From contig KE159530.1 of assembly GCA_000403215.2 (NCBI GenBank), forward strand, positions 62,001-126,000: DNA of 64,000 bases, in the 5' to 3' direction. The stretch comes from Lachnospiraceae bacterium A4. Lineage in GTDB: Bacteria > Bacillota > Clostridia > Lachnospirales > Lachnospiraceae. The position numbers and the translations under genes were made by a program. Shown here piece by piece: positions 1 to 64,000 of the stretch. A model generated the notes under the pieces. That model was not told where the DNA came from. It saw only the letters and a list, made by a program, of their open reading frames with translations, and made no database searches. Positions within the stretch are counted from its first letter, which is position 1, and each line of letters opens with the position of its first letter.

Positions 1-1
1 G

Positions 2-1171
2 CTTGAGTTCTGGCTTACTTCCGGCAGATATACAGAGGAGTTTGAGCGTGCGTTTGCGGATTATCTGGGGGTTCGGCATTGTTCGCTGGTCAATTCCGGT
101 TCCTCTGCAAATTTAAATGCATTTATCGCGCTGACTTCACCGCTGCTGGGGGAGCGTCAGGTAAAGCGCGGGGATGAGATGATTACCGTCGCGGCAGGGT
201 TCCCAACGACAGTTACTCCGGCAATCCAGTATGGAGTGGTTCCTGTATTTATCGATGTTACAATACCGCAATACAATATGGACGTGACAATGCTTGAGGA
301 AGCGTTGTCCGATAAGACGAAGGTTGTCATGGCAGCACATACGCTGGGAAATCCCTTTGATTTGAAAGTAGTGAAAGAATTTTGTGACAAGCACAATTTA
401 TGGCTGATAGAGGATAACTGCGACGCATTGGGTACAACGTATGTATTGGACGGAGAGGAGCGTTTTACAGGAACAATAGGGGATATCGGAACATCCTCTT
501 TTTATCCGCCGCATCATATGACAATGGGGGAAGGAGGAGCGGTGTATACAAATAACCCGCTGCTTCACAAAATTATCCGCTCTTTTCGGGACTGGGGGCG
601 TGACTGTGTATGTCCTTCCGGGAGAGATAATTTCTGCGGTCATAGGTTTGACAGAAAGTTTGGCGAACTGCCATTGGGATATGACCACAAATACGTATAT
701 TCGCACTTTGGATATAATTTAAAGGCTACGGATATGCAGGCAGCAATTGGCTGTGCGCAGATTAAGAAATTTCCGCAGTTTGTAGAAAAAAGGCGTCACA
801 ATTTTGGACGTCTGCGGGCAGGGCTTGCAGGGTGTGAAGACAAGCTGATTCTGCCGGAAGCATGTGAAAATGCGAATCCAAGCTGGTTTGGTTTCCTGAT
901 AACATGCAGAGACGGTGTAAACCGTGATAAACTGGTGTCTTTTATAGAGAACCATGGGATACAGACACGTATGCTGTTTGCAGGAAATCTGACAAAGCAC
1001 CCATGTTTTGACCAGATGCGCGTGTCCGGAGAGGGATACCGCATTGTGGGAAGATTGGATAATACAGACAGGATTATGAAAGATACTTTCTGGGTTGGCG
1101 TTTATCCAGGAATGACTGATGAGATGATTGATTATATGGCGGAAACGATTAGGAAAGGGGCGGAGCAATAG
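2..1171 (+). CDS. rfbH: CDP-4-keto-6-deoxyglucose 3-dehydrase (E1), 5' partial
   Basis: PMP/[2Fe-2S] enzyme that, with a reductase, converts CDP-4-keto-6-deoxy-D-glucose to the 3,6-dideoxy sugar. The reading frame is open from base 2 at the window edge, so the N terminus (perhaps 40 residues) is missing; 389 residues are visible. The DegT/StrS aminotransferase fold is clear. At the place where aminotransferases carry the PLP lysine the protein has His (SFYPPHHMTMGEGG), the hallmark of E1 dehydrases. A C-X1-C-X7-C motif (CVC...NFC, near base 610-645) plus the Cys of IEDNCDALG match the known iron-sulfur ligands. The stop codon abuts the next gene. Its partner reductase and the cytidylyltransferase rfbF are not in the window and may lie upstream. 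Confidence 0.93.
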   Translation, partial: LEFWLTSGRYTEEFERAFADYLGVRHCSLVNSGSSANLNAFIALTSPLLGERQVKRGDEMITVAAGFPTTVTPAIQYGVVPVFIDVTIPQYNMDVTMLEEALSDKTKVVMAAHTLGNPFDLKVVKEFCDKHNLWLIEDNCDALGTTYVLDGEERFTGTIGDIGTSSFYPPHHMTMGEGGAVYTNNPLLHKIIRSFRDWGRDCVCPSGRDNFCGHRFDRKFGELPLGYDHKYVYSHFGYNLKATDMQAAIGCAQIKKFPQFVEKRRHNFGRLRAGLAGCEDKLILPEACENANPSWFGFLITCRDGVNRDKLVSFIENHGIQTRMLFAGNLTKHPCFDQMRVSGEGYRIVGRLDNTDRIMKDTFWVGVYPGMTDEMIDYMAETIRKGAEQ

Positions 1172-2797
1172 ATGTCAGATATTAATCTGCTGGACTGCAC
1201 ACTTCGCGACGGCGGCTATGTAAATAGCTGGCACTTTGGGCATAATCATATTGTGAGCATATTTGAACGTCTGGTAAGTGCAAAAGTAGAGTTTATCGAG
1301 CTGGGATTTTTAGACGAGCGGTGCGCGTTTGACATGAACAAAAGTATTGCTCCGGACACGGAAAGTTTCAACAGGATATATGCGGGACTGGATAAAAAGA
1401 ACGCCCAGCTTGTCGGGATGATTGATTACGGCACATGCAGCATAGAAAATGTACAGCCATGTGGCGAGACGGTTCTGGATGGTATCAGAGTGATATTCAA
1501 AAAACATATGAGAAGGCAGGCAATAGATTATTGTAGACAGCTGAAGGAACTGGGATATAAAGTATTTGTGCAGCTTGTATCAATCACAAGTTATAATGAC
1601 GAAGAACTGACTGACCTCATTGATATGGCAAATGAATTGAAACCATATGCAGTATCCATGGTTGATACCTATGGACTGCTCCAGCAGGAAAACCTGATGC
1701 ATTATTTTAATGAGTTAAATGGCAGACTTGACATGGAAATATCGTTAGGTTATCACTCACACAATAACTTTCAGCGTGCGTTTGCAAACTGTACTGAAAT
1801 GCTCTCACAACAGACAGACAGAAGTCTGCTGGTAGACGCTTCAATATACGGAATGGGAAAGAGCGCTGGAAATTGCCCGATTGAACTTTTGGCAATGTAC
1901 TTGAACGACCATTTTGACAAAAAATATGATCTGGCGCAGATTCTCGAGGCGCTTGATGCGAATATTATGAATATATACAAAGTAAAGCCATGGGGCTACA
2001 GCATGTTTTTCTATATTGCTGCACTAAACAACTGTCATCCAAGTTACGTGACGTATTTAATGGAAAAAAGGAAACTTTCCGTGAAACAAATCAATGAGAT
2101 ACTTGATATGCTGAAAGAATATGGGGACAGACAGTTGCTGTATGACAAGGAACTCATCGAAAAACTGTATTTGGATTATCAGAAACAGATTGATGTGGAT
2201 GATGCAAAGGACATATGGAAACTGTCAAGGATATTTGCAGACAGAAATGTACTGCTTCTGGGACCTGGAAAGAGTATAGAGCAGGAAAAGGACAGCATAG
2301 AAAATTACGTGAAAGAATATAACCCGCTGATCATTTCGGTGAATTATGTTTCTGATGAGCTGCCGGTTGATTTCATTTTCCTTAGCAACGCAAAAAGGTA
2401 TGTGCAGCTGGCGTCTTCATTGTTGAAAAAGAGGAATGAGATTCAGGTGATTTCGACAAGCAACATAACGGCTATGAATGATCAAAGATTTGAATTTTCA
2501 CTTGATATATCTTCTCTGCTTGATGAAGAAGCTGAAATAATTGACAACTCATTTGTGATGCTTTTGAAGGTTATGATAAAAATCGGAGTTAAAAACGTAA
2601 CTTTAGCAGGATTTGACGGATATATTGGTCAAAAATGGAAAGACCACGTAAATGAAAGCATGGGGTATGAGTTTTCAAAGGAGCAGGCGGAAAGATTAAA
2701 TAAATATGTCGCTAGGGTGTTAAGCGGCATGGCTGCGCACCTTAAAGTCAAATTTATAACAAAGTCGCTGTATCTTGAAGAAATGAAGATGGTGTAA
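1172..2797 (+). CDS. DRE-TIM aldolase-like protein with extra C-terminal domain
   Basis: Residues 1 to about 300 form an HMGL/4-hydroxy-2-oxovalerate-aldolase-like barrel. The N-terminal DCTLRDGG motif gives the metal-binding Asp and catalytic Arg, GYHSHNN gives the two metal-binding His, and IYGMGKSAGNCPIE is the usual C-terminal barrel motif. Residues from about 345 to 541 are a second, Rossmann-like region beginning LLLGPGKSIEQE and containing LAGFDGYIG; I do not recognise it as a named family. At 541 residues it is much longer than a plain aldolase (about 340). It starts directly after the rfbH stop and is followed by a HAD phosphatase and a ThDP enzyme, so a role in building or attaching a carbon branch on the CDP-sugar is likely, but the substrate is unknown. 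Confidence 0.8.
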   Translation: MSDINLLDCTLRDGGYVNSWHFGHNHIVSIFERLVSAKVEFIELGFLDERCAFDMNKSIAPDTESFNRIYAGLDKKNAQLVGMIDYGTCSIENVQPCGETVLDGIRVIFKKHMRRQAIDYCRQLKELGYKVFVQLVSITSYNDEELTDLIDMANELKPYAVSMVDTYGLLQQENLMHYFNELNGRLDMEISLGYHSHNNFQRAFANCTEMLSQQTDRSLLVDASIYGMGKSAGNCPIELLAMYLNDHFDKKYDLAQILEALDANIMNIYKVKPWGYSMFFYIAALNNCHPSYVTYLMEKRKLSVKQINEILDMLKEYGDRQLLYDKELIEKLYLDYQKQIDVDDAKDIWKLSRIFADRNVLLLGPGKSIEQEKDSIENYVKEYNPLIISVNYVSDELPVDFIFLSNAKRYVQLASSLLKKRNEIQVISTSNITAMNDQRFEFSLDISSLLDEEAEIIDNSFVMLLKVMIKIGVKNVTLAGFDGYIGQKWKDHVNESMGYEFSKEQAERLNKYVARVLSGMAAHLKVKFITKSLYLEEMKMV

Positions 2798-2800
2798 GGT

Positions 2801-3454
2801 ATGAAAAAATATGAGATAGCTGTTTTTGATGTGGATGGGACGCTTTTGGACACGACAGAAGGTGTGCTGGCTTCTGTCCGGTATACAATTGATAAAATGG
2901 GGTTTGCTCCGCTGAGTGAGGAGCAGCTGCTGACATTTATAGGTCCCCCGATACAGGATTCATTTTCCCGCACCTATCATTTAGAAGGGGAAATTTTACA
3001 GACGATTGCCACCTGTTTTCGAAATCGATATAAGGATTTTGAACTTTTCAAAGCTGTTCCCTATGATGGGATATACGAGTTGATGGATACCCTTTCTGAG
3101 AAGGGGATAAAGCTTGCGGTGGCAACATATAAGCGGCAGGATTATGCAGAGGCTATTCTGAAACACTTTGGCTTCGACAGATATACTGATATTTTATATG
3201 GTGCCGACCACGAAAACAAATTAAAAAAGATGGACATCATCAAAAAGTGTATGGAAGATCTTGGGGTACATGATTATGGCAGGGCTGTTATGGTTGGTGA
3301 CAGCAGCCACGACGCGACAGGCGCACGGCAAATAGGCATGGATTTTATTGGCGTTACATATGGGTTTGATTTTAAGACGCCGTCAGATGTTTTTGCATTC
3401 GATGCGGTAGGGGCGGCAGCTTCACCGAAAGACATACTACAGTATTTTGGTTAG
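2801..3454 (+). CDS. HAD-family phosphatase, phosphoglycolate-phosphatase-like
   Basis: Soluble 217-residue HAD hydrolase. Motif I is FDVDGTLLDT, with nucleophile Asp10 and acid/base Asp12. A cap domain follows at about residues 18-90, then the motif II Thr in VATYKRQ, and motif IV in VMVGDSSHDATGA, which supplies the Mg-binding Asp residues. Length and cap type fit the Gph/PGPase subgroup. It sits three bases after the aldolase-like gene and ten bases before the ThDP enzyme. Co-location suggests it removes phosphate from a small intermediate made or used by its neighbours; the substrate cannot be read from sequence. Confidence 0.88.
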   Translation: MKKYEIAVFDVDGTLLDTTEGVLASVRYTIDKMGFAPLSEEQLLTFIGPPIQDSFSRTYHLEGEILQTIATCFRNRYKDFELFKAVPYDGIYELMDTLSEKGIKLAVATYKRQDYAEAILKHFGFDRYTDILYGADHENKLKKMDIIKKCMEDLGVHDYGRAVMVGDSSHDATGARQIGMDFIGVTYGFDFKTPSDVFAFDAVGAAASPKDILQYFG

Positions 3455-3464
3455 GAGAAATAGA

Positions 3465-5282
3465 ATGAAAGTAAAAGTTGCAAAATATATGTCACAATTT
3501 TTTGTAAACAAGGGTGTTACAGACATGTTTATGATAACCGGAGGGGCTGCAATGCACTTGAATGATGCATTTGGTCATCAGGAAGAGCTGAAGATAACAT
3601 ACAACCATCATGAGCAGGCATGTACCATGGCTGCGGAGGGGTATACCCGTGAATCCGGCAAGATAGCCCCCGTCTGTGTTACAGGCGGACCTGGAGGAAC
3701 GAACGCCATTACTGGGGTATTCGGTGCATATGTTGATTCCATTCCGATGTTTGTAGTGACTGGGCAGGCGAAACGCGAAACAACAGTGTGGTCAACAAGC
3801 CTGCCCCTTAGGCAGCTGGGGGATCAGGAAGCGCAGATTACGGATGCTGTAAAAACAATGACAAAGTATGCTAAAATGGTTACCGATCCCAAAAGCATAC
3901 GCAGGGAGATGGAAAAAGCCTGGTTTTTGATGCTAAATGGGCGGCCGGGACCAGTATGGCTGGACATACCAGGTGATGTGGCATCTGCGGTGATAGAGAC
4001 AGATGAGCTTGATGCGTTTGACGAACAGGCGTATATAGACGAAAACTGGGCATCATTTCATCAAGTCAATCCGGTATATGATGAAAAGCATACCCGTTAT
4101 CTTCTGGAAAGGGTTTCTAGGGCAAAGAGGCCTGTAATATTAGCGGGGACAGCAATCCGCCATGCAGACCAGCAGGACGCTTTTCTCCATGCAGTTGATA
4201 AACTGGGAATTCCGGTTGTCACGGCATGGGATGCACATGACATTATATGGGATACGCATCCTTTGTTTTGCGGCAGGCCAGGAACAGTAGGGACGCGAGG
4301 GGGGAATTTTGTCATTCAAAATGCAGACTTGCTGGTGATATTGGGGTGTAGGCTGAACATCAGGATGATAGGCTATAATTTTGGCGATTTCGGTAAAAAC
4401 GCATACAAGATAGCTGTTGATATTGATGAAGCCGAACTGCATAAGCCAACTGTTTCGATTGACTATCCGATACATGCGGATTTACGCGACGTGCTGCGGG
4501 ATATAAATCAGCTGCAATATGAAAAGAATAAGGAACATCAGGAATGGACTTTGTGGTGCCGGAATATCAATGACAAATATCCTGCCACACTGCCAGAATA
4601 TTATATGGATGAAAAGGGACTGAACCCATACGCGTTTATGACAGAATTTTTCGAGGAGCTGAAAGAGGATGATTCTGTCGTATGCGGCAATGGGGCGGCC
4701 TGTGTCATTACATTTCAGGCTGCTATGATAAAAAAGGGGCAGCGCCTGTACACCAACTCCGGTTCTGCTGCCATGGGATACGGTTTTCCGGCAGCCGTTG
4801 GGGCGTGTGTGGCGAGACCAGACAAGCGGATTATTTGCATGGATGGCGATGGAAGCTTTATGATGAACCTACAGGAGCTTCAGACAGTCGTGTTTAACAA
4901 ACTGAATTTAAAGATTTTCCTGCTAAATAATAATGGGTATCATTCCATCCGGCAGACACAGAAAAATCTTTTTGAAGGGCAGCCTTATGTGGGAATTGGT
5001 GGCGGATATGGTCTGAGCATACCGGACTTTTCTAAAGTAATTCCTGCTTTTGACATTCCATATTATAGGATAGATTGTGTGGAAAACGTAAATGACAGGA
5101 TTAGGGAGGCACTCGACGCGGACGGACCGGTTTTCTGCGAGGTATTTGTTGACTGGCAGCAGGATTTTGCACCGAAGTCGAGCTCAAAAGTTCTGCCGTC
5201 CGGAAAGATTGTCTCTGCTGCAATGGATGATATGGCTCCATTTCTGGATAGGGAGGAATACGAGGGGAATCATATAAAATGA
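3465..5282 (+). CDS. ThDP-dependent enzyme, acetolactate synthase/YerE-like
   Basis: 605-residue ThDP enzyme of the acetohydroxyacid synthase superfamily. The N-terminal PYR domain has the catalytic Glu50 (NHHEQACTMAAEGY), a central domain follows, and the C-terminal PP domain has the ThDP/Mg motif GDGS...LLNNNGY. ATG 3465 with AGGAG at 3453 is preferred to an upstream TTG. In a CDP-deoxyhexose operon the closest known precedent is YerE, which moves an acetyl unit from pyruvate onto CDP-4-keto-3,6-dideoxyglucose in yersiniose synthesis. That assignment is inference from context; a true acetolactate synthase is less likely because no small subunit or ilv gene is nearby. Its stop overlaps the next start (ATGA). 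Confidence 0.85.
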   Translation: MKVKVAKYMSQFFVNKGVTDMFMITGGAAMHLNDAFGHQEELKITYNHHEQACTMAAEGYTRESGKIAPVCVTGGPGGTNAITGVFGAYVDSIPMFVVTGQAKRETTVWSTSLPLRQLGDQEAQITDAVKTMTKYAKMVTDPKSIRREMEKAWFLMLNGRPGPVWLDIPGDVASAVIETDELDAFDEQAYIDENWASFHQVNPVYDEKHTRYLLERVSRAKRPVILAGTAIRHADQQDAFLHAVDKLGIPVVTAWDAHDIIWDTHPLFCGRPGTVGTRGGNFVIQNADLLVILGCRLNIRMIGYNFGDFGKNAYKIAVDIDEAELHKPTVSIDYPIHADLRDVLRDINQLQYEKNKEHQEWTLWCRNINDKYPATLPEYYMDEKGLNPYAFMTEFFEELKEDDSVVCGNGAACVITFQAAMIKKGQRLYTNSGSAAMGYGFPAAVGACVARPDKRIICMDGDGSFMMNLQELQTVVFNKLNLKIFLLNNNGYHSIRQTQKNLFEGQPYVGIGGGYGLSIPDFSKVIPAFDIPYYRIDCVENVNDRIREALDADGPVFCEVFVDWQQDFAPKSSSKVLPSGKIVSAAMDDMAPFLDREEYEGNHIK

Positions 5283-6238
5283 ACCGTGTAATTATAACAG
5301 GTCCGACAGGAGCCATTGGAATGGCGCTGACTGCATATTTAAGCGACAGGAATATACAGGTTCTGGCAGTGGTCAGAGGCGATTCAGCCAGAAAGAACCG
5401 GATTAGGGAATCGAACAGTGTTGCAATAGTAGAATGTGCGCTTGGGGAGATGGAAGAACTGCCGGAGAGGGTCAGGAAGGTAATACGGCAGAAACATTGG
5501 AATGAAATGCAGCCCATAGATGTTTTTTTTCATTTTGCATGGGACGGAACCTTTGGAGGGGGCAGAGACGATATGTATCTGCAAAACAGGAATGTAAAAT
5601 ATGCCCTCGAAGCAGTTGATGCGGCGGCAGAACTTCAGTGCGGTTTGTTCATTGGTGCGGGGTCACAGGCAGAATACGGTAGATATGAGGGGAAGCTGCA
5701 TGCGAATGTGCCGGCATTTCCGGAGAACGGATATGGTATGGCAAAGTTATGTGCAGGACAGATGACAAGAATCCGATGCCGTCAGAAAGGAATGCGGCAT
5801 ATCTGGACACGAATTCTGAGTGTATATGGTCCCTATGACGGGAGTGGCACAATGGTTATGTCCCTGATCAAAAAAATGCTTCATGGCGAGCGGGCATCCT
5901 GTACAAAAGGGGAGCAAATGTGGGATTATCTGTATGCAAAAGATGCTGCAAAAATGATGTACTTGATAGGGTGCTATGGAGTAAGCGGAAAGGTATACTG
6001 CTTGGGAAGCGGTGTTGCAAAACCGCTCAAAACTTATATTGAAACAATGCGGTCTGTCATTAATCCAAATGCAGAAGTAGGGTTTGGCGATATGGAATAT
6101 GCACCTGGACAAGTTATGTACCTATGTGCGGATATACAGGATCTTATTGATGATACCGGCTATGTTTCTGACTATACCTTTGAAACGGGAATACGGGAAA
6201 CGGTAGAGTGGGAGGAAGCACAGGATGAAAAAGATTAG
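5279..6238 (+). CDS. NAD(P)-dependent epimerase/dehydratase (extended SDR)
   Basis: 319 residues. The N-terminal nucleotide-binding motif is GPTGAIG (8-14). The catalytic triad is probably Ser129 (GAGSQAEYG) with Tyr152 and Lys156 (YGMAK). It overlaps the ThDP gene by four bases and the following glycosyltransferase by 14, so it is part of the same operon. By position it could be the reductase or epimerase that finishes the branched CDP-sugar (the YerF role), or a CDP-abequose/paratose synthase-like 4-ketoreductase. The sequence does not separate these options. Confidence 0.85.
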   Translation: MNRVIITGPTGAIGMALTAYLSDRNIQVLAVVRGDSARKNRIRESNSVAIVECALGEMEELPERVRKVIRQKHWNEMQPIDVFFHFAWDGTFGGGRDDMYLQNRNVKYALEAVDAAAELQCGLFIGAGSQAEYGRYEGKLHANVPAFPENGYGMAKLCAGQMTRIRCRQKGMRHIWTRILSVYGPYDGSGTMVMSLIKKMLHGERASCTKGEQMWDYLYAKDAAKMMYLIGCYGVSGKVYCLGSGVAKPLKTYIETMRSVINPNAEVGFGDMEYAPGQVMYLCADIQDLIDDTGYVSDYTFETGIRETVEWEEAQDEKD

Positions 6239-7187
6239 CATTTTAATACCATGTTATAATGAACAGGAAAATGTGGTTCCGATGAGTGAAGCGATTACAA
6301 ACTTGTTTGAAGCGGAATTGGCACAATATGATTATGAGCTTGTATTCATTGACAATGATTCAAAGGACAATACCAGACCGCTTCTGCGGGAAATATGCGC
6401 AAAGAACCGCCACATAAAGGCGATATTCAATGCAAAAAATTTCGGGCAGTTTAATTCTCCGTATTATGGTATTCTTCAGACGACAGGAGACTGTACAATC
6501 AGCATGGTTTGTGACTTTCAGGATCCGATAGAGCTGATACCCCAGTATATCAGGGAATGGGAAAACGGATATAAAATTGTCATAGGAATAAAGAAATCCA
6601 GCAAAGAAAATCCTATCATGTACAAGCTGCGGGGGACGTACTACAAAATCATCAAAAAGTTTTCCAATGTGGAGCAGATTGAGCATTTTACAGGATCGGG
6701 GCTATATGACAGAGAGTTTGTGGAGGTGCTGAGAAATTTAAAGGATCCCACACCGTTTTTGCGCGGAATTGTCGCGGAGCTTGGGTATCGCAGAAAGGAA
6801 ATACCTTATGAACAACCACAGAGACGCGCGGGAAAGACGCATAATAGTTTTTACACCCTGTATGATGCGGCAATGCTTAGCTTTACGTCTTACACAAAGA
6901 TCGGATTAAGACTGGCAACTTTTATGGGTATCGGCATTGGAATTTTAAGCGCAGTGATGGGAATTGCATATCTCGTAATGAAATTATTGTATTGGGAACG
7001 GTTTGTTGCAGGTATGGCTCCAATGCTGATTGGCATATTCTTTCTTGGTTCCATCCAATTGTTTTTTCTTGGGTTTATGGGAGAGTATATATTGTCCATT
7101 AACCAGAGAATTATGAACAGACCGTTGGTAATTGAGGAGGAGAGACTGAATTTTGAAGATGGCTGCAGGGGGAAAGAGGATGTTTGA
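6225..7187 (+). CDS. GT2 glycosyltransferase, GtrB/DPM1-like, membrane-anchored
   Basis: 320 residues. The GT-A domain has the opening SILIPCYNEQENV, the IDNDSKDNT motif and CDFQDP in place of the usual DADLQDP. Two hydrophobic C-terminal segments (about 225-250 and 262-288) anchor it in the membrane, as in polyprenyl-phosphate sugar transferases. It overlaps its neighbours at both ends. It probably transfers a sugar from a nucleotide donor to undecaprenyl phosphate or to the growing repeat unit; donor and acceptor are unknown. Confidence 0.88.
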   Translation: MKKISILIPCYNEQENVVPMSEAITNLFEAELAQYDYELVFIDNDSKDNTRPLLREICAKNRHIKAIFNAKNFGQFNSPYYGILQTTGDCTISMVCDFQDPIELIPQYIREWENGYKIVIGIKKSSKENPIMYKLRGTYYKIIKKFSNVEQIEHFTGSGLYDREFVEVLRNLKDPTPFLRGIVAELGYRRKEIPYEQPQRRAGKTHNSFYTLYDAAMLSFTSYTKIGLRLATFMGIGIGILSAVMGIAYLVMKLLYWERFVAGMAPMLIGIFFLGSIQLFFLGFMGEYILSINQRIMNRPLVIEEERLNFEDGCRGKEDV

Positions 7188-8244
7188 TTTTTCGTTTTAC
7201 AAAAATAAAAGGATATTCATTACGGGACACACGGGGTTCAAGGGAGCCTGGATGTGTAATGTGTTGCTTATGGCAGGGGCAGACGTTACAGGATATGCTT
7301 TGAAACCGCCAACGGATCCTTCCTTGTTTGAAATATGCCGTTTGTCCAAACGCCTGCATTCCATAGAAGGGGATGTGCGGGATCTGGCGCACCTGAAGCG
7401 TGTGTTTCATCAGACGCAGCCAGAGATTGTCATTCATATGGCGGCGCAGCCCATTGTGCGTGAGTCCTATCAGAATCCCGTATATACTTATGAGACGAAT
7501 GTGATGGGAACGGTGAACGTGCTCGAGTGTATCCGGCAGACAACTTCGGTGAGGTCTGTCATTAATGTGACAACGGATAAAGTCTATCTGAACAAAGAAT
7601 GGGCATGGGGGTATCGTGAGAATGAGGAATTGAACGGGCATGATCCATACTCTAATTCAAAGTCGTGTTCTGAGCTTGTAACAAGCAGTTATATCAAGTC
7701 CTTTTTTATGGACATGGATGTTGCGGTCTCTACGGCAAGAGCAGGGAATGTCATTGGAGGGGGAGATTTTGCATCAGACAGAATCATTCCGGATTGCATT
7801 CGCGCGGCGGAAAAAGGAGAGGACATTATTGTGAGAAATCCTTTTTCAGTCAGGCCATATGAACATGTACTGGAACCAATTGCCGTATATCTGATGATTG
7901 CGCAGCAACAGTATATGGACAAAGCTTACGCTGGGTGCTACAATGTGGGGCCGGATGATGCGGACTGCCGGACGACAGGTGAACTTGTAACACTGTTCTG
8001 CGACAAATGGAATAAAGTGTGTGGCGGAAACATGAAATGGATTAACAAACATGACGGCGGGCCTCACGAAGCGAATTTCCTGAAGCTGGATTGTTCCAAA
8101 TTAAAAAGTGTATTTGGGTGGGAACCAAGATGGAACGTGGAGACAACCATGGAGAAGATTGTGGAATGGTCGGCTAAGTATATGACAGATGCAGATGTAT
8201 CTGACTGTATGGAGAAGCAGATAGAGGATTTTTTTGGAATATGA
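7180..8244 (+). CDS. rfbG: CDP-glucose 4,6-dehydratase
   Basis: 354-residue extended SDR that converts CDP-D-glucose to CDP-4-keto-6-deoxy-D-glucose, the substrate of RfbH at the start of the window. The cofactor motif is TGHTGFKG (15-22), the active-site TTDKVY is at 131-136 and the catalytic pair is Tyr157/Lys161 (YSNSK). ATG 7180 follows the purine-rich GGGGGAAAGAGG and is preferred to TTG 7153. It overlaps the upstream transferase by eight bases and the flippase by four. Having rfbG and rfbH in one operon makes the CDP-3,6-dideoxyhexose assignment firm. Confidence 0.95.
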   Translation: MFDFSFYKNKRIFITGHTGFKGAWMCNVLLMAGADVTGYALKPPTDPSLFEICRLSKRLHSIEGDVRDLAHLKRVFHQTQPEIVIHMAAQPIVRESYQNPVYTYETNVMGTVNVLECIRQTTSVRSVINVTTDKVYLNKEWAWGYRENEELNGHDPYSNSKSCSELVTSSYIKSFFMDMDVAVSTARAGNVIGGGDFASDRIIPDCIRAAEKGEDIIVRNPFSVRPYEHVLEPIAVYLMIAQQQYMDKAYAGCYNVGPDDADCRTTGELVTLFCDKWNKVCGGNMKWINKHDGGPHEANFLKLDCSKLKSVFGWEPRWNVETTMEKIVEWSAKYMTDADVSDCMEKQIEDFFGI

Positions 8245-9500
8245 ATATTAGCAAAGCGGAGTTGATTTACCGAAAAAACGTGTTGTGGAATGTTGTGGCA
8301 GGAATAATTAATGCTGCGGAGGCTGTAATTATTGTTGCTGTGGTCTCAAGAGTAAATGGATTAAAAGATGCCGGAATTTTAACATTTGCATTTTCCGTGG
8401 CAAACTTGTTGATGACGGTTGGAAAATTTGGTGTAAGAAACTATCAGGTTGTGCATGAGAGTGAAGAATATTCATTTCAAGATTTTTTTCATTTTCGCAT
8501 GGTGACAGTTGGGATTATGGTAGTGTCTGCCGTTATTTATACATTTTACAACCTGAGGATATATGATGGTGTCAGCCAGAAGATGGCATGTGTTTTTTGG
8601 GTATGCATGTGGTATGCGGTTGAAGCTTTCGAGGATGTATTTGCCGGTTCTTTTCAGGCGAGGGGAAGACTGGATGTTGGCAGTAAAATGTTTTCGGTAC
8701 GATGGATACTGACCCTGTGTGCGTTCATTGCAGCAGATTTTGTATCTAAGGACATTGTCAAGTCTGCTATCTGTGGTTTTGCTGTCTGTTTTATTTCCGG
8801 AACAGTGTTCATTATCTATACGTACTTCAAATATATGGACAAGAATAAATGGCATGTAAGCAAAGGGATGGGGGTGTTATTTAAGGAAAGTATTTCTTTG
8901 TGCATTGCATCATACTTGTACATTTATATAACAAATATTCCGAAATATGCGATAAATACATATCTAGGGGATGAAACGCAGGCTGTTTACGGATATATCT
9001 CCATGCCAGTGTTTGTGATTGCACTACTGAACAGCTTCATTTATCGGCCACAGTATGTACTGTATTCAACGGAATGGAAAGAGCATAAAATTCAACAGTT
9101 TTCTCACAGAGTTATGCGCCAGATGCTTGTCCTTGTTGTAATTGTGGTGGTATGTCTGCTTGGGGCATTTCTCCTTGGAATTCCGGTGTTGTCCGTTTTA
9201 TACCATGAAAATCTCAGCCCATACAAAGTACATTTACTGGAAACGCTTTTTGCGAGTGGTTTTTTGGCGGTTGGAGGTTTTCTTGCAAATATATTTACTG
9301 TTATGGATGAGCAGAAAAGGGCAATGCTGATATATCTGGTGGTTTCGCTGGCTGGACGTGTGATTATTTATCACATGGCAGCACAGTATCAACTGTCCGG
9401 AGCAGTTTGGGGATATATGATTACAATGATATTATTGGCGGTCGTATTTGGCATTGCATATGTGGGAATATTAAAAAAGGCAGGACATGATAGATGTTAA
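8241..9500 (+). CDS. Polysaccharide flippase (Wzx/MOP family)
   Basis: 419 residues, almost entirely hydrophobic helices (about 12), opening with the flippase pattern WNVVAGIINAAEAVIIVAVVS. It presumably moves lipid-linked oligosaccharide across the cytoplasmic membrane. It is clearly paralogous to the flippase at 14120-15442 (shared GKFG-RNYQV, SVRW, YHENLS/YHTNLS and IPVLS positions). It overlaps rfbG by four bases and closes the operon; its last codons form one arm of a terminator hairpin shared with the convergent gene. Confidence 0.88.
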   Translation: MNISKAELIYRKNVLWNVVAGIINAAEAVIIVAVVSRVNGLKDAGILTFAFSVANLLMTVGKFGVRNYQVVHESEEYSFQDFFHFRMVTVGIMVVSAVIYTFYNLRIYDGVSQKMACVFWVCMWYAVEAFEDVFAGSFQARGRLDVGSKMFSVRWILTLCAFIAADFVSKDIVKSAICGFAVCFISGTVFIIYTYFKYMDKNKWHVSKGMGVLFKESISLCIASYLYIYITNIPKYAINTYLGDETQAVYGYISMPVFVIALLNSFIYRPQYVLYSTEWKEHKIQQFSHRVMRQMLVLVVIVVVCLLGAFLLGIPVLSVLYHENLSPYKVHLLETLFASGFLAVGGFLANIFTVMDEQKRAMLIYLVVSLAGRVIIYHMAAQYQLSGAVWGYMITMILLAVVFGIAYVGILKKAGHDRC

Positions 9501-9519
9501 GTTTATCATGTCCTGTTTT
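9473..9519. terminator. Bidirectional Rho-independent terminator
   Basis: A perfect 12-bp stem (CAGGACATGATA, 9481-9492, with its complement at 9504-9515) and an 11-nt loop are followed by TTTT on the plus strand. The run AAAAAA at 9473 gives a T-tract on the minus strand. It overlaps the end of the flippase gene and separates it from the convergent pyruvyl-transferase gene. Confidence 0.85.
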
Positions 9520-9532
9520 CGAAATGCCGGGA

Positions 9533-10576
9533 TTACTTTTTTTGAGAATCTGTTCTGGCGGAGATACTTAGTGGTTTCAATACCTTGTAACGGATAAAAG
9601 CGGCTAATTGTGGAGAATATTGAGCAAGCCACTGATATCCGGAAACCAGAAAGGACGTGCGGAGTTCTTTTCTTTTTCTATCCATCAAGAAGTTGTGCAG
9701 ATATTGCAAATCATGCATACATGCTTTTCTTTTGAGAAGCGAGACTGCGTTGTGGAGCAAAAGCTTTTTGTGTTCCTCAAGTTCGACGGGCTGAGGATCC
9801 CAATTGATTACATCGTATTGATCCGGGGTATATAAGGGAAGGAACTTTTCCAGCCATCCAAATCGTTTGTCAAATCCGTCTTTCACGACAATGACAGGGA
9901 TTCCCATGGCCATACATGGAACAGCGACATGTAATCGGGAAGTAATGATTAAAGTGGCCTCATTGTAATATCTCGAATAAATATTTTTGGTTTTTTCCTG
10001 AATGATATCTGCAATTTGCTGCTTTGGCAGATTTCTGTCAATAGGAATATCCTGTGTTGTGTATTCTGCTGACTGCATTATATGTTCAGGAACATAATGT
10101 ACTGCTTTGGGGTGTACGTCAACGAGGAATACATGCGGGGTTTCCGGGACAAAATCGCGTCTTGGAAACAGAGATGTAATACATCCTAAGAGATACGCAT
10201 CACATCCGTTTTTACGCATTGCCTGCATTGTACTTTCATCCCTGCATCCGATAGGCTCAAAATTTTTCCAAAATTTTTTGTGCTTTAGGTATTGTTTTGC
10301 GGTACAATGCAGACTTAAAAAGATTGGTATGATGTCGTTTGAAGCTGGGAATACGGGATTTCTGCTCTCATATTGAAAGTAACCAGCAATCGGAAGAATG
10401 ACCTTTTCACCTTGATACGTGCGAATTTCGTCAATCGGAATATTGATGATATCATCTTGATGAAGCTGCATTTCTTTATATATAATATCTACGGCAAAAA
10501 TCTGTGCTGTGTCGCCGGCATTAAAGAAATTGCGTTCAATTGCGCGATTAGCAAATGTTATTCTTCCCCATTTCAT
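9533..10576 (-). CDS. Polysaccharide pyruvyl transferase family protein (copy 2)
   Basis: 347 residues. The family's C-terminal core is visible as ATLIITSRLHVAVPCMAMGIPVIVV (the R-H pair before a GT-B-like nucleotide site), and GCRDESTM lies in the middle. It should add a pyruvate ketal from PEP to a sugar in the glycan, giving negative charge; some members act differently, so the exact reaction is inferred. It begins four bases after the stop of the upstream paralogue, with AGGAG as ribosome site. The two copies are similar along their whole length, indicating tandem duplication. Confidence 0.85.
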   Translation of the reverse strand: MKWGRITFANRAIERNFFNAGDTAQIFAVDIIYKEMQLHQDDIINIPIDEIRTYQGEKVILPIAGYFQYESRNPVFPASNDIIPIFLSLHCTAKQYLKHKKFWKNFEPIGCRDESTMQAMRKNGCDAYLLGCITSLFPRRDFVPETPHVFLVDVHPKAVHYVPEHIMQSAEYTTQDIPIDRNLPKQQIADIIQEKTKNIYSRYYNEATLIITSRLHVAVPCMAMGIPVIVVKDGFDKRFGWLEKFLPLYTPDQYDVINWDPQPVELEEHKKLLLHNAVSLLKRKACMHDLQYLHNFLMDRKRKELRTSFLVSGYQWLAQYSPQLAAFIRYKVLKPLSISARTDSQKK

Positions 10577-10579
10577 GTT

Positions 10580-11623
10580 TTATGTCTCCTTTTTGTCAGA
10601 AAGCGCGGTTGTGGAAAAAGCTTTTAGAATTTTTTTCTGGATAAATTCGGCAAGTGCCGGAAAGTATTGGGCAAGCCATATGAAACAGGATGTTAATACT
10701 GGTGTATGGAGGTTCTTTCTGGTTCTGTCCATATAAAAGGAATGGGTAATTTCCAGGTCACGAGTATCTGCTTGCCTGTTTAATAGTTTTATGACGGCAT
10801 GCATTAATCTTTCCTTGTGTTCCGTAAGGTCAAGTGGCTTGGGATTCCAGTTTATTTTGTCATATTCATCAGGAGTATATAACGGTACAAACTTGTCCAG
10901 CCAGCCAAATCGTTCGTCGAATCCGTTTTTTACGACGATTGTAGGAATTCCCATGGCAATACATGGAGCGGCAGCATGAAGTCTGGAAGTAACGACGAGA
11001 GTGGCTTCATTATAATAGCGTGCATAAATTTCTTTGGTTTTTCTTTGAATCTGTTCCGTTATCTGATTTTTGGGCAGACTTCTGTCAATCAGTATGTCAT
11101 GAGTTATATATTCAGCTGATTCCATAAGTTTTTTTGGAATATATTCAATTACTCTGGGCTGGACGTCGATCAGAAAAACATGCGGCTTGTCCGGATGAAA
11201 GCTGCGTTTTGGGAATAGTGTAGTGATACAGCCTAGCAGATATGCATCGTATCCTTTCTGACGCATTGCAGCCATGGTATTCTCATCGCGGCAGCCGATT
11301 GGCCCGTATTTTTTCCAGAAATCGGCATGTTTCAGATATTGCCCTGAGGTACAGTATACACTTAGGAATATTGGAATAATATTTTTAGAAGTTGGGAATA
11401 CAGGATGTTTTCTGCTGTATTGGAAATTACCAGCCATTGGAAGAAGAACGGTTTCCCCATTGTAGGTACTTATTTCATCAGCGGGTATGTCAACAATCTG
11501 ATCGGAATCTATTTGCATTTCTTTGTAGATCAAATCCACGGCAAAGGTTTGCATGACATCACCGATATTACAAAAATTTTTATAACATAAAGAAGTCGCA
11601 AATGTTATTCGTCCCCATTTCAT
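10580..11623 (-). CDS. Polysaccharide pyruvyl transferase family protein (copy 1)
   Basis: 347 residues, the same length as its downstream paralogue and sharing MKWGRITFA at the start, GCRDE in the middle and ATLVVTSRLHAAAPCIAMGIP near the end. The start is set by AGGGGAG about six bases upstream. It is the first gene of a two-gene minus-strand unit whose start lies 52 bases from the edge of the invertible segment at 11676. A strong promoter inside that segment points straight at it, so in this orientation the unit is predicted to be ON. Confidence 0.87.
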   Translation of the reverse strand: MKWGRITFATSLCYKNFCNIGDVMQTFAVDLIYKEMQIDSDQIVDIPADEISTYNGETVLLPMAGNFQYSRKHPVFPTSKNIIPIFLSVYCTSGQYLKHADFWKKYGPIGCRDENTMAAMRQKGYDAYLLGCITTLFPKRSFHPDKPHVFLIDVQPRVIEYIPKKLMESAEYITHDILIDRSLPKNQITEQIQRKTKEIYARYYNEATLVVTSRLHAAAPCIAMGIPTIVVKNGFDERFGWLDKFVPLYTPDEYDKINWNPKPLDLTEHKERLMHAVIKLLNRQADTRDLEITHSFYMDRTRKNLHTPVLTSCFIWLAQYFPALAEFIQKKILKAFSTTALSDKKET

Positions 11624-11675
11624 GTATCATTTCTCCCCTTGATTTTAATGTTGGATTTCAGTTAATATATAATGT

Positions 11676-11703
11676 ATCCTTAAGTACCCAGCTAAAGGAT
11701 TTT
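11676..11703 (+). repeat. Left inverted repeat/recombination site of switch 1
   Basis: A 28-bp sequence that recurs inverted at 12762-12789 with 27 of 28 matches. Its internal layout is that of a tyrosine-recombinase core site: 9-bp inverted arms ATCCTTAAG (11676-11684) and CTAAAGGAT (11692-11700) around a 7-bp spacer TACCCAG (11685-11691). The spacer is identical in the other copy. Confidence 0.9.
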
Positions 11704-11713
11704 CAATAGCTTT

Positions 11714-11743
11714 ATCATAAACTATTTTTACATATATTGTCAA
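11714..11743 (-). promoter_or_regulatory. Outward promoter at the left end of switch 1
   Basis: On the minus strand TTGACA (11743-11738), an 18-bp spacer, then TATGAT (11719-11714). Transcription would start close to 11707, just inside the inverted repeat, and run left into the pyruvyl-transferase genes. After inversion it would run right into the gene at 12863. Confidence 0.75.
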
Positions 11744-11766
11744 GAATTTAGCCCAAAACCATTATT

Positions 11767-12732
11767 TTAGGTAGGTAGCTGTTCATTTATTTTGTCCATG
11801 AGTTCGACACATTTTCTTTTTTGCTCAATGCTTGGATGTACATATAAATTCATTGTCGTGTGTACACTGGCATGTCCAAGTATCTCACTCACAGTCTTGT
11901 AATCGGCGCCGGACTCAATGCATCTGGTGGCAAAGGTATGTCTCAGGCAATGAAAATTTAATTTCCGGACATCCAAAGAGTCCATAAATTGTGAATAAAA
12001 ATTTCTGTATGTCCGTGGTTCAATGTACTTTTCGGTGTTTGTCAGGACATATGCGTCAGGGTTGTTGATATATAATTCTTCCAGTGTCTGTGTGAGTTTC
12101 GAGGAAATTGGGACTTCACGTATTGCGTTGCATGTTTTTGGAGGAGTGATACTTATCTTCGTATGTTTTTCTTCAATTTCATCCTTAAAATATAGTCTTT
12201 GCAAAGTTTTTGAAATTATTATGGTTCCATTTTCCAAGTCAACATCCGACCATTTTAATGCACATAACTCGCCAATTCGAATTCCAGTATAGAGACTGAT
12301 TAAAATCCCGTTTGATTTATTTGTTAGATTGGTTAGTATGGAATTCACTATGGTCTGTTGTTCTCGAATATTATATATTTGTGCAGCTGTGTTTTTGTTT
12401 TTACATACCGGGACTGTTAAGTTTATTTTTTGATTTGGTATGTAATTTTTCTGCATTCCATAGTTTAAACATAGTTTAAAAATTAAAGTGATGTCCCGGA
12501 TCGTTTTTTCAGAAAGAGGCATATTGCCCCGCAGACGGTTATTTTCATACCAATTTGATAATTTCTGATCCAGTATATCCGATGTCATCAGGACACAGTC
12601 TATGTTACCGAATAAGAGAAAAAGATGATTTTTTAACTGCACTGCATAAGTGCAGTAAGTTGATTCTTTTATAAATTTTTTTTGAGAAACAAGCCATTCC
12701 TCTGCAAGGTCTTTAAATGTAAAGGAGTTCAT
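11767..12732 (-). CDS. Tyrosine site-specific recombinase
   Basis: 321-residue phage-integrase-family protein. An N-terminal SAM-like core-binding domain (about 1-105) precedes the catalytic domain. The catalytic set appears complete: Arg152 (TGIRIGE), Lys175, His261 and Arg264 (HCLRHTF), His287 (LGHASVHTT) and nucleophile Tyr297 (NLYVH). Start 12732 has a GAAAGGCGG ribosome site; the frame remains open further upstream but lacks a better site. The gene lies wholly inside a pair of 28-bp inverted repeats that look like its own recombination sites, so it is best read as a DNA invertase rather than the integrase of a larger element. No other mobile-element genes adjoin it. Confidence 0.92.
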   Translation of the reverse strand: MNSFTFKDLAEEWLVSQKKFIKESTYCTYAVQLKNHLFLLFGNIDCVLMTSDILDQKLSNWYENNRLRGNMPLSEKTIRDITLIFKLCLNYGMQKNYIPNQKINLTVPVCKNKNTAAQIYNIREQQTIVNSILTNLTNKSNGILISLYTGIRIGELCALKWSDVDLENGTIIISKTLQRLYFKDEIEEKHTKISITPPKTCNAIREVPISSKLTQTLEELYINNPDAYVLTNTEKYIEPRTYRNFYSQFMDSLDVRKLNFHCLRHTFATRCIESGADYKTVSEILGHASVHTTMNLYVHPSIEQKRKCVELMDKINEQLPT

Positions 12733-12761
12733 ATTTGTAGTCCGCCTTTCTTCTTTGGTAT

Positions 12762-12789
12762 AAAATCCTTTAGCTGGGTAATTAAGGAT
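12762..12789 (-). repeat. Right inverted repeat/recombination site of switch 1
   Basis: Reverse complement of 11676-11703 with one mismatch. Read on the minus strand the arms are ATCCTTAAT (12789-12781) and CTAAAGGAT (12773-12765) around the same 7-bp spacer. It lies between the recombinase start and the flanking promoter. Confidence 0.9.
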
Positions 12790-12817
12790 TTTTGGCATAT
12801 ATAGTGGTAGCGTTTCT

Positions 12818-12846
12818 ATTATATAATTGCATGAGATAGCAGGCAA
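12818..12846 (-). promoter_or_regulatory. Candidate fixed promoter for the tyrosine recombinase
   Basis: Minus strand TTGCCT (12846-12841), 17-bp spacer, TATAAT (12823-12818), outside the invertible segment and reading through the right repeat into the recombinase. If real, the recombinase is expressed mainly in the orientation shown. A plus-strand TATAAT (12822-12827) overlaps it but has no convincing -35. Confidence 0.45.
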
Positions 12847-12862
12847 ATCAGGAAAGCGGGGC

Positions 12863-13294
12863 ATGGTAATGATTATTGGTTATACAGCAGGTGTATTTGA
12901 CTTGTTTCATATTGGGCATCTTAATCTGTTAAAAAATGCGAAAGGATTCTGTGACAAACTGGTGGTTGGAGTGACGGTGGATGACTTGGTTGCCTATAAG
13001 GGAAAGTGTGCAGTAATGCCTTTTGAGGATAGGATTGAGATTGTCAGGAGTATTAAATATGTGGATGCTGCGGTGCCACAGTATGACATGGATAAACTGC
13101 TGGCATGCAAAAAGCTGGGGGCATCTGTTTTGTTTGTGGGTGATGACTGGTATGCGACAGACAAATGGAAAGAATATGAGCAGAAGTTTGACAGGGAGAA
13201 TATAGAAATCATCTACTTTCCATATACAAAGGGCATATCGTCTACACGAATTTCAAGTAAGCTTAATTTGCAGGATGATAGGAGTATGGAATAA
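12863..13294 (+). CDS. Cytidylyltransferase, TagD-like
   Basis: 143-residue nucleotidyltransferase of the glycerol-3-phosphate/ethanolamine-phosphate cytidylyltransferase group. The HxGH motif is at 16-19 (FHIGHLNLL) and the C-terminal signature is GISSTRIS. It should make a CDP-activated alcohol (glycerol, choline, ethanolamine or similar); which one cannot be told. ATG 12863 is preferred, with GGAAAG upstream. Its stop overlaps the LicD start by one base, so the activated group is probably handed to LicD. It is the first gene after the right edge of switch 1. Confidence 0.88.
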   Translation: MVMIIGYTAGVFDLFHIGHLNLLKNAKGFCDKLVVGVTVDDLVAYKGKCAVMPFEDRIEIVRSIKYVDAAVPQYDMDKLLACKKLGASVLFVGDDWYATDKWKEYEQKFDRENIEIIYFPYTKGISSTRISSKLNLQDDRSME

Positions 13295-14100
13295 TGACAT
13301 TGCAGGAGTATCAGGATATTTTGTTTGGGATATTGTGTGTTGTTGATGATATATGTAAGAAAAATCACATAATGTATATGCTCCATGGCGGCAGTATGCT
13401 GGGAGCCGTTCGTAACCATGACTTTATTCCGTGGGATGATGATGTTGATATTATTGTATGGCAGAAAGATTATGAATTGTTGTGTGCAAAGTTAAGGGAG
13501 CAGCTTCCGCAACATTTAAGAATCGTTACACCCAATGATTTACTGCCTAACTTCTTTGACTTTGTAACACGTGTGCAGGATATCCGCTATACAGTCCACG
13601 AACCGGCTGAGGAAGATTTGTTTTATGAAAACAAGCAGAATCATGCCTTTATAGACATTTTTCAATTTGTGTACAGTGCAAATACAAAATGGCAGATAAA
13701 GTGGATTGCATTGAAACATAAAATTTTATATGGATTTGGCATGGGGCACCGCTACCGGATTAATAGTGAAAAGTATACATGGATTCAGAAATGCCAGACA
13801 AAAGTCCTTAGCAGTATTGGCGCCACAATAGATATGGGGAAAATTTTAAAATGGAGAAACAGGCTCATTCATAAGCAGGGTAAATCGCCAAAAAGGTATT
13901 GTATGAGTGTGAATTCACCGCTGAGGGGGATTGGAATACCCTATGAAAGCGAGTGGTATTATGATGTCTGCTACATGCAGTTTCGTAACAGGCAATTTCC
14001 GGTTCCTAGGGGATATGACAGCCATCTTACCCTGCAATATGGCAACTATATGGTTCCTGACAAAGGAACAGGGGAATATGTGAAACATTTCATTGAATGA
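13294..14100 (+). CDS. LicD-family phosphotransferase
   Basis: 268 residues with the LicD nucleotidyltransferase-fold core HGGSMLGAVR and IPWDDDVDI near residues 31-53, where the Asp residues bind the metal. LicD proteins transfer phosphocholine, phosphoglycerol or related groups from CDP donors to glycans. Together with the cytidylyltransferase just upstream this makes a two-gene unit that puts a phospho-substituent on a surface sugar. It is translationally coupled upstream (TAATG). Confidence 0.9.
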   Translation: MTLQEYQDILFGILCVVDDICKKNHIMYMLHGGSMLGAVRNHDFIPWDDDVDIIVWQKDYELLCAKLREQLPQHLRIVTPNDLLPNFFDFVTRVQDIRYTVHEPAEEDLFYENKQNHAFIDIFQFVYSANTKWQIKWIALKHKILYGFGMGHRYRINSEKYTWIQKCQTKVLSSIGATIDMGKILKWRNRLIHKQGKSPKRYCMSVNSPLRGIGIPYESEWYYDVCYMQFRNRQFPVPRGYDSHLTLQYGNYMVPDKGTGEYVKHFIE

Positions 14101-14119
14101 CAGTCAAAGATGGTGTATC

Positions 14120-15442
14120 ATGACAACTGAAAAAAGAGAACAAATAGGGATTATGACGATAAATTTAAAGCGAGGATATATTTGGAACACAGTAGCTGGA
14201 ATACTGAACGCATCGGAAGCAATTATTATGTCCATGATTGTCACAAGAATGATGAGTCTCGCAGATGCGGGCATTTTGTCCATTGCGTTCACGATAGCAA
14301 ACCAGCTGGTGCTTATTGGTAAATTTGGATTAAGAAATTATCAGGTAACGGATGTAGGGGGGCAGTTTTCTTTTTCTATCTATTTAAAAACACGCGTGGT
14401 CACAGTAACTGGAATGATGCTATGTACAGGGGCATATCTGGGATATGCGGCGGTTTTTCTGGAATATAACAAAAATAAAATCCTGATTATTTTTGTGCTC
14501 TGTATGATTTATGCTGTGGAGGCTGTGGAGGATGTAATATGGGGATATTATCAGCAAAGGCATAGACTGGATTTGGGTGCGCAAATGTTTTGTGTCAGGT
14601 GGATGGGGATTCTGCTTACTTTTCCAACAGTATTGTATATAAGCAGGGATTTGAAGACAACACTTGCTATTTGCCTTTTTGTTTCATTACTGTTGTTTTT
14701 TTTGTTTGTAAAAATAACATATCCATATATATGTTGTGAAAATGAAGCAAATGTCAATATTTTCATTTGTAAAAAGGATTATCAGCAAATGGGTAAACTG
14801 CTAAAAACAGCATTTCCGCTGTGTGGCATTTCTGTTCTTCAATGCTATGTGGGAAGCGCGCCCAGATATGCAATAGATGCCTGCCTTACGGACGAGGTAC
14901 AGGCATGTTACGGATTTGTATCAATGCCTGTTTTTGCGATACGGCTGCTCAGTAATTTTATTTATCAGCCGCTATTGGTTCCCATGGCGGTTGAATGGGA
15001 GAACAGGCAAATAAAAAGTTTTACTGGCAGGGTAGGGAAACAGCTGCTGGTGGTTGCCGGACTATCCGTGATATGTCTTGCAGGGACATATTGGGTGGGA
15101 ATTCCTGTTCTTTCAGCGCTTTATCATACGAACCTGTCAGAATATAAGGCAGAACTTCTGATATTGCTTTTGGGGAGTGGGTTTATGGCGTGTGTGGCAT
15201 ACGAAAATGTCGTCTTGACAATTATGCGGTGTCAGAAAGTGCTGTTAGGACCTTACTGCCTGGTATCTTTTATTGCGGCAGTCGTTTTGCGGCCTGTTGT
15301 TTCCCTGTACGGAACACTGGGGGCATCGGTCTGCTATTTTATTTTTATGGCGACACTATTTTTGATATATACAAATTTTCTGTTTAGGAGACTGAAAAAA
15401 TGTAAAGTACACATCCTTATTCGATTCTTGTCATTGCTTTAA
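14120..15442 (+). CDS. Polysaccharide flippase (Wzx/MOP family)
   Basis: 440 residues from ATG 14120 (428 if the start is ATG 14153, which aligns better with the paralogue at 8241). About 12 membrane helices. WNTVAGILNASEAIIMSMIV and LIGKFGLRNYQV show it is a close relative of the flippase of block A. It is the last gene of the plus-strand cassette right of switch 1. Its 3' end overlaps the convergent serine-invertase gene by 12 bases, and no terminator separates the two. Confidence 0.85.
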   Translation: MTTEKREQIGIMTINLKRGYIWNTVAGILNASEAIIMSMIVTRMMSLADAGILSIAFTIANQLVLIGKFGLRNYQVTDVGGQFSFSIYLKTRVVTVTGMMLCTGAYLGYAAVFLEYNKNKILIIFVLCMIYAVEAVEDVIWGYYQQRHRLDLGAQMFCVRWMGILLTFPTVLYISRDLKTTLAICLFVSLLLFFLFVKITYPYICCENEANVNIFICKKDYQQMGKLLKTAFPLCGISVLQCYVGSAPRYAIDACLTDEVQACYGFVSMPVFAIRLLSNFIYQPLLVPMAVEWENRQIKSFTGRVGKQLLVVAGLSVICLAGTYWVGIPVLSALYHTNLSEYKAELLILLLGSGFMACVAYENVVLTIMRCQKVLLGPYCLVSFIAAVVLRPVVSLYGTLGASVCYFIFMATLFLIYTNFLFRRLKKCKVHILIRFLSLL

Positions 15443-16015
15443 TGCCTTGTAACGAAATGTGGATAACGGCATTTTACAGATTCTGGCGGCTTCTGTACCA
15501 GATATCTCACCCTGTTTCCAGCGAAGACATGTCATTTCAAAGTTATCAGGCAGTGGCTGGGCTGGCCTGCCGAAACGGACGCCACGTGCCTTGGCGGCAC
15601 AGATTCCCTCTGACTGCCGCTGGCGGATGTTTTCACGCTCGTTTTGTGCGACAAAAGAAAGAACCTGAAGCACTACATCACTCAAAAATGTTCCGATAAG
15701 GTCTTTTCCCTGACGTGTATCCAGAAGCGGCATATCCAGTACCGCAATGTCAATCTGTTTCTCTTTTGTCAGAATACGCCACTGTTCTATGATTTCTTCG
15801 TAATTGCGTCTCAGCCGGTCAATGCTTTTTATGAAGAGTACGTCATCTTTTTTCAGAGTCCTGACCATTTTTTTGTAGGATGGGCGTTGAAAATCTTTTC
15901 CAGACTGTTTGTCGATATAAATGTTTTGCGCAGAAACGCCGATGTCGTGTAATGCAAGCAGCTGCCTGTCCTCATTTTGCTCCCGTGTGCTGACTCGAAT
16001 ATATCCATAATTCAT
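15431..16015 (-). CDS. Hin/Gin-like serine DNA invertase
   Basis: 194 residues, the normal length for DNA invertases. The resolvase/invertase catalytic domain opens YIRVST with nucleophile Ser9; DRLRRN carries Arg67 and Arg70 of the active site. A long helix region and a C-terminal helix-turn-helix (GTEAARICKMPLSTFRY, last 25 residues) bind DNA. GGAGGG lies upstream. It is the fourth and last gene of the minus-strand unit beginning at 19524, immediately left of the 26-bp inverted sites at 19554/19689. It is the natural candidate for the enzyme that flips that segment, and flipping would change its own transcription. Confidence 0.92.
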   Translation of the reverse strand: MNYGYIRVSTREQNEDRQLLALHDIGVSAQNIYIDKQSGKDFQRPSYKKMVRTLKKDDVLFIKSIDRLRRNYEEIIEQWRILTKEKQIDIAVLDMPLLDTRQGKDLIGTFLSDVVLQVLSFVAQNERENIRQRQSEGICAAKARGVRFGRPAQPLPDNFEMTCLRWKQGEISGTEAARICKMPLSTFRYKALKQ

Positions 16016-16092
16016 TCTCTATCCCTCCAAATATATGTAGATTTGTGTTTGGAAAAATTATATACTTTTTGAATGGGGGATTGTTATTGAAA

Positions 16093-17595
16093 TTAAATTT
16101 TTGGTTTTCCTTTTGCGATAAGCTGATTCCATTCATTTTTATAAAATAGATAGGAATATGTACTGGTTACAAGGGCAGAAAAACAAAACACAATGACTGC
16201 ATTCTTAATCCATTCTATATAATTGTGAGCTTCCTGTACCTGAATTGGAAGATAATGGAGACATAGCAATATTGTACAGGTATTGATTGCAGTAATGCAC
16301 CAGCGCTTTATAAAAGTAAACATTTTTCGTTTTATAATATTTTTCGATAAATATAAAACATAGTAGATGGTTCGGTAAAGCATTGCGATGACAGTTGCCA
16401 GTGCAACGCCTACAATACCCTGCTTGTGTACAAGAATAAGGGATAACAGTATATTTAGTCCGGCTTCTATAAAAGCAGCTTTTTTAGTGGATTTAAATTC
16501 TCCGGCAGCAATTGTCAATTGATGGTAGGGCTGCCTTAAACAATAAATGCCTTCGGCGAGCAAAAGTAATCCTGCAACAACAGGTCTGTAATATTCTGCA
16601 TCCGTAAATGTATTTGTATATAAACGAATAAATGGCATAATCATAATTGCTCCCGTTGTAAATACAATTATTACGACTGAATGAATCAGAAATTCCATAA
16701 AATCAAAGAACTGAATTAAATGTCCGCGTTCGTGTCGTGCAATCATGTTTCCAAATACAGCTTCCGAGCCAGAAGTAAAGAAACCCGTGAGTGTCACAAG
16801 GCTGGTCATGATATAGCTATATATAGAATAAACAGCAACCTCTGCTGAGGATACAAAAATAGTCAATACAAAAAAATCAGTCTTGGAATGCAGAAAATAT
16901 GCAATATGTTGTCCCAGACAATCCCATTTTTGCTTTAAGTAATCTGCTTGGGCAGGAATTTTTTTGACACCATAGCGGTTTTTAACGTATTTATTCAGTA
17001 TAAAAATCCTTATAATATGAAGGAAGCAGTAAAAAAATTTAACGGATAAAATATTGCAGTTATAGTGAATAAGAACACAGGTTAGCAAGATGTTGAATAT
17101 CGTGGTCACACTTTGAAGAAGCCGGATGACATATCCCTGCTGAGCTGCATGAAGCAGTATCGAATTTGAAATCCCCATATAATACTCTGCAAGGTTTGAT
17201 AAGGAGATTACGATAACCAGGCAAAAAGTGAATTCCCAGTCAAGGCTATAACTTGAGGCAATGTATTGGAAGGAACAGGCGAGAATGAATGTATAGCCAA
17301 TGAAAATAAGGGCAATCTTTTTAAAAAACTGCCGTATAGAAGCCAGCACGAGGTTTATCGTATTTGTATCGTGTTCAGAAAGCGGGCTATATAGCGCCGC
17401 TCGCGCCACGCCGCCGATTCCCCCCTCCAGAAGGGAAATATAACCGAGGAATTCCGTTATAGAGACAGTCGTACCATAAAGCTCAGATCCAAAACCGAAT
17501 ATCATTAGTCTTGGAAGCAGTATACCACAAATGATGCCAATGAGCTGGCTGAAAAGTGATGCAACTGTGTTATAAAGAAAATGTCTGCTCCGCAT
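16093..17595 (-). CDS. Polysaccharide flippase (Wzx/MOP family)
   Basis: 500 residues from ATG 17595, chosen for its AAAGGAAG ribosome site over ATG 17625. About 12 to 14 hydrophobic helices; the start YNTVASLFSQLIGIICGILLP is the typical opening of a MATE-like lipid-linked oligosaccharide flippase, and the LEGGIGGVARAALY loop is shared in kind with the flippase at 22040 (AELGIGTAM...LY). It is the third gene of the left cassette of switch 2; the right cassette carries its own flippase, so the switch probably selects one or the other. Confidence 0.85.
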   Translation of the reverse strand: MRSRHFLYNTVASLFSQLIGIICGILLPRLMIFGFGSELYGTTVSITEFLGYISLLEGGIGGVARAALYSPLSEHDTNTINLVLASIRQFFKKIALIFIGYTFILACSFQYIASSYSLDWEFTFCLVIVISLSNLAEYYMGISNSILLHAAQQGYVIRLLQSVTTIFNILLTCVLIHYNCNILSVKFFYCFLHIIRIFILNKYVKNRYGVKKIPAQADYLKQKWDCLGQHIAYFLHSKTDFFVLTIFVSSAEVAVYSIYSYIMTSLVTLTGFFTSGSEAVFGNMIARHERGHLIQFFDFMEFLIHSVVIIVFTTGAIMIMPFIRLYTNTFTDAEYYRPVVAGLLLLAEGIYCLRQPYHQLTIAAGEFKSTKKAAFIEAGLNILLSLILVHKQGIVGVALATVIAMLYRTIYYVLYLSKNIIKRKMFTFIKRWCITAINTCTILLCLHYLPIQVQEAHNYIEWIKNAVIVFCFSALVTSTYSYLFYKNEWNQLIAKGKPKI

Positions 17596-17638
17596 TTGTC
17601 TGCTTCTTCCTTTCTGCAATGGCATGATATAGGCTGGG

Positions 17639-18610
17639 TCATTTATTGTTTACGAAATAATCTGAATCTGTTTCATTTGTACACAAGCCTTGAATATAAT
17701 TTTTCAGTGAAATCAGGTTTATCTGTCCTCTGGCAATCATCGGAACGCCATGCTGGATATAGACTTTTATTATAAATAAGTACTTTTTAAGGCCGTAATG
17801 GCGGCGTACTGCTTCTGCCAGCCTTATGCTGCAGGCATACTGCATTCTTTTCAGGTCTTTTTTTGAAAAATGCCTTAACAGAAAATCACAGACGTTTATT
17901 TCCTCGTGAAGTCTCATTAGAAAAACGTCCCAGTCAGTGTGTGTTGTGAGAGAACCATGGCTTCTTGTCATGCAATAAATCGTATCTCTGGATGCTGTTA
18001 TTTTTCGGCTGTAATAACCAGTTTGGGCAGTGAACATGATGTCGTTGGAATATTGTATTTCTCTAAATTGTATATTGTGCTGCCTTATGAGCTCGTGCCT
18101 GATTAACCTGGAACAGGGGGAGCAGGTTGATATTTTTAGCCGTAAAATGTTTTCCCTTGTTGGCTTTTCAAGGAATTCATCAATGCAGTTTTTCAGTTTT
18201 AAATGTCTGTTGGCAGTTTCTCCTGTATCAAGGTAGATGCTTGTCGGGGTAAAAAACACTTCATCATAATTTGTATCAAAATAAGGACAGATATTCTCAT
18301 ACATTTCTGGCAGAAAGAAATCATCCGCGTCTGCAAAAAGAATCCACTTGCCATCTGCATGTTGTAATCCGACATTCCTACAGGCTCCGGCACCTTTTCG
18401 CCCAGTGCCGTTTACGTAAAACTCGACTTGTGCACAATATTTTCCTTGTAAGTCCGCCAGTATATCCAGATGACAGTCGCTGTTGTCATCAACCACGATG
18501 ATTTGTATGTCTGGACTCTGCGGAATGGAATCAATTAACTTATGCAATAAATGCGGCGTATTATAGTGCGGAATAATGATACTGAGGTTCTTTGGAAAAT
18601 TTTGGCTCAT
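17639..18610 (-). CDS. GT2 glycosyltransferase, left-cassette paralogue
   Basis: 323 residues. GT-A fold with LSIIIPHYNTP, IIVVDDNSD and the DXD motif in LFADADDFF. It is strongly similar along its whole length to the gene at 19748-20725 in the opposite cassette, for example DEVFFTPTSIYLD, GAGACRN and HYGLKKYL versus HYGLRKYL. The start has GGAGGA eight bases upstream. Alternative alleles of one transferase placed on either side of an invertible promoter suggest the switch changes a linkage or sugar in the same glycan. Confidence 0.88.
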   Translation of the reverse strand: MSQNFPKNLSIIIPHYNTPHLLHKLIDSIPQSPDIQIIVVDDNSDCHLDILADLQGKYCAQVEFYVNGTGRKGAGACRNVGLQHADGKWILFADADDFFLPEMYENICPYFDTNYDEVFFTPTSIYLDTGETANRHLKLKNCIDEFLEKPTRENILRLKISTCSPCSRLIRHELIRQHNIQFREIQYSNDIMFTAQTGYYSRKITASRDTIYCMTRSHGSLTTHTDWDVFLMRLHEEINVCDFLLRHFSKKDLKRMQYACSIRLAEAVRRHYGLKKYLFIIKVYIQHGVPMIARGQINLISLKNYIQGLCTNETDSDYFVNNK

Positions 18611-18639
18611 ATTGCGTTCCTCCGGTTATTCAAAAGGCA

Positions 18640-19524
18640 TTATTGGCTGCAATTTACTAGAAATTGAAAAACATTTGGATATAATTGTTCAAGCTTCTGT
18701 ATATATAAATCATTTTCACAGTGCACCACATTTTTTATTGAAAGGGCATCTTTTTGGGCACTTTTTACTAATGGAGGCAGCATTAAATGATTTTTGACCC
18801 AGATGACGGTAACATGGTTTTTAAGTTCCATTGCTTTGAGCCACAAATCATCTGCGTTCAGACAATATTTTTTTATATTATCTACTATAAATGTCTCTTC
18901 GGGAAGTATATGTGGCGGATAAAGTGTGCCAGCGCCTCCGGTAGCACATAACAGATAGGAAGGAGTCCGTATTCTTCGGTATTCATATTTCCAGTCGCTG
19001 TATTTTCGCAGTCTGCCGTTAGAATCAAGGGTTATTAGGTGGACTCTTCGTGCACAGACAGAATGGGGATATTTTTCATGGGTTTTCATTAAGGACTCAA
19101 TTAAATCGTGTGGGTATATAATGTCATCATCAACTGTAATAATGATGTCGTCTGGGAATTCCTTCATTACATAGAAATATTTTCCATATGACCTTAAATC
19201 AAGATTTCGGTGCTTATACTCTATGCCATATTGTTCAAATGTCCGCATTTCTTCTGTTATTTTATTTTCGGGGATGTCCTTGTCCAGCCAGACAATAATA
19301 CGATCCGGCTTTACCGTCTGAAGCAACAGGCTTTTTAAGGTAATTCCAATTGTTTTATAACGTTTGTTGTATGTTTTTAGAGACAATATAATTTTTTTAG
19401 TTCTGTTTTCCGCTGTATTTATGCCAAATTTGTATGGTGAAAACTTGACTTTCTGCCGGACGAACATTCCAGAAACCATGTCTGGAATATGTTCAATGGA
19501 TTGTTGAAGTTTATATAAATTCAT
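18640..19524 (-). CDS. Glycosyltransferase, GT2-like
   Basis: 294 residues. IILSLKTYNKR at the start, then IIVWLD and a probable DXD-type site ITVDDDIIYP near residues 135-145, followed by GGAGTLYPP; this is the pattern of a glycosyltransferase subgroup found near polysaccharide pyruvyl-transferase genes. Acceptor and donor unknown. It is the first gene of the left cassette, with a good ribosome site (AAAGGGAG) lying outside the invertible segment, 29 bases from the left recombination site. Expression is predicted only when the promoter in the segment points left. Confidence 0.75.
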   Translation of the reverse strand: MNLYKLQQSIEHIPDMVSGMFVRQKVKFSPYKFGINTAENRTKKIILSLKTYNKRYKTIGITLKSLLLQTVKPDRIIVWLDKDIPENKITEEMRTFEQYGIEYKHRNLDLRSYGKYFYVMKEFPDDIIITVDDDIIYPHDLIESLMKTHEKYPHSVCARRVHLITLDSNGRLRKYSDWKYEYRRIRTPSYLLCATGGAGTLYPPHILPEETFIVDNIKKYCLNADDLWLKAMELKNHVTVIWVKNHLMLPPLVKSAQKDALSIKNVVHCENDLYIQKLEQLYPNVFQFLVNCSQ

Positions 19525-19553
19525 GGTAATGCTCCCTTTCTAGAGCGGTTAAG

Positions 19554-19579
19554 TCGTAAAAAAGTGTACTTTTTTGTAA
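19554..19579 (+). repeat. Left recombination site of switch 2 (hix-like)
   Basis: 26-bp imperfect palindrome with inner arms AAAAAAGT (19558-19565) and ACTTTTTT (19568-19575) around the asymmetric dinucleotide GT (19566-19567). It matches the inverted site at 19689-19714 at 24 of 26 positions. Size, arm symmetry and a two-base core are those of Hin/Gin/Cin crossover sites. Confidence 0.88.
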
Positions 19580-19632
19580 AAGCAGCGCCATTGCAGAATC
19601 GTGGAATCCTATGTCGAAAGAGGCGAAAAATT

Positions 19633-19663
19633 ATTATTGCAAACTCGTTGGAACTGATGTAAA
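19633..19663 (-). promoter_or_regulatory. Candidate promoter inside switch 2, leftward
   Basis: Minus strand TTTACA (19663-19658) and AATAAT (19638-19633) with a 19-bp spacer. Good hexamers, poor spacing. It would drive the left cassette in the orientation shown. Confidence 0.3.
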
Positions 19664-19665
19664 CT
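19637..19665 (+). promoter_or_regulatory. Candidate promoter inside switch 2, rightward
   Basis: TTGCAA (19637-19642), 17-bp spacer, TAAACT (19660-19665). Ideal spacing, moderate hexamers. It would drive the right cassette (19748 onward) in the orientation shown and the left cassette after inversion. Confidence 0.4.
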
Positions 19666-19688
19666 AATGGAGAAACACAAATGCAGAC

Positions 19689-19714
19689 TTACAAAAAAGT
19701 ACACTTTTTTGCAA
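19689..19714 (-). repeat. Right recombination site of switch 2 (hix-like)
   Basis: Inverted copy of the 19554 site. The two 12-bp arms (19689-19700 and 19703-19714) are complementary at 11 of 12 positions around the core dinucleotide AC (19701-19702), the complement of GT in the other site. Matching cores in inverted orientation are what productive inversion requires. Confidence 0.88.
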
Positions 19715-19747
19715 AGGCGTTTTTTAAAGGAAAAAGTTTGAAAAAGA

Positions 19748-20725
19748 ATGAAAAAAGAATGGAAAAGAAACCTAAGCATCATTATCCCGCATTATAATAC
19801 GCCTGATTTGCTGGAGAAACTTATCCGTTCCATTCCGGCAGACAAGGAGATACAGATTGTGGTCGTTGATGATAACAGCAGTGCGGAATTGGACAAGCTT
19901 GGGCGTGTGCGGGCAGAATATGGTCAGAACGTCGAATTTTACGTGAATGATTCGCATGTGAAAGGTGCCGGGGCATGTAGAAACATCGGATTGAAGCATG
20001 CGGATGGAAAATGGCTGCTGTTTGCCGACGCGGATGACTTTTATGTGGAGGGAATGTACGACACAGTAGCTGCATATTTCGAGTCCGATTATGACGAAGT
20101 TTTTTTTACGCCGACCAGCATTTATCTGGATTCGGGAAAACCGTGCAACAGGCACGAGGCCTATGAGAAGCGGATAAACCAGTATCTTGCAAATCCCAGC
20201 AGGGAAAACCTGCTGCGTATTAAGCTTGCGACAAATGCGCCGTGGGCATGCATGATTCGCCATTCGGTTGTGCGCCGGAACAACATTCGTTTTGATGAGG
20301 TACTGTTTTTTAATGACATTATGTTTATGACCAGAACAGGATACCACAGCGGCAAGGTCAAAGTTTCTCAGGAGACCATATACTGTGTTACGAAAAGCAA
20401 GGGCTCGCTGACAACGCATATAGAGTGGGATGCCTATGAAATTCGGCTGAAGGAGTTTTTAAAGGTCTGCCGGTACATCAAGAAAAAATATCCCAAAAAG
20501 GATTTCAAAAAGCTCGACTGTACAGGCTTGGGGATGATATGTATGGCAGTGCGGCAGCATTATGGACTCAGGAAATACCTATATATTATAAACAGGTTTT
20601 TTCAGAGCAGGATTCCGCTCTTTTCCTGGAGACAGCTGAATGTTGACTTGCTCAAAAAATGGGCGGACAATCGCAGTCACAGGAAATTGGATTCAAATTA
20701 CTATGTGAAGCAAAGTGTGAAGTGA
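19748..20725 (+). CDS. GT2 glycosyltransferase, right-cassette paralogue
   Basis: 325 residues. GT-A fold with LSIIIPHYNTPDLL, IVVVDDNSS and DXD in LFADADDFY. It is the counterpart of the gene at 17639-18610 in the left cassette, similar from end to end. Its leader has only a weak purine-rich ribosome site (AAAGG at 19726, rather distant), in contrast to the strong site of the left cassette. First gene of the right cassette of switch 2. Confidence 0.88.
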   Translation: MKKEWKRNLSIIIPHYNTPDLLEKLIRSIPADKEIQIVVVDDNSSAELDKLGRVRAEYGQNVEFYVNDSHVKGAGACRNIGLKHADGKWLLFADADDFYVEGMYDTVAAYFESDYDEVFFTPTSIYLDSGKPCNRHEAYEKRINQYLANPSRENLLRIKLATNAPWACMIRHSVVRRNNIRFDEVLFFNDIMFMTRTGYHSGKVKVSQETIYCVTKSKGSLTTHIEWDAYEIRLKEFLKVCRYIKKKYPKKDFKKLDCTGLGMICMAVRQHYGLRKYLYIINRFFQSRIPLFSWRQLNVDLLKKWADNRSHRKLDSNYYVKQSVK

Positions 20726-20753
20726 CCGGCTGATTGGGAGAAGAGTTGAGCAT

Positions 20754-22028
20754 ATGGATAAAAAAACGCAGAATATTGACAGGACAACAGAGGACGGGCT
20801 TTGCACATCATGCGGGGTATGTGCGGCGGTATGCCCTGTATCCTGCATTCGTTTTGAGCGGCAGGAGGAGACCTATCTGCCGGTCATTGACTATGATAAA
20901 TGCATCCGCTGCGGAAAATGCCTTAGGGTATGCCCTGGGTATTCATACACGTACAGTGCCGTGACAGAGCGGAAACCAGTCTGTTTTTCTGTACAGGCAA
21001 AGGAGAAAAAGCTTTTGAAACACGCTTCCAGCGGCGGTCTGGTCACAGCCATGGTACAGAAATTACTGCGGGACGGGCAGTACCACACAGCATTTCTTGT
21101 ACGGGACTACGATTATGAAAATCAGCTGGAGACGCAGTCTGTTCGGGACGGGGAAATACTTCAAAGGACACAGCAGTCGAGATATCTTCCGGTATCGCAG
21201 GAGAAGGCAGTGCGGTTCATCTTGGGAAATCCCGACGAAAAGGTTATTTTTGTCGGGACAGGCTGTGCAGTGCACGGACTGTGCAATGCGCTGAAAGAAG
21301 CGGGGCGCAGCCGTGAGAACATTCTGGTACTGGGGTTATTTTGCGATCAGACAATGACCTATTCCATATATGAATATCTAAAGCGGCTAAAACGGTGGAA
21401 CAGTCCAGTGAAGGCACTGCATTTTCGGGATAAGAGAGCGGGCGGCTGGCCGGGAAATATCCGCATGGAGTTTCAGAATGGAACGCATGTGCATCTACCG
21501 GCGAATGAGCGGATGATGGTGAAAGAGTTCTGCAGACAGAAAAGATGTCTTTACTGTATGGACAAATTAAATGCAGCGGCAGATTTATCCGTGGGGGACA
21601 ATTACACCAAAAAGGATGACTCTGCCGAAGGATCGAGCAGTCTGATTATCAGGACAGCGTCCGGACAGAGGGCATGGGAGTACTGCCAAGAGGAATTTTT
21701 CGTGTCCCAAGCGCAATATCTGGATATCGCAGATTCACAGCATTTGGAAAAAAAGCTTGAAAACCAGTGGAGAAACAATCTGGTATTTGCACAGGCACAG
21801 AATGGGCGTCAGGTGGAATACGGGGTTCCCTGTGATTTGTTGCCATACGGGGCAGCGGCAGACAAAGCCGGAAACAGGGACAAGGCGCGCCTGAAAAAAC
21901 AACTGAGAAAACTGCGTCTGGGAGAAAACCGCTCGTATGGACGTATCAGATGGTACCACACGGTGAAACGAGCCAGAATGGATCTGGGCAGACTGCTAAT
22001 TGTGCTGCATTTGCGCAAAAAGTCATGA
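20754..22028 (+). CDS. Ferredoxin/F420-hydrogenase-beta-like iron-sulfur protein
   Basis: 424 residues. Two 4Fe-4S motifs at the N terminus, CTSCGVCAAVCP (17-28) and CIRCGKCLRVCP, are followed by the coenzyme F420 hydrogenase/dehydrogenase beta-subunit domain with SSGGLVTAM and FVGTGCAVHGLCNAL, and a further Cys group CRQKRCLYCMD. Proteins of this type often sit beside polysaccharide pyruvyl transferases in glycan loci of anaerobes, as here (23614), but their reaction is not established; a reductive modification of a sugar is a reasonable guess. GGGAGAAGAG is the ribosome site. Confidence 0.85.
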   Translation: MDKKTQNIDRTTEDGLCTSCGVCAAVCPVSCIRFERQEETYLPVIDYDKCIRCGKCLRVCPGYSYTYSAVTERKPVCFSVQAKEKKLLKHASSGGLVTAMVQKLLRDGQYHTAFLVRDYDYENQLETQSVRDGEILQRTQQSRYLPVSQEKAVRFILGNPDEKVIFVGTGCAVHGLCNALKEAGRSRENILVLGLFCDQTMTYSIYEYLKRLKRWNSPVKALHFRDKRAGGWPGNIRMEFQNGTHVHLPANERMMVKEFCRQKRCLYCMDKLNAAADLSVGDNYTKKDDSAEGSSSLIIRTASGQRAWEYCQEEFFVSQAQYLDIADSQHLEKKLENQWRNNLVFAQAQNGRQVEYGVPCDLLPYGAAADKAGNRDKARLKKQLRKLRLGENRSYGRIRWYHTVKRARMDLGRLLIVLHLRKKS

Positions 22029-22039
22029 TGGAGAAATAG

Positions 22040-23590
22040 ATGAGAGTAAAAAAGGCAATTATCAATATCGTGGTGGGGGGAGTAGGGACACTTTTTTCCG
22101 GTGTGCTTCTTTTTGTGAGCCGTATTATTTTTGTTCAGTTTCTCAGTGATGAATATTTGGGGGTTTCCAGCCTTCTCACTAATATTTTGTCCATTCTCAG
22201 CATGGCAGAGCTGGGGATTGGAACGGCAATGGGATTTAGCCTTTATGAGCCGCTTGCAGAGGGGGACAAAGAGAAAATCAAGTCCATTATGCACTTCCTC
22301 AAACACATCTACTTTCTGATTGGCTTTGTCATTATGGCGGCAGGTACGGTTCTGCTTCCATTTTTGCCGTGGCTTGTTAAGGGAACGACAGATTTGGTGG
22401 ATTTGAACTTGATATATATGCTGTATGTGGTTCAGTCAGCATCATCTTACTGGTTTTGGGCATATAAGAGTATTCTTCTGCGCGCGGATCAAAAGTTGTA
22501 TCTGGTAAACTTTTACCAGGTTATCATCAATTTTCTGGTGACAGCGGTTCAGCTCGCCACGCTCGCAGTGTTTCGGGATTTTTTGCTCTATTCCGTTATA
22601 GGGCTCCTTTCAAATGTCCTGATTAATATTACTGTTTCGATTACAGTGGACAGGGTATATCCCTTTATAAAGGATTCTGATTATGAGAAGCTTCGGAAGG
22701 ACGAAAAAAGACACATTTTTAAGGATGTCTTTGGCATGGCACTGTTTAAAGTGAATACAACCATTGTCAATTCTACAGACAATATTCTGATATCGGCATT
22801 TATTCATGTGAAAGTTGTGGCACTGTATGGAAATTATCAGACAATAATTTATGGGATTTCCCAGATTGCCATGCAGCTGTTTGCAGGGGTAACGGCAACG
22901 ATAGGAAACTTATTTGTCGAGGAGTCGGAGAAAAAAAGTGAGTTTGTATTCCGGTGCATACAGCTGCTCTGCTACTGGTTCTATTCGTTTGTCGGCATTG
23001 GTATTTTGGTGCTAATCAATCCGGTCATCCAGACTTTTTTTGGCAAAGAGAGAACTTTCTCGGCAGACCTGGTATTTTTGCAGATCTTATATTTTATGAT
23101 AAACGGATTTCAAAGAACTTCATTTATATACAGGGATGCCTGCGGGCTTTTCTGGAAAGGAAAGATGCGGCCTGTTATGACGGCAGTCTTAAACATTATT
23201 ATTTCGGTTGTGCTGGTTGTGCGGATCGGGCTTGCAGGGGTTATTCTGGGAACGATTTTGAGCTGGCTGCTGACAACTTGGTGGTATGACCCGGTATTGA
23301 TTTATCGAAATGTCTTTAAGATGCCGGTCAGGCATTACTTTTATGCATACGGAAAGGCTGTTTTTGTAACACTGATTATGGGGACGGCAACCGTGTGGCT
23401 GACATCCGTGATTCCGTTTGGCGGCATAGGGGGATTTGCTGCGCGGTGTTTTGTGGCTGTGCTGATTCCAAACAGTGGGTATTTTTTGTTTTACCATAAG
23501 ACGGCAGAGTTTGGATACTTAAAAGAGACTCTGTTCAACGGATACAAAAAAATAATTAGCAAATACAAGGAAAAAACACGCAGGGCGTAA
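22040..23590 (+). CDS. Polysaccharide flippase (Wzx/MOP family)
   Basis: 516 residues with about 14 hydrophobic helices, starting AIINIVVGGVGTLFSGVLLFVSR; SMAELGIGTAMGFSLYEPLAEGD is a typical first-loop motif of the oligosaccharide flippase subgroup. Export function for a lipid-linked glycan is inferred. Third gene of the right cassette of switch 2, eleven bases after the iron-sulfur gene and 23 before the pyruvyl-transferase gene. Counterpart by position and family of the left-cassette flippase at 16093. Confidence 0.87.
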   Translation: MRVKKAIINIVVGGVGTLFSGVLLFVSRIIFVQFLSDEYLGVSSLLTNILSILSMAELGIGTAMGFSLYEPLAEGDKEKIKSIMHFLKHIYFLIGFVIMAAGTVLLPFLPWLVKGTTDLVDLNLIYMLYVVQSASSYWFWAYKSILLRADQKLYLVNFYQVIINFLVTAVQLATLAVFRDFLLYSVIGLLSNVLINITVSITVDRVYPFIKDSDYEKLRKDEKRHIFKDVFGMALFKVNTTIVNSTDNILISAFIHVKVVALYGNYQTIIYGISQIAMQLFAGVTATIGNLFVEESEKKSEFVFRCIQLLCYWFYSFVGIGILVLINPVIQTFFGKERTFSADLVFLQILYFMINGFQRTSFIYRDACGLFWKGKMRPVMTAVLNIIISVVLVVRIGLAGVILGTILSWLLTTWWYDPVLIYRNVFKMPVRHYFYAYGKAVFVTLIMGTATVWLTSVIPFGGIGGFAARCFVAVLIPNSGYFLFYHKTAEFGYLKETLFNGYKKIISKYKEKTRRA

Positions 23591-23613
23591 GGTTTCAACA
23601 GGAGGCGTCGGGT

Positions 23614-24813
23614 ATGAGGTACATTTTAATTACAGGTATCAATTTTAACAACAAAGGTGCGGAGGCGATGATGTTCCATTTGTATCATTACCTGCAAAAG
23701 AGATGGCCGGATAAGAAAGTGGTCGCACTGTGTAAGAACTCTGAAGAACAGCTGAAAAAATATAAGGAACGGTATAAGCTGCGTACCTTGTCATTCTATC
23801 CGGCAGATTTTTTTGACGCACAGGGAGGAATATACAGGATTGCAGGCCGCATCAGGGGCATACAGAGCCAAAGGAACAGTGCCGTTCTGCGCAGGGTTTT
23901 GCGCAATGCGGATTTGTGTGTGGATGCAAGCGGGTTTGTTTTTTCAAGTAAATTCGGACTGCTGGATAATTATGTATGGCTGAAAAAAATAGCGCTTATG
24001 AAAAAGAATAGGATTCCTGTAGTCGTTATGCCGCAGTCGTTTGGCCCGTTCGACTATCCGAAGTGGGCAGGATGGGGACTGATGCGGAATGCGAAACGGA
24101 CGTTGCAGTACCCGAAAAAAATTTATGCAAGGGAGCAGGCTGGTTTTGATGTGATGAAAACATACTGTCTGGCAGAGAATCTTTTTCTGGCGCCCGACTT
24201 GGTTCTGCTGGGGGAACATCTAAACCCAAAGCATTTTTACAGAAATCCGCGCCTGATGAAGACCTATGAAATAAAACCGGGAAGTGTAGCCGTAATACCA
24301 AACCAGAAACTGAAAGTACATGCGGCAGACGTGAATGGGCAAGAGATCTACGAGTCGGCAGTCCGCGCGCTGCTTCGCGCGGGAAAGAACGTGTACATTA
24401 TCAGGCACTGCGACAGCGACAGGGAGTTTTGCGCGGCTCTGGCAGACAAGTTTGGGGCGGAAGACAAGGTTGTGTATATTGATGATGAGATTGACTGCAT
24501 TGAGTTTTCAGGACTGATTGCGCAGGTTGACTTTGCAGTTGCCTCGCGATACCACGGTGTGGTGCATTCCTATAAGGCGGGTACGCCCTGCGTCGTGATT
24601 GGGTGGGCGGACAAGTATCAGGAACTGGCAGGGCAGGTTGCGCAGGAGAAGTATGTCATGGATTTATCCGAATATAGCGAGCGGATCCTTAATGGAATCA
24701 TCCACGAGATGAGTAAAAATTTTCGGAAAGAGAAACAGACAATTGCGCATAAATACATGCAGCTGATTGAGAACGGCGATTTATATGAAACCGCTTTCGG
24801 GTGGATGCGATGA
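23614..24813 (+). CDS. Polysaccharide pyruvyl transferase family protein
   Basis: 399 residues. Opens ILITGINFNNKGAEAMM (the usual N-terminal N-x-G-A-E-A motif) and has the C-terminal core ASRYHGVVHSYKAGTPCVVIGW, with MPQSFGPF in the middle. This is the CsaB/EpsO-like branch and is only distantly related to the two 347-residue copies at 9533-11623. The ribosome site is AGGAGG. Last gene of the right cassette; predicted to add a pyruvate ketal to the glycan that the cassette builds. Confidence 0.88.
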   Translation: MRYILITGINFNNKGAEAMMFHLYHYLQKRWPDKKVVALCKNSEEQLKKYKERYKLRTLSFYPADFFDAQGGIYRIAGRIRGIQSQRNSAVLRRVLRNADLCVDASGFVFSSKFGLLDNYVWLKKIALMKKNRIPVVVMPQSFGPFDYPKWAGWGLMRNAKRTLQYPKKIYAREQAGFDVMKTYCLAENLFLAPDLVLLGEHLNPKHFYRNPRLMKTYEIKPGSVAVIPNQKLKVHAADVNGQEIYESAVRALLRAGKNVYIIRHCDSDREFCAALADKFGAEDKVVYIDDEIDCIEFSGLIAQVDFAVASRYHGVVHSYKAGTPCVVIGWADKYQELAGQVAQEKYVMDLSEYSERILNGIIHEMSKNFRKEKQTIAHKYMQLIENGDLYETAFGWMR

Positions 24814-24835
24814 AAGATATTTGGCAGACGATACA

Positions 24836-24874
24836 AAGTGCCTTGTGTTAGTTTGGTTTTGACAAGGCATTTCT
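24836..24874 (+). terminator. Probable terminator after the right cassette of switch 2
   Basis: Stem TGCCTTGT (24839-24846) with ACAAGGCA (24862-24869), extended by A-T/G-T pairs at its base, 15-nt loop, followed by a short T-rich tail (TTTCTATT). Moderate strength. Confidence 0.6.
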
Positions 24875-24972
24875 ATTGTCTGCATTTTTTGTTCGATGCA
24901 GTGCCTGCCGCGCAGTATTTTTCAAACATGCGCTAGTATAAAAAGGGCAAAAAACAGGCAGAAATAATACTG

Positions 24973-25001
24973 TGGATTTTTTTGGAAAAATAGGTTATAA
25001 T
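24973..25001 (+). promoter_or_regulatory. Probable promoter of block C
   Basis: TATAAT at 24996-25001; the -35 is weak (TGGATT or GTGGAT near 24972-24978). It lies between the terminator and the gene at 25044 and would start transcription of block C independently of the switches. Confidence 0.5.
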
Positions 25002-25043
25002 TGATGCATGCAAATGAGAATTACCAGAGTGAGAGGAATCGCA

Positions 25044-27197
25044 ATGAGAACAGAAAAGTGGAACGACTTGAAACATGTGTTTTTTTTAGTGCTGTCGGCG
25101 TTATTTCTGACAGTTAGTTTTTTTGTGGTAATGTCAATTAATGCGGATGATGCGGGGACATACATGCTGGCGTACTGGCAGTATGAATTGGGCAGTTTGG
25201 ATTATAATATTTTGCAGATGCTGGATCCATGGAATTTAACGCTGTCACTTTTGTATCATTTGGGCATTGGAAATACCGGAACGGATATGGCGGCTATTTG
25301 TTTTAGCATTTGGTATTTTCTCTGCATTTTTGTTATGCTGGTAATTGTATCAAAACAATATTCTGACAACAAATGGCTTTTGGCAGCAGTCGTTTTTATT
25401 ATGATTCCATCTTCTGCCACAAACAAATATCATACCGTTCCGGCATTTGCAGCGCTGCTGATGCTTTGGGCGATCGAAAAAATGGTATCGGAAAGGAAAA
25501 AGATTCCTGTCATTCTGGCAGCAGTGTTTTCGCTTTTTGTGCTGCTCACCGTCAGTGATAAAGCCCTGCTACTCATGTCGTTTGGAGCGCCGGCCGGACT
25601 GTATGCATTTATCTGGGCACTTCAAAAGAAAGAACGGCATGTATATCTTTATGCTGCCGGAGGAGCACTTGCGCTTGTTTTGGCATGCCTGAATATCGTG
25701 TCAGGTCTGCTGGGGCTGTCGTTATTTGGCGAATGGGGCGGATATGGCGGCTCGGACTATATGTACTGGACGGACATGCATACCTTGTTTGATAAGGGGA
25801 TACCGTCTTTTTTTGCAGCGCTGCTGAACCAGTATAATATTCCGCTCAAGGGCGGTTTTGTAAAACTTCCGTCTGTATTCTGGCTGATACGGATTGGCAT
25901 TGTGGGGCTGATGCTTGTGGCATTGATATCCCGCTGGTGTGACATCTTCAAAAGGGGAATCGAGAAGGTGCCGGTAGTAGACGTGCTCTGTGCACTTTGC
26001 GCGACATCACTGATTGGAGTGAATGTATTAAACGGGATTGCTGAACTTTATAGCGTGGGAGGCGCGCCGATTAACAGATATGCCGGTCTGGCATGGTTTT
26101 TGCTGGTTATTGTATGTGTGCGCTGGGTGGAGGAGTGTTTTGCCTCATACTGGGTAATGCCGGTTGGAAGAAATTATCTTTCATCTGGAACCGCGTTAGG
26201 GCTGATTTTTGTACTGCTGATCGTAGGATATTCCAATCCGATATATAAAGGCAGAGAAAGCCTTGTTCAGGAGCCCTGTCAGAGCGAGATAGATTTTTTA
26301 GAGACACATGATTCCGAATACGAATGCGGACTTGCCAGTTATTGGAAGACCAATCCTATTACGGCAGCGACAAATGGAAAGTATAATGTCTGTATGGGAT
26401 GGATTCGCGCGGACGAGGTGGACAGTGAACGGCTGTATTTGGAGTGCAAGGGTGACAGAGGCTGGATTTACAGGGACGGAAGCAATTATTTCAATTTTAT
26501 TATCTCGCATACAGGCTCTGAGATGACGATGGAACAGGAAAGTATCGAAGCGATAAGAGGGGATTTTGCAGACAGAAACTTTGTCTATGGTTCGAGCGGG
26601 GAGAGTGTGATTTACCTGTATGATTATGATATACGGTGGGATCCGCAGGTTATCATGGAAGCAGTCGGGACGGATTACGAGCTGGCAGACCCGATAGAGT
26701 ACCATTTTACAGATCTTACGGTAGGGACAAACCGTGTGGAGCTGGAGGTTTCAAACAGTGCGAATTTCAATCTTGTCATTGCGGACAATGAAGACGTGGC
26801 GGATGTTTCTGTTCAGGTAGTGTCTGACAATAAAATATATGTGGACTTTGTCTGCACACAGAACACAGACATAACATTTAAAGTAGCGCGCAGCGCGGAT
26901 GAAATGACCACGATTCACAAGATACAGTTAAAACATGTCAGGGGAGCAGTGGAAGCTGACACGGATGAAATTTTCTTAAAAGAGGGAAGTTATGTTATAA
27001 CATTTCAGGGAAGCGGCCTGCGGGATGAAGACGTGGCGTTTGAAGGGATTACGGCGGAACGGCTGACGGATGGTGACGGGAAAAGCCGGTATTTGGTTCA
27101 GGTTGGTACGCCGCAGACAGTGCGGTACAGTGTATCAGGCGATGCTGTTGTAGAGCATGTTTTTTATGAGAATCAGGATTTAAGGCTGATGCAGTAG
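25044..27197 (+). CDS. Polytopic membrane protein, possible GT-C transferase, with ectodomain
   Basis: 717 residues from ATG 25044 (GAGAGG upstream). The N-terminal two thirds (to about 410) hold roughly ten membrane helices; an acidic pair in the first outer loop (NADDAGTYML) recalls the catalytic DD/DE of GT-C glycosyltransferases. The remaining ~300 residues, after YSNPIYKGRES, are hydrophilic, probably extracellular, with beta-rich segments near the end. No named family recognised. Start of block C, followed by the SGNH/MBOAT pair. Confidence 0.65.
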   Translation: MRTEKWNDLKHVFFLVLSALFLTVSFFVVMSINADDAGTYMLAYWQYELGSLDYNILQMLDPWNLTLSLLYHLGIGNTGTDMAAICFSIWYFLCIFVMLVIVSKQYSDNKWLLAAVVFIMIPSSATNKYHTVPAFAALLMLWAIEKMVSERKKIPVILAAVFSLFVLLTVSDKALLLMSFGAPAGLYAFIWALQKKERHVYLYAAGGALALVLACLNIVSGLLGLSLFGEWGGYGGSDYMYWTDMHTLFDKGIPSFFAALLNQYNIPLKGGFVKLPSVFWLIRIGIVGLMLVALISRWCDIFKRGIEKVPVVDVLCALCATSLIGVNVLNGIAELYSVGGAPINRYAGLAWFLLVIVCVRWVEECFASYWVMPVGRNYLSSGTALGLIFVLLIVGYSNPIYKGRESLVQEPCQSEIDFLETHDSEYECGLASYWKTNPITAATNGKYNVCMGWIRADEVDSERLYLECKGDRGWIYRDGSNYFNFIISHTGSEMTMEQESIEAIRGDFADRNFVYGSSGESVIYLYDYDIRWDPQVIMEAVGTDYELADPIEYHFTDLTVGTNRVELEVSNSANFNLVIADNEDVADVSVQVVSDNKIYVDFVCTQNTDITFKVARSADEMTTIHKIQLKHVRGAVEADTDEIFLKEGSYVITFQGSGLRDEDVAFEGITAERLTDGDGKSRYLVQVGTPQTVRYSVSGDAVVEHVFYENQDLRLMQ

Positions 27198-27247
27198 TCT
27201 GTGAAAGAATGATAAACGGGTAATCATATGATGAGGAATATTGTCAA

Positions 27248-28306
27248 ATGAAAAATGCAAAGGGTGTTGTAATCTGGTTATTGAAATGTTTTGTGGCGGG
27301 TATCGCTGCGGTGGCTATATTATCTGTATTTAGTTTGTTTTATTACAATCATGGAATAAGAAAAACCTCTGAAACGGGGGCGACGGACTACTCTTGGGAA
27401 AATCAATTTCATTCTGTCGGCTATGAAGGATTTGCATGGGGGTTCAACGATGCAGACGGATATAACAATGCTTACATGTTGGGGCGGGAGGACATAGATA
27501 TTTTGCTGATGGGCTCATCGCACATGAATGCATATAATGTTCCGCAAAAGTCCTCCGTATCATATCTGCTGAATCAGAAAATGGAAACATCAGGTGCGGG
27601 ATATGGGGTATACAACATTGGGATGGAAGGTCATACCTTTTACATGTGTTCAGATAATCTTAAGGATGCGCTGGAAACATATGCACCGCACAAATATGTG
27701 ATTATAGAGACGCGGTCGGTGAAATTGTCCATGGAACGCATGGAGGAAGTACTGACAGGGACACGTAAACGAACACCGGCATTTGATTCCGGACTGATTT
27801 ACTATATGCAGAAAGTGCCTTATTTCTGTCTGCTGCACAGACAGATACGGGATATGTGTGATCTGAATGATGCGAGTCTGGCGGATGATAACAATGATGC
27901 TGCCGAGGCTTCGGATAACAATGATTCCGGTGGCGCTTTGGAAAATCAGGCTCCCGAATATCATACACAGCTGAACAGATTTATGGAAATGCTTGCAGAG
28001 GAAGCCGGCAGTTACAATGTAAAACTGCTTGTTTTTTACATGCCAAATACTTGTATAAATGATGACGGGACAGTGGGAACGCTTGGGAATCCGCAAGATA
28101 TCGCGGAATTTGCAGCAGCGTGCAGCGATTACGGAATCGAATTTCTGGATATGTCAGATATATTTCTTGAAAATTACAGACAGAATTATGAGCTGCCATT
28201 TGGTTTTTCCAACACGGAGGCAGGCAAAGGCCATCTAAACAGGAGAGGGCATGAGCTGGTTGCAGACGCACTGTTTGATAAGATTATGGAGATTGAGGGA
28301 AAATAA
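27248..28306 (+). CDS. SGNH-hydrolase-like membrane-anchored protein
   Basis: 352 residues. One N-terminal membrane helix (about 9-31) and an external domain with a GDSL/SGNH-type nucleophile motif LLMGSSHMNAY near residue 90 and a C-terminal GKGHLNRRGHELVADAL supplying the catalytic His. A low-complexity Asp/Asn stretch (ADDNNDAAEASDNND) sits mid-protein. The stop is directly followed by the MBOAT gene; such pairs cooperate in O-acylation of exported glycans, the MBOAT protein passing the acyl group and the SGNH partner transferring it. Confidence 0.8.
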   Translation: MKNAKGVVIWLLKCFVAGIAAVAILSVFSLFYYNHGIRKTSETGATDYSWENQFHSVGYEGFAWGFNDADGYNNAYMLGREDIDILLMGSSHMNAYNVPQKSSVSYLLNQKMETSGAGYGVYNIGMEGHTFYMCSDNLKDALETYAPHKYVIIETRSVKLSMERMEEVLTGTRKRTPAFDSGLIYYMQKVPYFCLLHRQIRDMCDLNDASLADDNNDAAEASDNNDSGGALENQAPEYHTQLNRFMEMLAEEAGSYNVKLLVFYMPNTCINDDGTVGTLGNPQDIAEFAAACSDYGIEFLDMSDIFLENYRQNYELPFGFSNTEAGKGHLNRRGHELVADALFDKIMEIEGK

Positions 28307-29722
28307 ATGACATTTGCAAGTATAACCTTTATTGTATTTTTCACTCTTGTGCTTGTTCTGGAGGGCATAACAAATGTGAGGGTCGTAAAAGAAAAGTTAG
28401 GAAATCATTTTTATATTGTGCGCCACATGATTTTGCTGATTGCCAGCTATATATTTTACGGCTGGTGGGACTGGCGTTTTTGCTTTTTGATTTTATTTGT
28501 GACAGTGACTGCATATCTGGCTGGCTTACTTCACCAAAATAAAACGGTTGTAGTTATGGCAGTCTGTGTTGTACTTGTCGTGCTTGGCATTTTTAAGTAC
28601 TACAACTTTTTTGTGGAGTCGTTCTGTGAACTGTTTTCCATCTCGAGTGCGGGGACAATAAATTTTATACTCCCTGTTGGAATTTCGTTTTATACATTTC
28701 AGGCAATCAGTTACATTGCTGATGTCCGTCTGGGAAGACTGCAGGCGGAACGCAGCTTTGTCAACGTGGCGCTCTACATCGCTTTTTTTCCACAGCTGGT
28801 AGCAGGCCCGATTGTAAAGGCATCGGAGTTTCTTCCACAGCTGTCGGAGGACAGAAACGTTTCGATTCGGAATTTGGAAACGGGACTCCAGATTTTCATG
28901 TTTGGTTTATTCAAGAAAATTGTACTGGCTGACAATTTATCGGTGTATGTGGATGAGGTGTTCCGCTATCCGACAGTATTCAGTGCAGGAACAATTGCCA
29001 TGGCAGTAGTTTCTTATGCGATGCAGATTTATTTTGACTTCTCGGGATATTCCGATATGGCGATAGGAAGTGCAAAATGTCTGGGGTATGATTTTTCAAG
29101 AAACTTTAATATGCCATATATATCAAAAAATGTCTCTGAATTCTGGAAACGCTGGCATATTAGTCTGTCTACATGGCTTAAGGAGTACCTTTACATTTCT
29201 CTGGGAGGAAATCGGAAAGGAAAAATAAGAACCTATATCAATTTAATGCTGACAATGGTTTTAGGCGGTTTATGGCATGGGGCAAACTGGACGTTTGTCG
29301 TCTGGGGAGCGCTGCATGGAGCTGCACTGTGTGTGCATAAAATGTTTGTACGCACACACAGGAAAGGGAGTGCGGCTCGAAATATCCTTTATGCTGCCGC
29401 AACGGATATTTTTGTCTGTCTGTGCTGGATCTTTTTCAGGGCAGACAATATAAGTACGGCTCTTGTGATAATACAGCGCATGTTTTCATTTGACAGGGGA
29501 GTGCGTCATCTGTATTCATGGACAATTGTCTCCCTGATTTTCATGATTGTCTGTCACATAAAAGCTTACCGGAGAAGTGCGTCTAAGGAATTTTGCAGCG
29601 GATATTATGCAGTTATGGATCTGGGAAAGGTGTCATCCCTGATTATCTGGTTTGTGTTTATCGGATTGACAATCGGTCTGGCATATACGGGTGCAAGTCC
29701 GTTTATTTACTTTCAATTTTAA
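28307..29722 (+). CDS. MBOAT-family O-acyltransferase (AlgI/DltB-like)
   Basis: 471 residues, about 11 membrane helices. Family motifs include YFDFSGYSDMAIG, FWKRWHISLSTWLKEYLYI and GLWHGANWTF with the catalytic His324. It moves an acyl group, most often acetyl, across the membrane for addition to exported polysaccharide. It abuts its SGNH partner, with no gap. A 56-base gap precedes the next gene. Confidence 0.93.
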   Translation: MTFASITFIVFFTLVLVLEGITNVRVVKEKLGNHFYIVRHMILLIASYIFYGWWDWRFCFLILFVTVTAYLAGLLHQNKTVVVMAVCVVLVVLGIFKYYNFFVESFCELFSISSAGTINFILPVGISFYTFQAISYIADVRLGRLQAERSFVNVALYIAFFPQLVAGPIVKASEFLPQLSEDRNVSIRNLETGLQIFMFGLFKKIVLADNLSVYVDEVFRYPTVFSAGTIAMAVVSYAMQIYFDFSGYSDMAIGSAKCLGYDFSRNFNMPYISKNVSEFWKRWHISLSTWLKEYLYISLGGNRKGKIRTYINLMLTMVLGGLWHGANWTFVVWGALHGAALCVHKMFVRTHRKGSAARNILYAAATDIFVCLCWIFFRADNISTALVIIQRMFSFDRGVRHLYSWTIVSLIFMIVCHIKAYRRSASKEFCSGYYAVMDLGKVSSLIIWFVFIGLTIGLAYTGASPFIYFQF

Positions 29723-29778
29723 CAGGAAAGTGTGCTGCTGTCTGTGTGCACATGAAAACGGCAAAGGGAGGCTTATTC

Positions 29779-30942
29779 ATGAAGAAAATAACGATACTGG
29801 CGTTATCCTGGCGAGATATCAGGTCGCCGAAGGCAGGCGGCGCAGAGGTGCACACACACGAAATGCTTAGCCGCGCTGACAAAGGAAAATACAGAATATA
29901 CCACTTTGCACCGAGATATGAGGGACAGCCGGAGCGCGAGAACATTGACGGGGTAACATACATCAGACACGGAAATGTGTTTACGGTTATTCCGGCTGCG
30001 ATGCGGTTTTATAAAAAACACCGCCAGAGTATTGACTTCGTGATAGACCAGTGCAATACACATCGGTTTTTTACCCCTTTTTGGGTTGAATCCCAAAAGC
30101 GCATTTTCTATATTCATCAGCTGACCAAGGAAATCTGGGAGTATAGTGCAAAGTTTCCGTTAAGTAAAATCGGGAAATTGCTCGAGGAGCGTTTTCTGCG
30201 TCTGAACCGTCATGACCCTGTTATTACGGTATCGGAGTCAACAAGGGATGAGTTGGCAGAAAGGGGTTATGATAAAGATAAAATCAAAATTATCTATAAT
30301 GGCGTATCTTTTCGACCATGGAAAAAGGAACAGTGGTTTCCAAAAGAGGAGAACCCTACGTTTATATATGCAGGCAGATATTCGCCATATAAGGGAATTG
30401 ATGTGGCGGTCGAAGCGCTTGCACACATCAAAAAAGAAAATCCATGCGCACGACTGTGGATTATCGGGAAAAAGGATCCGGAATATGTGGACAAAAATCT
30501 GATGGCCGTCTGTGAAAAAAATCACCTGACATGGGAAGATGCGTCAGGAGACAATCCTGCAGGCGATATTGTGAGCTGGGGATATGTTTCGGAGGAAAAA
30601 AAGCTGGAGCTGCTAAGCCGCTCATGGGCACTTTTGTTTCCTTCAATCAGGGAAGGATGGGGCATTCCCGTCACAGAGGCAGGCTGTGTCGGAACACCCT
30701 GTATCGCATTTGATTCTCCGGGAATCCGTGAGGCAGTCAATTATGGAAAGGCCGGTTATCTGTGCAGGGACAATTCAGTAAATGGACTGGCGGATCAGAT
30801 GTGCGCGGTTTTATCCGACAAAACAAGATATGAAGAAATGCGGAACAGCGCTTACACGTTTTCTTCCCGTTTTTTGTGGGATGAGACGGGAAATATATTT
30901 GGTGAATGGATAGATGCGTTGTATTATGGGAAACAGAAGTAG
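29779..30942 (+). CDS. GT4 glycosyltransferase
   Basis: 387 residues, GT-B fold. N-terminal glycine-rich loop RSPKAGGAEVHTHEM; the C-terminal donor-site region has FIYAGRYSPYKGID, PSIREGWGIPVTEAGCVGTPCIAF with the E-x7-E type arrangement of retaining GT4 enzymes. Start 29779 is set by AAGGGAGG; the reading frame is open further upstream inside the MBOAT gene but without a start signal. Cytoplasmic; sugar unknown. Confidence 0.9.
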   Translation: MKKITILALSWRDIRSPKAGGAEVHTHEMLSRADKGKYRIYHFAPRYEGQPERENIDGVTYIRHGNVFTVIPAAMRFYKKHRQSIDFVIDQCNTHRFFTPFWVESQKRIFYIHQLTKEIWEYSAKFPLSKIGKLLEERFLRLNRHDPVITVSESTRDELAERGYDKDKIKIIYNGVSFRPWKKEQWFPKEENPTFIYAGRYSPYKGIDVAVEALAHIKKENPCARLWIIGKKDPEYVDKNLMAVCEKNHLTWEDASGDNPAGDIVSWGYVSEEKKLELLSRSWALLFPSIREGWGIPVTEAGCVGTPCIAFDSPGIREAVNYGKAGYLCRDNSVNGLADQMCAVLSDKTRYEEMRNSAYTFSSRFLWDETGNIFGEWIDALYYGKQK

Positions 30943-30976
30943 GATGACAGCTACAGAAATTTGGGAGGAATAGTAA

Positions 30977-32026
30977 ATGGAATACAGCAGACTGATAAGT
31001 GTCGTAGTTGGCTCTTACAATGGGGCGGATTTCCTAAATGAAACAGTGGACAGCATACTGGCGCAGACATACAAAAATATCGAATTAATTCTTGTGGATG
31101 ACGGCTCGAAGGATCGCACATTGGAGATTATGCGCCAGTATGAGCGCACTGATGCAAGGGTTCGCGTGCTGCACCAGAAGAACAGCGGGGCTTCTGCTGC
31201 GAGGGAGCGCGGCTACAGGGCGTCGACAGGCAGCTATATTGTCTTGTCGGACGACGATGACGTGTGGAGTCCGTATTTGCTAGAGGATGTCATGAACGTT
31301 TCAGACAAATTTCCCGACGCAGAGGTTGTCGCAACATTTAACAGAAGAGTCAGTGATTTTCATGCGATAAGCAATTATAACTGGGAGAACAATTTACAGA
31401 ATGATATTCTTGGAAAACCGCAGGTGATGTCCGGACATGACTTTGGATTAAAATATCGTTGTAATACAGATATCCGCCCTGGTTTTTTCTGGGGGATGCT
31501 GTTTCAGAGGACATTTATGGAGCGGATGGTAGAAGCGTTTATGAAAGTGAAAGAAAAAATGCCTACCCATTATTTTAACGATTCCTTCTGCGCAAGCCGT
31601 GTTTCCGGCATGGCACAAAAAATAGTCGTTACCAACCAGATTCATATTCTGTACAGGGTTTGCCCGACGTCACTGAGCCATAAGAGTACGGTTTCACTGC
31701 ATGTTAAGCACTATGTGTATGCGCTGGAAGAGGAGCTGGATTTTTATAAGTCACTTGGATGGAAGGATGTTTATAATGCAGTTCTGCCGGGGGGATATCT
31801 GGTGGTGCTGCGGTCATGGTTCATGGTGTATGCACATGAAAAAAAGGAGCAGGAAAGAAACGAATACTTTGCCGAGATACGCAGGCTGTATGACAAGTAT
31901 ATAAAAGATCTGAAAAGGATTCCCAAAAGAGGATGGAAAGAGCGGGGGATTTACTGGAGCATTTTATTGTGGGATAAACATCCCGGGCTATGGTTCCGAT
32001 TGATTCGGGTGCTGCGGGGATGGTAA
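30977..32026 (+). CDS. GT2 glycosyltransferase
   Basis: 349 residues, GT-A fold without membrane anchor. ISVVVGSYNGADFLNETVDSI at the start, ILVDDGSKD, and a run of acidic residues VLSDDDDVW as the metal-binding DXD region. GGGAGG ribosome site. Probably adds one sugar to the repeat unit in the cytoplasm; donor unknown. Confidence 0.9.
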   Translation: MEYSRLISVVVGSYNGADFLNETVDSILAQTYKNIELILVDDGSKDRTLEIMRQYERTDARVRVLHQKNSGASAARERGYRASTGSYIVLSDDDDVWSPYLLEDVMNVSDKFPDAEVVATFNRRVSDFHAISNYNWENNLQNDILGKPQVMSGHDFGLKYRCNTDIRPGFFWGMLFQRTFMERMVEAFMKVKEKMPTHYFNDSFCASRVSGMAQKIVVTNQIHILYRVCPTSLSHKSTVSLHVKHYVYALEEELDFYKSLGWKDVYNAVLPGGYLVVLRSWFMVYAHEKKEQERNEYFAEIRRLYDKYIKDLKRIPKRGWKERGIYWSILLWDKHPGLWFRLIRVLRGW

Positions 32027-32047
32027 ATATTATGGGATCTGGGTAGA

Positions 32048-33097
32048 ATGAAGGGACAGGGTATGGCAGAGAGTGGATATATGATTTCGATTATAATGCC
32101 GACGTTTAATTCGGAAAAAACATTGGAGGAATCACTGAAAAGTATACGCCGGCAGGAAATTGATCAGGCGCAAATAGAAATTTTGCTTGTGGATGGAGGC
32201 TCTACGGATAAGACAGCAGAGATTGCCAGAAAATATCATGCGGAAATGATACACAATGAAAGAAAACTGCCCGAATTTGCCAAACAGCAGGGACTGCTTG
32301 CAGCAAAGGGCACGTATGGAATCTTCATTGACTCTGACGAGTCTTTTCTCAATATGTGTTCACTGAAAAACAGAATTGAGATGATGGAAAAGCATCCCTC
32401 GGTCAAAAATATTGTGTCGACAGGTCAGGTGTGCCAAAAGGGAGAAAACGGGGTCGTACGGTATGCAAATTTTATTGGCGATCCGTTTTCAAATTTTGTA
32501 TACCGGTATAATGGGTACAATCGTATAGAGGATCTGACAAGACAATACAAGCATAAGGATATCGGAAAGGGCATACTGCTAAGTTTTCGAGGCTGCGCTG
32601 TGCTGCCGCTTTTTGATGCGCTGGGGAATATGTTCCACATTGAGACTGCAAGGGAGATTTATCATCAGGATGGGGAAAACAAGAGTTTCGCCGCCAATCT
32701 CTTTTCCAATATGGCTCAGAAAACTCGGTGCGCAGTGGTGATGAAGGAAGATTATATATGCCATCGCGCCGGACTGGATAAAAAAACATATCTCAATAAG
32801 TTGAAGTGGCGTGTCAAAAACAATCTGTTTCAGACAGAGGGGGTTGGTTTTGCACAGCGCAGCAAAACGGAAAGCGGGCTTCGCAAAAGGAGACTGCTCT
32901 TTATACCGTACTGCGTTTTGGTTCTGCCGGTGTTTGCCGACGCGGTGCGGCTGGCAGTGAAAAACAGGGATTTCTATTTCCTGAACCATTTCTGGTATAC
33001 AGAGTACACGTTTCTGATGATTGTGTGGTATGTGCTGCTGAAAGTACTCCGCTGTCCGGTCAAAATGGACAGGACTTATGGAAAGGACAAGGTATGA
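32048..33097 (+). CDS. GT2 glycosyltransferase with C-terminal membrane segment
   Basis: 349 residues (344 if ATG 32063 is used; neither has a strong ribosome site). GT-A motifs SIIMPTFNSEKTLEESL, ILLVDGGSTD and GIFIDSDESF (DSD as DXD). One or two hydrophobic segments near the C terminus (FLNHFWYTEYTFLMIVWYVLL) could hold it at the membrane. Member of the block C glycosyltransferase series. Confidence 0.85.
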   Translation: MKGQGMAESGYMISIIMPTFNSEKTLEESLKSIRRQEIDQAQIEILLVDGGSTDKTAEIARKYHAEMIHNERKLPEFAKQQGLLAAKGTYGIFIDSDESFLNMCSLKNRIEMMEKHPSVKNIVSTGQVCQKGENGVVRYANFIGDPFSNFVYRYNGYNRIEDLTRQYKHKDIGKGILLSFRGCAVLPLFDALGNMFHIETAREIYHQDGENKSFAANLFSNMAQKTRCAVVMKEDYICHRAGLDKKTYLNKLKWRVKNNLFQTEGVGFAQRSKTESGLRKRRLLFIPYCVLVLPVFADAVRLAVKNRDFYFLNHFWYTEYTFLMIVWYVLLKVLRCPVKMDRTYGKDKV

Positions 33098-33154
33098 CCG
33101 CACGGCAGGGTGTGTACAATAACAGAACGAATTCAAGATATTAAAGGAAAAATC

Positions 33155-34129
33155 ATGAAAACAATAGAATTAATCGTACCATGTTATAACGAAGAAAAAT
33201 GTATCGAACTTTTTTATAATGCTGTCAGGGAGGTTTTTGCGAAGCTTCCTGATTTTGATTTCATCATCACATATGTCGATGACGGAAGCAGGGACAATAC
33301 CTTAAACGAAATGAAACGGACAGCTGCCGCCGCAGTGGAAGGAACGGTACAATATATTGCGCTTTCAAGAAATTTTGGAAAAGAATCGGCAATTTACGCA
33401 GGATTAAGCAAGAGCACAGGCGACTATGTGGCGCTTATGGATGCGGATTTACAGCATCCGCCCAAGCTGCTGGTACAGATGATAGATGCTATTGAGAAGG
33501 AGGGGTATGACAGAGCCACTGCGAGGCGGGTATCGCGAAAAGGGGAGCCCTTGATTCGAAGCGCCTTTTCAAAAGCGTTCTACTCTGTCATCAACCATGT
33601 CACTGTCCTTGACCTGATTTCAGGAAGTACGGATTACTGTCTTATGAAGCGGACAGTAGTGGATTCGATTGTGTCAATGCCAGAGAGAGAGCGCTTCACA
33701 AAGGGAATCTACTCATGGGTGGGATTCAAAAACAAGTGGATTGAGTATGAAAATGTCGAGCGGGCAGCAGGGCATACAAAATGGAGTTTTCTGGGTCTGC
33801 TGCGCTATGCGTACAATGGATTTATTGCGTTTGCGACAACACCCCTGCGCGGTGTTGTTTATCTGGGGATTGTCATTACGATTGTTTCTTTTTGGTATGC
33901 TGTGTCAATCGGAATTGCAGCGGTGCGCAACCCGCTTGCACCCAGAACCGGATATAACAGTATCATGATTGTCCTGCTGTTTCTGGGAGGGGTGATTATC
34001 ACGACATTGGGCGTGATTGGCGAGTACCTTGCGCGGATTTATATGGAGGTAAAGAATCGGCCCATCTATATTGAGCGGGAGACAAATGTCGAAACGGAGA
34101 AGGACAAGCCACAGAAACAATCAGATTAA
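33155..34129 (+). CDS. GT2 glycosyltransferase, GtrB/DPM1-like
   Basis: 324 residues from ATG 33155 (AAAGGA upstream; the frame upstream lacks a ribosome site). Motifs ELIVPCYNEEKCIELF, YVDDGSRDNT and MDADLQHPP are canonical for polyprenyl-phosphate sugar transferases, and two C-terminal helices (about 228-252 and 265-290) anchor it. It likely makes the polyprenyl-phosphate sugar used by the neighbouring polytopic proteins (34174 or 25044) on the outer face of the membrane. Confidence 0.92.
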   Translation: MKTIELIVPCYNEEKCIELFYNAVREVFAKLPDFDFIITYVDDGSRDNTLNEMKRTAAAAVEGTVQYIALSRNFGKESAIYAGLSKSTGDYVALMDADLQHPPKLLVQMIDAIEKEGYDRATARRVSRKGEPLIRSAFSKAFYSVINHVTVLDLISGSTDYCLMKRTVVDSIVSMPERERFTKGIYSWVGFKNKWIEYENVERAAGHTKWSFLGLLRYAYNGFIAFATTPLRGVVYLGIVITIVSFWYAVSIGIAAVRNPLAPRTGYNSIMIVLLFLGGVIITTLGVIGEYLARIYMEVKNRPIYIERETNVETEKDKPQKQSD

Positions 34130-34173
34130 TTCCTGTGTAATATTGATGATAATGCGTTGAAGGAGGAGACCAA

Positions 34174-35856
34174 ATGAATCATGACAAGGTCTTGTATAGA
34201 TCGTCTGTCATCATGGGCATTGTGGCATTTATAGCAATTTATGGAATCAATGTATTAAATCCGGTTTATGATGACTGGCTGCTGGGGCGTGGGGACTTGA
34301 CGCAGCATTATTTAGGCTGGTGTTTTTACCGGCGCGGCAATTGGACATTTCCTGTTGGATTGACGGACAATCTGGCGTACCCATCTCTCACGTCAGTTAT
34401 TTTTACAGATTCCATTCCCGGTTTGGCGGTGTTTTTTAAATTGCTTTCGCCCATTCTGCCAGAGACATTTCAATATTTTGGCTGGTGGGGGCTTGTTAGT
34501 TTTGCATTGCAGGGTTATTTTGCTGTCAAAATACTGCGGGAGTTTTCTGTGGGAAAAGTACAGGCGTTGATTGGCAGCACTTTTTTTGTGATTTCGCCGA
34601 TTGTGATTGAACGAATGTTCAGACATACAGCGCTTGGCGGACACTGGATGATTCTTGCAGCAGTTTACTTGTATGTCAGGCATGAAAAGGACTATCAGAA
34701 GCTCAAAAAAACGATTGTGTGTTGGGGGATTCTGGGAGGGCTGATAGCAGCAGTGCATTTATATTTTCTTCCTATGTGCGGTGCTTTTTTGTGTGGATAT
34801 ATTTTATGCAGCTTTATAAAGGAAAAGGGAATTAAGTTAAAATATATATTGCCGGGGGTGTCATTTGGCAGTATGCTTCTTTTGGGGACTTATGTGCTGG
34901 GCGGTTTTTCAACACGTGCGGACTCAAATGACGCAGGACTTGGAGCGTATAGTTTTAATTTGAATGGATTTTTTAATGAAAAGGGATACTCCCGTTTTTT
35001 TGATGCACTGCCGATGTATGATGAGCTTCAATATGAAGGATTTGCTTATCTGGGACTTGGAATTTTTGTGTTACTTATCGTAACAGCCGTTTTTTGTGTG
35101 GTAGTTTTGACAAAAAAGAAAGAGGGCTGTATGAAAAAAAAATGGGCGGAGATTGTGGTCGGAATGCTGGTCGTAGTCGGACTTGTGGTGTTTGCTGCAT
35201 CGCCTGTTGTGACATGGAACGATAAGCTTTTGTTTATACTTACGGACAGCAGTACGTTGACTCGTTATTGGAGTATTTTCCGTTCGACGGGCAGAATTAT
35301 ATGGCCGGTAAATTATCTGATTTATACGGCTGTAATTGTTTGCAATGCGAGACTTTGGAACAGTAAAAAGTCAGCGGTTGTTGGAAGTGTAGTGCTTGCG
35401 CTGTGCTGCTTTTTGCAAGTGTTTGAGATCAGTGAAAAACTTTGCGAGCAGAGAGCACAGTTTGCTCAAAAAAAAACCTATGCGTCACCGTTTCAAGATA
35501 GCATTTGGAAGGAACTATCCGAGAGAAAGCAGCTAAAGCATTTGGTATGGGTTTCAAACAATTATGAAAATAAGGAGATTTTAGAGCTCTCCAAATGGGC
35601 TTATGATAATATGCTTACAATGAATAATTTTTATTTTGCGCGGGGAATCGGTGTGGCAGAGGATACACAATCCAGTCTGCGCAATCCAGATGACACATAC
35701 CTTTTTGTGTTTACGCAGGAAATGATACAAGAGTATGGAGATTATGACCTTCATTTTTATGAGGCAGACAAGTATATTATAGGTACAACATTTGAACTAG
35801 AGCAGGAAGAATACAGTGTGAAAAATACTTCGAAACAAGACCATATAAGGTCTTAG
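34174..35856 (+). CDS. DUF6311-like polytopic membrane protein
   Basis: 560 residues with about ten helices. GRGDLTQHYLGWCFYRRGNW near residues 38-57 and ERMFRHTALGGHW are features I associate with the DUF6311 membrane family found next to GtrB genes; function probably lipid-linked sugar transfer (GT-C), not proven. Two runs of nine A (35134-35142 and 35468-35476) lie in the coding sequence. AAGGAGGAG ribosome site. The gene ends block C. Confidence 0.75.
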   Translation: MNHDKVLYRSSVIMGIVAFIAIYGINVLNPVYDDWLLGRGDLTQHYLGWCFYRRGNWTFPVGLTDNLAYPSLTSVIFTDSIPGLAVFFKLLSPILPETFQYFGWWGLVSFALQGYFAVKILREFSVGKVQALIGSTFFVISPIVIERMFRHTALGGHWMILAAVYLYVRHEKDYQKLKKTIVCWGILGGLIAAVHLYFLPMCGAFLCGYILCSFIKEKGIKLKYILPGVSFGSMLLLGTYVLGGFSTRADSNDAGLGAYSFNLNGFFNEKGYSRFFDALPMYDELQYEGFAYLGLGIFVLLIVTAVFCVVVLTKKKEGCMKKKWAEIVVGMLVVVGLVVFAASPVVTWNDKLLFILTDSSTLTRYWSIFRSTGRIIWPVNYLIYTAVIVCNARLWNSKKSAVVGSVVLALCCFLQVFEISEKLCEQRAQFAQKKTYASPFQDSIWKELSERKQLKHLVWVSNNYENKEILELSKWAYDNMLTMNNFYFARGIGVAEDTQSSLRNPDDTYLFVFTQEMIQEYGDYDLHFYEADKYIIGTTFELEQEEYSVKNTSKQDHIRS

Positions 35857-35936
35857 CTCTATGTATATTTTTTGTAGAATAAAAATGTGTATATTACAAA
35901 TATCTATTTTACAAAAGTGTATCGGAGTGGAAAGCA

Positions 35937-36179
35937 TTGAAAGTACAAGAAGCTGTAGTAAAGCGAATCAGAAATTTGTGCAGAGAGAAAAATATGAATA
36001 TGTCGCAATTAGCGTATTGTGCAGGAATGCCACAATCAACGCTTAAAAATGTTATGAATGGGAACAGTAAGAATACTGGGATTGTGACAATTAAAATTAT
36101 ATGTGACGGATTGGATATATCATTGGATGAATTTTTTCAGTGCAGATTATTTACGTTACTGGAACAGGAAATTGATTAA
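35937..36179 (+). CDS. Small XRE-type helix-turn-helix regulator
   Basis: 80 residues, essentially one HTH_XRE domain: RIRNLCREKNMNMSQLAYCAG then MPQSTLKNVMNG as recognition helix, and TIKIICDGLDISLDEFF at the end. TTG start with GGAG upstream. It stands alone between blocks C and D with its own terminator, in very A+T-rich DNA. It could regulate the locus or itself; no operator was identified with confidence. Confidence 0.85.
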   Translation: MKVQEAVVKRIRNLCREKNMNMSQLAYCAGMPQSTLKNVMNGNSKNTGIVTIKIICDGLDISLDEFFQCRLFTLLEQEID

Positions 36180-36216
36180 GAAGTATATTGTTCGGAATCT
36201 ATAGAGTTTGTGTTGG

Positions 36217-36248
36217 AGAGATAAGTTGTAATATATTTATCTCTTTTT
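36217..36248 (+). terminator. Rho-independent terminator after the XRE gene
   Basis: Stem AGAGATAA (36217-36224) with TTATCTCT (36237-36244), 12-nt loop, followed by a run of five T. Confidence 0.8.
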
Positions 36249-36305
36249 GACGTGATTCTTGGCGATCGTTATAGTGAAAGCTAGTAGATTTTAAAAATTG
36301 GTTAT

Positions 36306-36314
36306 GATATAATA
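36306..36314 (+). promoter_or_regulatory. Extended -10 promoter of block D
   Basis: TG-A-TATAAT (36306-36314), an extended -10 element; the -35 region is poor. It lies 58 bases before the GT4 gene and after a terminator, so it probably starts the block D transcript. Confidence 0.6.
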
Positions 36315-36372
36315 ATATACCTGTAAATGAAATTGAAATATAGTATGTATAAAGGATAGGGTTAAAATAAGT

Positions 36373-37464
36373 ATGAGACTTGTAATTGACTGTTTTAAGC
36401 TGGTAAAGGGCGCGGGGAAGAGCATCGGCATCTACAATCTGGCGCTGAATCTGGTGCGCGACCTCGCCGCGCACCACCAAAAAAATACACTGATCGTCCT
36501 TGGCAACCCGCTGAATAAAAAGGATTTTGACATGCCGGGGCTTCGGTTTATCGAGGTGAAAAACAAAAATCCGCTGAATAAACGCACCTGTATCTTATGG
36601 GAGTTGTTTGAGGTGAGCTTTTATGCCAGAAAGCTAAAGGCTGACAGGGTGCTCTTTCCCAGAGGCTATGCGCCGATGCTGCATCTGACAAAAACGAGTG
36701 TGATAATCCATGATATGATACCGTTTTACTATCATGAACAGTATCCCGGATATTTTAACCGATTAGAGAATTTCTATATCATGTGGCGGCTGAAGGCCTC
36801 CGCCCGCAGTGCAGATGAGGTGATTGCGATCTCAGAGGCGTCGAAGCGGGATATTATGCGGTATTCCAAAGTGTCGCCAGAGAAGATAACAGTCATCTAC
36901 AATGGGCATACCGCGATATCCTGTCCGAAGGGGGAGAAGGCGGACGGCGGGTATATCATCGCCAATACCTCAGCGCTGCCGCACAAGAATGCGGCGGGCA
37001 TCGTGAAAAGCTATGAGCGCTACTGCCAGATGACGGACAAGCCGCTGCCGCTCACGATTGTGGGCATAGAGTGCATAGACCAGTTTGTCAGCGGCTGTAA
37101 GGTGTCTGACCAAATCACATGCATTCGGTATATCGAGAGCAATGAAGCGTTTCATAAGCTGATTCATGAGGCAAGGCTGTTTGTGTTCCTGTCTTTTATA
37201 GAAGGGTTTGGCTTCCCGCCCATCGAGGCGATGCAGCTTGAGACGCCAGTGCTCTGCTCAGACACAAGCTCTCTGCCGGAGGTTGTGGGCGATGCCGCCG
37301 TCTGCGTCAATCCAGAGGATACTGAGAAAGCGGCGCAGGCGATTTTGAAGCTGGCAGAAGATGACGGGCTTCGTAGACAGCTTCAGGAGAGAGGACGTGA
37401 GAATGTGAAGCGCTTTTCATGGGAAGAGACCGGAAAACAGTACCGGAAGGTTTTATTTCGATAA
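36373..37464 (+). CDS. GT4 glycosyltransferase
   Basis: 363 residues, GT-B fold. VIIHDMIPFYYHEQYPGYF, EVIAISEASKRDI and the C-terminal FLSFIEGFGFPPIEAMQLETPVL (split motif EGFGFPPIEAM) are typical of mannosyl/rhamnosyltransferase-type GT4 enzymes. First gene of the more G+C-rich right half of the window. Given rfbB/rfbA at the end of the window, dTDP-rhamnose is a plausible donor, but this is inference. Confidence 0.9.
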   Translation: MRLVIDCFKLVKGAGKSIGIYNLALNLVRDLAAHHQKNTLIVLGNPLNKKDFDMPGLRFIEVKNKNPLNKRTCILWELFEVSFYARKLKADRVLFPRGYAPMLHLTKTSVIIHDMIPFYYHEQYPGYFNRLENFYIMWRLKASARSADEVIAISEASKRDIMRYSKVSPEKITVIYNGHTAISCPKGEKADGGYIIANTSALPHKNAAGIVKSYERYCQMTDKPLPLTIVGIECIDQFVSGCKVSDQITCIRYIESNEAFHKLIHEARLFVFLSFIEGFGFPPIEAMQLETPVLCSDTSSLPEVVGDAAVCVNPEDTEKAAQAILKLAEDDGLRRQLQERGRENVKRFSWEETGKQYRKVLFR

Positions 37465-37482
37465 AAAGGGAGGATTTGGCCG

Positions 37483-39054
37483 ATGAAATATGATGTATTG
37501 GCGCAGCTTTGTAAGCGGATTCCAAGACATATCAGGCAGTGCTTTGTATCAGGTATGGTGACAGGACTTGTCACCCATTTTTATATGCTGGCAAACAAGC
37601 TGACCAACTGGGACGACATCAATAATTTAAACCGTCCGGGAAGCGGGGATTATCTCGGGCGCTGGTTTTTAAAGTATATTCACAAGCTTGGGAGTATTTA
37701 CAGTATACCCGCGGTGCATGGCTTTCTGCTGATCCTCCTGCTTTCGCTGTCCGCGTGTCTGATACTGGAGATTTTGCAGATCAGGAGCACGACGGGGGCG
37801 ATTCTGGTGCCTGCCCTGATGCTGACGTTTCCAAGTGTTGTCAGCACCATGACGTTTATGTTTATGGCGCATACTTCGGGAATTGGTATCTTTATGGTAT
37901 GTCTGGCGGTCTATCTGCTGCGGCGTTACAAGTTTGGCTGGCTGCCCTGCATCGTTTTGCTCATCTGTGTGCTTGGGACCTATCAAAGTTATATCAGCTT
38001 TGCCATCACCTTGATGCTGATGGGAATGATCGTCGATTTAATTCATGGAAAAAAGTTTCCTGAGATGCTCAAAAAGGGAATTGTCTGCGTTGGGGTGCTC
38101 GGCGTGGGTGTCTTGGTTTACATGTGGCTTTCCCATGTCATTTATCCAAACATAGACAATGAGACGTATGGCGGCGTCGGCAATATGGGAAAAATCGCCA
38201 TCGGAGAGATGCCAGTGCTGATCGCGCGGTGCTATAAGCGCTTTCTTGAATATTTCCTGTGGAAGCCGTTTGCCTTTGTGACAAAGACTGCCAAAGCCAC
38301 CAATCAGATCACCTGCGCGCTCGCGGTGGTGTTGTTTGCCGTGGTGACAATACAGCGCAGACTCTACCGTGATGTCCTGTCTTTTGGCCTTCTGGTGCTG
38401 TACTGCTTCTTTGTGCCGCTTGCCGCCGCCTTTATCTATTTTATGGCGCCGGAGGTGGATTACTCGATGCTCATGCTCTATGCGTATGTCCTTGTCTTTG
38501 TCATGGTGCTGGCGCTTTTGGAATGCTGTGTGCAGGACTGGGAGCAGGCGGACCAGAAGGCAGGGTGGCAGCGGTATGCACAGTCCGGGCTTGCGCTGCT
38601 GGTGGTGGTGACGCTGTCGGTGAGCAGCTACAGTGACTATCTGCTTGCGAACAAGGCGTATCTTAGGACAGACATCGCGACAGAGCGCGTGAAGGCGTAT
38701 TTTAACCGTGTGCTTGTGATGGCGCAGGCGCAGGAGGGATTTCTGCCCGGCGACGCGGTGACGATTCTTGGAGAGTTTTATTATAAGGATAATCCAAGCA
38801 GCGTGGAGCTGGACGTGCTGGACGCGAACAGTCTGCGTTCTTTGTCGGGCGTGGCGCTGGAGAACGGGCTGATCACATCGGGCGTGCGCGATAATTTTAT
38901 CCGAACGTTTCTGGGATACGAGCTGGCGAAGCTGGACTGGGACGAGAAGTGCGCCTTGATGGAGACCGAGGAATACAAGGCGATGAAGATTTATCCGCAG
39001 GAGGGATGCGTGCAGAAGATACAGGACGTATGGGTGGTGAAAATGTGTGAGTAA
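37483..39054 (+). CDS. GtrII-like membrane glucosyltransferase
   Basis: 523 residues with about ten helices. An early outer-loop motif NKLTNWDDINNL (acidic pair) and the general layout fit the GtrII/glucosyltransferase-domain family, which moves a sugar from a polyprenyl phosphate onto exported polysaccharide outside the cell. The C-terminal ~120 residues are hydrophilic. It would rely on a GtrB-like partner such as those at 33155 or 45678. Confidence 0.75.
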   Translation: MKYDVLAQLCKRIPRHIRQCFVSGMVTGLVTHFYMLANKLTNWDDINNLNRPGSGDYLGRWFLKYIHKLGSIYSIPAVHGFLLILLLSLSACLILEILQIRSTTGAILVPALMLTFPSVVSTMTFMFMAHTSGIGIFMVCLAVYLLRRYKFGWLPCIVLLICVLGTYQSYISFAITLMLMGMIVDLIHGKKFPEMLKKGIVCVGVLGVGVLVYMWLSHVIYPNIDNETYGGVGNMGKIAIGEMPVLIARCYKRFLEYFLWKPFAFVTKTAKATNQITCALAVVLFAVVTIQRRLYRDVLSFGLLVLYCFFVPLAAAFIYFMAPEVDYSMLMLYAYVLVFVMVLALLECCVQDWEQADQKAGWQRYAQSGLALLVVVTLSVSSYSDYLLANKAYLRTDIATERVKAYFNRVLVMAQAQEGFLPGDAVTILGEFYYKDNPSSVELDVLDANSLRSLSGVALENGLITSGVRDNFIRTFLGYELAKLDWDEKCALMETEEYKAMKIYPQEGCVQKIQDVWVVKMCE

Positions 39055-39096
39055 ATCCGATTAAATTCCGCAGCTTCAACACATAATATATTAAAA

Positions 39097-39140
39097 AAGT
39101 ATAAAGTTTATTGACTTAAAAAAGCTAAGATTTTATACTT
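39097..39140 (+). promoter_or_regulatory. Promoter for the CotH-VTC-DUF4956 group, with inverted repeat
   Basis: TTGACT (39111-39116), 17-bp spacer, TATACT (39134-39139). The pair AAGTATAAA (39097-39105) and TTTATACTT (39132-39140) forms a 9-bp inverted repeat spanning the promoter, a possible operator. Confidence 0.75.
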
Positions 39141-39164
39141 ATAAACTATATTTATGTGGAGAAA

Positions 39165-39210
39165 AAGGAACTGAAAGTAAGACAGCGTGTGAATTTCTGA
39201 ACAGTTCCTT
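39165..39210 (+). promoter_or_regulatory. Leader hairpin before the cotH gene
   Basis: Perfect 9-bp stem AAGGAACTG (39165-39173) with CAGTTCCTT (39202-39210), 28-nt loop, ending ten bases before ATG 39221. The gene lacks a strong ribosome site; the left arm contains an AGGA that the hairpin would hide. Confidence 0.5.
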
Positions 39211-39220
39211 GCTGGGAATT

Positions 39221-40960
39221 ATGAGAGCAAATAGAAAATGGACCGTGAGAGCTGTGACGCTGGTTTTGATGGCGCTGGTGGCAACAGGGATTGTTTTGTG
39301 GGATATTGGAAATCCTTATGATAAACAAAAGTTTGTGGAAGCGCAGGAAACGACTCCGCCAACGGAAGCTTCTGCTGGGGAGGCGTTTGAGCTTTGTGTA
39401 TGGAATGGCAGTCTGTGTATCGAGTGGTGGAAAAATGAGCAGGGCAACACGTACTATCTGTTTCTGCCGGGCGCATTTAACAATAAAAAACTGAATCTGA
39501 CATTTTCGGGCGCGGAAGAAATTCTGCTCGATGACAAAAAAGTTTCGTATGGAGACAGATGCCGCCTCAAAGAAGGCAGTCATGTGCTGCGCGGCGGAGT
39601 GGGTGCGGACAGTGATGCATACCAGCTTGAGGTGATGTACACGTCGGATATTGCGTCGGTATTTCTGGAAACGCAGTCGGGTTCGTTAGAGCAGCTTCAC
39701 GCCGCAAAAGAAAATTCAGAGTCAGGCACGATGACCATACTAGACGGCAGGGGACATCGGTATTTTGAGGGAGAGATCGAGAACATACACTGCCGCGGCA
39801 ACTCCTCCTTTGAGGAGACGGACAAGAAATCCTATTTATTAAAATTAAGTCAGAAGGCGGACTTGTTTGGTATGGGGGCGGCAAAAAAATGGATATTGAC
39901 GGCAAATTCCTTTGACGATACCCTGCTTAGAAATGCGACAGCGTTCTCGATCGCAAAAATGCTTGACCTCGACTACACGCCGGACGTGCAGTTTGTGGAC
40001 GTGTATGCAAACGGCAGATTTCTCGGGAATTATCTGCTCTCAGAAAAGATTGAAATCGGAAAAAACAGAATCAACATCAGTGATCTTGAAAAGGAGACAG
40101 AGGCGCTGAATGACGGCTTGAATCCAGAGGAGCTGGAATTTTTTATGGAGCCGATGGGGCGGCTCTTTAGCACGAAGGGATACTTGGTAGAGAAGGAGCC
40201 GGAGGACCTCACAGGCGGGTATCTGATGGAGATTGAGACCAGTGACCGCTATGGACTGGAGGCGAGCGGTTTTCTGACTTCAAGAATGCAGGCGGTCGTG
40301 TTTGAGAGTCCCAAGTATGCCTCCCATGCGCAGGTTGCCTATGTGTCGGGGCTTTATCAGGATTTTGAGGACGCGGTGTTCTCGCCAGACGGACTCAGTC
40401 CCTATACAGGAGCGCATTACAGCGACTACATTGATGTGGATTCTTTTGCGCGCAAGTATCTTGTCGAGGAGCTGGTCAAGAATCTGGATGCGTCGTACAC
40501 GAGCCAGTTTTTTTATAAGTACCCTGACAGCGTGAGCGACAAGTTTTACGCGGGACCCTGCTGGGATTATGACAAGTCTATCGCGGCGTCCGGAATTACC
40601 AACGACGGGATTGACCTGCATGACCCGGTCGGATTTTATGCCGCGGTGCAGGAGAAGGATTCTGATCTGTGGTATGCGCTGTATCAGCAGGAGGATTTCA
40701 GGCGCACGCTGGCGGACATCTTTTTCGATGAACTCGAACCTCAGATGAGAGAGGATGCAGCGGACATGATTTATGGATACAGTGATCGGATTGAGGAGTC
40801 AAATGACTGCAATATGATTCGGTGGAATACATTTCCTCAGACGGCTGGGCTTTCGGAGAAGCGGACTCTGCATGAAGGCAAGGTGGAGGAGCTGGTTGTA
40901 TTTTTGGACAAGCGTCTTGATTTTCTGGAACAGGCGTGGGAGGAACTGCGGGATGAGTGA
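39221..40960 (+). CDS. CotH-kinase-family protein, membrane-anchored
   Basis: 579 residues. N-terminal helix (about 10-28) exports it or anchors it. The CotH kinase-like domain shows the GNSSFEETDKKSYLLKL region near residue 195, DFVDVYANGRFLGNYLL-type strand (FVDVYANGRFLGNYLL), EELVKNLDAS and PCWDYDKS with the metal-binding Asp. CotH proteins are atypical kinases; in this extracellular setting the substrate is unknown. It overlaps the VTC gene by eight bases, and the three-gene set CotH, VTC, DUF4956 is a recurrent association in Firmicutes. Confidence 0.85.
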   Translation: MRANRKWTVRAVTLVLMALVATGIVLWDIGNPYDKQKFVEAQETTPPTEASAGEAFELCVWNGSLCIEWWKNEQGNTYYLFLPGAFNNKKLNLTFSGAEEILLDDKKVSYGDRCRLKEGSHVLRGGVGADSDAYQLEVMYTSDIASVFLETQSGSLEQLHAAKENSESGTMTILDGRGHRYFEGEIENIHCRGNSSFEETDKKSYLLKLSQKADLFGMGAAKKWILTANSFDDTLLRNATAFSIAKMLDLDYTPDVQFVDVYANGRFLGNYLLSEKIEIGKNRINISDLEKETEALNDGLNPEELEFFMEPMGRLFSTKGYLVEKEPEDLTGGYLMEIETSDRYGLEASGFLTSRMQAVVFESPKYASHAQVAYVSGLYQDFEDAVFSPDGLSPYTGAHYSDYIDVDSFARKYLVEELVKNLDASYTSQFFYKYPDSVSDKFYAGPCWDYDKSIAASGITNDGIDLHDPVGFYAAVQEKDSDLWYALYQQEDFRRTLADIFFDELEPQMREDAADMIYGYSDRIEESNDCNMIRWNTFPQTAGLSEKRTLHEGKVEELVVFLDKRLDFLEQAWEELRDE

Positions 40961-41654
40961 GTACAGGCATGAGTTCAAATATATTTGTTCTGAGCAGCGC
41001 CTTGCCCTGATTGAGAATAATATTCGGGGATTGATGGCGTGTGATGTCCATGCCGGCGAGGACAATCGGTATCGGATCAGAAGCCTTTATTTTGATGATT
41101 ACTGCGATAGCTGTATGAAGGATAATATCAACGGCAATGATCCCAGAGAGAAGTTCAGGATTCGCATTTATAATCAGGATTTGTCCTATATTCGGCTGGA
41201 ACTCAAAAGAAAAGAGCGGGGAAAGACCAAAAAGAGCGCCTGCGTCATCGATGAAGCGCTGTGCAGGAGGGTCCTGTCAGGGCAGCCGCTTGCGATGGAT
41301 GCCGTCGATGCGGATGTCTATCGCAAGTTTTGCCTGTATCAGCAGGTCAGGCTTCTGTCGCCGAAGGTCATAGTGGAATATGAGCGGGTGCCGTATGTCT
41401 ATCAGGACGGGAATGTCAGGGTGACATTTGACAGAAATATCAGTTCGGGCAATATGGTGGAGCGTTTTATGGATGAAGGCATTGTGACGAGACCGGTGAT
41501 GCCTCTCGGACAGCATGTGCTTGAGGTGAAGTTCGACGAGCTGATTCCAGATTTTCTCTACCAGGCAGTACAGCTTGAAAAGATGCGCCAGACGACCTAT
41601 TCAAAATACTATCTGTGCAGAAAGTACAGTTTAGCGGGAGGAAACAGAGTATGA
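40953..41654 (+). CDS. VTC-domain polyphosphate polymerase-like protein
   Basis: 233 residues, one VTC/CYTH-like tunnel domain: YRHEFKYIC at the start, RIRSLYFDDY, KFRIRIYNQ, IRLELKRKERGKTKK with alternating basic residues, VEYERVPYVY and LEVKFDELIPDF. The pattern of inward-facing Lys/Arg/Glu matches enzymes making polyphosphate from ATP at the membrane. It lies between CotH and DUF4956, overlapping both genes, so the three are surely co-translated. Confidence 0.88.
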   Translation: MSEYRHEFKYICSEQRLALIENNIRGLMACDVHAGEDNRYRIRSLYFDDYCDSCMKDNINGNDPREKFRIRIYNQDLSYIRLELKRKERGKTKKSACVIDEALCRRVLSGQPLAMDAVDADVYRKFCLYQQVRLLSPKVIVEYERVPYVYQDGNVRVTFDRNISSGNMVERFMDEGIVTRPVMPLGQHVLEVKFDELIPDFLYQAVQLEKMRQTTYSKYYLCRKYSLAGGNRV

Positions 41655-42325
41655 GTATCAAGGATGTCCTTAAAAAATCGTTTGTCAGCAGTATCAGCAT
41701 GGCGGAGCTGTCCGTCTCGGAAATATTGGTGGTTCTGGGTGTGACGCTGCTGCTGTCGCTGTATATTTTCTTTATCTACAGGATTTTTACGCGAAAGACT
41801 TTTTATAATAAGAGCTTTAATATTTCGCTTGCCGCGACAGCGCTGATCACGGCTGCCGTGATTATCACGATCCAGTCGAGCATCGTGGTCTCGCTCGGTA
41901 TGGTGGGCGCGCTCTCGATTGTGCGTTTTAGGACAGCCGTCAAGGACCCGCTGGACTTGGTGTTTATGTTCTGGTCCTTGGCAGTTGGGATTATCTGCGG
42001 TACAGGGCTGTTTGACATTGCCGCGATTTTGTCCATCGCGGTGACAGCCGTGATCTTTGCGCTGGACAAGGTTCCTGTCATGCAGGCGCCGATGATTCTG
42101 ATGGTGCAGGCAATGTACTGTGATATGGAGAATGATCTCCAAGACATTGTGTCGCAGTACACGAAGTATTACAAAGTGAAATCCAGAAATATCACGCCGG
42201 AGAGGACCAGCATTGTCATCGAGCTCCGGGTGAAGAACGGCGGCGCGCTGGTGCAGAGCATCGGAGCCCTCGAGGGGATTTTGTATGTATCAATGATTGA
42301 CCATGATGGAGAAGTGACCTTCTGA
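41651..42325 (+). CDS. DUF4956 membrane protein
   Basis: 224 residues from ATG 41651 (GGGAGG upstream). Four helices in residues 10-140; the motif SLGMVGALSIVRFRTAVKDPLDLVF is the signature of DUF4956, and a soluble C-terminal domain (about 150-224) follows. It is thought to act with the VTC polyphosphate protein in the membrane; the precise role is unknown. Four-base overlap with the VTC gene. Confidence 0.9.
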   Translation: MSIKDVLKKSFVSSISMAELSVSEILVVLGVTLLLSLYIFFIYRIFTRKTFYNKSFNISLAATALITAAVIITIQSSIVVSLGMVGALSIVRFRTAVKDPLDLVFMFWSLAVGIICGTGLFDIAAILSIAVTAVIFALDKVPVMQAPMILMVQAMYCDMENDLQDIVSQYTKYYKVKSRNITPERTSIVIELRVKNGGALVQSIGALEGILYVSMIDHDGEVTF

Positions 42326-42336
42326 CCTTGGGATAT

Positions 42337-42371
42337 AGCCGGTTATGTGACAGCAGCATGACCGGCTTTCC
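42337..42371 (+). terminator. Stem-loop after DUF4956, possible terminator
   Basis: Stem AGCCGGTTATG (42337-42347) with CATGACCGGCT (42357-42367), eleven pairs including one G-T, 9-nt loop, followed only by TTTCC. Either a weak terminator or an RNA-processing/stability hairpin. Confidence 0.45.
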
Positions 42372-42409
42372 TGCATATTGGCAGTGGAGAAAAGGAGTGG
42401 GAACGAGGT

Positions 42410-45400
42410 ATGAGACGGAAAAATAAAAGAAATATACTGGCTGCGGCGGCGGTGGCAGCGCTGCTTTGCTGTGGGTGCAGCGGGCAGGAACCGCTTTCGG
42501 AGAATACAGCCGGCGAGGAGGAAACCTGTAAGATTATAGATCTGACAGTGAATTATATGCAAAATCCCATAGGGATTGAACAGAATCCGCTTTTTGGGTG
42601 GCGTATGCAGGCAAAGTGCGGTCAGCAGCAGACGGCGTACAGAATCGTTGTGGCGGCATCGCAGGAGAAGCTGGCGCAGGAGGAGTATCTCTGGGACAGC
42701 GGCAGGACGGAGTCTGGAAGTTCCGTGGCAGTGCCCTATCAGGGAAACAACCTTTTGGCAGGCACGGGCTATGTGTGGAAGGTATTTGTCTGGGACGAGG
42801 CTGGAAATATGACAGAGAGCATGGAGACCGCGGCGTTTGAGACGGGGCTGACAGACAATGACTGGGGCGGCGCCTCATGGATTGGGATTAGGGCCGAGCA
42901 AGACACAAAGGAGGCTGCAAAAGAAAAAACGTATTATGCAATTGAGTACGATGTCCGGCTGGGCAGGACGCGCTCTGGCGTGGTGTGGGGAATGGACACA
43001 AACCAGTATGGGGACTATTTCCGGTGTGAGTTTGACACATTGGGCGACACGGTGTCCTTCTCCATCGTCTCGCTCTCGAATGTGGACGAAATAAAAAGAA
43101 GCAGCGCTGACTTGGAGGAAGGTTTATCCGAAGATTTTGGCGAAAAAGTGCATCACGTGCGACTAGAAATCAAAGACACGGCAGTGGAGGCCAGCATTGA
43201 CGGCAAGCCAGTGCTGCACACAGAGCTTGACCAGAAAAAGGCGCTTGGCAATCTGGGTTTTTGGACAGACAGAGGGGCATACTATGCATATTACGACAAT
43301 CTCTGTGTGACAGACGGGGATACCGGTGAAGTGCTTTTGCAGGAAGATTTTGAGGAGGATACGAGCGGGCAAAAGAAAAACACGCTGTTTTCTCCGTATT
43401 ATTTCAAAGTGCGGGACGGCTGGTGCGAGGCGTCATCGGGCTTTTTGCTGACGCCCGGGGTGAACGAGCCGGCGCCCATGCTGCGCTGCTTGTTTGAAAA
43501 GAAGCCGGACTGCTGCGTGACCGCTGCAAGGCTCTATGTCTCTGCGCTGGGGGATTATAGAATCTATCTGGACGGGGAGGAGGCAAGCGGGGAGTATCTT
43601 GCGCCGGGGCGTTCTATTTATAGTAAGGAGGTCTATTACCAGACCTATGATGTCACGAAGCTGCTTGCAGATGAGCAGACGCAGCACGTCCTTGGCGCTG
43701 CTTTGGGACATGGCAGATATGACAAGGCGAATGCGGACTGGGGAGAGCAGATTGCCTTGCAGGCAAAGCTCGTGTTGCAGTACGACGATCACAGCACACA
43801 GTGTATTGTCACAGACGATACGTGGCAGGCTTATGCAGACGGACCTATCCAGAATGATGATATGTTTCTGGGAGAATTTTATGACGCCACACGCGAGCAG
43901 ACGGGCTGGTGTGAGCGCGGATTTGCGGCGGACGGCTGGCAGCAGGCGGACGTTTTTTCGGAGTATGACGCGCTGGAAAAGAGAGCCAGCGGGGTGCCTG
44001 CGGTGAGCTGCATAGAGACGCGCAAGCCGGTTGCGGTGTCCGAGCCTGTTTCGGGGGTGTATGTCTATGACTTTGGACAGAATTTTAATGGAAACTGCGA
44101 GCTTGTCTTTCGGGATACCGAGGGAAAGCGGGGGCAGACTGTCACAATACGGTACGCGGAGGCACTCAATGACAGCAGAATGTCCTGCCGTGATGATGCG
44201 GTGGGGACGGTTTGGACGCAGAATCTGTATACGGCGAAGAATACCGACTACTATGTGATGAGCGGCGCCGGGGAGGAGACGTATACACCCAAGCTGGTGT
44301 GCCGCGGTTTTCGCTATGTGCAGATTTCTGGTGTGGACGAGGCTTTGCCGGCGGAGGAGGTCACAGGGCTGGTGCTCAGCACAAAAAACAAGAGGACAGG
44401 ATATTTTACATGCTCTGACGAGCATATCAATCAGTTGTATGAGAGCATTTACTGGACACAGTTGAGCAATTTTCTGGACGTGCCGACAGACTGCCCGCAG
44501 CGGGACGAGCGCTTTGGGTGGGCGGGCGACGCGCAGGTCTTTGCCCGCACGGCGGCATACAACGCAGAGGTGCACAATTATCTGTCAAAATATGTACAGA
44601 TGCTGATCGACGGCCAGTGTGAAAACGGGGCATTTCCAGAGATTGCACCGAGTATCAATATGGACAGCGGCGCAAACGGGTGGAGTGATGCGGGCATTAT
44701 TTTGGTCTGGGAGTTGTATCAGCAGTATGGAGACCAAAGACTTATTGAGGACAACTTGCAGGCGATGTGCAGGTATATGGATTATCTTGTGGACACGAGC
44801 GAGAATTTTGTGCGCAGACAGCACAATTACAGCGATCACAATGCGGTGGCAGGGCTGGAGGACGAGATCGCAAATACGGCGCAGTGTGCATACGTGGCGG
44901 GACTTTTGTCAAAAATGAGTGCAGATATTGGCGAAAAGGAGATTGCCTTAACGTATGAGAAGGTTTACAATCAATATAGGGCTGCATGGCAGGAAAACTA
45001 TATTAACGAAGATGGCTCGATTGACTGCTGGCTGCAATCTGCCTACACGCTGGGACTGGCATACGGGCTGTATCCAGAAGAGCTTGCGAAGAAGGGCGCG
45101 GCGTGCCTCAACAATGCAGTGATGGCAAATGACTACCACTTGAATACAGGGTATATCGGGACACAGTTTTTGCTGCCGGTGCTGTGCAGATATGGGTATG
45201 TGGACACTGCGTACCGCATCTTGCAGCAAGATACGTATCCATCGTGGAGGAACATGCTGTCTTACGGGCAGACCACGATCACCGAGGCATGGAATACCTG
45301 CTATGAAACAGGAGATGGGACGTATGCGGTGAACGGCTCGATGAATCATTTCGGGCTTGGCACAGTGGGGCAGTGGCTGTACAGTGATGTGCTGGGCATC

Positions 45401-45661
45401 AAAAGAGATCTGGACAATCCCGGATATAAACATTTTTATATCGAACCGCAAGTGGGCGGCGGACTGACACATGTGTCAGGAAGTTATGAGAGCGTGTACG
45501 GTACGATTGAGAGCGGATGGCGTCTGGAGGGCGGCGAGCTGGTGTTTACGTTTGTGATTCCGCCGAACACGACGGCGACGGTCACACTGCCAGACCCGCA
45601 GTATCAGAACATGGCGCTTGCTGCCGGCGCGTATGAGTACCGCATCGCCCTGAATCAATGA
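42410..45661 (+). CDS. GH78 alpha-L-rhamnosidase, probable lipoprotein
   Basis: 1083 residues. Lys/Arg-rich start, hydrophobic stretch and Cys-rich lipobox-like end (ALLCCGC) indicate a surface lipoprotein. Fn3-like and beta-sandwich domains (about 40-150 and 330-480) flank an insert at 160-320 resembling a concanavalin-like domain. The (alpha/alpha)6 catalytic domain carries the GH78 signature DCPQRDERFGWAGDAQVF at about 693-710, with the general-acid acidic residues, and NHFGLGTVGQWLY near 980. It would release terminal rhamnose from glycans; in a locus that makes dTDP-rhamnose it may trim or remodel its own polymer. GGAGTGGG precedes the start. Confidence 0.92.
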   Translation: MRRKNKRNILAAAAVAALLCCGCSGQEPLSENTAGEEETCKIIDLTVNYMQNPIGIEQNPLFGWRMQAKCGQQQTAYRIVVAASQEKLAQEEYLWDSGRTESGSSVAVPYQGNNLLAGTGYVWKVFVWDEAGNMTESMETAAFETGLTDNDWGGASWIGIRAEQDTKEAAKEKTYYAIEYDVRLGRTRSGVVWGMDTNQYGDYFRCEFDTLGDTVSFSIVSLSNVDEIKRSSADLEEGLSEDFGEKVHHVRLEIKDTAVEASIDGKPVLHTELDQKKALGNLGFWTDRGAYYAYYDNLCVTDGDTGEVLLQEDFEEDTSGQKKNTLFSPYYFKVRDGWCEASSGFLLTPGVNEPAPMLRCLFEKKPDCCVTAARLYVSALGDYRIYLDGEEASGEYLAPGRSIYSKEVYYQTYDVTKLLADEQTQHVLGAALGHGRYDKANADWGEQIALQAKLVLQYDDHSTQCIVTDDTWQAYADGPIQNDDMFLGEFYDATREQTGWCERGFAADGWQQADVFSEYDALEKRASGVPAVSCIETRKPVAVSEPVSGVYVYDFGQNFNGNCELVFRDTEGKRGQTVTIRYAEALNDSRMSCRDDAVGTVWTQNLYTAKNTDYYVMSGAGEETYTPKLVCRGFRYVQISGVDEALPAEEVTGLVLSTKNKRTGYFTCSDEHINQLYESIYWTQLSNFLDVPTDCPQRDERFGWAGDAQVFARTAAYNAEVHNYLSKYVQMLIDGQCENGAFPEIAPSINMDSGANGWSDAGIILVWELYQQYGDQRLIEDNLQAMCRYMDYLVDTSENFVRRQHNYSDHNAVAGLEDEIANTAQCAYVAGLLSKMSADIGEKEIALTYEKVYNQYRAAWQENYINEDGSIDCWLQSAYTLGLAYGLYPEELAKKGAACLNNAVMANDYHLNTGYIGTQFLLPVLCRYGYVDTAYRILQQDTYPSWRNMLSYGQTTITEAWNTCYETGDGTYAVNGSMNHFGLGTVGQWLYSDVLGIKRDLDNPGYKHFYIEPQVGGGLTHVSGSYESVYGTIESGWRLEGGELVFTFVIPPNTTATVTLPDPQYQNMALAAGAYEYRIALNQ

Positions 45662-45677
45662 AAGGATGTAACAAAAC

Positions 45678-46682
45678 GTGGATAACAACAGACAAAAAGG
45701 AATACTATATATTGTGGTTCCCTGCTTCAATGAGGAGGAAGCCTTAGCGCCCTCGGCGGCAAAGCTCTTGGACAAGCTGCATGAACTCATGGCAAAGCAG
45801 ATTGTCGGCGAGAAAAGCCGGATTGTGTTTGTAGATGACGGCTCTAAGGACAGGACTTGGGACATCATCAAAGGGCTGTACGAGGAGTATGAAGAAATCA
45901 AGGGGCTTCGGTTTGCGCACAACAGGGGGCATCAGAATGCGATTCTTGCCGGCATGATGTACGCTGTCAAATACTGTGACTATACCATTACTATCGACGC
46001 TGATTTACAGCAGGACGTGAATGCGATGGAAAGCTTTATCAGCGCCTATATGGAGGGGAGTGAGATTGTGTACGGCGTGCGCAACTCAAGGGACACGGAC
46101 AAATTTTTTAAGAAGCTCTCCGCAACCATGTTCTACAAGGCAATGAAAGTCATGGACTGCAATATTTATGAAAATTCCGCGGACTATCGCCTCATGAGCA
46201 AAAAGGCACTGACAGCACTGTCAGAATACGGGGAAGTCAATCTGTTTCTGCGCGGCATTATCCCGGATATCGGGCTGAAATCCTCCGTCGTGCACTTTGA
46301 CGTGTTTCCGAGAATGCAGGGGGCGTCGAAGTATTCCCTTTCTAAGATGTTTACGCTCGCGGTGGACGGGATTACTTCTTTTAGCATCAAGCCAATCCGA
46401 ATGGTATTTATGATGGGGATTTTGGCGCTGCTTGTCGGGCTTGGCATGATCATTCATATTTTTTATGAGCACTATTTTGGCTATACGGTAAGTGGGTGGT
46501 CCTCTATACTCATGTCAATCTGGGTGCTTGGCGGGGCGGTTTTGCTCTCACTGGGCATCATAGGGGAGTATGTGGGCAGAAATTATTTGGAGACAAAGCA
46601 CCGCCCCCGGTATTATTTTTGGGAAATCCTGTCAAGGGATGAAGAACCTGACAAAATAACATTGCCAAGAAACGAATCATAG
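45678..46682 (+). CDS. GT2 glycosyltransferase, GtrB/DPM1-like
   Basis: 334 residues from a GTG start with AAAGGA upstream. Motifs IVVPCFNEEEA, FVDDGSKDRTW and IDADLQQD are canonical, with two C-terminal helices (about 235-258 and 270-295). Probably forms polyprenyl-phosphate sugar for an outside-facing transferase. First of a group with the FAD protein and the degenerate GT2 at 47879. Confidence 0.92.
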   Translation: MDNNRQKGILYIVVPCFNEEEALAPSAAKLLDKLHELMAKQIVGEKSRIVFVDDGSKDRTWDIIKGLYEEYEEIKGLRFAHNRGHQNAILAGMMYAVKYCDYTITIDADLQQDVNAMESFISAYMEGSEIVYGVRNSRDTDKFFKKLSATMFYKAMKVMDCNIYENSADYRLMSKKALTALSEYGEVNLFLRGIIPDIGLKSSVVHFDVFPRMQGASKYSLSKMFTLAVDGITSFSIKPIRMVFMMGILALLVGLGMIIHIFYEHYFGYTVSGWSSILMSIWVLGGAVLLSLGIIGEYVGRNYLETKHRPRYYFWEILSRDEEPDKITLPRNES

Positions 46683-46726
46683 TTTACAATCAATATAAAA
46701 AGGCATGGAGAGGCAGATGGCGGACT

Positions 46727-47875
46727 ATGAGTAAAACCAGTAAATTTGACAAAATTATCATCGGTGCAGGGCTGTATGGGCTGTATGCCGCACATTTTTG
46801 TGCAAAGCGAGGACAGCGCGTGCTGGTGCTGGAGTGCGAGGCGGCGCCGTTTCAGCGGGCGACGTATATCAATCAGGCGAGAGTGCATCAGGGATACCAC
46901 TATCCGCGCTCGCTCTCGACTGCAATGAAGTCTGCGGGGTATTTTGCGCGCTTTAATGAAGATTATGGGTTTTGTGTCAACCGCGAATTTCAGAAGGTGT
47001 ATGCGACCTCGAGCGAATATTCATGGTCGGACAGGGCACAGTTCAAAAAGTTCTGCGAGGCGGCACAGATTCCGTGCGAGGAGCTTCACCCGGAAAAATT
47101 TTTCAAAGACGGGATGTGTGACGGTGCGTTTCTCACGCGGGAGTACACGTATGATGCTTTTATTCTCAGAGATTATTTGATGGAAAAGCTGCGGGAGATG
47201 GGGGCGCTTGCAGAGATACATTTCAATATAGAATTAAACCGCATTGAGAAGCAGCAGGACGCCTATGTGCTGTATGTGACAGAGGCGGGGGAGACGGCGG
47301 TGTACAGCGCTGGCTTTGTGCTGAATGCGACATACGCATCGACCAACCAGATTTTAGACATGCTGGGCTACGATAAGTTTGGCATCAAATACGAGCTGTG
47401 CGAGATTATTCTCTGCGAGGTCAATGACACATTAAAGGAATACGGTTTTACGGTGATGGACGGCCCCTTTTTCTCGATTATGCCGTTTGGCAAGACCGGG
47501 CTGCACTCGCTCACGTCGGTGACGTTCACGCCGCACGCGACGAGCTATGACGAGGTTCCGCAGTTTCCGTGTCAGGCGGACAGCGGCGGGACGTGCAGCG
47601 GCACGCATCTTGGCAACTGCAATCTCTGTCAGGCGAAGCCGCGCTCGGCATTTCCGTACATGGCAAACCTTGCGCGCAAGTATCTGCGGGAGGAGTATGC
47701 ATTTTCGTACAAAAGTTCGTTGTTCTCAATGAAGCCGATTCTGATGAGCTCGGAGATTGATGACTCGAGACCGACAGTTGTTCGGACATACACGGCCAAT
47801 CCGACATTTGTCGGGGTTTTGTCGGGAAAAATTAATACAGTATATGACCTTGACGATATATTGGAAGGGGTATAG
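46727..47875 (+). CDS. FAD-dependent oxidoreductase
   Basis: 382 residues. N-terminal FAD-binding motif IIIGAGLYGLYAA (Gly13-x-Gly15-x-x-Gly18) followed by VLVLECEAAPFQRAT; overall DAO-like. A Cys-rich stretch CQADSGGTCSGTHLGNCNLC near residue 285 is unusual for this family and could bind a metal. It lies in a group with a GT2-like protein, an SDR and a TIM-barrel isomerase, so a sugar or lipid-linked intermediate is a likelier substrate than an amino acid. Substrate unknown. Confidence 0.82.
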   Translation: MSKTSKFDKIIIGAGLYGLYAAHFCAKRGQRVLVLECEAAPFQRATYINQARVHQGYHYPRSLSTAMKSAGYFARFNEDYGFCVNREFQKVYATSSEYSWSDRAQFKKFCEAAQIPCEELHPEKFFKDGMCDGAFLTREYTYDAFILRDYLMEKLREMGALAEIHFNIELNRIEKQQDAYVLYVTEAGETAVYSAGFVLNATYASTNQILDMLGYDKFGIKYELCEIILCEVNDTLKEYGFTVMDGPFFSIMPFGKTGLHSLTSVTFTPHATSYDEVPQFPCQADSGGTCSGTHLGNCNLCQAKPRSAFPYMANLARKYLREEYAFSYKSSLFSMKPILMSSEIDDSRPTVVRTYTANPTFVGVLSGKINTVYDLDDILEGV

Positions 47876-47878
47876 CAC

Positions 47879-48811
47879 ATGATAAATAAGGAAAAGAATT
47901 TTATGTCTGCGGTGCTCTATGTGCACAACGATGCGGCGTCGGTCGGCGCGTTTCTTGCCACGGTGCTAAAGGTGCTAGAGGAACATTTTGAGCACGCGGA
48001 GATTATCTGTGTAAATGACTATTCGCAGGACAACAGCGTCGAAATCATACGCGAACTTGGCAGGCAAGCCCGCAGCACGACGGTCACGGTGCTGAACATG
48101 AGCTATTTTCACGGGGTGGAGACGGCGATGAATGCGGGTATGGATTTAGCAATCGGGGATTTTGTGCTGGAGTTTGACGCCTGCGTCCCGGATTTTGCGG
48201 CGCCGGTGATTCTGAGTGTCTATCACAAATCCCTTGAGGGGTATGATATTGTGAGCGCCTCACCGGACAGGCGCCAGCGTTTGACCTCGAGCATATTCTA
48301 TCGTGTGTTTAACCGTTTTACGGACTTTTCGTACCGGCTTGAAACAGAGCGCTTCCGGGTGTTAAGCCGCAGGGTGATTAACCGGATCAGCAGCATGAAC
48401 AAGTCCGTCCCGTACCGCAAGGCGGTGTATGCAAACTGCGGGCTGAAAACAGCCAATATCCGCTATGAGGCGGCAGATGTCCAAACGCCGAAAGAGGACC
48501 GGGCAGAGCGCAAGTACCGCACAGACCTTGCGGTCAACAGCATGATTCTGTTCACAGAGCTCGGCTACCGTTTTGCGGTGACGATGACGGTGCTCATGAT
48601 GGCGGTTGCGGTGCTGGTTGCGCTGTACTCCGCAGTCGTGTACTTGTTCAGCACGCCGGTAGCGGGGTGGACGACGACGATATTTTTTATGTCGTTTGCC
48701 TTTTTTGGGCTGTTTGGCATTCTGACCATCATTATCAAATATTTGCAGATTTTGGTGGATTTGGTTTTCCGCCGCAAGAAATACAGCTTTGAGAGTATAG
48801 AAAAAATGTAA
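47879..48811 (+). CDS. GtrB-like GT2 protein with degenerate active site
   Basis: 310 residues with the layout of a GtrB protein (GT-A domain, then two C-terminal helices at about 240-265 and 272-298), but the key motifs have changed: the opening reads AVLYVHNDAASVG rather than VPCYNE, CVNDYSQDNS replaces VDDGSxD, and EFDACVPDF replaces DADLQDP. The family DXD is therefore missing one acidic residue. It may be a non-catalytic partner of the GtrB at 45678 or use an altered mechanism. It starts four bases after the FAD gene's stop. Confidence 0.8.
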   Translation: MINKEKNFMSAVLYVHNDAASVGAFLATVLKVLEEHFEHAEIICVNDYSQDNSVEIIRELGRQARSTTVTVLNMSYFHGVETAMNAGMDLAIGDFVLEFDACVPDFAAPVILSVYHKSLEGYDIVSASPDRRQRLTSSIFYRVFNRFTDFSYRLETERFRVLSRRVINRISSMNKSVPYRKAVYANCGLKTANIRYEAADVQTPKEDRAERKYRTDLAVNSMILFTELGYRFAVTMTVLMMAVAVLVALYSAVVYLFSTPVAGWTTTIFFMSFAFFGLFGILTIIIKYLQILVDLVFRRKKYSFESIEKM

Positions 48812-48846
48812 ATAATGTATTATAAATTGAAAGATGGAGGGGTACT

Positions 48847-49827
48847 ATGGTAGCATTGGTTGGTTATTCAGGATTTGTAGGAAGCAATCTTTATTCGAGG
48901 GCTAGAAACCGCATCAAGGGAGTGTTCAACTCGCAAAATATAGAGCGGGCATACGGGCTGGAACCAGAGGTGCTCATCTATGCAGGGGTGCGTGCGGAGA
49001 AGTACCTTGCAAACAGTGCGCCGGAACAGGATCTCGAGCAGATTCTGGCAGCGGAGGCGAACATCAAGGCGATCAATCCGCAGCGGCTTGTGCTGATCTC
49101 CACGATTGATGTCTATAAAAATCCTGTGGGGGTAGATGAGACGGACTCTGTGTTTTCCGACGGGAAGGGCGGGGCAGGCAACGGCATCAATCCCTATGGG
49201 TTAAACCGTTACTATCTTGAGGCGTGGGCGAGAAAGCAGTATCCAAATGCGCTCATCGTCAGGCTTCCGGGACTTTATGGCTACAATATCAAGAAAAATT
49301 TTATTTATGACTATATGAACGTGATTCCGACAATGCTGAAAAAGGAAAAGTATCAGGAGCTCAAAATACTTGAAAAGGCGGGGGACGGCATCATGCTCGA
49401 GGACTGCTACGAGCCGGCGCCAAATGGCTTCTACAAATGCAGGAAGCTGGATAAGGAGAAGCGGGAGCTCTTAAAGAAAAAGTTTAAGAAGCTCGGCTTT
49501 ACGGCGCTCAATTTCACGGACAGCCGCAGCACGTTCCAGTTCTATTCTTTAGGGCGGCTCTGGGAGGATATCCAGACGGCGCTCAACGAGGATATCCCAC
49601 TTTTGAATATCGCGACAGAGCCGGTGTCTGCCGCAGAGCTGTACAAGGCGCTGACAGGAGAGGTCTTTAAAAATGAGTTGAAGGGTGTCCCGGCAAAATA
49701 TGATTTCAGGACTACATACGCGTCGAAATTTGGCGGTAAGGACGGCTATATTTATGACAAGGAAGCAGTTCTGAAGGACGTGAAAATGTTTGTGGAGCAC
49801 ATGATCAAAGAGGGAGAACAGCGATGA
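48847..49827 (+). CDS. NAD(P)-dependent SDR-like oxidoreductase
   Basis: 326 residues. N-terminal motif ALVGYSGFVGSNL (GxxGxxG), then ISTIDVYKNP and NPYGLNRYYLEAW, where YGLNR has Arg where classic SDRs have the catalytic Lys. GGAGGGG is the ribosome site. The protein may epimerise, reduce or only bind a nucleotide sugar. It overlaps the isomerase gene by four bases. Confidence 0.78.
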   Translation: MVALVGYSGFVGSNLYSRARNRIKGVFNSQNIERAYGLEPEVLIYAGVRAEKYLANSAPEQDLEQILAAEANIKAINPQRLVLISTIDVYKNPVGVDETDSVFSDGKGGAGNGINPYGLNRYYLEAWARKQYPNALIVRLPGLYGYNIKKNFIYDYMNVIPTMLKKEKYQELKILEKAGDGIMLEDCYEPAPNGFYKCRKLDKEKRELLKKKFKKLGFTALNFTDSRSTFQFYSLGRLWEDIQTALNEDIPLLNIATEPVSAAELYKALTGEVFKNELKGVPAKYDFRTTYASKFGGKDGYIYDKEAVLKDVKMFVEHMIKEGEQR

Positions 49828-50645
49828 GGCTTTCGATATCCAATATTGCATGGACCGCCGCAGAAGATGCGCAGGTCTATGCGCTGATGCGAAAATATGG
49901 CTACACAGGGCTGGAGTTTGCGCCGACGCGCTTTTTTGAGACGGCGCCCTATGAAAATCTGGATGCGGCGCGCGCGTGGCGGCAGGCGTTTGCCAGCGCG
50001 GAGGGCTTTGATATGCCGTCCATGCAGTCAATCTGGTTTGGCAGGACGGAGAAGCTGTTTGCAGACGAGGCACAGCGGCAGACGCTTTTTGCATATACAA
50101 AAAAGGCAGTTGATTTTGCAAGCGCTGTCCAGTGTGCGCATCTCGTGTTTGGCAGTCCGAAAAACAGAGTGATTCCAGACCCGGCAGACCGTGTGTTGTG
50201 GCAGCAGGGCACAGACTTTTTCAGGCAGCTTGGCAGCTATGCGGCGTCGCGGCAGACCGTGCTTGGCATGGAGGCAAACCCTGCAATCTATCAGACGAAC
50301 TATATCAATACGACAAAAGAAGCGATACAGCTCATTCGCGAGGTGGCGTCAGAGGGCTTCCGCCTCAACCTCGATATCGGGACAATGCTTGAGAACAAAG
50401 AGCGCGTCGAGGTGCTTGAGGGCAGCGCGGCGCTAATCAGCCATGTGCATCTGAGTGAGCCGTTTTTGAAACCTATTGTGACCAGCGCGGACCGGCGAGG
50501 ATTTCATCAGGAGCTGGCTGCATTTCTGAGAGAACAGGGCTATCAGGGTTATGTGTCGGTGGAGATGGGAAAATCGGAGGACGGTGTGGACCGGCTTGCG
50601 CTGTTAGATGAGATATTGGCGTATGGAAGGGAGATGTTTGCATGA
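49824..50645 (+). CDS. Sugar phosphate isomerase/epimerase-like TIM-barrel protein
   Basis: 273 residues of the AP-endonuclease-2/xylose-isomerase-like barrel family: GYTGLEFAPTRFF near the start, LGMEANPAIY (Glu ligand), RLNLDIGTML (Asp ligand), SHVHLSEPF (His ligand) and VSVEMGKSED (Glu ligand). All four expected metal ligands appear present. Cytoplasmic; probable sugar isomerisation feeding the neighbouring transferases, substrate unknown. Four-base overlaps at both ends show tight coupling to the SDR and GT2 genes. Confidence 0.85.
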   Translation: MRLSISNIAWTAAEDAQVYALMRKYGYTGLEFAPTRFFETAPYENLDAARAWRQAFASAEGFDMPSMQSIWFGRTEKLFADEAQRQTLFAYTKKAVDFASAVQCAHLVFGSPKNRVIPDPADRVLWQQGTDFFRQLGSYAASRQTVLGMEANPAIYQTNYINTTKEAIQLIREVASEGFRLNLDIGTMLENKERVEVLEGSAALISHVHLSEPFLKPIVTSADRRGFHQELAAFLREQGYQGYVSVEMGKSEDGVDRLALLDEILAYGREMFA

Positions 50646-51439
50646 ACTATGGAGGAAGAATGGGCGTTCCAGCCTTTTCATATGAGGAGTACGCACCCAA
50701 AAGCAAAGAGTATGTGGTGCTGATTCCTGTGATCAATGAGGGCGAGCGCATCTTGAAAGAACTTTACCGCGCGTATAAACATCAGATCGCGGACTGCGCA
50801 GATCTCGTGATCTGCGACGGCGGTTCGACGGACGGCAGTTTGCAGGAACGCAAATTAAAAAAACTGCAAGTCAACACACTGCTTGTCAAGAAGGACAAAG
50901 GAAAGCAGGGCGCACAGCTCCGAATGGGCATTTACTGGGCACTCCGAAGAGGCTACAAGGGCATAATCACCATAGACGGGAATTACAAGGACAGTATCGA
51001 GGACGTTCCGCGCTTTATACAAAAGCTAGAGGAGGGATATGACTTTGTGCAGGGCTCGCGCTTTCTCAAAGGCGGAAGGGCAGTCAACACCCCGCTTAGC
51101 AGGCTGCTTGCGGTGCGTCTGCTTCATGCGCCGGTGATATCGCTGACCGCAGGGCAACGTTTTACGGACACGACCAACGCTTTCCGGGCATACTCGGCTA
51201 GGTATCTGCAAGACGGGCGCGTGGCGCCGCTGCGCGATATTTTTATGACCTACGAGCTGCTTGCATACCTGTCTGTCAGGGCGACGCAGCTTGGCTACAG
51301 GGCGTGTGAGCTGCCTGTGATGCGGGTGTATCCCAAAAAGGGAAAGGTGCCCACGAAGATTAGCTTTTTTAAGGGAAACAGTGAGCTGGTGAAGATTTTG
51401 TTTAGAAATTACCGCGGGGCATACAACCCGGATTTTTGA
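50642..51439 (+). CDS. GT2 glycosyltransferase
   Basis: 265 residues, GT-A fold, no membrane anchor. VLIPVINEGERILKEL, LVICDGGSTDGS and ITIDGNYKDS; the last replaces DADLQDS, so the DXD is DGN, an unusual variant. FTDTTNAFRAYS resembles polyprenyl-phosphate mannosyltransferase-type enzymes. Its stop codon lies inside the -35 box of the next promoter. Confidence 0.82.
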   Translation: MNYGGRMGVPAFSYEEYAPKSKEYVVLIPVINEGERILKELYRAYKHQIADCADLVICDGGSTDGSLQERKLKKLQVNTLLVKKDKGKQGAQLRMGIYWALRRGYKGIITIDGNYKDSIEDVPRFIQKLEEGYDFVQGSRFLKGGRAVNTPLSRLLAVRLLHAPVISLTAGQRFTDTTNAFRAYSARYLQDGRVAPLRDIFMTYELLAYLSVRATQLGYRACELPVMRVYPKKGKVPTKISFFKGNSELVKILFRNYRGAYNPDF

Positions 51440-51464
51440 CAAAGAATGCGGAACGTGATATAAT
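51436..51464 (+). promoter_or_regulatory. Consensus promoter of the priming transferase gene
   Basis: TTGACA (51436-51441), 17-bp spacer, TATAAT (51459-51464): a full match to the vegetative consensus, with an additional TG one base before the -10. It lies 34 bases before ATG 51498 and uses the preceding gene's stop codon as part of the -35. Confidence 0.92.
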
Positions 51465-51497
51465 GTAGCGTATTGGCAGATGGTTTGAGGGATTAAA

Positions 51498-52922
51498 ATG
51501 GAGAACGTCAGAAGGAAAAACAAAATGATAGAGACATACAGCATTCTGCTCATCGATATTCTGAGCGCTGTCGTCTCCTATGCTTTGGCATTGTTCATTC
51601 GGTTTAATATCATTCATTACGAGAATTATCCCAAGCAGTTTCACCTTATGGTGGGGGCATACATTGTCGTTTTGTGCCTTCTTTACAATATGTTTCTCGA
51701 TGCCAACAGAAACTTTTTTACAAGAGGATATTATCAGGAATTTTACTATACAGTACGATACACTGTGATTATTGTCATGGGACTGGTGATGGTGCTGTAT
51801 CTCACGCAGCAGTCGTATGCGTTTTCGCGCTCTGTATATGGTTTTTTTGCAGTTTTGAATATCGGGATTGCCTATGTGCTGCACATGGTTTTTAAGAAGG
51901 CGATCTGGAAATACTACCGGAAGAGCACGAGCGCCGAGAAAATGCTGGTGATTGCGCTGGACAGCATGGCAGAGGAGCTTCTGGGGAATCTCATTGAGCG
52001 CAAGGAGTGGTATTATGATATCACAGCGGCGGTGATTTACGATGCAGACAAAAAGGGCAGTACGGTCCGCCGGGTGCCGATTGTGGCATCGAGGGAGAGT
52101 CTTTATGAGACTGTCGTACAGATGACAGTGGACGAAGTGTTTATCTGTCTGCCGGGCGTTCCGGTCACGGAGATTCGAGACATGGTTTGTAAATTTGAGG
52201 AGATGGGGCTTACATGCCACTACAATGTAGACCTTTTTAACCGCTCGAATCCCAACACGTATGTGCAGCAGATGGCAGGCTACAGCGTGATTTCGTTTGC
52301 ATTGAAAACGATGGACTCGAGGCGGCTTTTAGTCAAGCGCTTTGTGGATATTATCGGGGCGCTTGTCGGGCTTGCGGCAACGGCTGTGATCACGCCCTTT
52401 GTGGCGCTTGCGATTCGTCTGGACTCGCCGGGGCCTGTCTTTTTCTCACAGACGCGCATCGGCAAAAACGGGCGGCGATTTAAAATCTGGAAATTCCGTT
52501 CGATGTACACGGACGCAGAGGCGCGCAAGAAGGAGCTGGAGGCGCAAAACGAAGTGAAGGGGCTGATGTTCAAGATGGAGGATGATCCGCGCATCACGAA
52601 GGTCGGCAGATTTCTCAGAGAGACGAGCATTGACGAGACACCGCAGTTTTTGAATATACTGGTCGGGGATATGAGTCTGGTCGGCACGCGCCCGCCGACG
52701 GAGGACGAGTTTGAACAGTACAATGGATATTACAGGCGGCGCATGAGTATCACGCCGGGACTCACAGGAATGTGGCAGGTCAGCGGCAGGAGTGATATAC
52801 AGGACTTTGAGGAGATTGTGAAGCTGGATTTAGAGTATATTGATAACTGGTCTTTGGGGCTTGATATCAAAATTTTGTTTATGACGGTTTTTACCGTTCT
52901 GGGAAGAAAGGGTTCGAGATAG
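51498..52922 (+). CDS. Polyprenyl glycosylphosphotransferase (priming sugar transferase)
   Basis: 474 residues. Four to five N-terminal helices (10-130), a central soluble domain, another helix at about 285-308 and the bacterial sugar-transferase domain to the end: VKRFVDIIGALVGL, FFSQTRIGKNGR, FKIWKFRSM, TSIDETPQFLNIL, MSLVGTRPP. It joins a sugar 1-phosphate to undecaprenyl phosphate and so starts repeat-unit synthesis. A consensus promoter directly upstream suggests this step is kept expressed regardless of the variable cassettes. Ribosome site GAGGGA. Confidence 0.95.
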   Translation: MENVRRKNKMIETYSILLIDILSAVVSYALALFIRFNIIHYENYPKQFHLMVGAYIVVLCLLYNMFLDANRNFFTRGYYQEFYYTVRYTVIIVMGLVMVLYLTQQSYAFSRSVYGFFAVLNIGIAYVLHMVFKKAIWKYYRKSTSAEKMLVIALDSMAEELLGNLIERKEWYYDITAAVIYDADKKGSTVRRVPIVASRESLYETVVQMTVDEVFICLPGVPVTEIRDMVCKFEEMGLTCHYNVDLFNRSNPNTYVQQMAGYSVISFALKTMDSRRLLVKRFVDIIGALVGLAATAVITPFVALAIRLDSPGPVFFSQTRIGKNGRRFKIWKFRSMYTDAEARKKELEAQNEVKGLMFKMEDDPRITKVGRFLRETSIDETPQFLNILVGDMSLVGTRPPTEDEFEQYNGYYRRRMSITPGLTGMWQVSGRSDIQDFEEIVKLDLEYIDNWSLGLDIKILFMTVFTVLGRKGSR

Positions 52923-52923
52923 C

Positions 52924-53676
52924 GTGTCAGAACTACAGTATTGTGAGATCTTAAAGACGAATATCAATGTGACGGATATGGCAAAAACACTAGACTATCT
53001 TGGCAGCCATCTCGATGCGCTGCGGGGCAGCTATATCTGCGTCGCCAACGTGCACACAACCGTGATGGCGTATGAGGACAAAGCATACCGGAAGATACAA
53101 AACAGTGCGGCGATGGCGCTGCCTGACGGGGCACCGCTGTCCGTCTACAGCAGGCGTGCAGGTTTTCAGGAGGCGCAGCGGGTCACAGGACCTGACCTGA
53201 TGGCGGAATTGTTTCGAAGAGCGCCGCAGAATGGATACCGTCATTTTTTCTATGGCTCGACGCCGCAGACGCTGGAGGCGATGCGGGTGGCACTCCGGCG
53301 GGATTATCCGGGGGTGGCGATCGCGGGAATGTACGCGCCGCCGTTTCGGCCGCTCACGCAGGAGGAGGACAGGGAGGTGATGGCACTGATCAATGACGCC
53401 AGACCAGACTTTATCTGGGTGGGGCTTGGCGCGCCGAAGCAGGAGGAGTGGATGTATACCCACCGCGGCAGGCTGAATGCGGTGTCTGTTGGTGTGGGGG
53501 CAGGCTTTGATTATCTGGCAGGTACGATCAGACGGGCGCCGCGCATCATGCAGATGCTCTGTCTGGAATGGCTGTACAGGCTGATGCAGGACCCGCGGCG
53601 GCTGTGGAAGCGGTATGTGACGACAAATATAAAATTTTTCAGATATATTCGCAGAGAGCGAAGGAAGGATTTATGA
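52924..53676 (+). CDS. WecG/TagA/CpsF-family glycosyltransferase (GT26)
   Basis: 250 residues from GTG 52924, one base after the priming-transferase stop. Family motifs: YICVANVHTTVMAYED, ALPDGAPLSVY, FFYGSTPQTLEAM, DFIWVGLGAPKQEEWM and GVGAGFDYLAGT. TagA-like enzymes add the second sugar (often ManNAc) onto the undecaprenyl-linked primer, which fits its position next to the priming enzyme. Peripheral membrane protein. Overlaps the deacetylase gene by four bases. Confidence 0.93.
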   Translation: MSELQYCEILKTNINVTDMAKTLDYLGSHLDALRGSYICVANVHTTVMAYEDKAYRKIQNSAAMALPDGAPLSVYSRRAGFQEAQRVTGPDLMAELFRRAPQNGYRHFFYGSTPQTLEAMRVALRRDYPGVAIAGMYAPPFRPLTQEEDREVMALINDARPDFIWVGLGAPKQEEWMYTHRGRLNAVSVGVGAGFDYLAGTIRRAPRIMQMLCLEWLYRLMQDPRRLWKRYVTTNIKFFRYIRRERRKDL

Positions 53677-54572
53677 ATAGAAGGATTTGGTTTCATGCCG
53701 ATGATTTTGGCGTGACGGCAGCGCAGTCCGAACGGATTTTGAGCTGTTTTCGGGAAGGGGTGCTCAACAGTGTCAGCATACTGCCAAACGCGCCTGCACT
53801 TCCAGCGTCGCTTGCGCTTCTGAATCAGGCAGATCCTGACGGGACACAGATTCGGCGTGTTCTGCATTTGAATTTTGTGGAGGGCAGACCGCTTGCCGGG
53901 GCGGACAACGTGCCAGATTTGGTAGATGATACCGGTTTTTTTGATAAATCATTTATACAGTTTTTCCGATGGAATTATATGAAGAGAGGAGCTGGGCGGC
54001 AAAATCTTGCAGGACAGCTCAAATTAGAGATTGCAGCGCAGCTTCGGGCTGTGACGGCAGTGCATGATTTCAGGATCTCAGCGATCGACTCTCATCAGCA
54101 TTACCATATGATTCCTCTTGTGTTTGACAGTCTGATGGAAGTATTATTGGAGAGGGAATTTGAACACCTTGGCATTCACCAGCTTCGCGTGCCAGCAGAC
54201 CCGCTAACACCGCTGCTGCATCACAAAAAGATGCGCAGGGGCGTGCCGTGGATCAACTGGGTGAAGTGGTGTATCCTAAATATACATGCAGAACGAAATA
54301 AAAAAATTCTGCAAAAAAAGGGAATAGAGGTGCCGGTATTTTTCGGTATGTTCTATACCTGTGAAATGAAAACGGAGGTAGTAGAGGCACTGCTTCCGGC
54401 ATACAGAACTTATGCGGACAGGAGAGAGCAGGCGTTGGAACTGATGTTCCATCCCGGAAATCTTGCTGCCCGTGCTGAGCTTTTGGATGAGAGGAGTGAA
54501 GAGCTTGCTGCGTTTTATCTGTCCGGCAGCCGATTTGAGGAGGCCGAATGTCTGAAACGCATCGTACCGTGA
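53673..54572 (+). CDS. YdjC/ChbG-family carbohydrate deacetylase
   Basis: 299 residues from ATG 53673. The metal-binding ADDFGVT motif is near residue 7-13, further His ligands lie in SHQHYHMIP, and the end has LMFHPGN. Members remove acetyl from N-acetyl sugars; here a lipid-linked or small sugar intermediate of the pathway is the likely substrate, consistent with overlap with the GT26 gene. The usable start follows GAAGGAAGG. Confidence 0.9.
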   Translation: MNRRIWFHADDFGVTAAQSERILSCFREGVLNSVSILPNAPALPASLALLNQADPDGTQIRRVLHLNFVEGRPLAGADNVPDLVDDTGFFDKSFIQFFRWNYMKRGAGRQNLAGQLKLEIAAQLRAVTAVHDFRISAIDSHQHYHMIPLVFDSLMEVLLEREFEHLGIHQLRVPADPLTPLLHHKKMRRGVPWINWVKWCILNIHAERNKKILQKKGIEVPVFFGMFYTCEMKTEVVEALLPAYRTYADRREQALELMFHPGNLAARAELLDERSEELAAFYLSGSRFEEAECLKRIVP

Positions 54573-54629
54573 ATTTGAGATAGAACTCTTGCCTTAAAGC
54601 TTATAAATGGTATAAGAGGAGAAAAAAGA

Positions 54630-55787
54630 ATGAAAAAGAAATCAGTGGCGGCAATGTTAATGGCAATGACAATCATGCTTTCTGCATGTGGAGAGCGGAC
54701 AGACCTCGTGGGCGAGGCGGTCATTGTGAGGGACAATGAAAACCGGACTGGGTGTGTTGAGGGCTGCATCTGTTACGAAACGGTAACGGCAGACAGTGAG
54801 CCTTCCAGCGAGGAGACAAGCCCAACATCTGAGCAGGAGACAACAACACAGACAGAGACGTCCGCAATGCAGGAGACAGCACAGTCTGAACAGGAAAATG
54901 AACAGCCAGAGCAGTCTGACACGCAGGAGAGCACCACGGAGGAGGAGGAAAATATTTCCGAACTCTCGGAGGGAGAGCTCAAAGCGCGCAGAGAGCAGCA
55001 GAAAAATTTCGCGGAGGCGAGAGAGCTGTTGTATACGCTGAAAAACTCTAAGGACAAGACTTCGAGAATTAACCAGATGGACAGGCAGATTCTCGCGAAC
55101 AATGCCTATGATTTCAGCAATAAGAATATTGTATTTATCGGGGATAGTATCACGGAGGGCATCACGAGTGCCGTGGACACCAACGGAAACCGGATTAGCT
55201 ATGTCACATATGCGGACTCGTATCTTCACTTCAAGAAGGTGCTCAATCATGGTATGGGCGGGCGTATGTTCTCCGTCTATGGGGACGAGGCTCTCTCTCT
55301 TGCGCTGAATTTTGGCAATGTCACAAACGTGGATTCTGACATCATCGTGGTGTTTGCAGGCGTGAACGACTATCTCAGCACACCGGCAAACAAACGTTTC
55401 GGAGATGTGAATGACAAGCTGAGCACAGCAGGCTACTGCGGGTCTGTGCGGTATTTTATGAAGCAGCTTCAGGAGTATTATGGCGACAGGCAGATTTTCT
55501 TTGTGACGACCTACAACAACGCAAAGAAGGTAACGTGTAACTATTCGGACATCAACGGACAGCCGACGCTCAATGATTACATGGAGGTACAGCGCAAACT
55601 TGCGAAGGAATTTGGATTTCATGTCATTGATTTATACAAAACCGGCTTGATGGACTGCTCGGACAAGGAGTCGTCGGACTTTTATCTGAGGGACGGACTG
55701 CATCCAAAGGACAACGGAAATATTGTGCTGGGCGAACATATCGCGGCAGAACTGTCGCTCTATTTTGGTGAGAAGGAACTAGGTTAA
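54630..55787 (+). CDS. SGNH/GDSL-hydrolase lipoprotein
   Basis: 385 residues. Signal peptide with lipobox LSAC (Cys at about residue 20), then a Ser/Thr/Glu/Gln-rich linker (about 50-120) that would span the wall, then the hydrolase domain: FIGDSITEGIT (Ser nucleophile), GVNDYLS (Asn block III) and DGLHPKDNG (catalytic Asp-x-x-His). Probable surface esterase acting on acylated glycan, a counterpart to the MBOAT/SGNH pair in block C. AGAGGAG ribosome site. Confidence 0.92.
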   Translation: MKKKSVAAMLMAMTIMLSACGERTDLVGEAVIVRDNENRTGCVEGCICYETVTADSEPSSEETSPTSEQETTTQTETSAMQETAQSEQENEQPEQSDTQESTTEEEENISELSEGELKARREQQKNFAEARELLYTLKNSKDKTSRINQMDRQILANNAYDFSNKNIVFIGDSITEGITSAVDTNGNRISYVTYADSYLHFKKVLNHGMGGRMFSVYGDEALSLALNFGNVTNVDSDIIVVFAGVNDYLSTPANKRFGDVNDKLSTAGYCGSVRYFMKQLQEYYGDRQIFFVTTYNNAKKVTCNYSDINGQPTLNDYMEVQRKLAKEFGFHVIDLYKTGLMDCSDKESSDFYLRDGLHPKDNGNIVLGEHIAAELSLYFGEKELG

Positions 55788-55878
55788 CCGCATTCTGCGG
55801 AATATAAACAGCCCAAACGGGGAACGATACAGGCATTGAGAAAAGAATTGAGAAAAGAAAGGTAGGAGAGCAGGTCAC

Positions 55879-56922
55879 GTGGAGATGATAAGGTGGGGGA
55901 TACTGCTGGCTTTGGTGCTGCCAGTGCCGTTTTTTCTTGGTTTTATACCTGTAAAACATATGAACCGCTTACAAAAGACACCCGCAATGACGTATGTTTG
56001 CGGGTGGTTTGTGAGCTTTTTTCTGTTTGAGCTGACAGCAGTGCCATTTATTTTGTTAGAACAGAGTTTTACGCTGTTGGTGATTGTCTATACCTGCATT
56101 GTCGCTTTGGTCTTGCTGCTCTCGCTCTGGCAGGGGCGGCAGCTCTGGCGGTGTTATCTTGCGGAGGTTAGGCAGTTAAAAGAAATGCCGCTTCATGTAA
56201 AACTGGGGTGGTGTGTCTTTTACCTGATTGTCTTATTCCAGATGGTGTATGCAATTCTTTACTGGCATTATGACGGAGATGATGCGTATTATATTGCAAC
56301 GGCAGTGCTGACCAATACGTTTGATACAATGTATCTGCGAGATGCATACACAGGATTTATCTATCCGCTCGACGTCAGACATGCCTTCTCGCCGACGCCA
56401 GTCTATCAGGCGTGGCTGTCGAGGCTGAGCGGGATAGCACCGGCAGTCGTGGCGCACACGGTGCTCGCATGGGTGTGGCTGGGGTTTATGTACTGTGTCT
56501 ATGGCCAGATTGCCAGCAGGATTTTGTGGAACCGCAAGAATTATAAGCCGGTTTTTATGATCTTAATCGCTGTGTGGTTTCTGTACGGCAATGTATCACT
56601 GTACACGACAGAGACCTTTGCCATGACAAGAATCTGGCAGGGAAAGGGACTGATGGCAGGCATGGTCATTCCGGCAATGTTCTTGTGTCTGCTGTATCTG
56701 GCGCAGGAGAGTGTCAGTCAGGGAATGTGGATGCTGTTTCTCTGTGTGTGCGTGTCGGCGGTCCTTGCGACGAGCGTCTCCTTTATGGTGGTCCCTACGA
56801 TAACAGGCATTGCGGCAGTGCTCATTGGCATCAAGAAAAAAAGTGTTCGGTATGGTGTTGACTTGTTTCTGTGCTGCGTGCCCTGTCTGCTGCTCGCACT
56901 GTGCTTTTTTATCGTAAAATAG
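55879..56922 (+). CDS. Polytopic membrane protein, DUF6077-like N-terminal part
   Basis: 347 residues with about nine helices and a YDGDDAYYIATAV loop near residue 130 (acidic pair as in GT-C enzymes). The C terminus ends abruptly after a helix (LLALCFFIVK). Together with the next gene (625 residues in sum) it looks like one membrane glycosyltransferase-like protein encoded in two pieces; simple frame correction at the junction meets a stop, so this may be a natural two-gene form. GTG start (ATG 55885 also possible). Confidence 0.6.
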   Translation: MEMIRWGILLALVLPVPFFLGFIPVKHMNRLQKTPAMTYVCGWFVSFFLFELTAVPFILLEQSFTLLVIVYTCIVALVLLLSLWQGRQLWRCYLAEVRQLKEMPLHVKLGWCVFYLIVLFQMVYAILYWHYDGDDAYYIATAVLTNTFDTMYLRDAYTGFIYPLDVRHAFSPTPVYQAWLSRLSGIAPAVVAHTVLAWVWLGFMYCVYGQIASRILWNRKNYKPVFMILIAVWFLYGNVSLYTTETFAMTRIWQGKGLMAGMVIPAMFLCLLYLAQESVSQGMWMLFLCVCVSAVLATSVSFMVVPTITGIAAVLIGIKKKSVRYGVDLFLCCVPCLLLALCFFIVK

Positions 56923-56929
56923 GAGAGTC

Positions 56930-57766
56930 ATGATGTTGGAAGAATTGATGGCGGTCACGAAGGCGGTCGCGGAAGATGTGCTTTTATATAATGGAGACAG
57001 CTTTTTGATTCCCCTGTTCCTGATTGCGCTGCTGTTTTTGTGGGTGACGGAAAAGGACAGGAAGGTGCGCGTCGTGCTGCTGTATCTGGTGGCGGCGCTG
57101 GTGGTGGTCTTTTTATGTCCGGTCTACGCGTGGATTGGAATGAAGATCGACCAAGATGTCTATTACCGTGTATTGTGGTCGCTGCCGGTCGGCGTGCTGG
57201 TGTGCTACAGCGCGGTGAGGCTGATGACGCGCTTTCGGCTGCTGGTGTCAAAGGCACTGGTTTTTGTGATGGCTGTTTTGATATTTATACTTCAAGGCGA
57301 TCTGGTCTATACAAAGACGCTTTATTTCAAGGCGTCCAATGCCTATCATATCCCGCAGGAGGTGATTGATGTGGCGGACGCGATCAAGCTTGACAATTAT
57401 AAGCCGGTCGCAGTACTGCCGTCAGAGCTGCTGCCGTATCTTAGGCAGTATACAGCGGATATCTATACACCGTATGGCAGGAATATGGTGGAACCGGCGT
57501 GGAATTTCCAGAATGCGCTCTATGATGCGATGGAGGGAGATCCATATGCGTATGATGTGGCGGAGGTGGCACGGTGCGCCCGCAATGAGAAATGTGCGTT
57601 TGTCGTGCTGTTTAGCGGCAAACAGATGAGAGGGAGTATGGAGGAGGAAGGGTACTTCCTGTTCCGTTTTGTGCAAAATTATTTTATTTATATGGATTAC
57701 AATTACTATTGGGTATATAAAGAACAAGGGCTTCTTGACGAGGACGTAATAGAGGCGGGAGGCTGA
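56930..57766 (+). CDS. Membrane protein, possible C-terminal half of the upstream protein
   Basis: 278 residues: three to four helices in residues 20-125 (FLIPLFLIALLFLWV, VVLLYLVAALVVVFL) then a hydrophilic C-terminal domain (about 130-278) with DNYKPVAVLPSELLPYLRQY. Not recognised as a named family on its own. It starts seven bases after the previous stop, with AGGAG as ribosome site. Likely forms one unit with the protein encoded at 55879. Confidence 0.6.
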   Translation: MMLEELMAVTKAVAEDVLLYNGDSFLIPLFLIALLFLWVTEKDRKVRVVLLYLVAALVVVFLCPVYAWIGMKIDQDVYYRVLWSLPVGVLVCYSAVRLMTRFRLLVSKALVFVMAVLIFILQGDLVYTKTLYFKASNAYHIPQEVIDVADAIKLDNYKPVAVLPSELLPYLRQYTADIYTPYGRNMVEPAWNFQNALYDAMEGDPYAYDVAEVARCARNEKCAFVVLFSGKQMRGSMEEEGYFLFRFVQNYFIYMDYNYYWVYKEQGLLDEDVIEAGG

Positions 57767-57777
57767 GGAGCGGCGTG

Positions 57778-58155
57778 ATGAAAAAGTCCATGAAAAAGGC
57801 TGAAAAATTAAAGAATGTGCTGTTGTTGCAGGGGGTGATTGTCCTCTATACAGTTTCGAGCGTCATGTCCAAGGAGGCGTCTGCAAGCGGGGACAATCTG
57901 CTGCGCTTTCTGTTCTTTTTTGGAATGGAATTTGTGATACTGGGCGTGTATGCAGTCCTGTGGCAGCAGATGATCAAGCGCTTTGAACTTTCTGTGGCAT
58001 ACGCAAACCGTTCTATGGCGGTCGTGTGGTCGATGGTGTGGGCGGTTGTCTTTTTTCATGACACAATCACGGTGCAGAACGTTCTAGGGGTGGTGCTCGT
58101 GGTGGCAGGGACGTGGATTATCAATACAGAGACAAAGGAGGACCAGAATGATTGA
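57778..58155 (+). CDS. SMR/EamA-like half-transporter, subunit 1
   Basis: 125 residues, four helices; YTVSSVMSKEAS in the first helix region, VAYANRSMAVVWSMVWAVVFF and LGVVLVVAGTWII at the end. The layout is that of ArnE/ArnF-type small proteins that work as a heteromeric flippase for undecaprenyl-phosphate sugars. It overlaps the next gene, which encodes a similar protein, by eight bases. Confidence 0.75.
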   Translation: MKKSMKKAEKLKNVLLLQGVIVLYTVSSVMSKEASASGDNLLRFLFFFGMEFVILGVYAVLWQQMIKRFELSVAYANRSMAVVWSMVWAVVFFHDTITVQNVLGVVLVVAGTWIINTETKEDQND

Positions 58156-58486
58156 CAGATTTGCGGCGGCGATGTTTTTCTCTGTGCTGATTGCCTCTAT
58201 GTCACAGGTACTGCTCAAGAAAAGTACGATGAATACACATCGTTCTGTGCTGGGGGAATATCTAAACAGGTATGTCCTTTGCGGTTATGGGCTTCTTTTT
58301 GCGTCCATGCTCCTGACGGTCTATGCCTACAGCGGTATGCCGTATAAAAATGGTCCTGTCATAGAATCGCTTGGCAATGTGCTGGTGCTCGTGCTGGGAT
58401 ACTATGTCTTTGGGGAGAGAATCAGCGTGCGCAAACTGGTGGGAATTGCGTGTATTATTATAGGAATTTTTATTTTCAATCTGTAA
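58148..58486 (+). CDS. SMR/EamA-like half-transporter, subunit 2
   Basis: 112 residues, four helices; SMSQVLLKKSTMN in the first, YSGMPYKNGPVIESLGNVLVLVLGYYVFGERIS and a final LVGIACIIIGIFIFNL. Partner of the preceding gene. The pair could carry polyprenyl-phosphate sugars made by the GtrB-like enzymes to the outer face for the GtrII-like transferases. Last gene before a promoter-bearing gap. Confidence 0.78.
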   Translation: MIDRFAAAMFFSVLIASMSQVLLKKSTMNTHRSVLGEYLNRYVLCGYGLLFASMLLTVYAYSGMPYKNGPVIESLGNVLVLVLGYYVFGERISVRKLVGIACIIIGIFIFNL

Positions 58487-58559
58487 AACCAATGTTTTTC
58501 TGTGCGCCGAAAGGCGGCATTGTGCCAATATTTGTATCAAAATTTTGCAAAAAAAGTGG

Positions 58560-58588
58560 TTGAGTGATTGAAAGTGCTTTGTTATAAT
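58560..58588 (+). promoter_or_regulatory. Promoter of the large BIG2/GH25 gene
   Basis: TTGAGT (58560-58565), 17-bp spacer, TATAAT (58583-58588). The roughly 95-base leader includes a small hairpin GCCGC/GCGGC (about 58613-58627). Confidence 0.8.
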
Positions 58589-58688
58589 TGTTACGTAAAT
58601 GTTAACAGTTTGAGCCGCCCAATGCGGCATGGAGATGAAGATGCAATCAAAGAGTTGCGTGGGGTAAAGGAGGACAGTGGAGGACAGA

Positions 58689-61600
58689 ATGAAGGATAGA
58701 AAGACATTTGGAGTGCGCGGCAAAAATAAAGACAGGAGAAAAACAGGGAAATATACTGATGAATATATAGAGGAATTGTATGAGGAGGCGCCAGACGAGG
58801 AGGCTTTTGATGAGGAGCCTTTTGATGATGAGGAGGCGTACATAGTTGCGTATTCCAGTGACCAGACTGTCGTGGGGGCATATACTTCGGAGGAAATGCA
58901 GGAATACGCGGAGGAGTACGAGGAGACGCAGGAGGACGGAGAGTTCGACGCGTATGAAGAGTATGATGCGCAGGAGTACGACGAAGCGGAGGCGTACAAG
59001 GAAACGTTAGAATACGAGGATACTGAGGCGTATGAAGAACCGGAAGAATATGAGGAAACCGGGGAATATGAAAAATTAGAGGAATACGAGGATACCGAGG
59101 AGTATGAAGAACTGGAAGAATACGAGGAGTCTGGGGAATATGAAGAACTAGAGGAGTACGAGGAATCTGAGGCGTATGAAGAACTAGATGAATACGAGGA
59201 AGCTGAATCGTATGAAGAAGGGGAAGAATACGAGGAAGCTGATGAATATGAAGAACTAGAAGAATATGAGGAAGCTGATGAATATGAAGAACTGGAAGAG
59301 TACGAGGAGTCTGATGCGTATGAAGAACTAGAAGAATACGAAGAAGCTGGGGAGTACGAAGAAGCCGGCGTATATGAAACAGCTTCTTTATACGAGGAAC
59401 TGGAAGAATACGAAGAAGCTGGGGAGTACGAGGAAGCCGGCGCATATGACGCGCAGGAATATGGAGACTATGAAGGGACTGGGAACTACGCGGCGTCAGA
59501 TTTAGAAGATGACACAGAAGCGTATGAAATATATGAAGGACATAGCTATCAGCATTCCGGGGACTACGAGTCTGGAGAGGAGCTCTACAATACCAAGGAA
59601 ATCAACATAGAGACGTTCGTGGTGGAGGATTATGCGGAGGATACCGAGAGCTATTACGAGCCCGGGGAGGAGGTCTATGAAGAGGACGAGGAGGCAGCCT
59701 ACTATGAGTCCGAAGAGTACTATGATGAGTTCGATGACGATGCGTATTATGAGGAAACCTATTATGATGCCAGTCATGAAGCGTATAATGAGGACTCTTT
59801 TGATACGGCGTATGGCGGATACAATGACGACTATGCAAATGATGGTGCTTCATTTGGCGCCCATGCTGCAAAAGAGCCGCTTCGCTTTGCAGATGCTTTG
59901 AGGGAACGTCTCCATCATCTGACTGCCTTTGATGCGGTTCTTGCGGCGACAGGGGTCGTGGTTCTGGTGGCAGGAATTGTCATATTGGGCATGTTCTTGC
60001 AGTCTAGGGCAGTGGATAAGCAGATTGCCGCACTGGCGCCGCTTGGCGGGGAACTCAAGAATATGGGCGTCGCGGGAGAGGAGGGACTGCTTGCGATGTC
60101 GGGGGCAGCGATGTCAGGTGCCTTTGCGCAGGATTTAAGCACAGAGGAGGCTTCTTCCACAGAGGAGGAGACTTCGGAGACGGCATCGGGCAAGGTCAAT
60201 GTCAGCTTTGTCTCTGTGGAAAAGGATTTAAAGATTCGTTTTACCGATGAATATACAGGAGAACTGATCACAGGAACCGTATTTGAGGTGACTTTGACGA
60301 ATGCCAAAGGAAAGAAGCTTGTGCTCACTGATGATGATATGGATGGCATCATCTATGCGCAGAATGTGAACGCGGGCGTGTTTGATGCGATCATAACCTC
60401 CACAGAGAAATATACGTTCCCGTCGGTTCCGCAGCAGGTTACAGTAAAGGATAAGGTGGAGTACGTCGTTATCAATGTGCAGGATGAGGTCAAGACAGAG
60501 AAGCAGATCAATGTATCAGCAGAGGATACAGAGAAAAATGATGCGGCTGCGGAGGCGGAGGTGCTCAAGGATACCGTGGAGTGGGTAGAATCCACCAAGA
60601 CGCCGGTGAGCGGTACAGAGAGCTATCTGCTGGTTGACCAGAATACGATCGCAGACCCCGCACAGATCTCAAAGGCGGCGGCAAGAATGCTCTTTGATAC
60701 CCTGAATGTGTCACTTGACAAGTCTGAGGTGACATTGAGCGTTGGGGCAGCCACGGAGTTAAAAGGTACAGCCTTTGAGGATTCCAAAGAAGGAGATATC
60801 GAATATCAGTACGCAACCGAGTGGAAGAGCTCTGATGAGAGTGTTGCGTCTGTGAGCGGCGGAAAGGTGACTGCAAAGGCAGCAGGGACCGCAGTGATTA
60901 CGTACACTGTCACCAAAAAGACGATCACCACGACAACGGAGTCCAAGGAACCCGTCGAGGAGACGCTGGAAATCTCGCTGGATGAGTACGCAGAGCTGTC
61001 TGACGAGGAAAAAGAAAAGTGTACGCCGATTAAGGACGACGCAGACCAGACAATTGGTTACACCTACAAGAAGGTGACAGCAGGTTCAACAGAGTCCAAG
61101 ACAAGTGAGACGACGGAGACGGCAAGCGCGCAGTGTACAGTCACAGTTCAGGAAGCTGAGATCGTGTCGGGAAGTCTTGAGCTTCAAAAGAGTGCAGACA
61201 GTTGTGCAGTCGGTGAGACGCTGACGGTGAAGCCGGTGAAGCTGGTCTATCAAAAACAGGACGGCAGCACAGAGACGATCACGGAGAATTTTCCGTCGAT
61301 CTTATGGGACAGCGACGATGTGACGATTGCGACTGTCGGCACAGACGGTGTCGTGTCTGGTGTGAAAGCCGGAAAAGTACAGATCTCAGGCAAGGTTACA
61401 GGCATGAAGGACGCGGAGGGCAGAGAGCTGGATATCCGTGGCAGCATAGAGGTTGAGATTTTGGAGGAGGCGTCAGAGAAAGAGCTGTCCATCGCACTCG
61501 ACCGGACAAGCGAGGTTTATCTCGCCGTGGGCGGTTCGACTACCCTTGTGGCGACCGTGACAAATTACAAGTCCGATGCGGGCGTCACATGGGAGACCTC

Positions 61601-62624
61601 TGACAAGAAGGTGGCGACAGTGGACGAGAAGGGTGTTGTGACAGGCGTTGCGCCGGGCAGCGTTACGATCACGGCGGTGACCAAGGAGAAGGATGCGCAG
61701 GACAAGCCAAAGAAGGCAGCCTGTGTCGTGACAATCAATTCCAATGCAGCTTCCGACACGACCACCAAACTCAAGGACAAGAATGGAAACCAGATTTATA
61801 TCAAAAATTCCGACGGCAGTTACAAAGAAGCTGTTTATGCGGATTATTACAGCAGCACAGAGTTTTATATCGCCGCACAGCCGCAGTATCTGTACACAGG
61901 GTGGCAGACCATCGACGGCAAGACTTATTTTTATGACAAAAACGGCAATGTCGTGACTGGGACACAGATTATTCAGGGCGTTACATACAATTTTGGCACG
62001 GACGGGGCGATTGCGACCTCTGTCAACGGCTCAACGTTTGGCATCGACGTGTCAAGGCACAACGGAACGATTGACTGGAAGTCTGTCAAGGCATCTGGCG
62101 TGGACTATGTGATTATCCGCTGCGGCTACAGAGGGTCCCTGACAGGGGCACTGATCGAGGACCAGTCGTTTCGGACAAACATCAAGGGCGCTACGGCGGC
62201 AGGCTTAAAGGTTGGCGTGTATGTATTCTCTCAGGCAATCAATGAGGTTGAGGCGGTCAAGGAGGCGTCGCTTGCCGTGAGTCTTGTGAAAGGGTATCAT
62301 CTCACTTATCCGATTTTTATTGACACAGAGTCCAGCGGCGGCAGGGCGGACAAGATTGACAGGGCGACACGGACCGCAGTGGTCAATGCATTCTGCCAGA
62401 CGGTTGCGAGCGCGGGATACAAACCGGGAATCTATGCATCAAAAACATGGTTTGAGGACAAACTGAATATGGGTGCGATCGGCAATTACAAGATCTGGCT
62501 TGCACAGTATTCTACTGCGCCGACTTACAAGGGACGGTACGATATGTGGCAGTACTCCAGCAAGGGAACAATCAGCGGCATCAGCACGAAGGTGGATTTA
62601 AACTATAGTTATTTAGGATATTAA
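58689..62624 (+). CDS. Giant type II membrane protein: Glu/Tyr repeats, BIG2 domains, GH25 lysozyme
   Basis: 1311 residues from ATG 58689 (own GGAGG; GTG 58677, also with GGAGG upstream, is possible). Residues 1-400 are extremely acidic and Tyr-rich, including about 12 copies of a 12-residue unit of type EEYEESGEYEEL, and contain no signal peptide, so they should be cytoplasmic. A single helix at about 411-438 crosses the membrane. Outside follow a linker, three BIG2-type Ig-like domains (about 676-742, 827-927, 934-1016), two choline-binding-like wall repeats (GWQTIDGKTYFYDKNG, about 1064-1114) and a GH25 muramidase domain (1115-1307) with FGIDVSRHNG and the catalytic IDTES. It could couple a cytoplasmic acidic scaffold to local wall cleavage during polymer export or attachment; that role is inference. 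Confidence 0.9.
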   Translation: MKDRKTFGVRGKNKDRRKTGKYTDEYIEELYEEAPDEEAFDEEPFDDEEAYIVAYSSDQTVVGAYTSEEMQEYAEEYEETQEDGEFDAYEEYDAQEYDEAEAYKETLEYEDTEAYEEPEEYEETGEYEKLEEYEDTEEYEELEEYEESGEYEELEEYEESEAYEELDEYEEAESYEEGEEYEEADEYEELEEYEEADEYEELEEYEESDAYEELEEYEEAGEYEEAGVYETASLYEELEEYEEAGEYEEAGAYDAQEYGDYEGTGNYAASDLEDDTEAYEIYEGHSYQHSGDYESGEELYNTKEINIETFVVEDYAEDTESYYEPGEEVYEEDEEAAYYESEEYYDEFDDDAYYEETYYDASHEAYNEDSFDTAYGGYNDDYANDGASFGAHAAKEPLRFADALRERLHHLTAFDAVLAATGVVVLVAGIVILGMFLQSRAVDKQIAALAPLGGELKNMGVAGEEGLLAMSGAAMSGAFAQDLSTEEASSTEEETSETASGKVNVSFVSVEKDLKIRFTDEYTGELITGTVFEVTLTNAKGKKLVLTDDDMDGIIYAQNVNAGVFDAIITSTEKYTFPSVPQQVTVKDKVEYVVINVQDEVKTEKQINVSAEDTEKNDAAAEAEVLKDTVEWVESTKTPVSGTESYLLVDQNTIADPAQISKAAARMLFDTLNVSLDKSEVTLSVGAATELKGTAFEDSKEGDIEYQYATEWKSSDESVASVSGGKVTAKAAGTAVITYTVTKKTITTTTESKEPVEETLEISLDEYAELSDEEKEKCTPIKDDADQTIGYTYKKVTAGSTESKTSETTETASAQCTVTVQEAEIVSGSLELQKSADSCAVGETLTVKPVKLVYQKQDGSTETITENFPSILWDSDDVTIATVGTDGVVSGVKAGKVQISGKVTGMKDAEGRELDIRGSIEVEILEEASEKELSIALDRTSEVYLAVGGSTTLVATVTNYKSDAGVTWETSDKKVATVDEKGVVTGVAPGSVTITAVTKEKDAQDKPKKAACVVTINSNAASDTTTKLKDKNGNQIYIKNSDGSYKEAVYADYYSSTEFYIAAQPQYLYTGWQTIDGKTYFYDKNGNVVTGTQIIQGVTYNFGTDGAIATSVNGSTFGIDVSRHNGTIDWKSVKASGVDYVIIRCGYRGSLTGALIEDQSFRTNIKGATAAGLKVGVYVFSQAINEVEAVKEASLAVSLVKGYHLTYPIFIDTESSGGRADKIDRATRTAVVNAFCQTVASAGYKPGIYASKTWFEDKLNMGAIGNYKIWLAQYSTAPTYKGRYDMWQYSSKGTISGISTKVDLNYSYLGY
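59009..59450 (+). repeat. Degenerate 36-bp tandem repeats inside the giant gene
   Basis: About 12 units of 36 bp rich in GAA/GAG/TAT codons, each encoding a 12-residue Glu/Tyr unit. Units differ by several bases, but adjacent ones share long identical runs, so copy number could change by slippage or recombination without breaking frame. Confidence 0.85.
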
Positions 62625-62698
62625 CAGGTATCAGGAGGCGGCTGGGCTGCATGAAGCATTTTGCATGTCTGGCTGCCTGTAACAGAAACATATAGGGG

Positions 62699-62727
62699 TT
62701 GCATTCTTGGTAAATATAGGATAAAAT
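62699..62727 (+). promoter_or_regulatory. Promoter of rfbB
   Basis: TTGCAT (62699-62704), 17-bp spacer, TAAAAT (62722-62727), 36 bases before the rfbB start. An imperfect stem-loop between about 62634 and 62682 (GGCGGC...GGCTGCC) may end the upstream transcript. Confidence 0.7.
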
Positions 62728-62762
62728 AGTGCAATAATAAAAATTTCGGAGGTAAGGATTGG

Positions 62763-63839
62763 ATGAGAACGTATTTAGTAACCGGCGGTGCGGGGTTTAT
62801 TGGGTCAAACTATATTCACTATATGTTTCGCAAATATGACAATGAGATCAGGATTATCAACGTAGACGCGCTGACATATGCTGGAAATCTCGAGAATCTG
62901 AAAGAAGTCGAGGACAGGGAGAACTATACATTTATCAAGGCAGACATCACAGACAAGGACGCCATCGCAAAGATTTTTGCGGAGAATGAAATTGACAGGG
63001 TGGTGCACTTTGCCGCGGAGAGCCATGTGGACAGAAGTATCAAGAATCCAGAGGTTTTTGTGCAAACAAATGTTCTTGGCACGGCGGTGATGCTCAACTG
63101 CGCCAAGTCAGCGTGGGAGCTTCCAGACGGCAGTTTTCGGGAGGACAAAAAGTTTCTGCATGTCTCAACCGATGAGGTGTACGGCTCTCTTGAGGAGGAC
63201 GGCGGATATTTCTATGAGACGACGCCCTATGCGCCGCACAGCCCTTATTCGGCGAGCAAGGCCTCCTCGGACATGCTGGTGAAATCCTATATGGACACAT
63301 ATAAGTTTCCGGCAAACATCACAAACTGCTCGAATAATTACGGGCCGTATCAGTTTCCGGAGAAGCTGATTCCGCTGATTATCAACAATGCGCTTCACGG
63401 AAAGAAGCTTCCGGTGTACGGGGACGGCAAGAACGTGCGCGACTGGCTCTATGTCGAGGACCACGCAAAGGCGATCGATATGGTGCAGGAGAAGGGCAGG
63501 CTGTTTGAAACCTACAATGTCGGCGGACACAATGAGAAGCAGAATATCGAGATTATCCACATTATCCTTGAGACCCTTCAGGAGCAGCTTGCTGATGATG
63601 ATCCGCGAAAGAAGCTGGTTTCAAAGGATTTGATCACCTATGTGGAGGACAGAAAGGGACATGACAGACGCTATGCCATCGCGCCGGACAAGATTAAGGC
63701 GGAGATTGGCTGGGAGCCGGAAACCATGTTTAAAGAGGGTATCCGCCAGACAATCAAGTGGTATTTTGAGCATGAGGACTGGATGGCAAATGTCACAAGC
63801 GGGGATTATCAGAAATATTATGCAGAGATGTACAAGTAA
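62763..63839 (+). CDS. rfbB: dTDP-glucose 4,6-dehydratase
   Basis: 358-residue SDR, second enzyme of dTDP-L-rhamnose synthesis: dTDP-glucose to dTDP-4-keto-6-deoxyglucose. TGGAGFIGSNY at the N terminus binds NAD; HVSTDEVYG gives the Thr-Asp-Glu active-site trio and YSASKASSD the Tyr/Lys pair; NNYGPYQFPEKLIP and DWLYVEDH are family motifs. Followed by rfbA, so the remaining rml genes probably lie beyond the window. Fits the GH78 rhamnosidase in the same locus. Confidence 0.97.
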   Translation: MRTYLVTGGAGFIGSNYIHYMFRKYDNEIRIINVDALTYAGNLENLKEVEDRENYTFIKADITDKDAIAKIFAENEIDRVVHFAAESHVDRSIKNPEVFVQTNVLGTAVMLNCAKSAWELPDGSFREDKKFLHVSTDEVYGSLEEDGGYFYETTPYAPHSPYSASKASSDMLVKSYMDTYKFPANITNCSNNYGPYQFPEKLIPLIINNALHGKKLPVYGDGKNVRDWLYVEDHAKAIDMVQEKGRLFETYNVGGHNEKQNIEIIHIILETLQEQLADDDPRKKLVSKDLITYVEDRKGHDRRYAIAPDKIKAEIGWEPETMFKEGIRQTIKWYFEHEDWMANVTSGDYQKYYAEMYK

Positions 63840-63859
63840 TTGAACGAGAAAACAGGACA

Positions 63860-63894
63860 GGGAACGTCTGTACCGGAATTGGTATGGCGTTCCC
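63860..63894 (+). promoter_or_regulatory. Stem-loop between rfbB and rfbA
   Basis: GGGAACG (63860-63866) pairs with CGTTCCC (63888-63894), with an inner TACC/GGTA pair (63871-63874, 63881-63884). No T-run follows, so attenuation or mRNA stabilisation is likelier than termination. Confidence 0.5.
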
Positions 63895-63934
63895 ACTTTG
63901 GCGTAAAGTTATGGAAGGAAAAAGGTATTAAAAC

Positions 63935-64000
63935 ATGAAAGGAATTATTTTAGCAGGCGGGTCGGGCACACGGCTCTACCCACTCACAAAAGCAATCTCA
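63935..64000 (+). CDS. rfbA: Glucose-1-phosphate thymidylyltransferase, 3' truncated by window end
   Basis: Only the first 22 codons are present; they read MKGIILAGGSGTRLYPLTKA and on, containing the nucleotide-binding GGSGTRLYP signature of RfbA/RmlA, the first enzyme of the dTDP-rhamnose pathway. A GGAAGGAAAAAGG stretch lies upstream. The gene continues past the window. Confidence 0.93.
   Translation, partial: MKGIILAGGSGTRLYPLTKAIS

Follow-up and report, generated by a model that had tools for sequence, protein, structure and literature searches.

The window analyzed here, a stretch of 64,000 nucleotides from the gut inhabitant Lachnospiraceae bacterium A4, carries at positions 19554-19714 what is very probably a two-way phase switch, in which a serine recombinase inverts a promoter-bearing spacer between two divergent glycan cassettes. 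An invertible promoter between such cassettes had been proposed in a first-pass annotation of the same DNA, and the proposal is now well supported by a relative in which the segment is inverted, by a conserved directional promoter match, and by the recombinase gene. From these sequence comparisons we infer that this enzyme would invert the spacer, that the promoter would be active, and that the surface glycan would change.

Recombination Sites and the Spacer

The sites, the segment, and the divergent starts were confirmed as real. Two 26-bp sites lie in inverted orientation and are identical at 24 of 26 positions, with the asymmetric central dinucleotides GT (19554-19579) and AC (19689-19714) that the annotation had read, and perfect 22-nt arms (19558-19579 and 19689-19710) are separated by 109 nt (Table 1). 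The enclosed stretch had been put at about 134 bp, a figure that fits the core-to-core distance (135 bp) and not the sequence between the sites, measured at 109 bp. The absence of a gene was borne out, with no open reading frame of at least 80 aa in the window's list overlapping the segment, as were the divergent flanking starts, at 19524 (29 bp outside the sites) and 19748 (33 bp outside). The pair thus has the 26-bp length, 2-bp core and inverted orientation of Hin, Gin, and Cin sites, and the segment has the inverted repeats and predicted promoter of an inverton.

In a survey of site pairs the window's pair scored 34.0, against 20.0-23.0 for the best pair of each of 10 mononucleotide shuffles of the window. 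Over the whole genome (6,961,896 bases) the 18-bp motif AAAAAAGTNNACTTTTTT, with at most one mismatch, was found at the two site positions only, this search giving no second copy of the switch, and the motif AAAAAAGTNNACTTTTTT read backwards at 1 place in the same 6.96 Mb with the same tolerance; both patterns are palindromic, and each place is therefore counted on both strands. With two mismatches a 16-bp half gave 14 genome matches, including the two real ones, versus 12 for the reversed pattern.

Table 1. Features of the two switches and of their cassettes, in window coordinates.
Feature	Position	Strand	Remarks
Pyruvyl transferase, second-switch left cassette	9533..10576	-	
Pyruvyl transferase, second-switch left cassette	10580..11623	-	
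Left inverted-repeat arm, second switch	11676..11703	+	
Predicted outward promoter, second switch	11714..11743	-	TTGACA-18-TATGAT; inside segment
Tyrosine recombinase inside repeats	11767..12732	-	ORF open to 12864; start 12732 chosen
Right inverted-repeat arm, second switch	12762..12789	-	
Protein we take, from its sequence, to be cytidylyltransferase-like; second-switch right cassette	12869..13294	+	
LicD family protein, second-switch right cassette	13294..14100	+	
Flippase-like protein, second-switch right cassette	14093..15442	+	Polysacc_synt 28.1 bits, cut-off 28.2
Small serine recombinase (invertase candidate)	15431..16015	-	194 aa; last gene of left cassette; Pfam Resolvase 4.8e-27
TATAAT -10-like element	16057..16062	-	Upstream of invertase; poor -35
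510-aa flippase-like membrane protein, left cassette	16093..17625	-	Similarity to 22040-23590
Family 2 glycosyltransferase, left cassette	17639..18610	-	Paralogue of 19748-20725
Family 2 glycosyltransferase, first left-cassette gene	18640..19524	-	
Left recombination site	19554..19579	+	26 bp; core GT; TCGTAAAAAAGTGTACTTTTTTGTAA
Invertible spacer	19580..19688		109 bp; inverted relative to flanks in L041/G036; window orientation in G005
Predicted sigma-A promoter	19637..19665	+	TTGCAA-17-TAAACT; rightward in window
Right recombination site	19689..19714	-	26 bp; core AC (GT on minus strand); TTACAAAAAAGTACACTTTTTTGCAA
Family 2 glycosyltransferase, first right-cassette gene	19748..20725	+	
FrhB/FdhB-like Fe-S protein, right cassette	20754..22028	+	
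Flippase-like membrane protein, right cassette	22040..23590	+	MatE 24.0 bits, cut-off 24.9
Polysaccharide pyruvyl transferase, right cassette	23614..24813	+	

Under a sigma-A-like scoring table, the predicted promoter of the spacer reaches 11.74, its 95% shuffle value being 9.5, and the best match on the other strand of the spacer 8.87. Its hexamers hold 8 of the 12 consensus bases, which is weak and counts against the switch reading, and a stricter scan at 9 of 12 found nothing inside the segment. The same two hexamers occur in the related locus L041, where the match points left and runs in the opposite direction relative to the flanks, and in genome G005, while the spacer of locus L122 holds TTGTAA-17-TAAACT with a score of 12.29. 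These matches exceed their own 95% shuffle values in G005 (10.69) and L122 (11.26), whereas that of L041, again 11.74, falls below its own (12.05), which likewise counts against the reading.

Orientation in Related Genomes

The closest comparison is offered by L041 (CASJPF010000025.1), which by its coordinates is apparently the same place as contig C25 of genome G036 and whose invertase is 93% identical. Together with its flanks L041 aligns to the window reverse-complemented (509.5 vs. 253.5), its spacer alone aligns in the sense opposite to the flanks (220.5 vs. 83.0), and in a BLAST comparison with G036 the two outer pieces share a strand, the middle piece lying on the opposite one. Contig C39 of G005 ends inside the spacer, the part present being in the window's orientation, and this stretch scores 424 to L041 (site and right flank only) versus 364 to the window (spacer included). 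Since flank and segment senses are opposed in L041, and since G005, with a flank nearer to L041, has the window orientation, inversion has happened; orientation is here independent of relatedness, as expected for a recurrent flip, on the basis of three genomes. Comparison of related genomes, which the annotation had named as a check, therefore recovered both orientations (window and G005 vs. L041/G036), so that both exist in nature, between genomes of different species rather than within one culture. The gene set before the G005 invertase differs and lies on another contig than the site (locus L121), which counts against the reading and leaves this invertase only a candidate for the switch; the set is not claimed as the left cassette because the start of G005:C11 matches the window's left leader only at chance level.

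The Two Cassettes

The left cassette runs in the order GT2, GT2, flippase-like protein, and invertase, with gaps of 29, 13, and 77 bp. Its second GT2 is 50% identical over 320 aa to the first GT2 of the right cassette, and the flippase-like proteins of the two sides (16093-17625 and 22040-23590) share 25% identity over 427 positions (1e-14), the 510-aa left one having no Pfam or NCBIfam match of its own. This pairing of paralogous glycosyltransferases and of similar membrane proteins across the two cassettes fits two alternative glycan modules. All seven cassette genes and the invertase recur in L041 at 76-93% identity, the locus ending within the pyruvyl transferase gene. In the window the right cassette has a leader about 10 bp longer than in L041, a difference that counts against the reading. 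The layout is also the same in L122, with divergent cassettes, the invertase (76%) last on the left, and 22-nt perfect inverted arms. There the left side carries, ahead of the invertase, genes for a sulfatase-family protein, two GT2, a 492-aa product with no family assignment, and a flippase-like protein, and the right side two GT2 followed by the start of an FrhB-like gene (73%).

The Serine Recombinase

The product of 15431-16015 has the make-up of a small serine recombinase of the resolvase/invertase kind, namely an N-terminal Resolvase domain (residues 3-146 of 194 in Pfam), a C-terminal helix-turn-helix-like region, and a length of about 190 aa; an AlphaFold model of moderate confidence (pLDDT 75.7, pTM 0.46) predicts three C-terminal helices in 159-193. 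Its solved relatives by sequence are Sin (1.9e-27), gamma-delta resolvase (5.5e-20, then Tn3), and Gin (7.8e-14), and Foldseek with the model likewise ranks Sin and gamma-delta first, with Gin at 7.0e-4, all 25 matches at E of 0.001 or below being Sin, gamma-delta/Tn3, and Gin entries. The annotation's label "Hin/Gin-type" thus stands for the 26-bp sites with their 2-bp core and does not hold as a family label for the enzyme, to which Sin and gamma-delta are nearer than Gin by E-value. Two assignments were tried and rejected: a Hin/Gin lineage, on the E-value ranking of Sin (1.9e-27) over Gin (7.8e-14), and the Mpi equivalog NF009949, at 44.3 bits against a cut-off of 272.

The reading frame is intact. 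Residue 69 is Arg, next to a conserved Arg, and Gly in the other 33 sequences of a 34-sequence alignment; the substitution could lower the activity of the invertase, which counts against the switch reading. The TATAAT element upstream of the gene is also found in L041, L121, and L122, and the invertase may have a weak promoter of its own in addition to read-through from the left cassette. A quick 34-row tree places the invertases of the window, L041, L121, and L122 together on one side of a weakly supported branch (68) and groups those of the window, L041, and L121 at support 96. At an E-value of 1e-95 or better, matches to the invertase occur in six genomes besides its own, at up to 76% identity, among 397 genomes sampled from the family. 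Its own genome has 33 stretches that match the Resolvase family, the gene itself included. One of them, L127 (C40:75000-91000), is a 58% homologue with internal stop codons and apparently decayed, and another homologue (48%) lies on C38; in the 16 kb taken around each of these two, no site pair scored above 23.0.

A Wider Family of Invertases with Adjacent Site Pairs

Ninety-six invertase-bearing sequences were collected (the window, 80 loci, and 15 more, at least one contig being present twice), and a site pair was sought in the 700 bp after the invertase at a threshold score of 25, with at least 260 bp available there in 89 of the 96. The threshold was reached in 50 of the 96, compared to 1 of 88 control windows, and missed next to the invertase in 46, which counts against the switch reading; the window, L041, and L122 are among these 46 because their pair lies kilobases from the invertase. 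In 48 of the 50 loci the first core is found 26-60 bp after the invertase, and the core is GT in both sites in 47 and AT in 3, with the consensus TTaCAaAAAaGT-GT-ACTTTTTTGtAA. The one-sided module with an adjacent invertase is the usual form in this set, and the two-sided form of the window with its distant invertase a variant. By this co-occurrence the enzyme is probably linked to the sites. The palindromic AT core (GTATAC) is seen at L122:15415-15557 and L100:1928-2060; such a core would not alone set the direction of recombination, which for L122 counts against the switch reading.

Promoter matches exceed at least 95% of their own shuffles in 34 of the 50 spacers, and the better match, called at a difference of more than 2 score units, points toward the invertase in 39, toward the target gene in 8, and is undecided in 3. 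Opposite spacer orientations next to similar flanks were found for L058 and L080 (flank 146/150, spacer 85/99) and for L129 and L131 (flank 141/149, spacer 59/67, with spacer lengths of 154 and 104), while the orientation is the same in L130/L132, L075/L084, L129/L134, and L046/L162/L163; weaker resemblances between spacers, close to the chance maximum (37 in 1000 shuffles), were left out.

The one-sided modules occur in Clostridia and in a Granulicatella, and have very different targets. A family scan of the first long ORF beyond the pair, run on 30 of the 50 loci, gave two C5 DNA methylases, two members of other methylase families (one of them falling just short of its cut-off), two helicases, four surface proteins of SLH or BspA type, one EAL/GGDEF protein, one TadZ, one bacterial sugar transferase, two Sel1 proteins, five TnpB/Cas12f-like proteins, and three from other families; seven ORFs had no family match. 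The methylases and helicases (L045:8798-9907, L075:7827-8936, L102:4637-6595, L058:3285-6458, and L107:8814-11255) are possible phase-variable restriction or defense systems. The TnpB/Cas12f-like genes directly after invertase and pair (L111:8804-10198, L119:8789-10003, L129:8689-10146, L131:8022-9515, and L132:8802-10142) suggest phase-variable RNA-guided proteins, the spacers of L129 and L131 being opposed.

Helical Phasing of the Sites

Core-to-core spacings in the 50 loci range from 94 to 200 bp. After six near-copies were dropped and the window (135) and L122 (137) were added, the 46 spacings gave a vector length of 0.79 at 10.5 bp, centered on whole turns, a value reached by 0 of 20,000 even draws from 94-200; the 19 distinct spacings gave 0.73, again with 0 of 20,000, shared descent being removed only in part from this statistic. 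The simplest reading is that synapsis across such a short segment would require both sites to sit on one face of the helix.

Proposed Mechanism and Alternative Explanations

In the proposed scheme, the serine recombinase probably binds both 26-bp sites and brings them together, and cutting at the 2-bp GT/AC cores, rotation, and rejoining would leave the 109-bp spacer inverted. A rightward promoter, as in the window and G005, would drive the cassette of GT2, FrhB, flippase, and pyruvyl transferase, and a leftward one, as in L041, that of GT2, GT2, flippase, and invertase. Only 29 and 33 bp separate site and start, so that the cassette faced away from probably has no whole promoter outside the sites. 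A left-pointing promoter could read into the invertase, which would provide a feedback dependent on orientation.

It could be argued that a repressor or dual regulator uses the palindromes as operators, with the promoter region fixed and no inversion at all, and each site is indeed a near-perfect palindrome beside a start codon. This operator-only reading is rejected because of the inverted relatives, namely L041 and two further sets, in which the spacer runs opposite to conserved flanks. The 50 sequences, out of 96, in which similar site pairs follow a recombinase homologue speak against it as well; we regard it as barely credible. The opposite orientation of L041 might in turn be ascribed to misassembly of the inverted repeats, given that it comes from a metagenome-assembled genome, but the perfect repeat of 22 nt and the element of about 160 bp lie inside ordinary read lengths, and opposite orientations are met again in two other sets, which makes an artefact extremely improbable.

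Accepting that the segment inverts, another recombinase of the cell could be responsible, the adjacent serine recombinase being a relic. The 33 Resolvase-family stretches of the genome, the tyrosine recombinase nearby, and the Arg of the window copy where the other 33 aligned sequences have Gly would all be in keeping with this, but the pairing of this enzyme family with this type of site recurs in 50 of the 96 sequences, the repeats that belong to the tyrosine recombinase are different ones, and the frame of the invertase is intact; such a relic is very unlikely in our judgment. The segment could also be an on/off switch for one cassette, with the other always expressed from an additional promoter. 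In most relatives that have a pair, it forms a one-sided module adjoining the invertase, and promoter-like matches do occur in the coding regions, albeit not above chance (20 found, 23.5 in shuffles). The 29 and 33 bp from site to start codon argue against this account, and the presence in both cassettes of paralogous glycosyltransferases and of related membrane proteins suggests alternatives; we consider it unlikely. The two-way switch remains the preferred reading.

A Second Switch Nearby

Unexpectedly, a second invertible element, mechanistically unrelated to the serine switch, lies between two further glycan cassettes at 11676-12789, 6.8 kb from it. Its inverted repeat (28 nt, 96%) encloses a tyrosine recombinase, and a 16-bp piece of the repeat, with at most one mismatch, has exactly two occurrences in the genome, one per strand. 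The end of the flippase-like gene of its right cassette (14093-15442) overlaps the end of the invertase gene, and its protein has no significant similarity to that of 22040-23590. The segment is inverted in G005 (L121) relative to the window: it aligns at 1147 versus 25, and the flanks in the opposite sense at 513 versus 25 and 698 versus 23. The predicted promoter faces the pyruvyl transferases in the window, and its counterpart TTGACA-18-TATTAT faces the LicD side in G005. Matches to the tyrosine recombinase at an E-value of 1e-80 or better were found in 5 of 38 genomes of the genus, its own included, those of G005, G029, and G027 each being flagged with one internal stop codon; the G005 recombinase is nevertheless open over 317 aa in the ORF list. 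In G029 (L175) a 68% homologue has similar arms and other neighbors. In G002 (L174) the recombinase is placed as in the window, but neither its first 25 residues nor one of the arms nor the beginning of the neighboring gene was found there, this copy being possibly locked; its flippase-like gene matches in two pieces (G002:C48, about 5900-8950).

The two tandem, unrelated toggles could together form a combinatorial generator of surface glycans with four expression states. As the invertase would be co-transcribed with one output, that state would raise its own flipping rate, and the serine state with the co-transcribed invertase would be self-limiting. We put forward this extended reading tentatively, as possible but on balance doubtful.

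Relation to Known Systems and Implications

To our knowledge, Fis is not expected in this phylum. Sin of Staphylococcus and gamma-delta/Tn3 resolve directly repeated res sites with accessory sites; they are the closest solved relatives of the window enzyme by sequence and by Foldseek E-value, whereas the two sites of the window are in inverted orientation. Mpi of Bacteroides fragilis is a small serine recombinase that acts on many promoter segments of glycan loci, unlike the window motif, of which there is one pair in the genome. Phase-variable glycan promoters have been studied best in Bacteroidales, where they act as on/off switches. Hin of Salmonella, in the portion of the source available to us, inverts about 1 kb between two 26-bp hix sites with a 65-bp enhancer that carries Fis sites and with help from HU (PMC3798978). 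The window resembles it in its two 26-bp sites, its serine recombinase, and a predicted promoter turned by inversion. It differs in its far shorter segment, with 109 bp between the sites, in an invertase gene that lies about 3.5 kb away from the segment, in having two divergent cassettes for targets, and in an enzyme that by sequence is of another lineage, nearer to Sin and gamma-delta.

As far as the accessible parts of these papers go, invertible elements in gut Clostridia have been described, where the most significant link between inverton and invertase joins a mostly Clostridia group to tyrosine-type recombinases, and where, one possible case aside, an inverton generally cannot regulate the invertase near it (PMC11892184); the invertase of the window, by contrast, is the last gene of one regulated cassette, a regulatable position. 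Resistance loci of Bacteroidales have invertible regions directly downstream of an invertase gene, and phase-variable glycan loci are far rarer in Firmicutes and other gut phyla (PMC8748976); the adjacent modules reported here also lie directly 3′ of the invertase, with targets that differ from these loci. The cps1 inverton of Akkermansia similarly places a capsule locus under an invertible element, but as ON/OFF control of one locus (PMC13343947), unlike the choice between two cassettes in the window. Nothing closer was found in the available text of PMC11868660 or PMC10939037. Among the literature titles and openings of abstracts covered, none described the present serine-invertase module or, for Clostridia, a glycan locus with two toggles, and individual elements may be listed already, for instance in surveys. 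An earlier survey is reportedly that of Jiang and colleagues in 2019.

The choice of target in the window is two-sided and its invertase distant, among modules that are mostly one-sided. The 10.5-bp phasing would allow a direct test of serine invertase synapsis over a short segment. For the Lachnospiraceae, the locus represents what is very probably a two-way switch whose probable enzyme is encoded inside one of its own outputs, with a second switch of the other enzyme class nearby.
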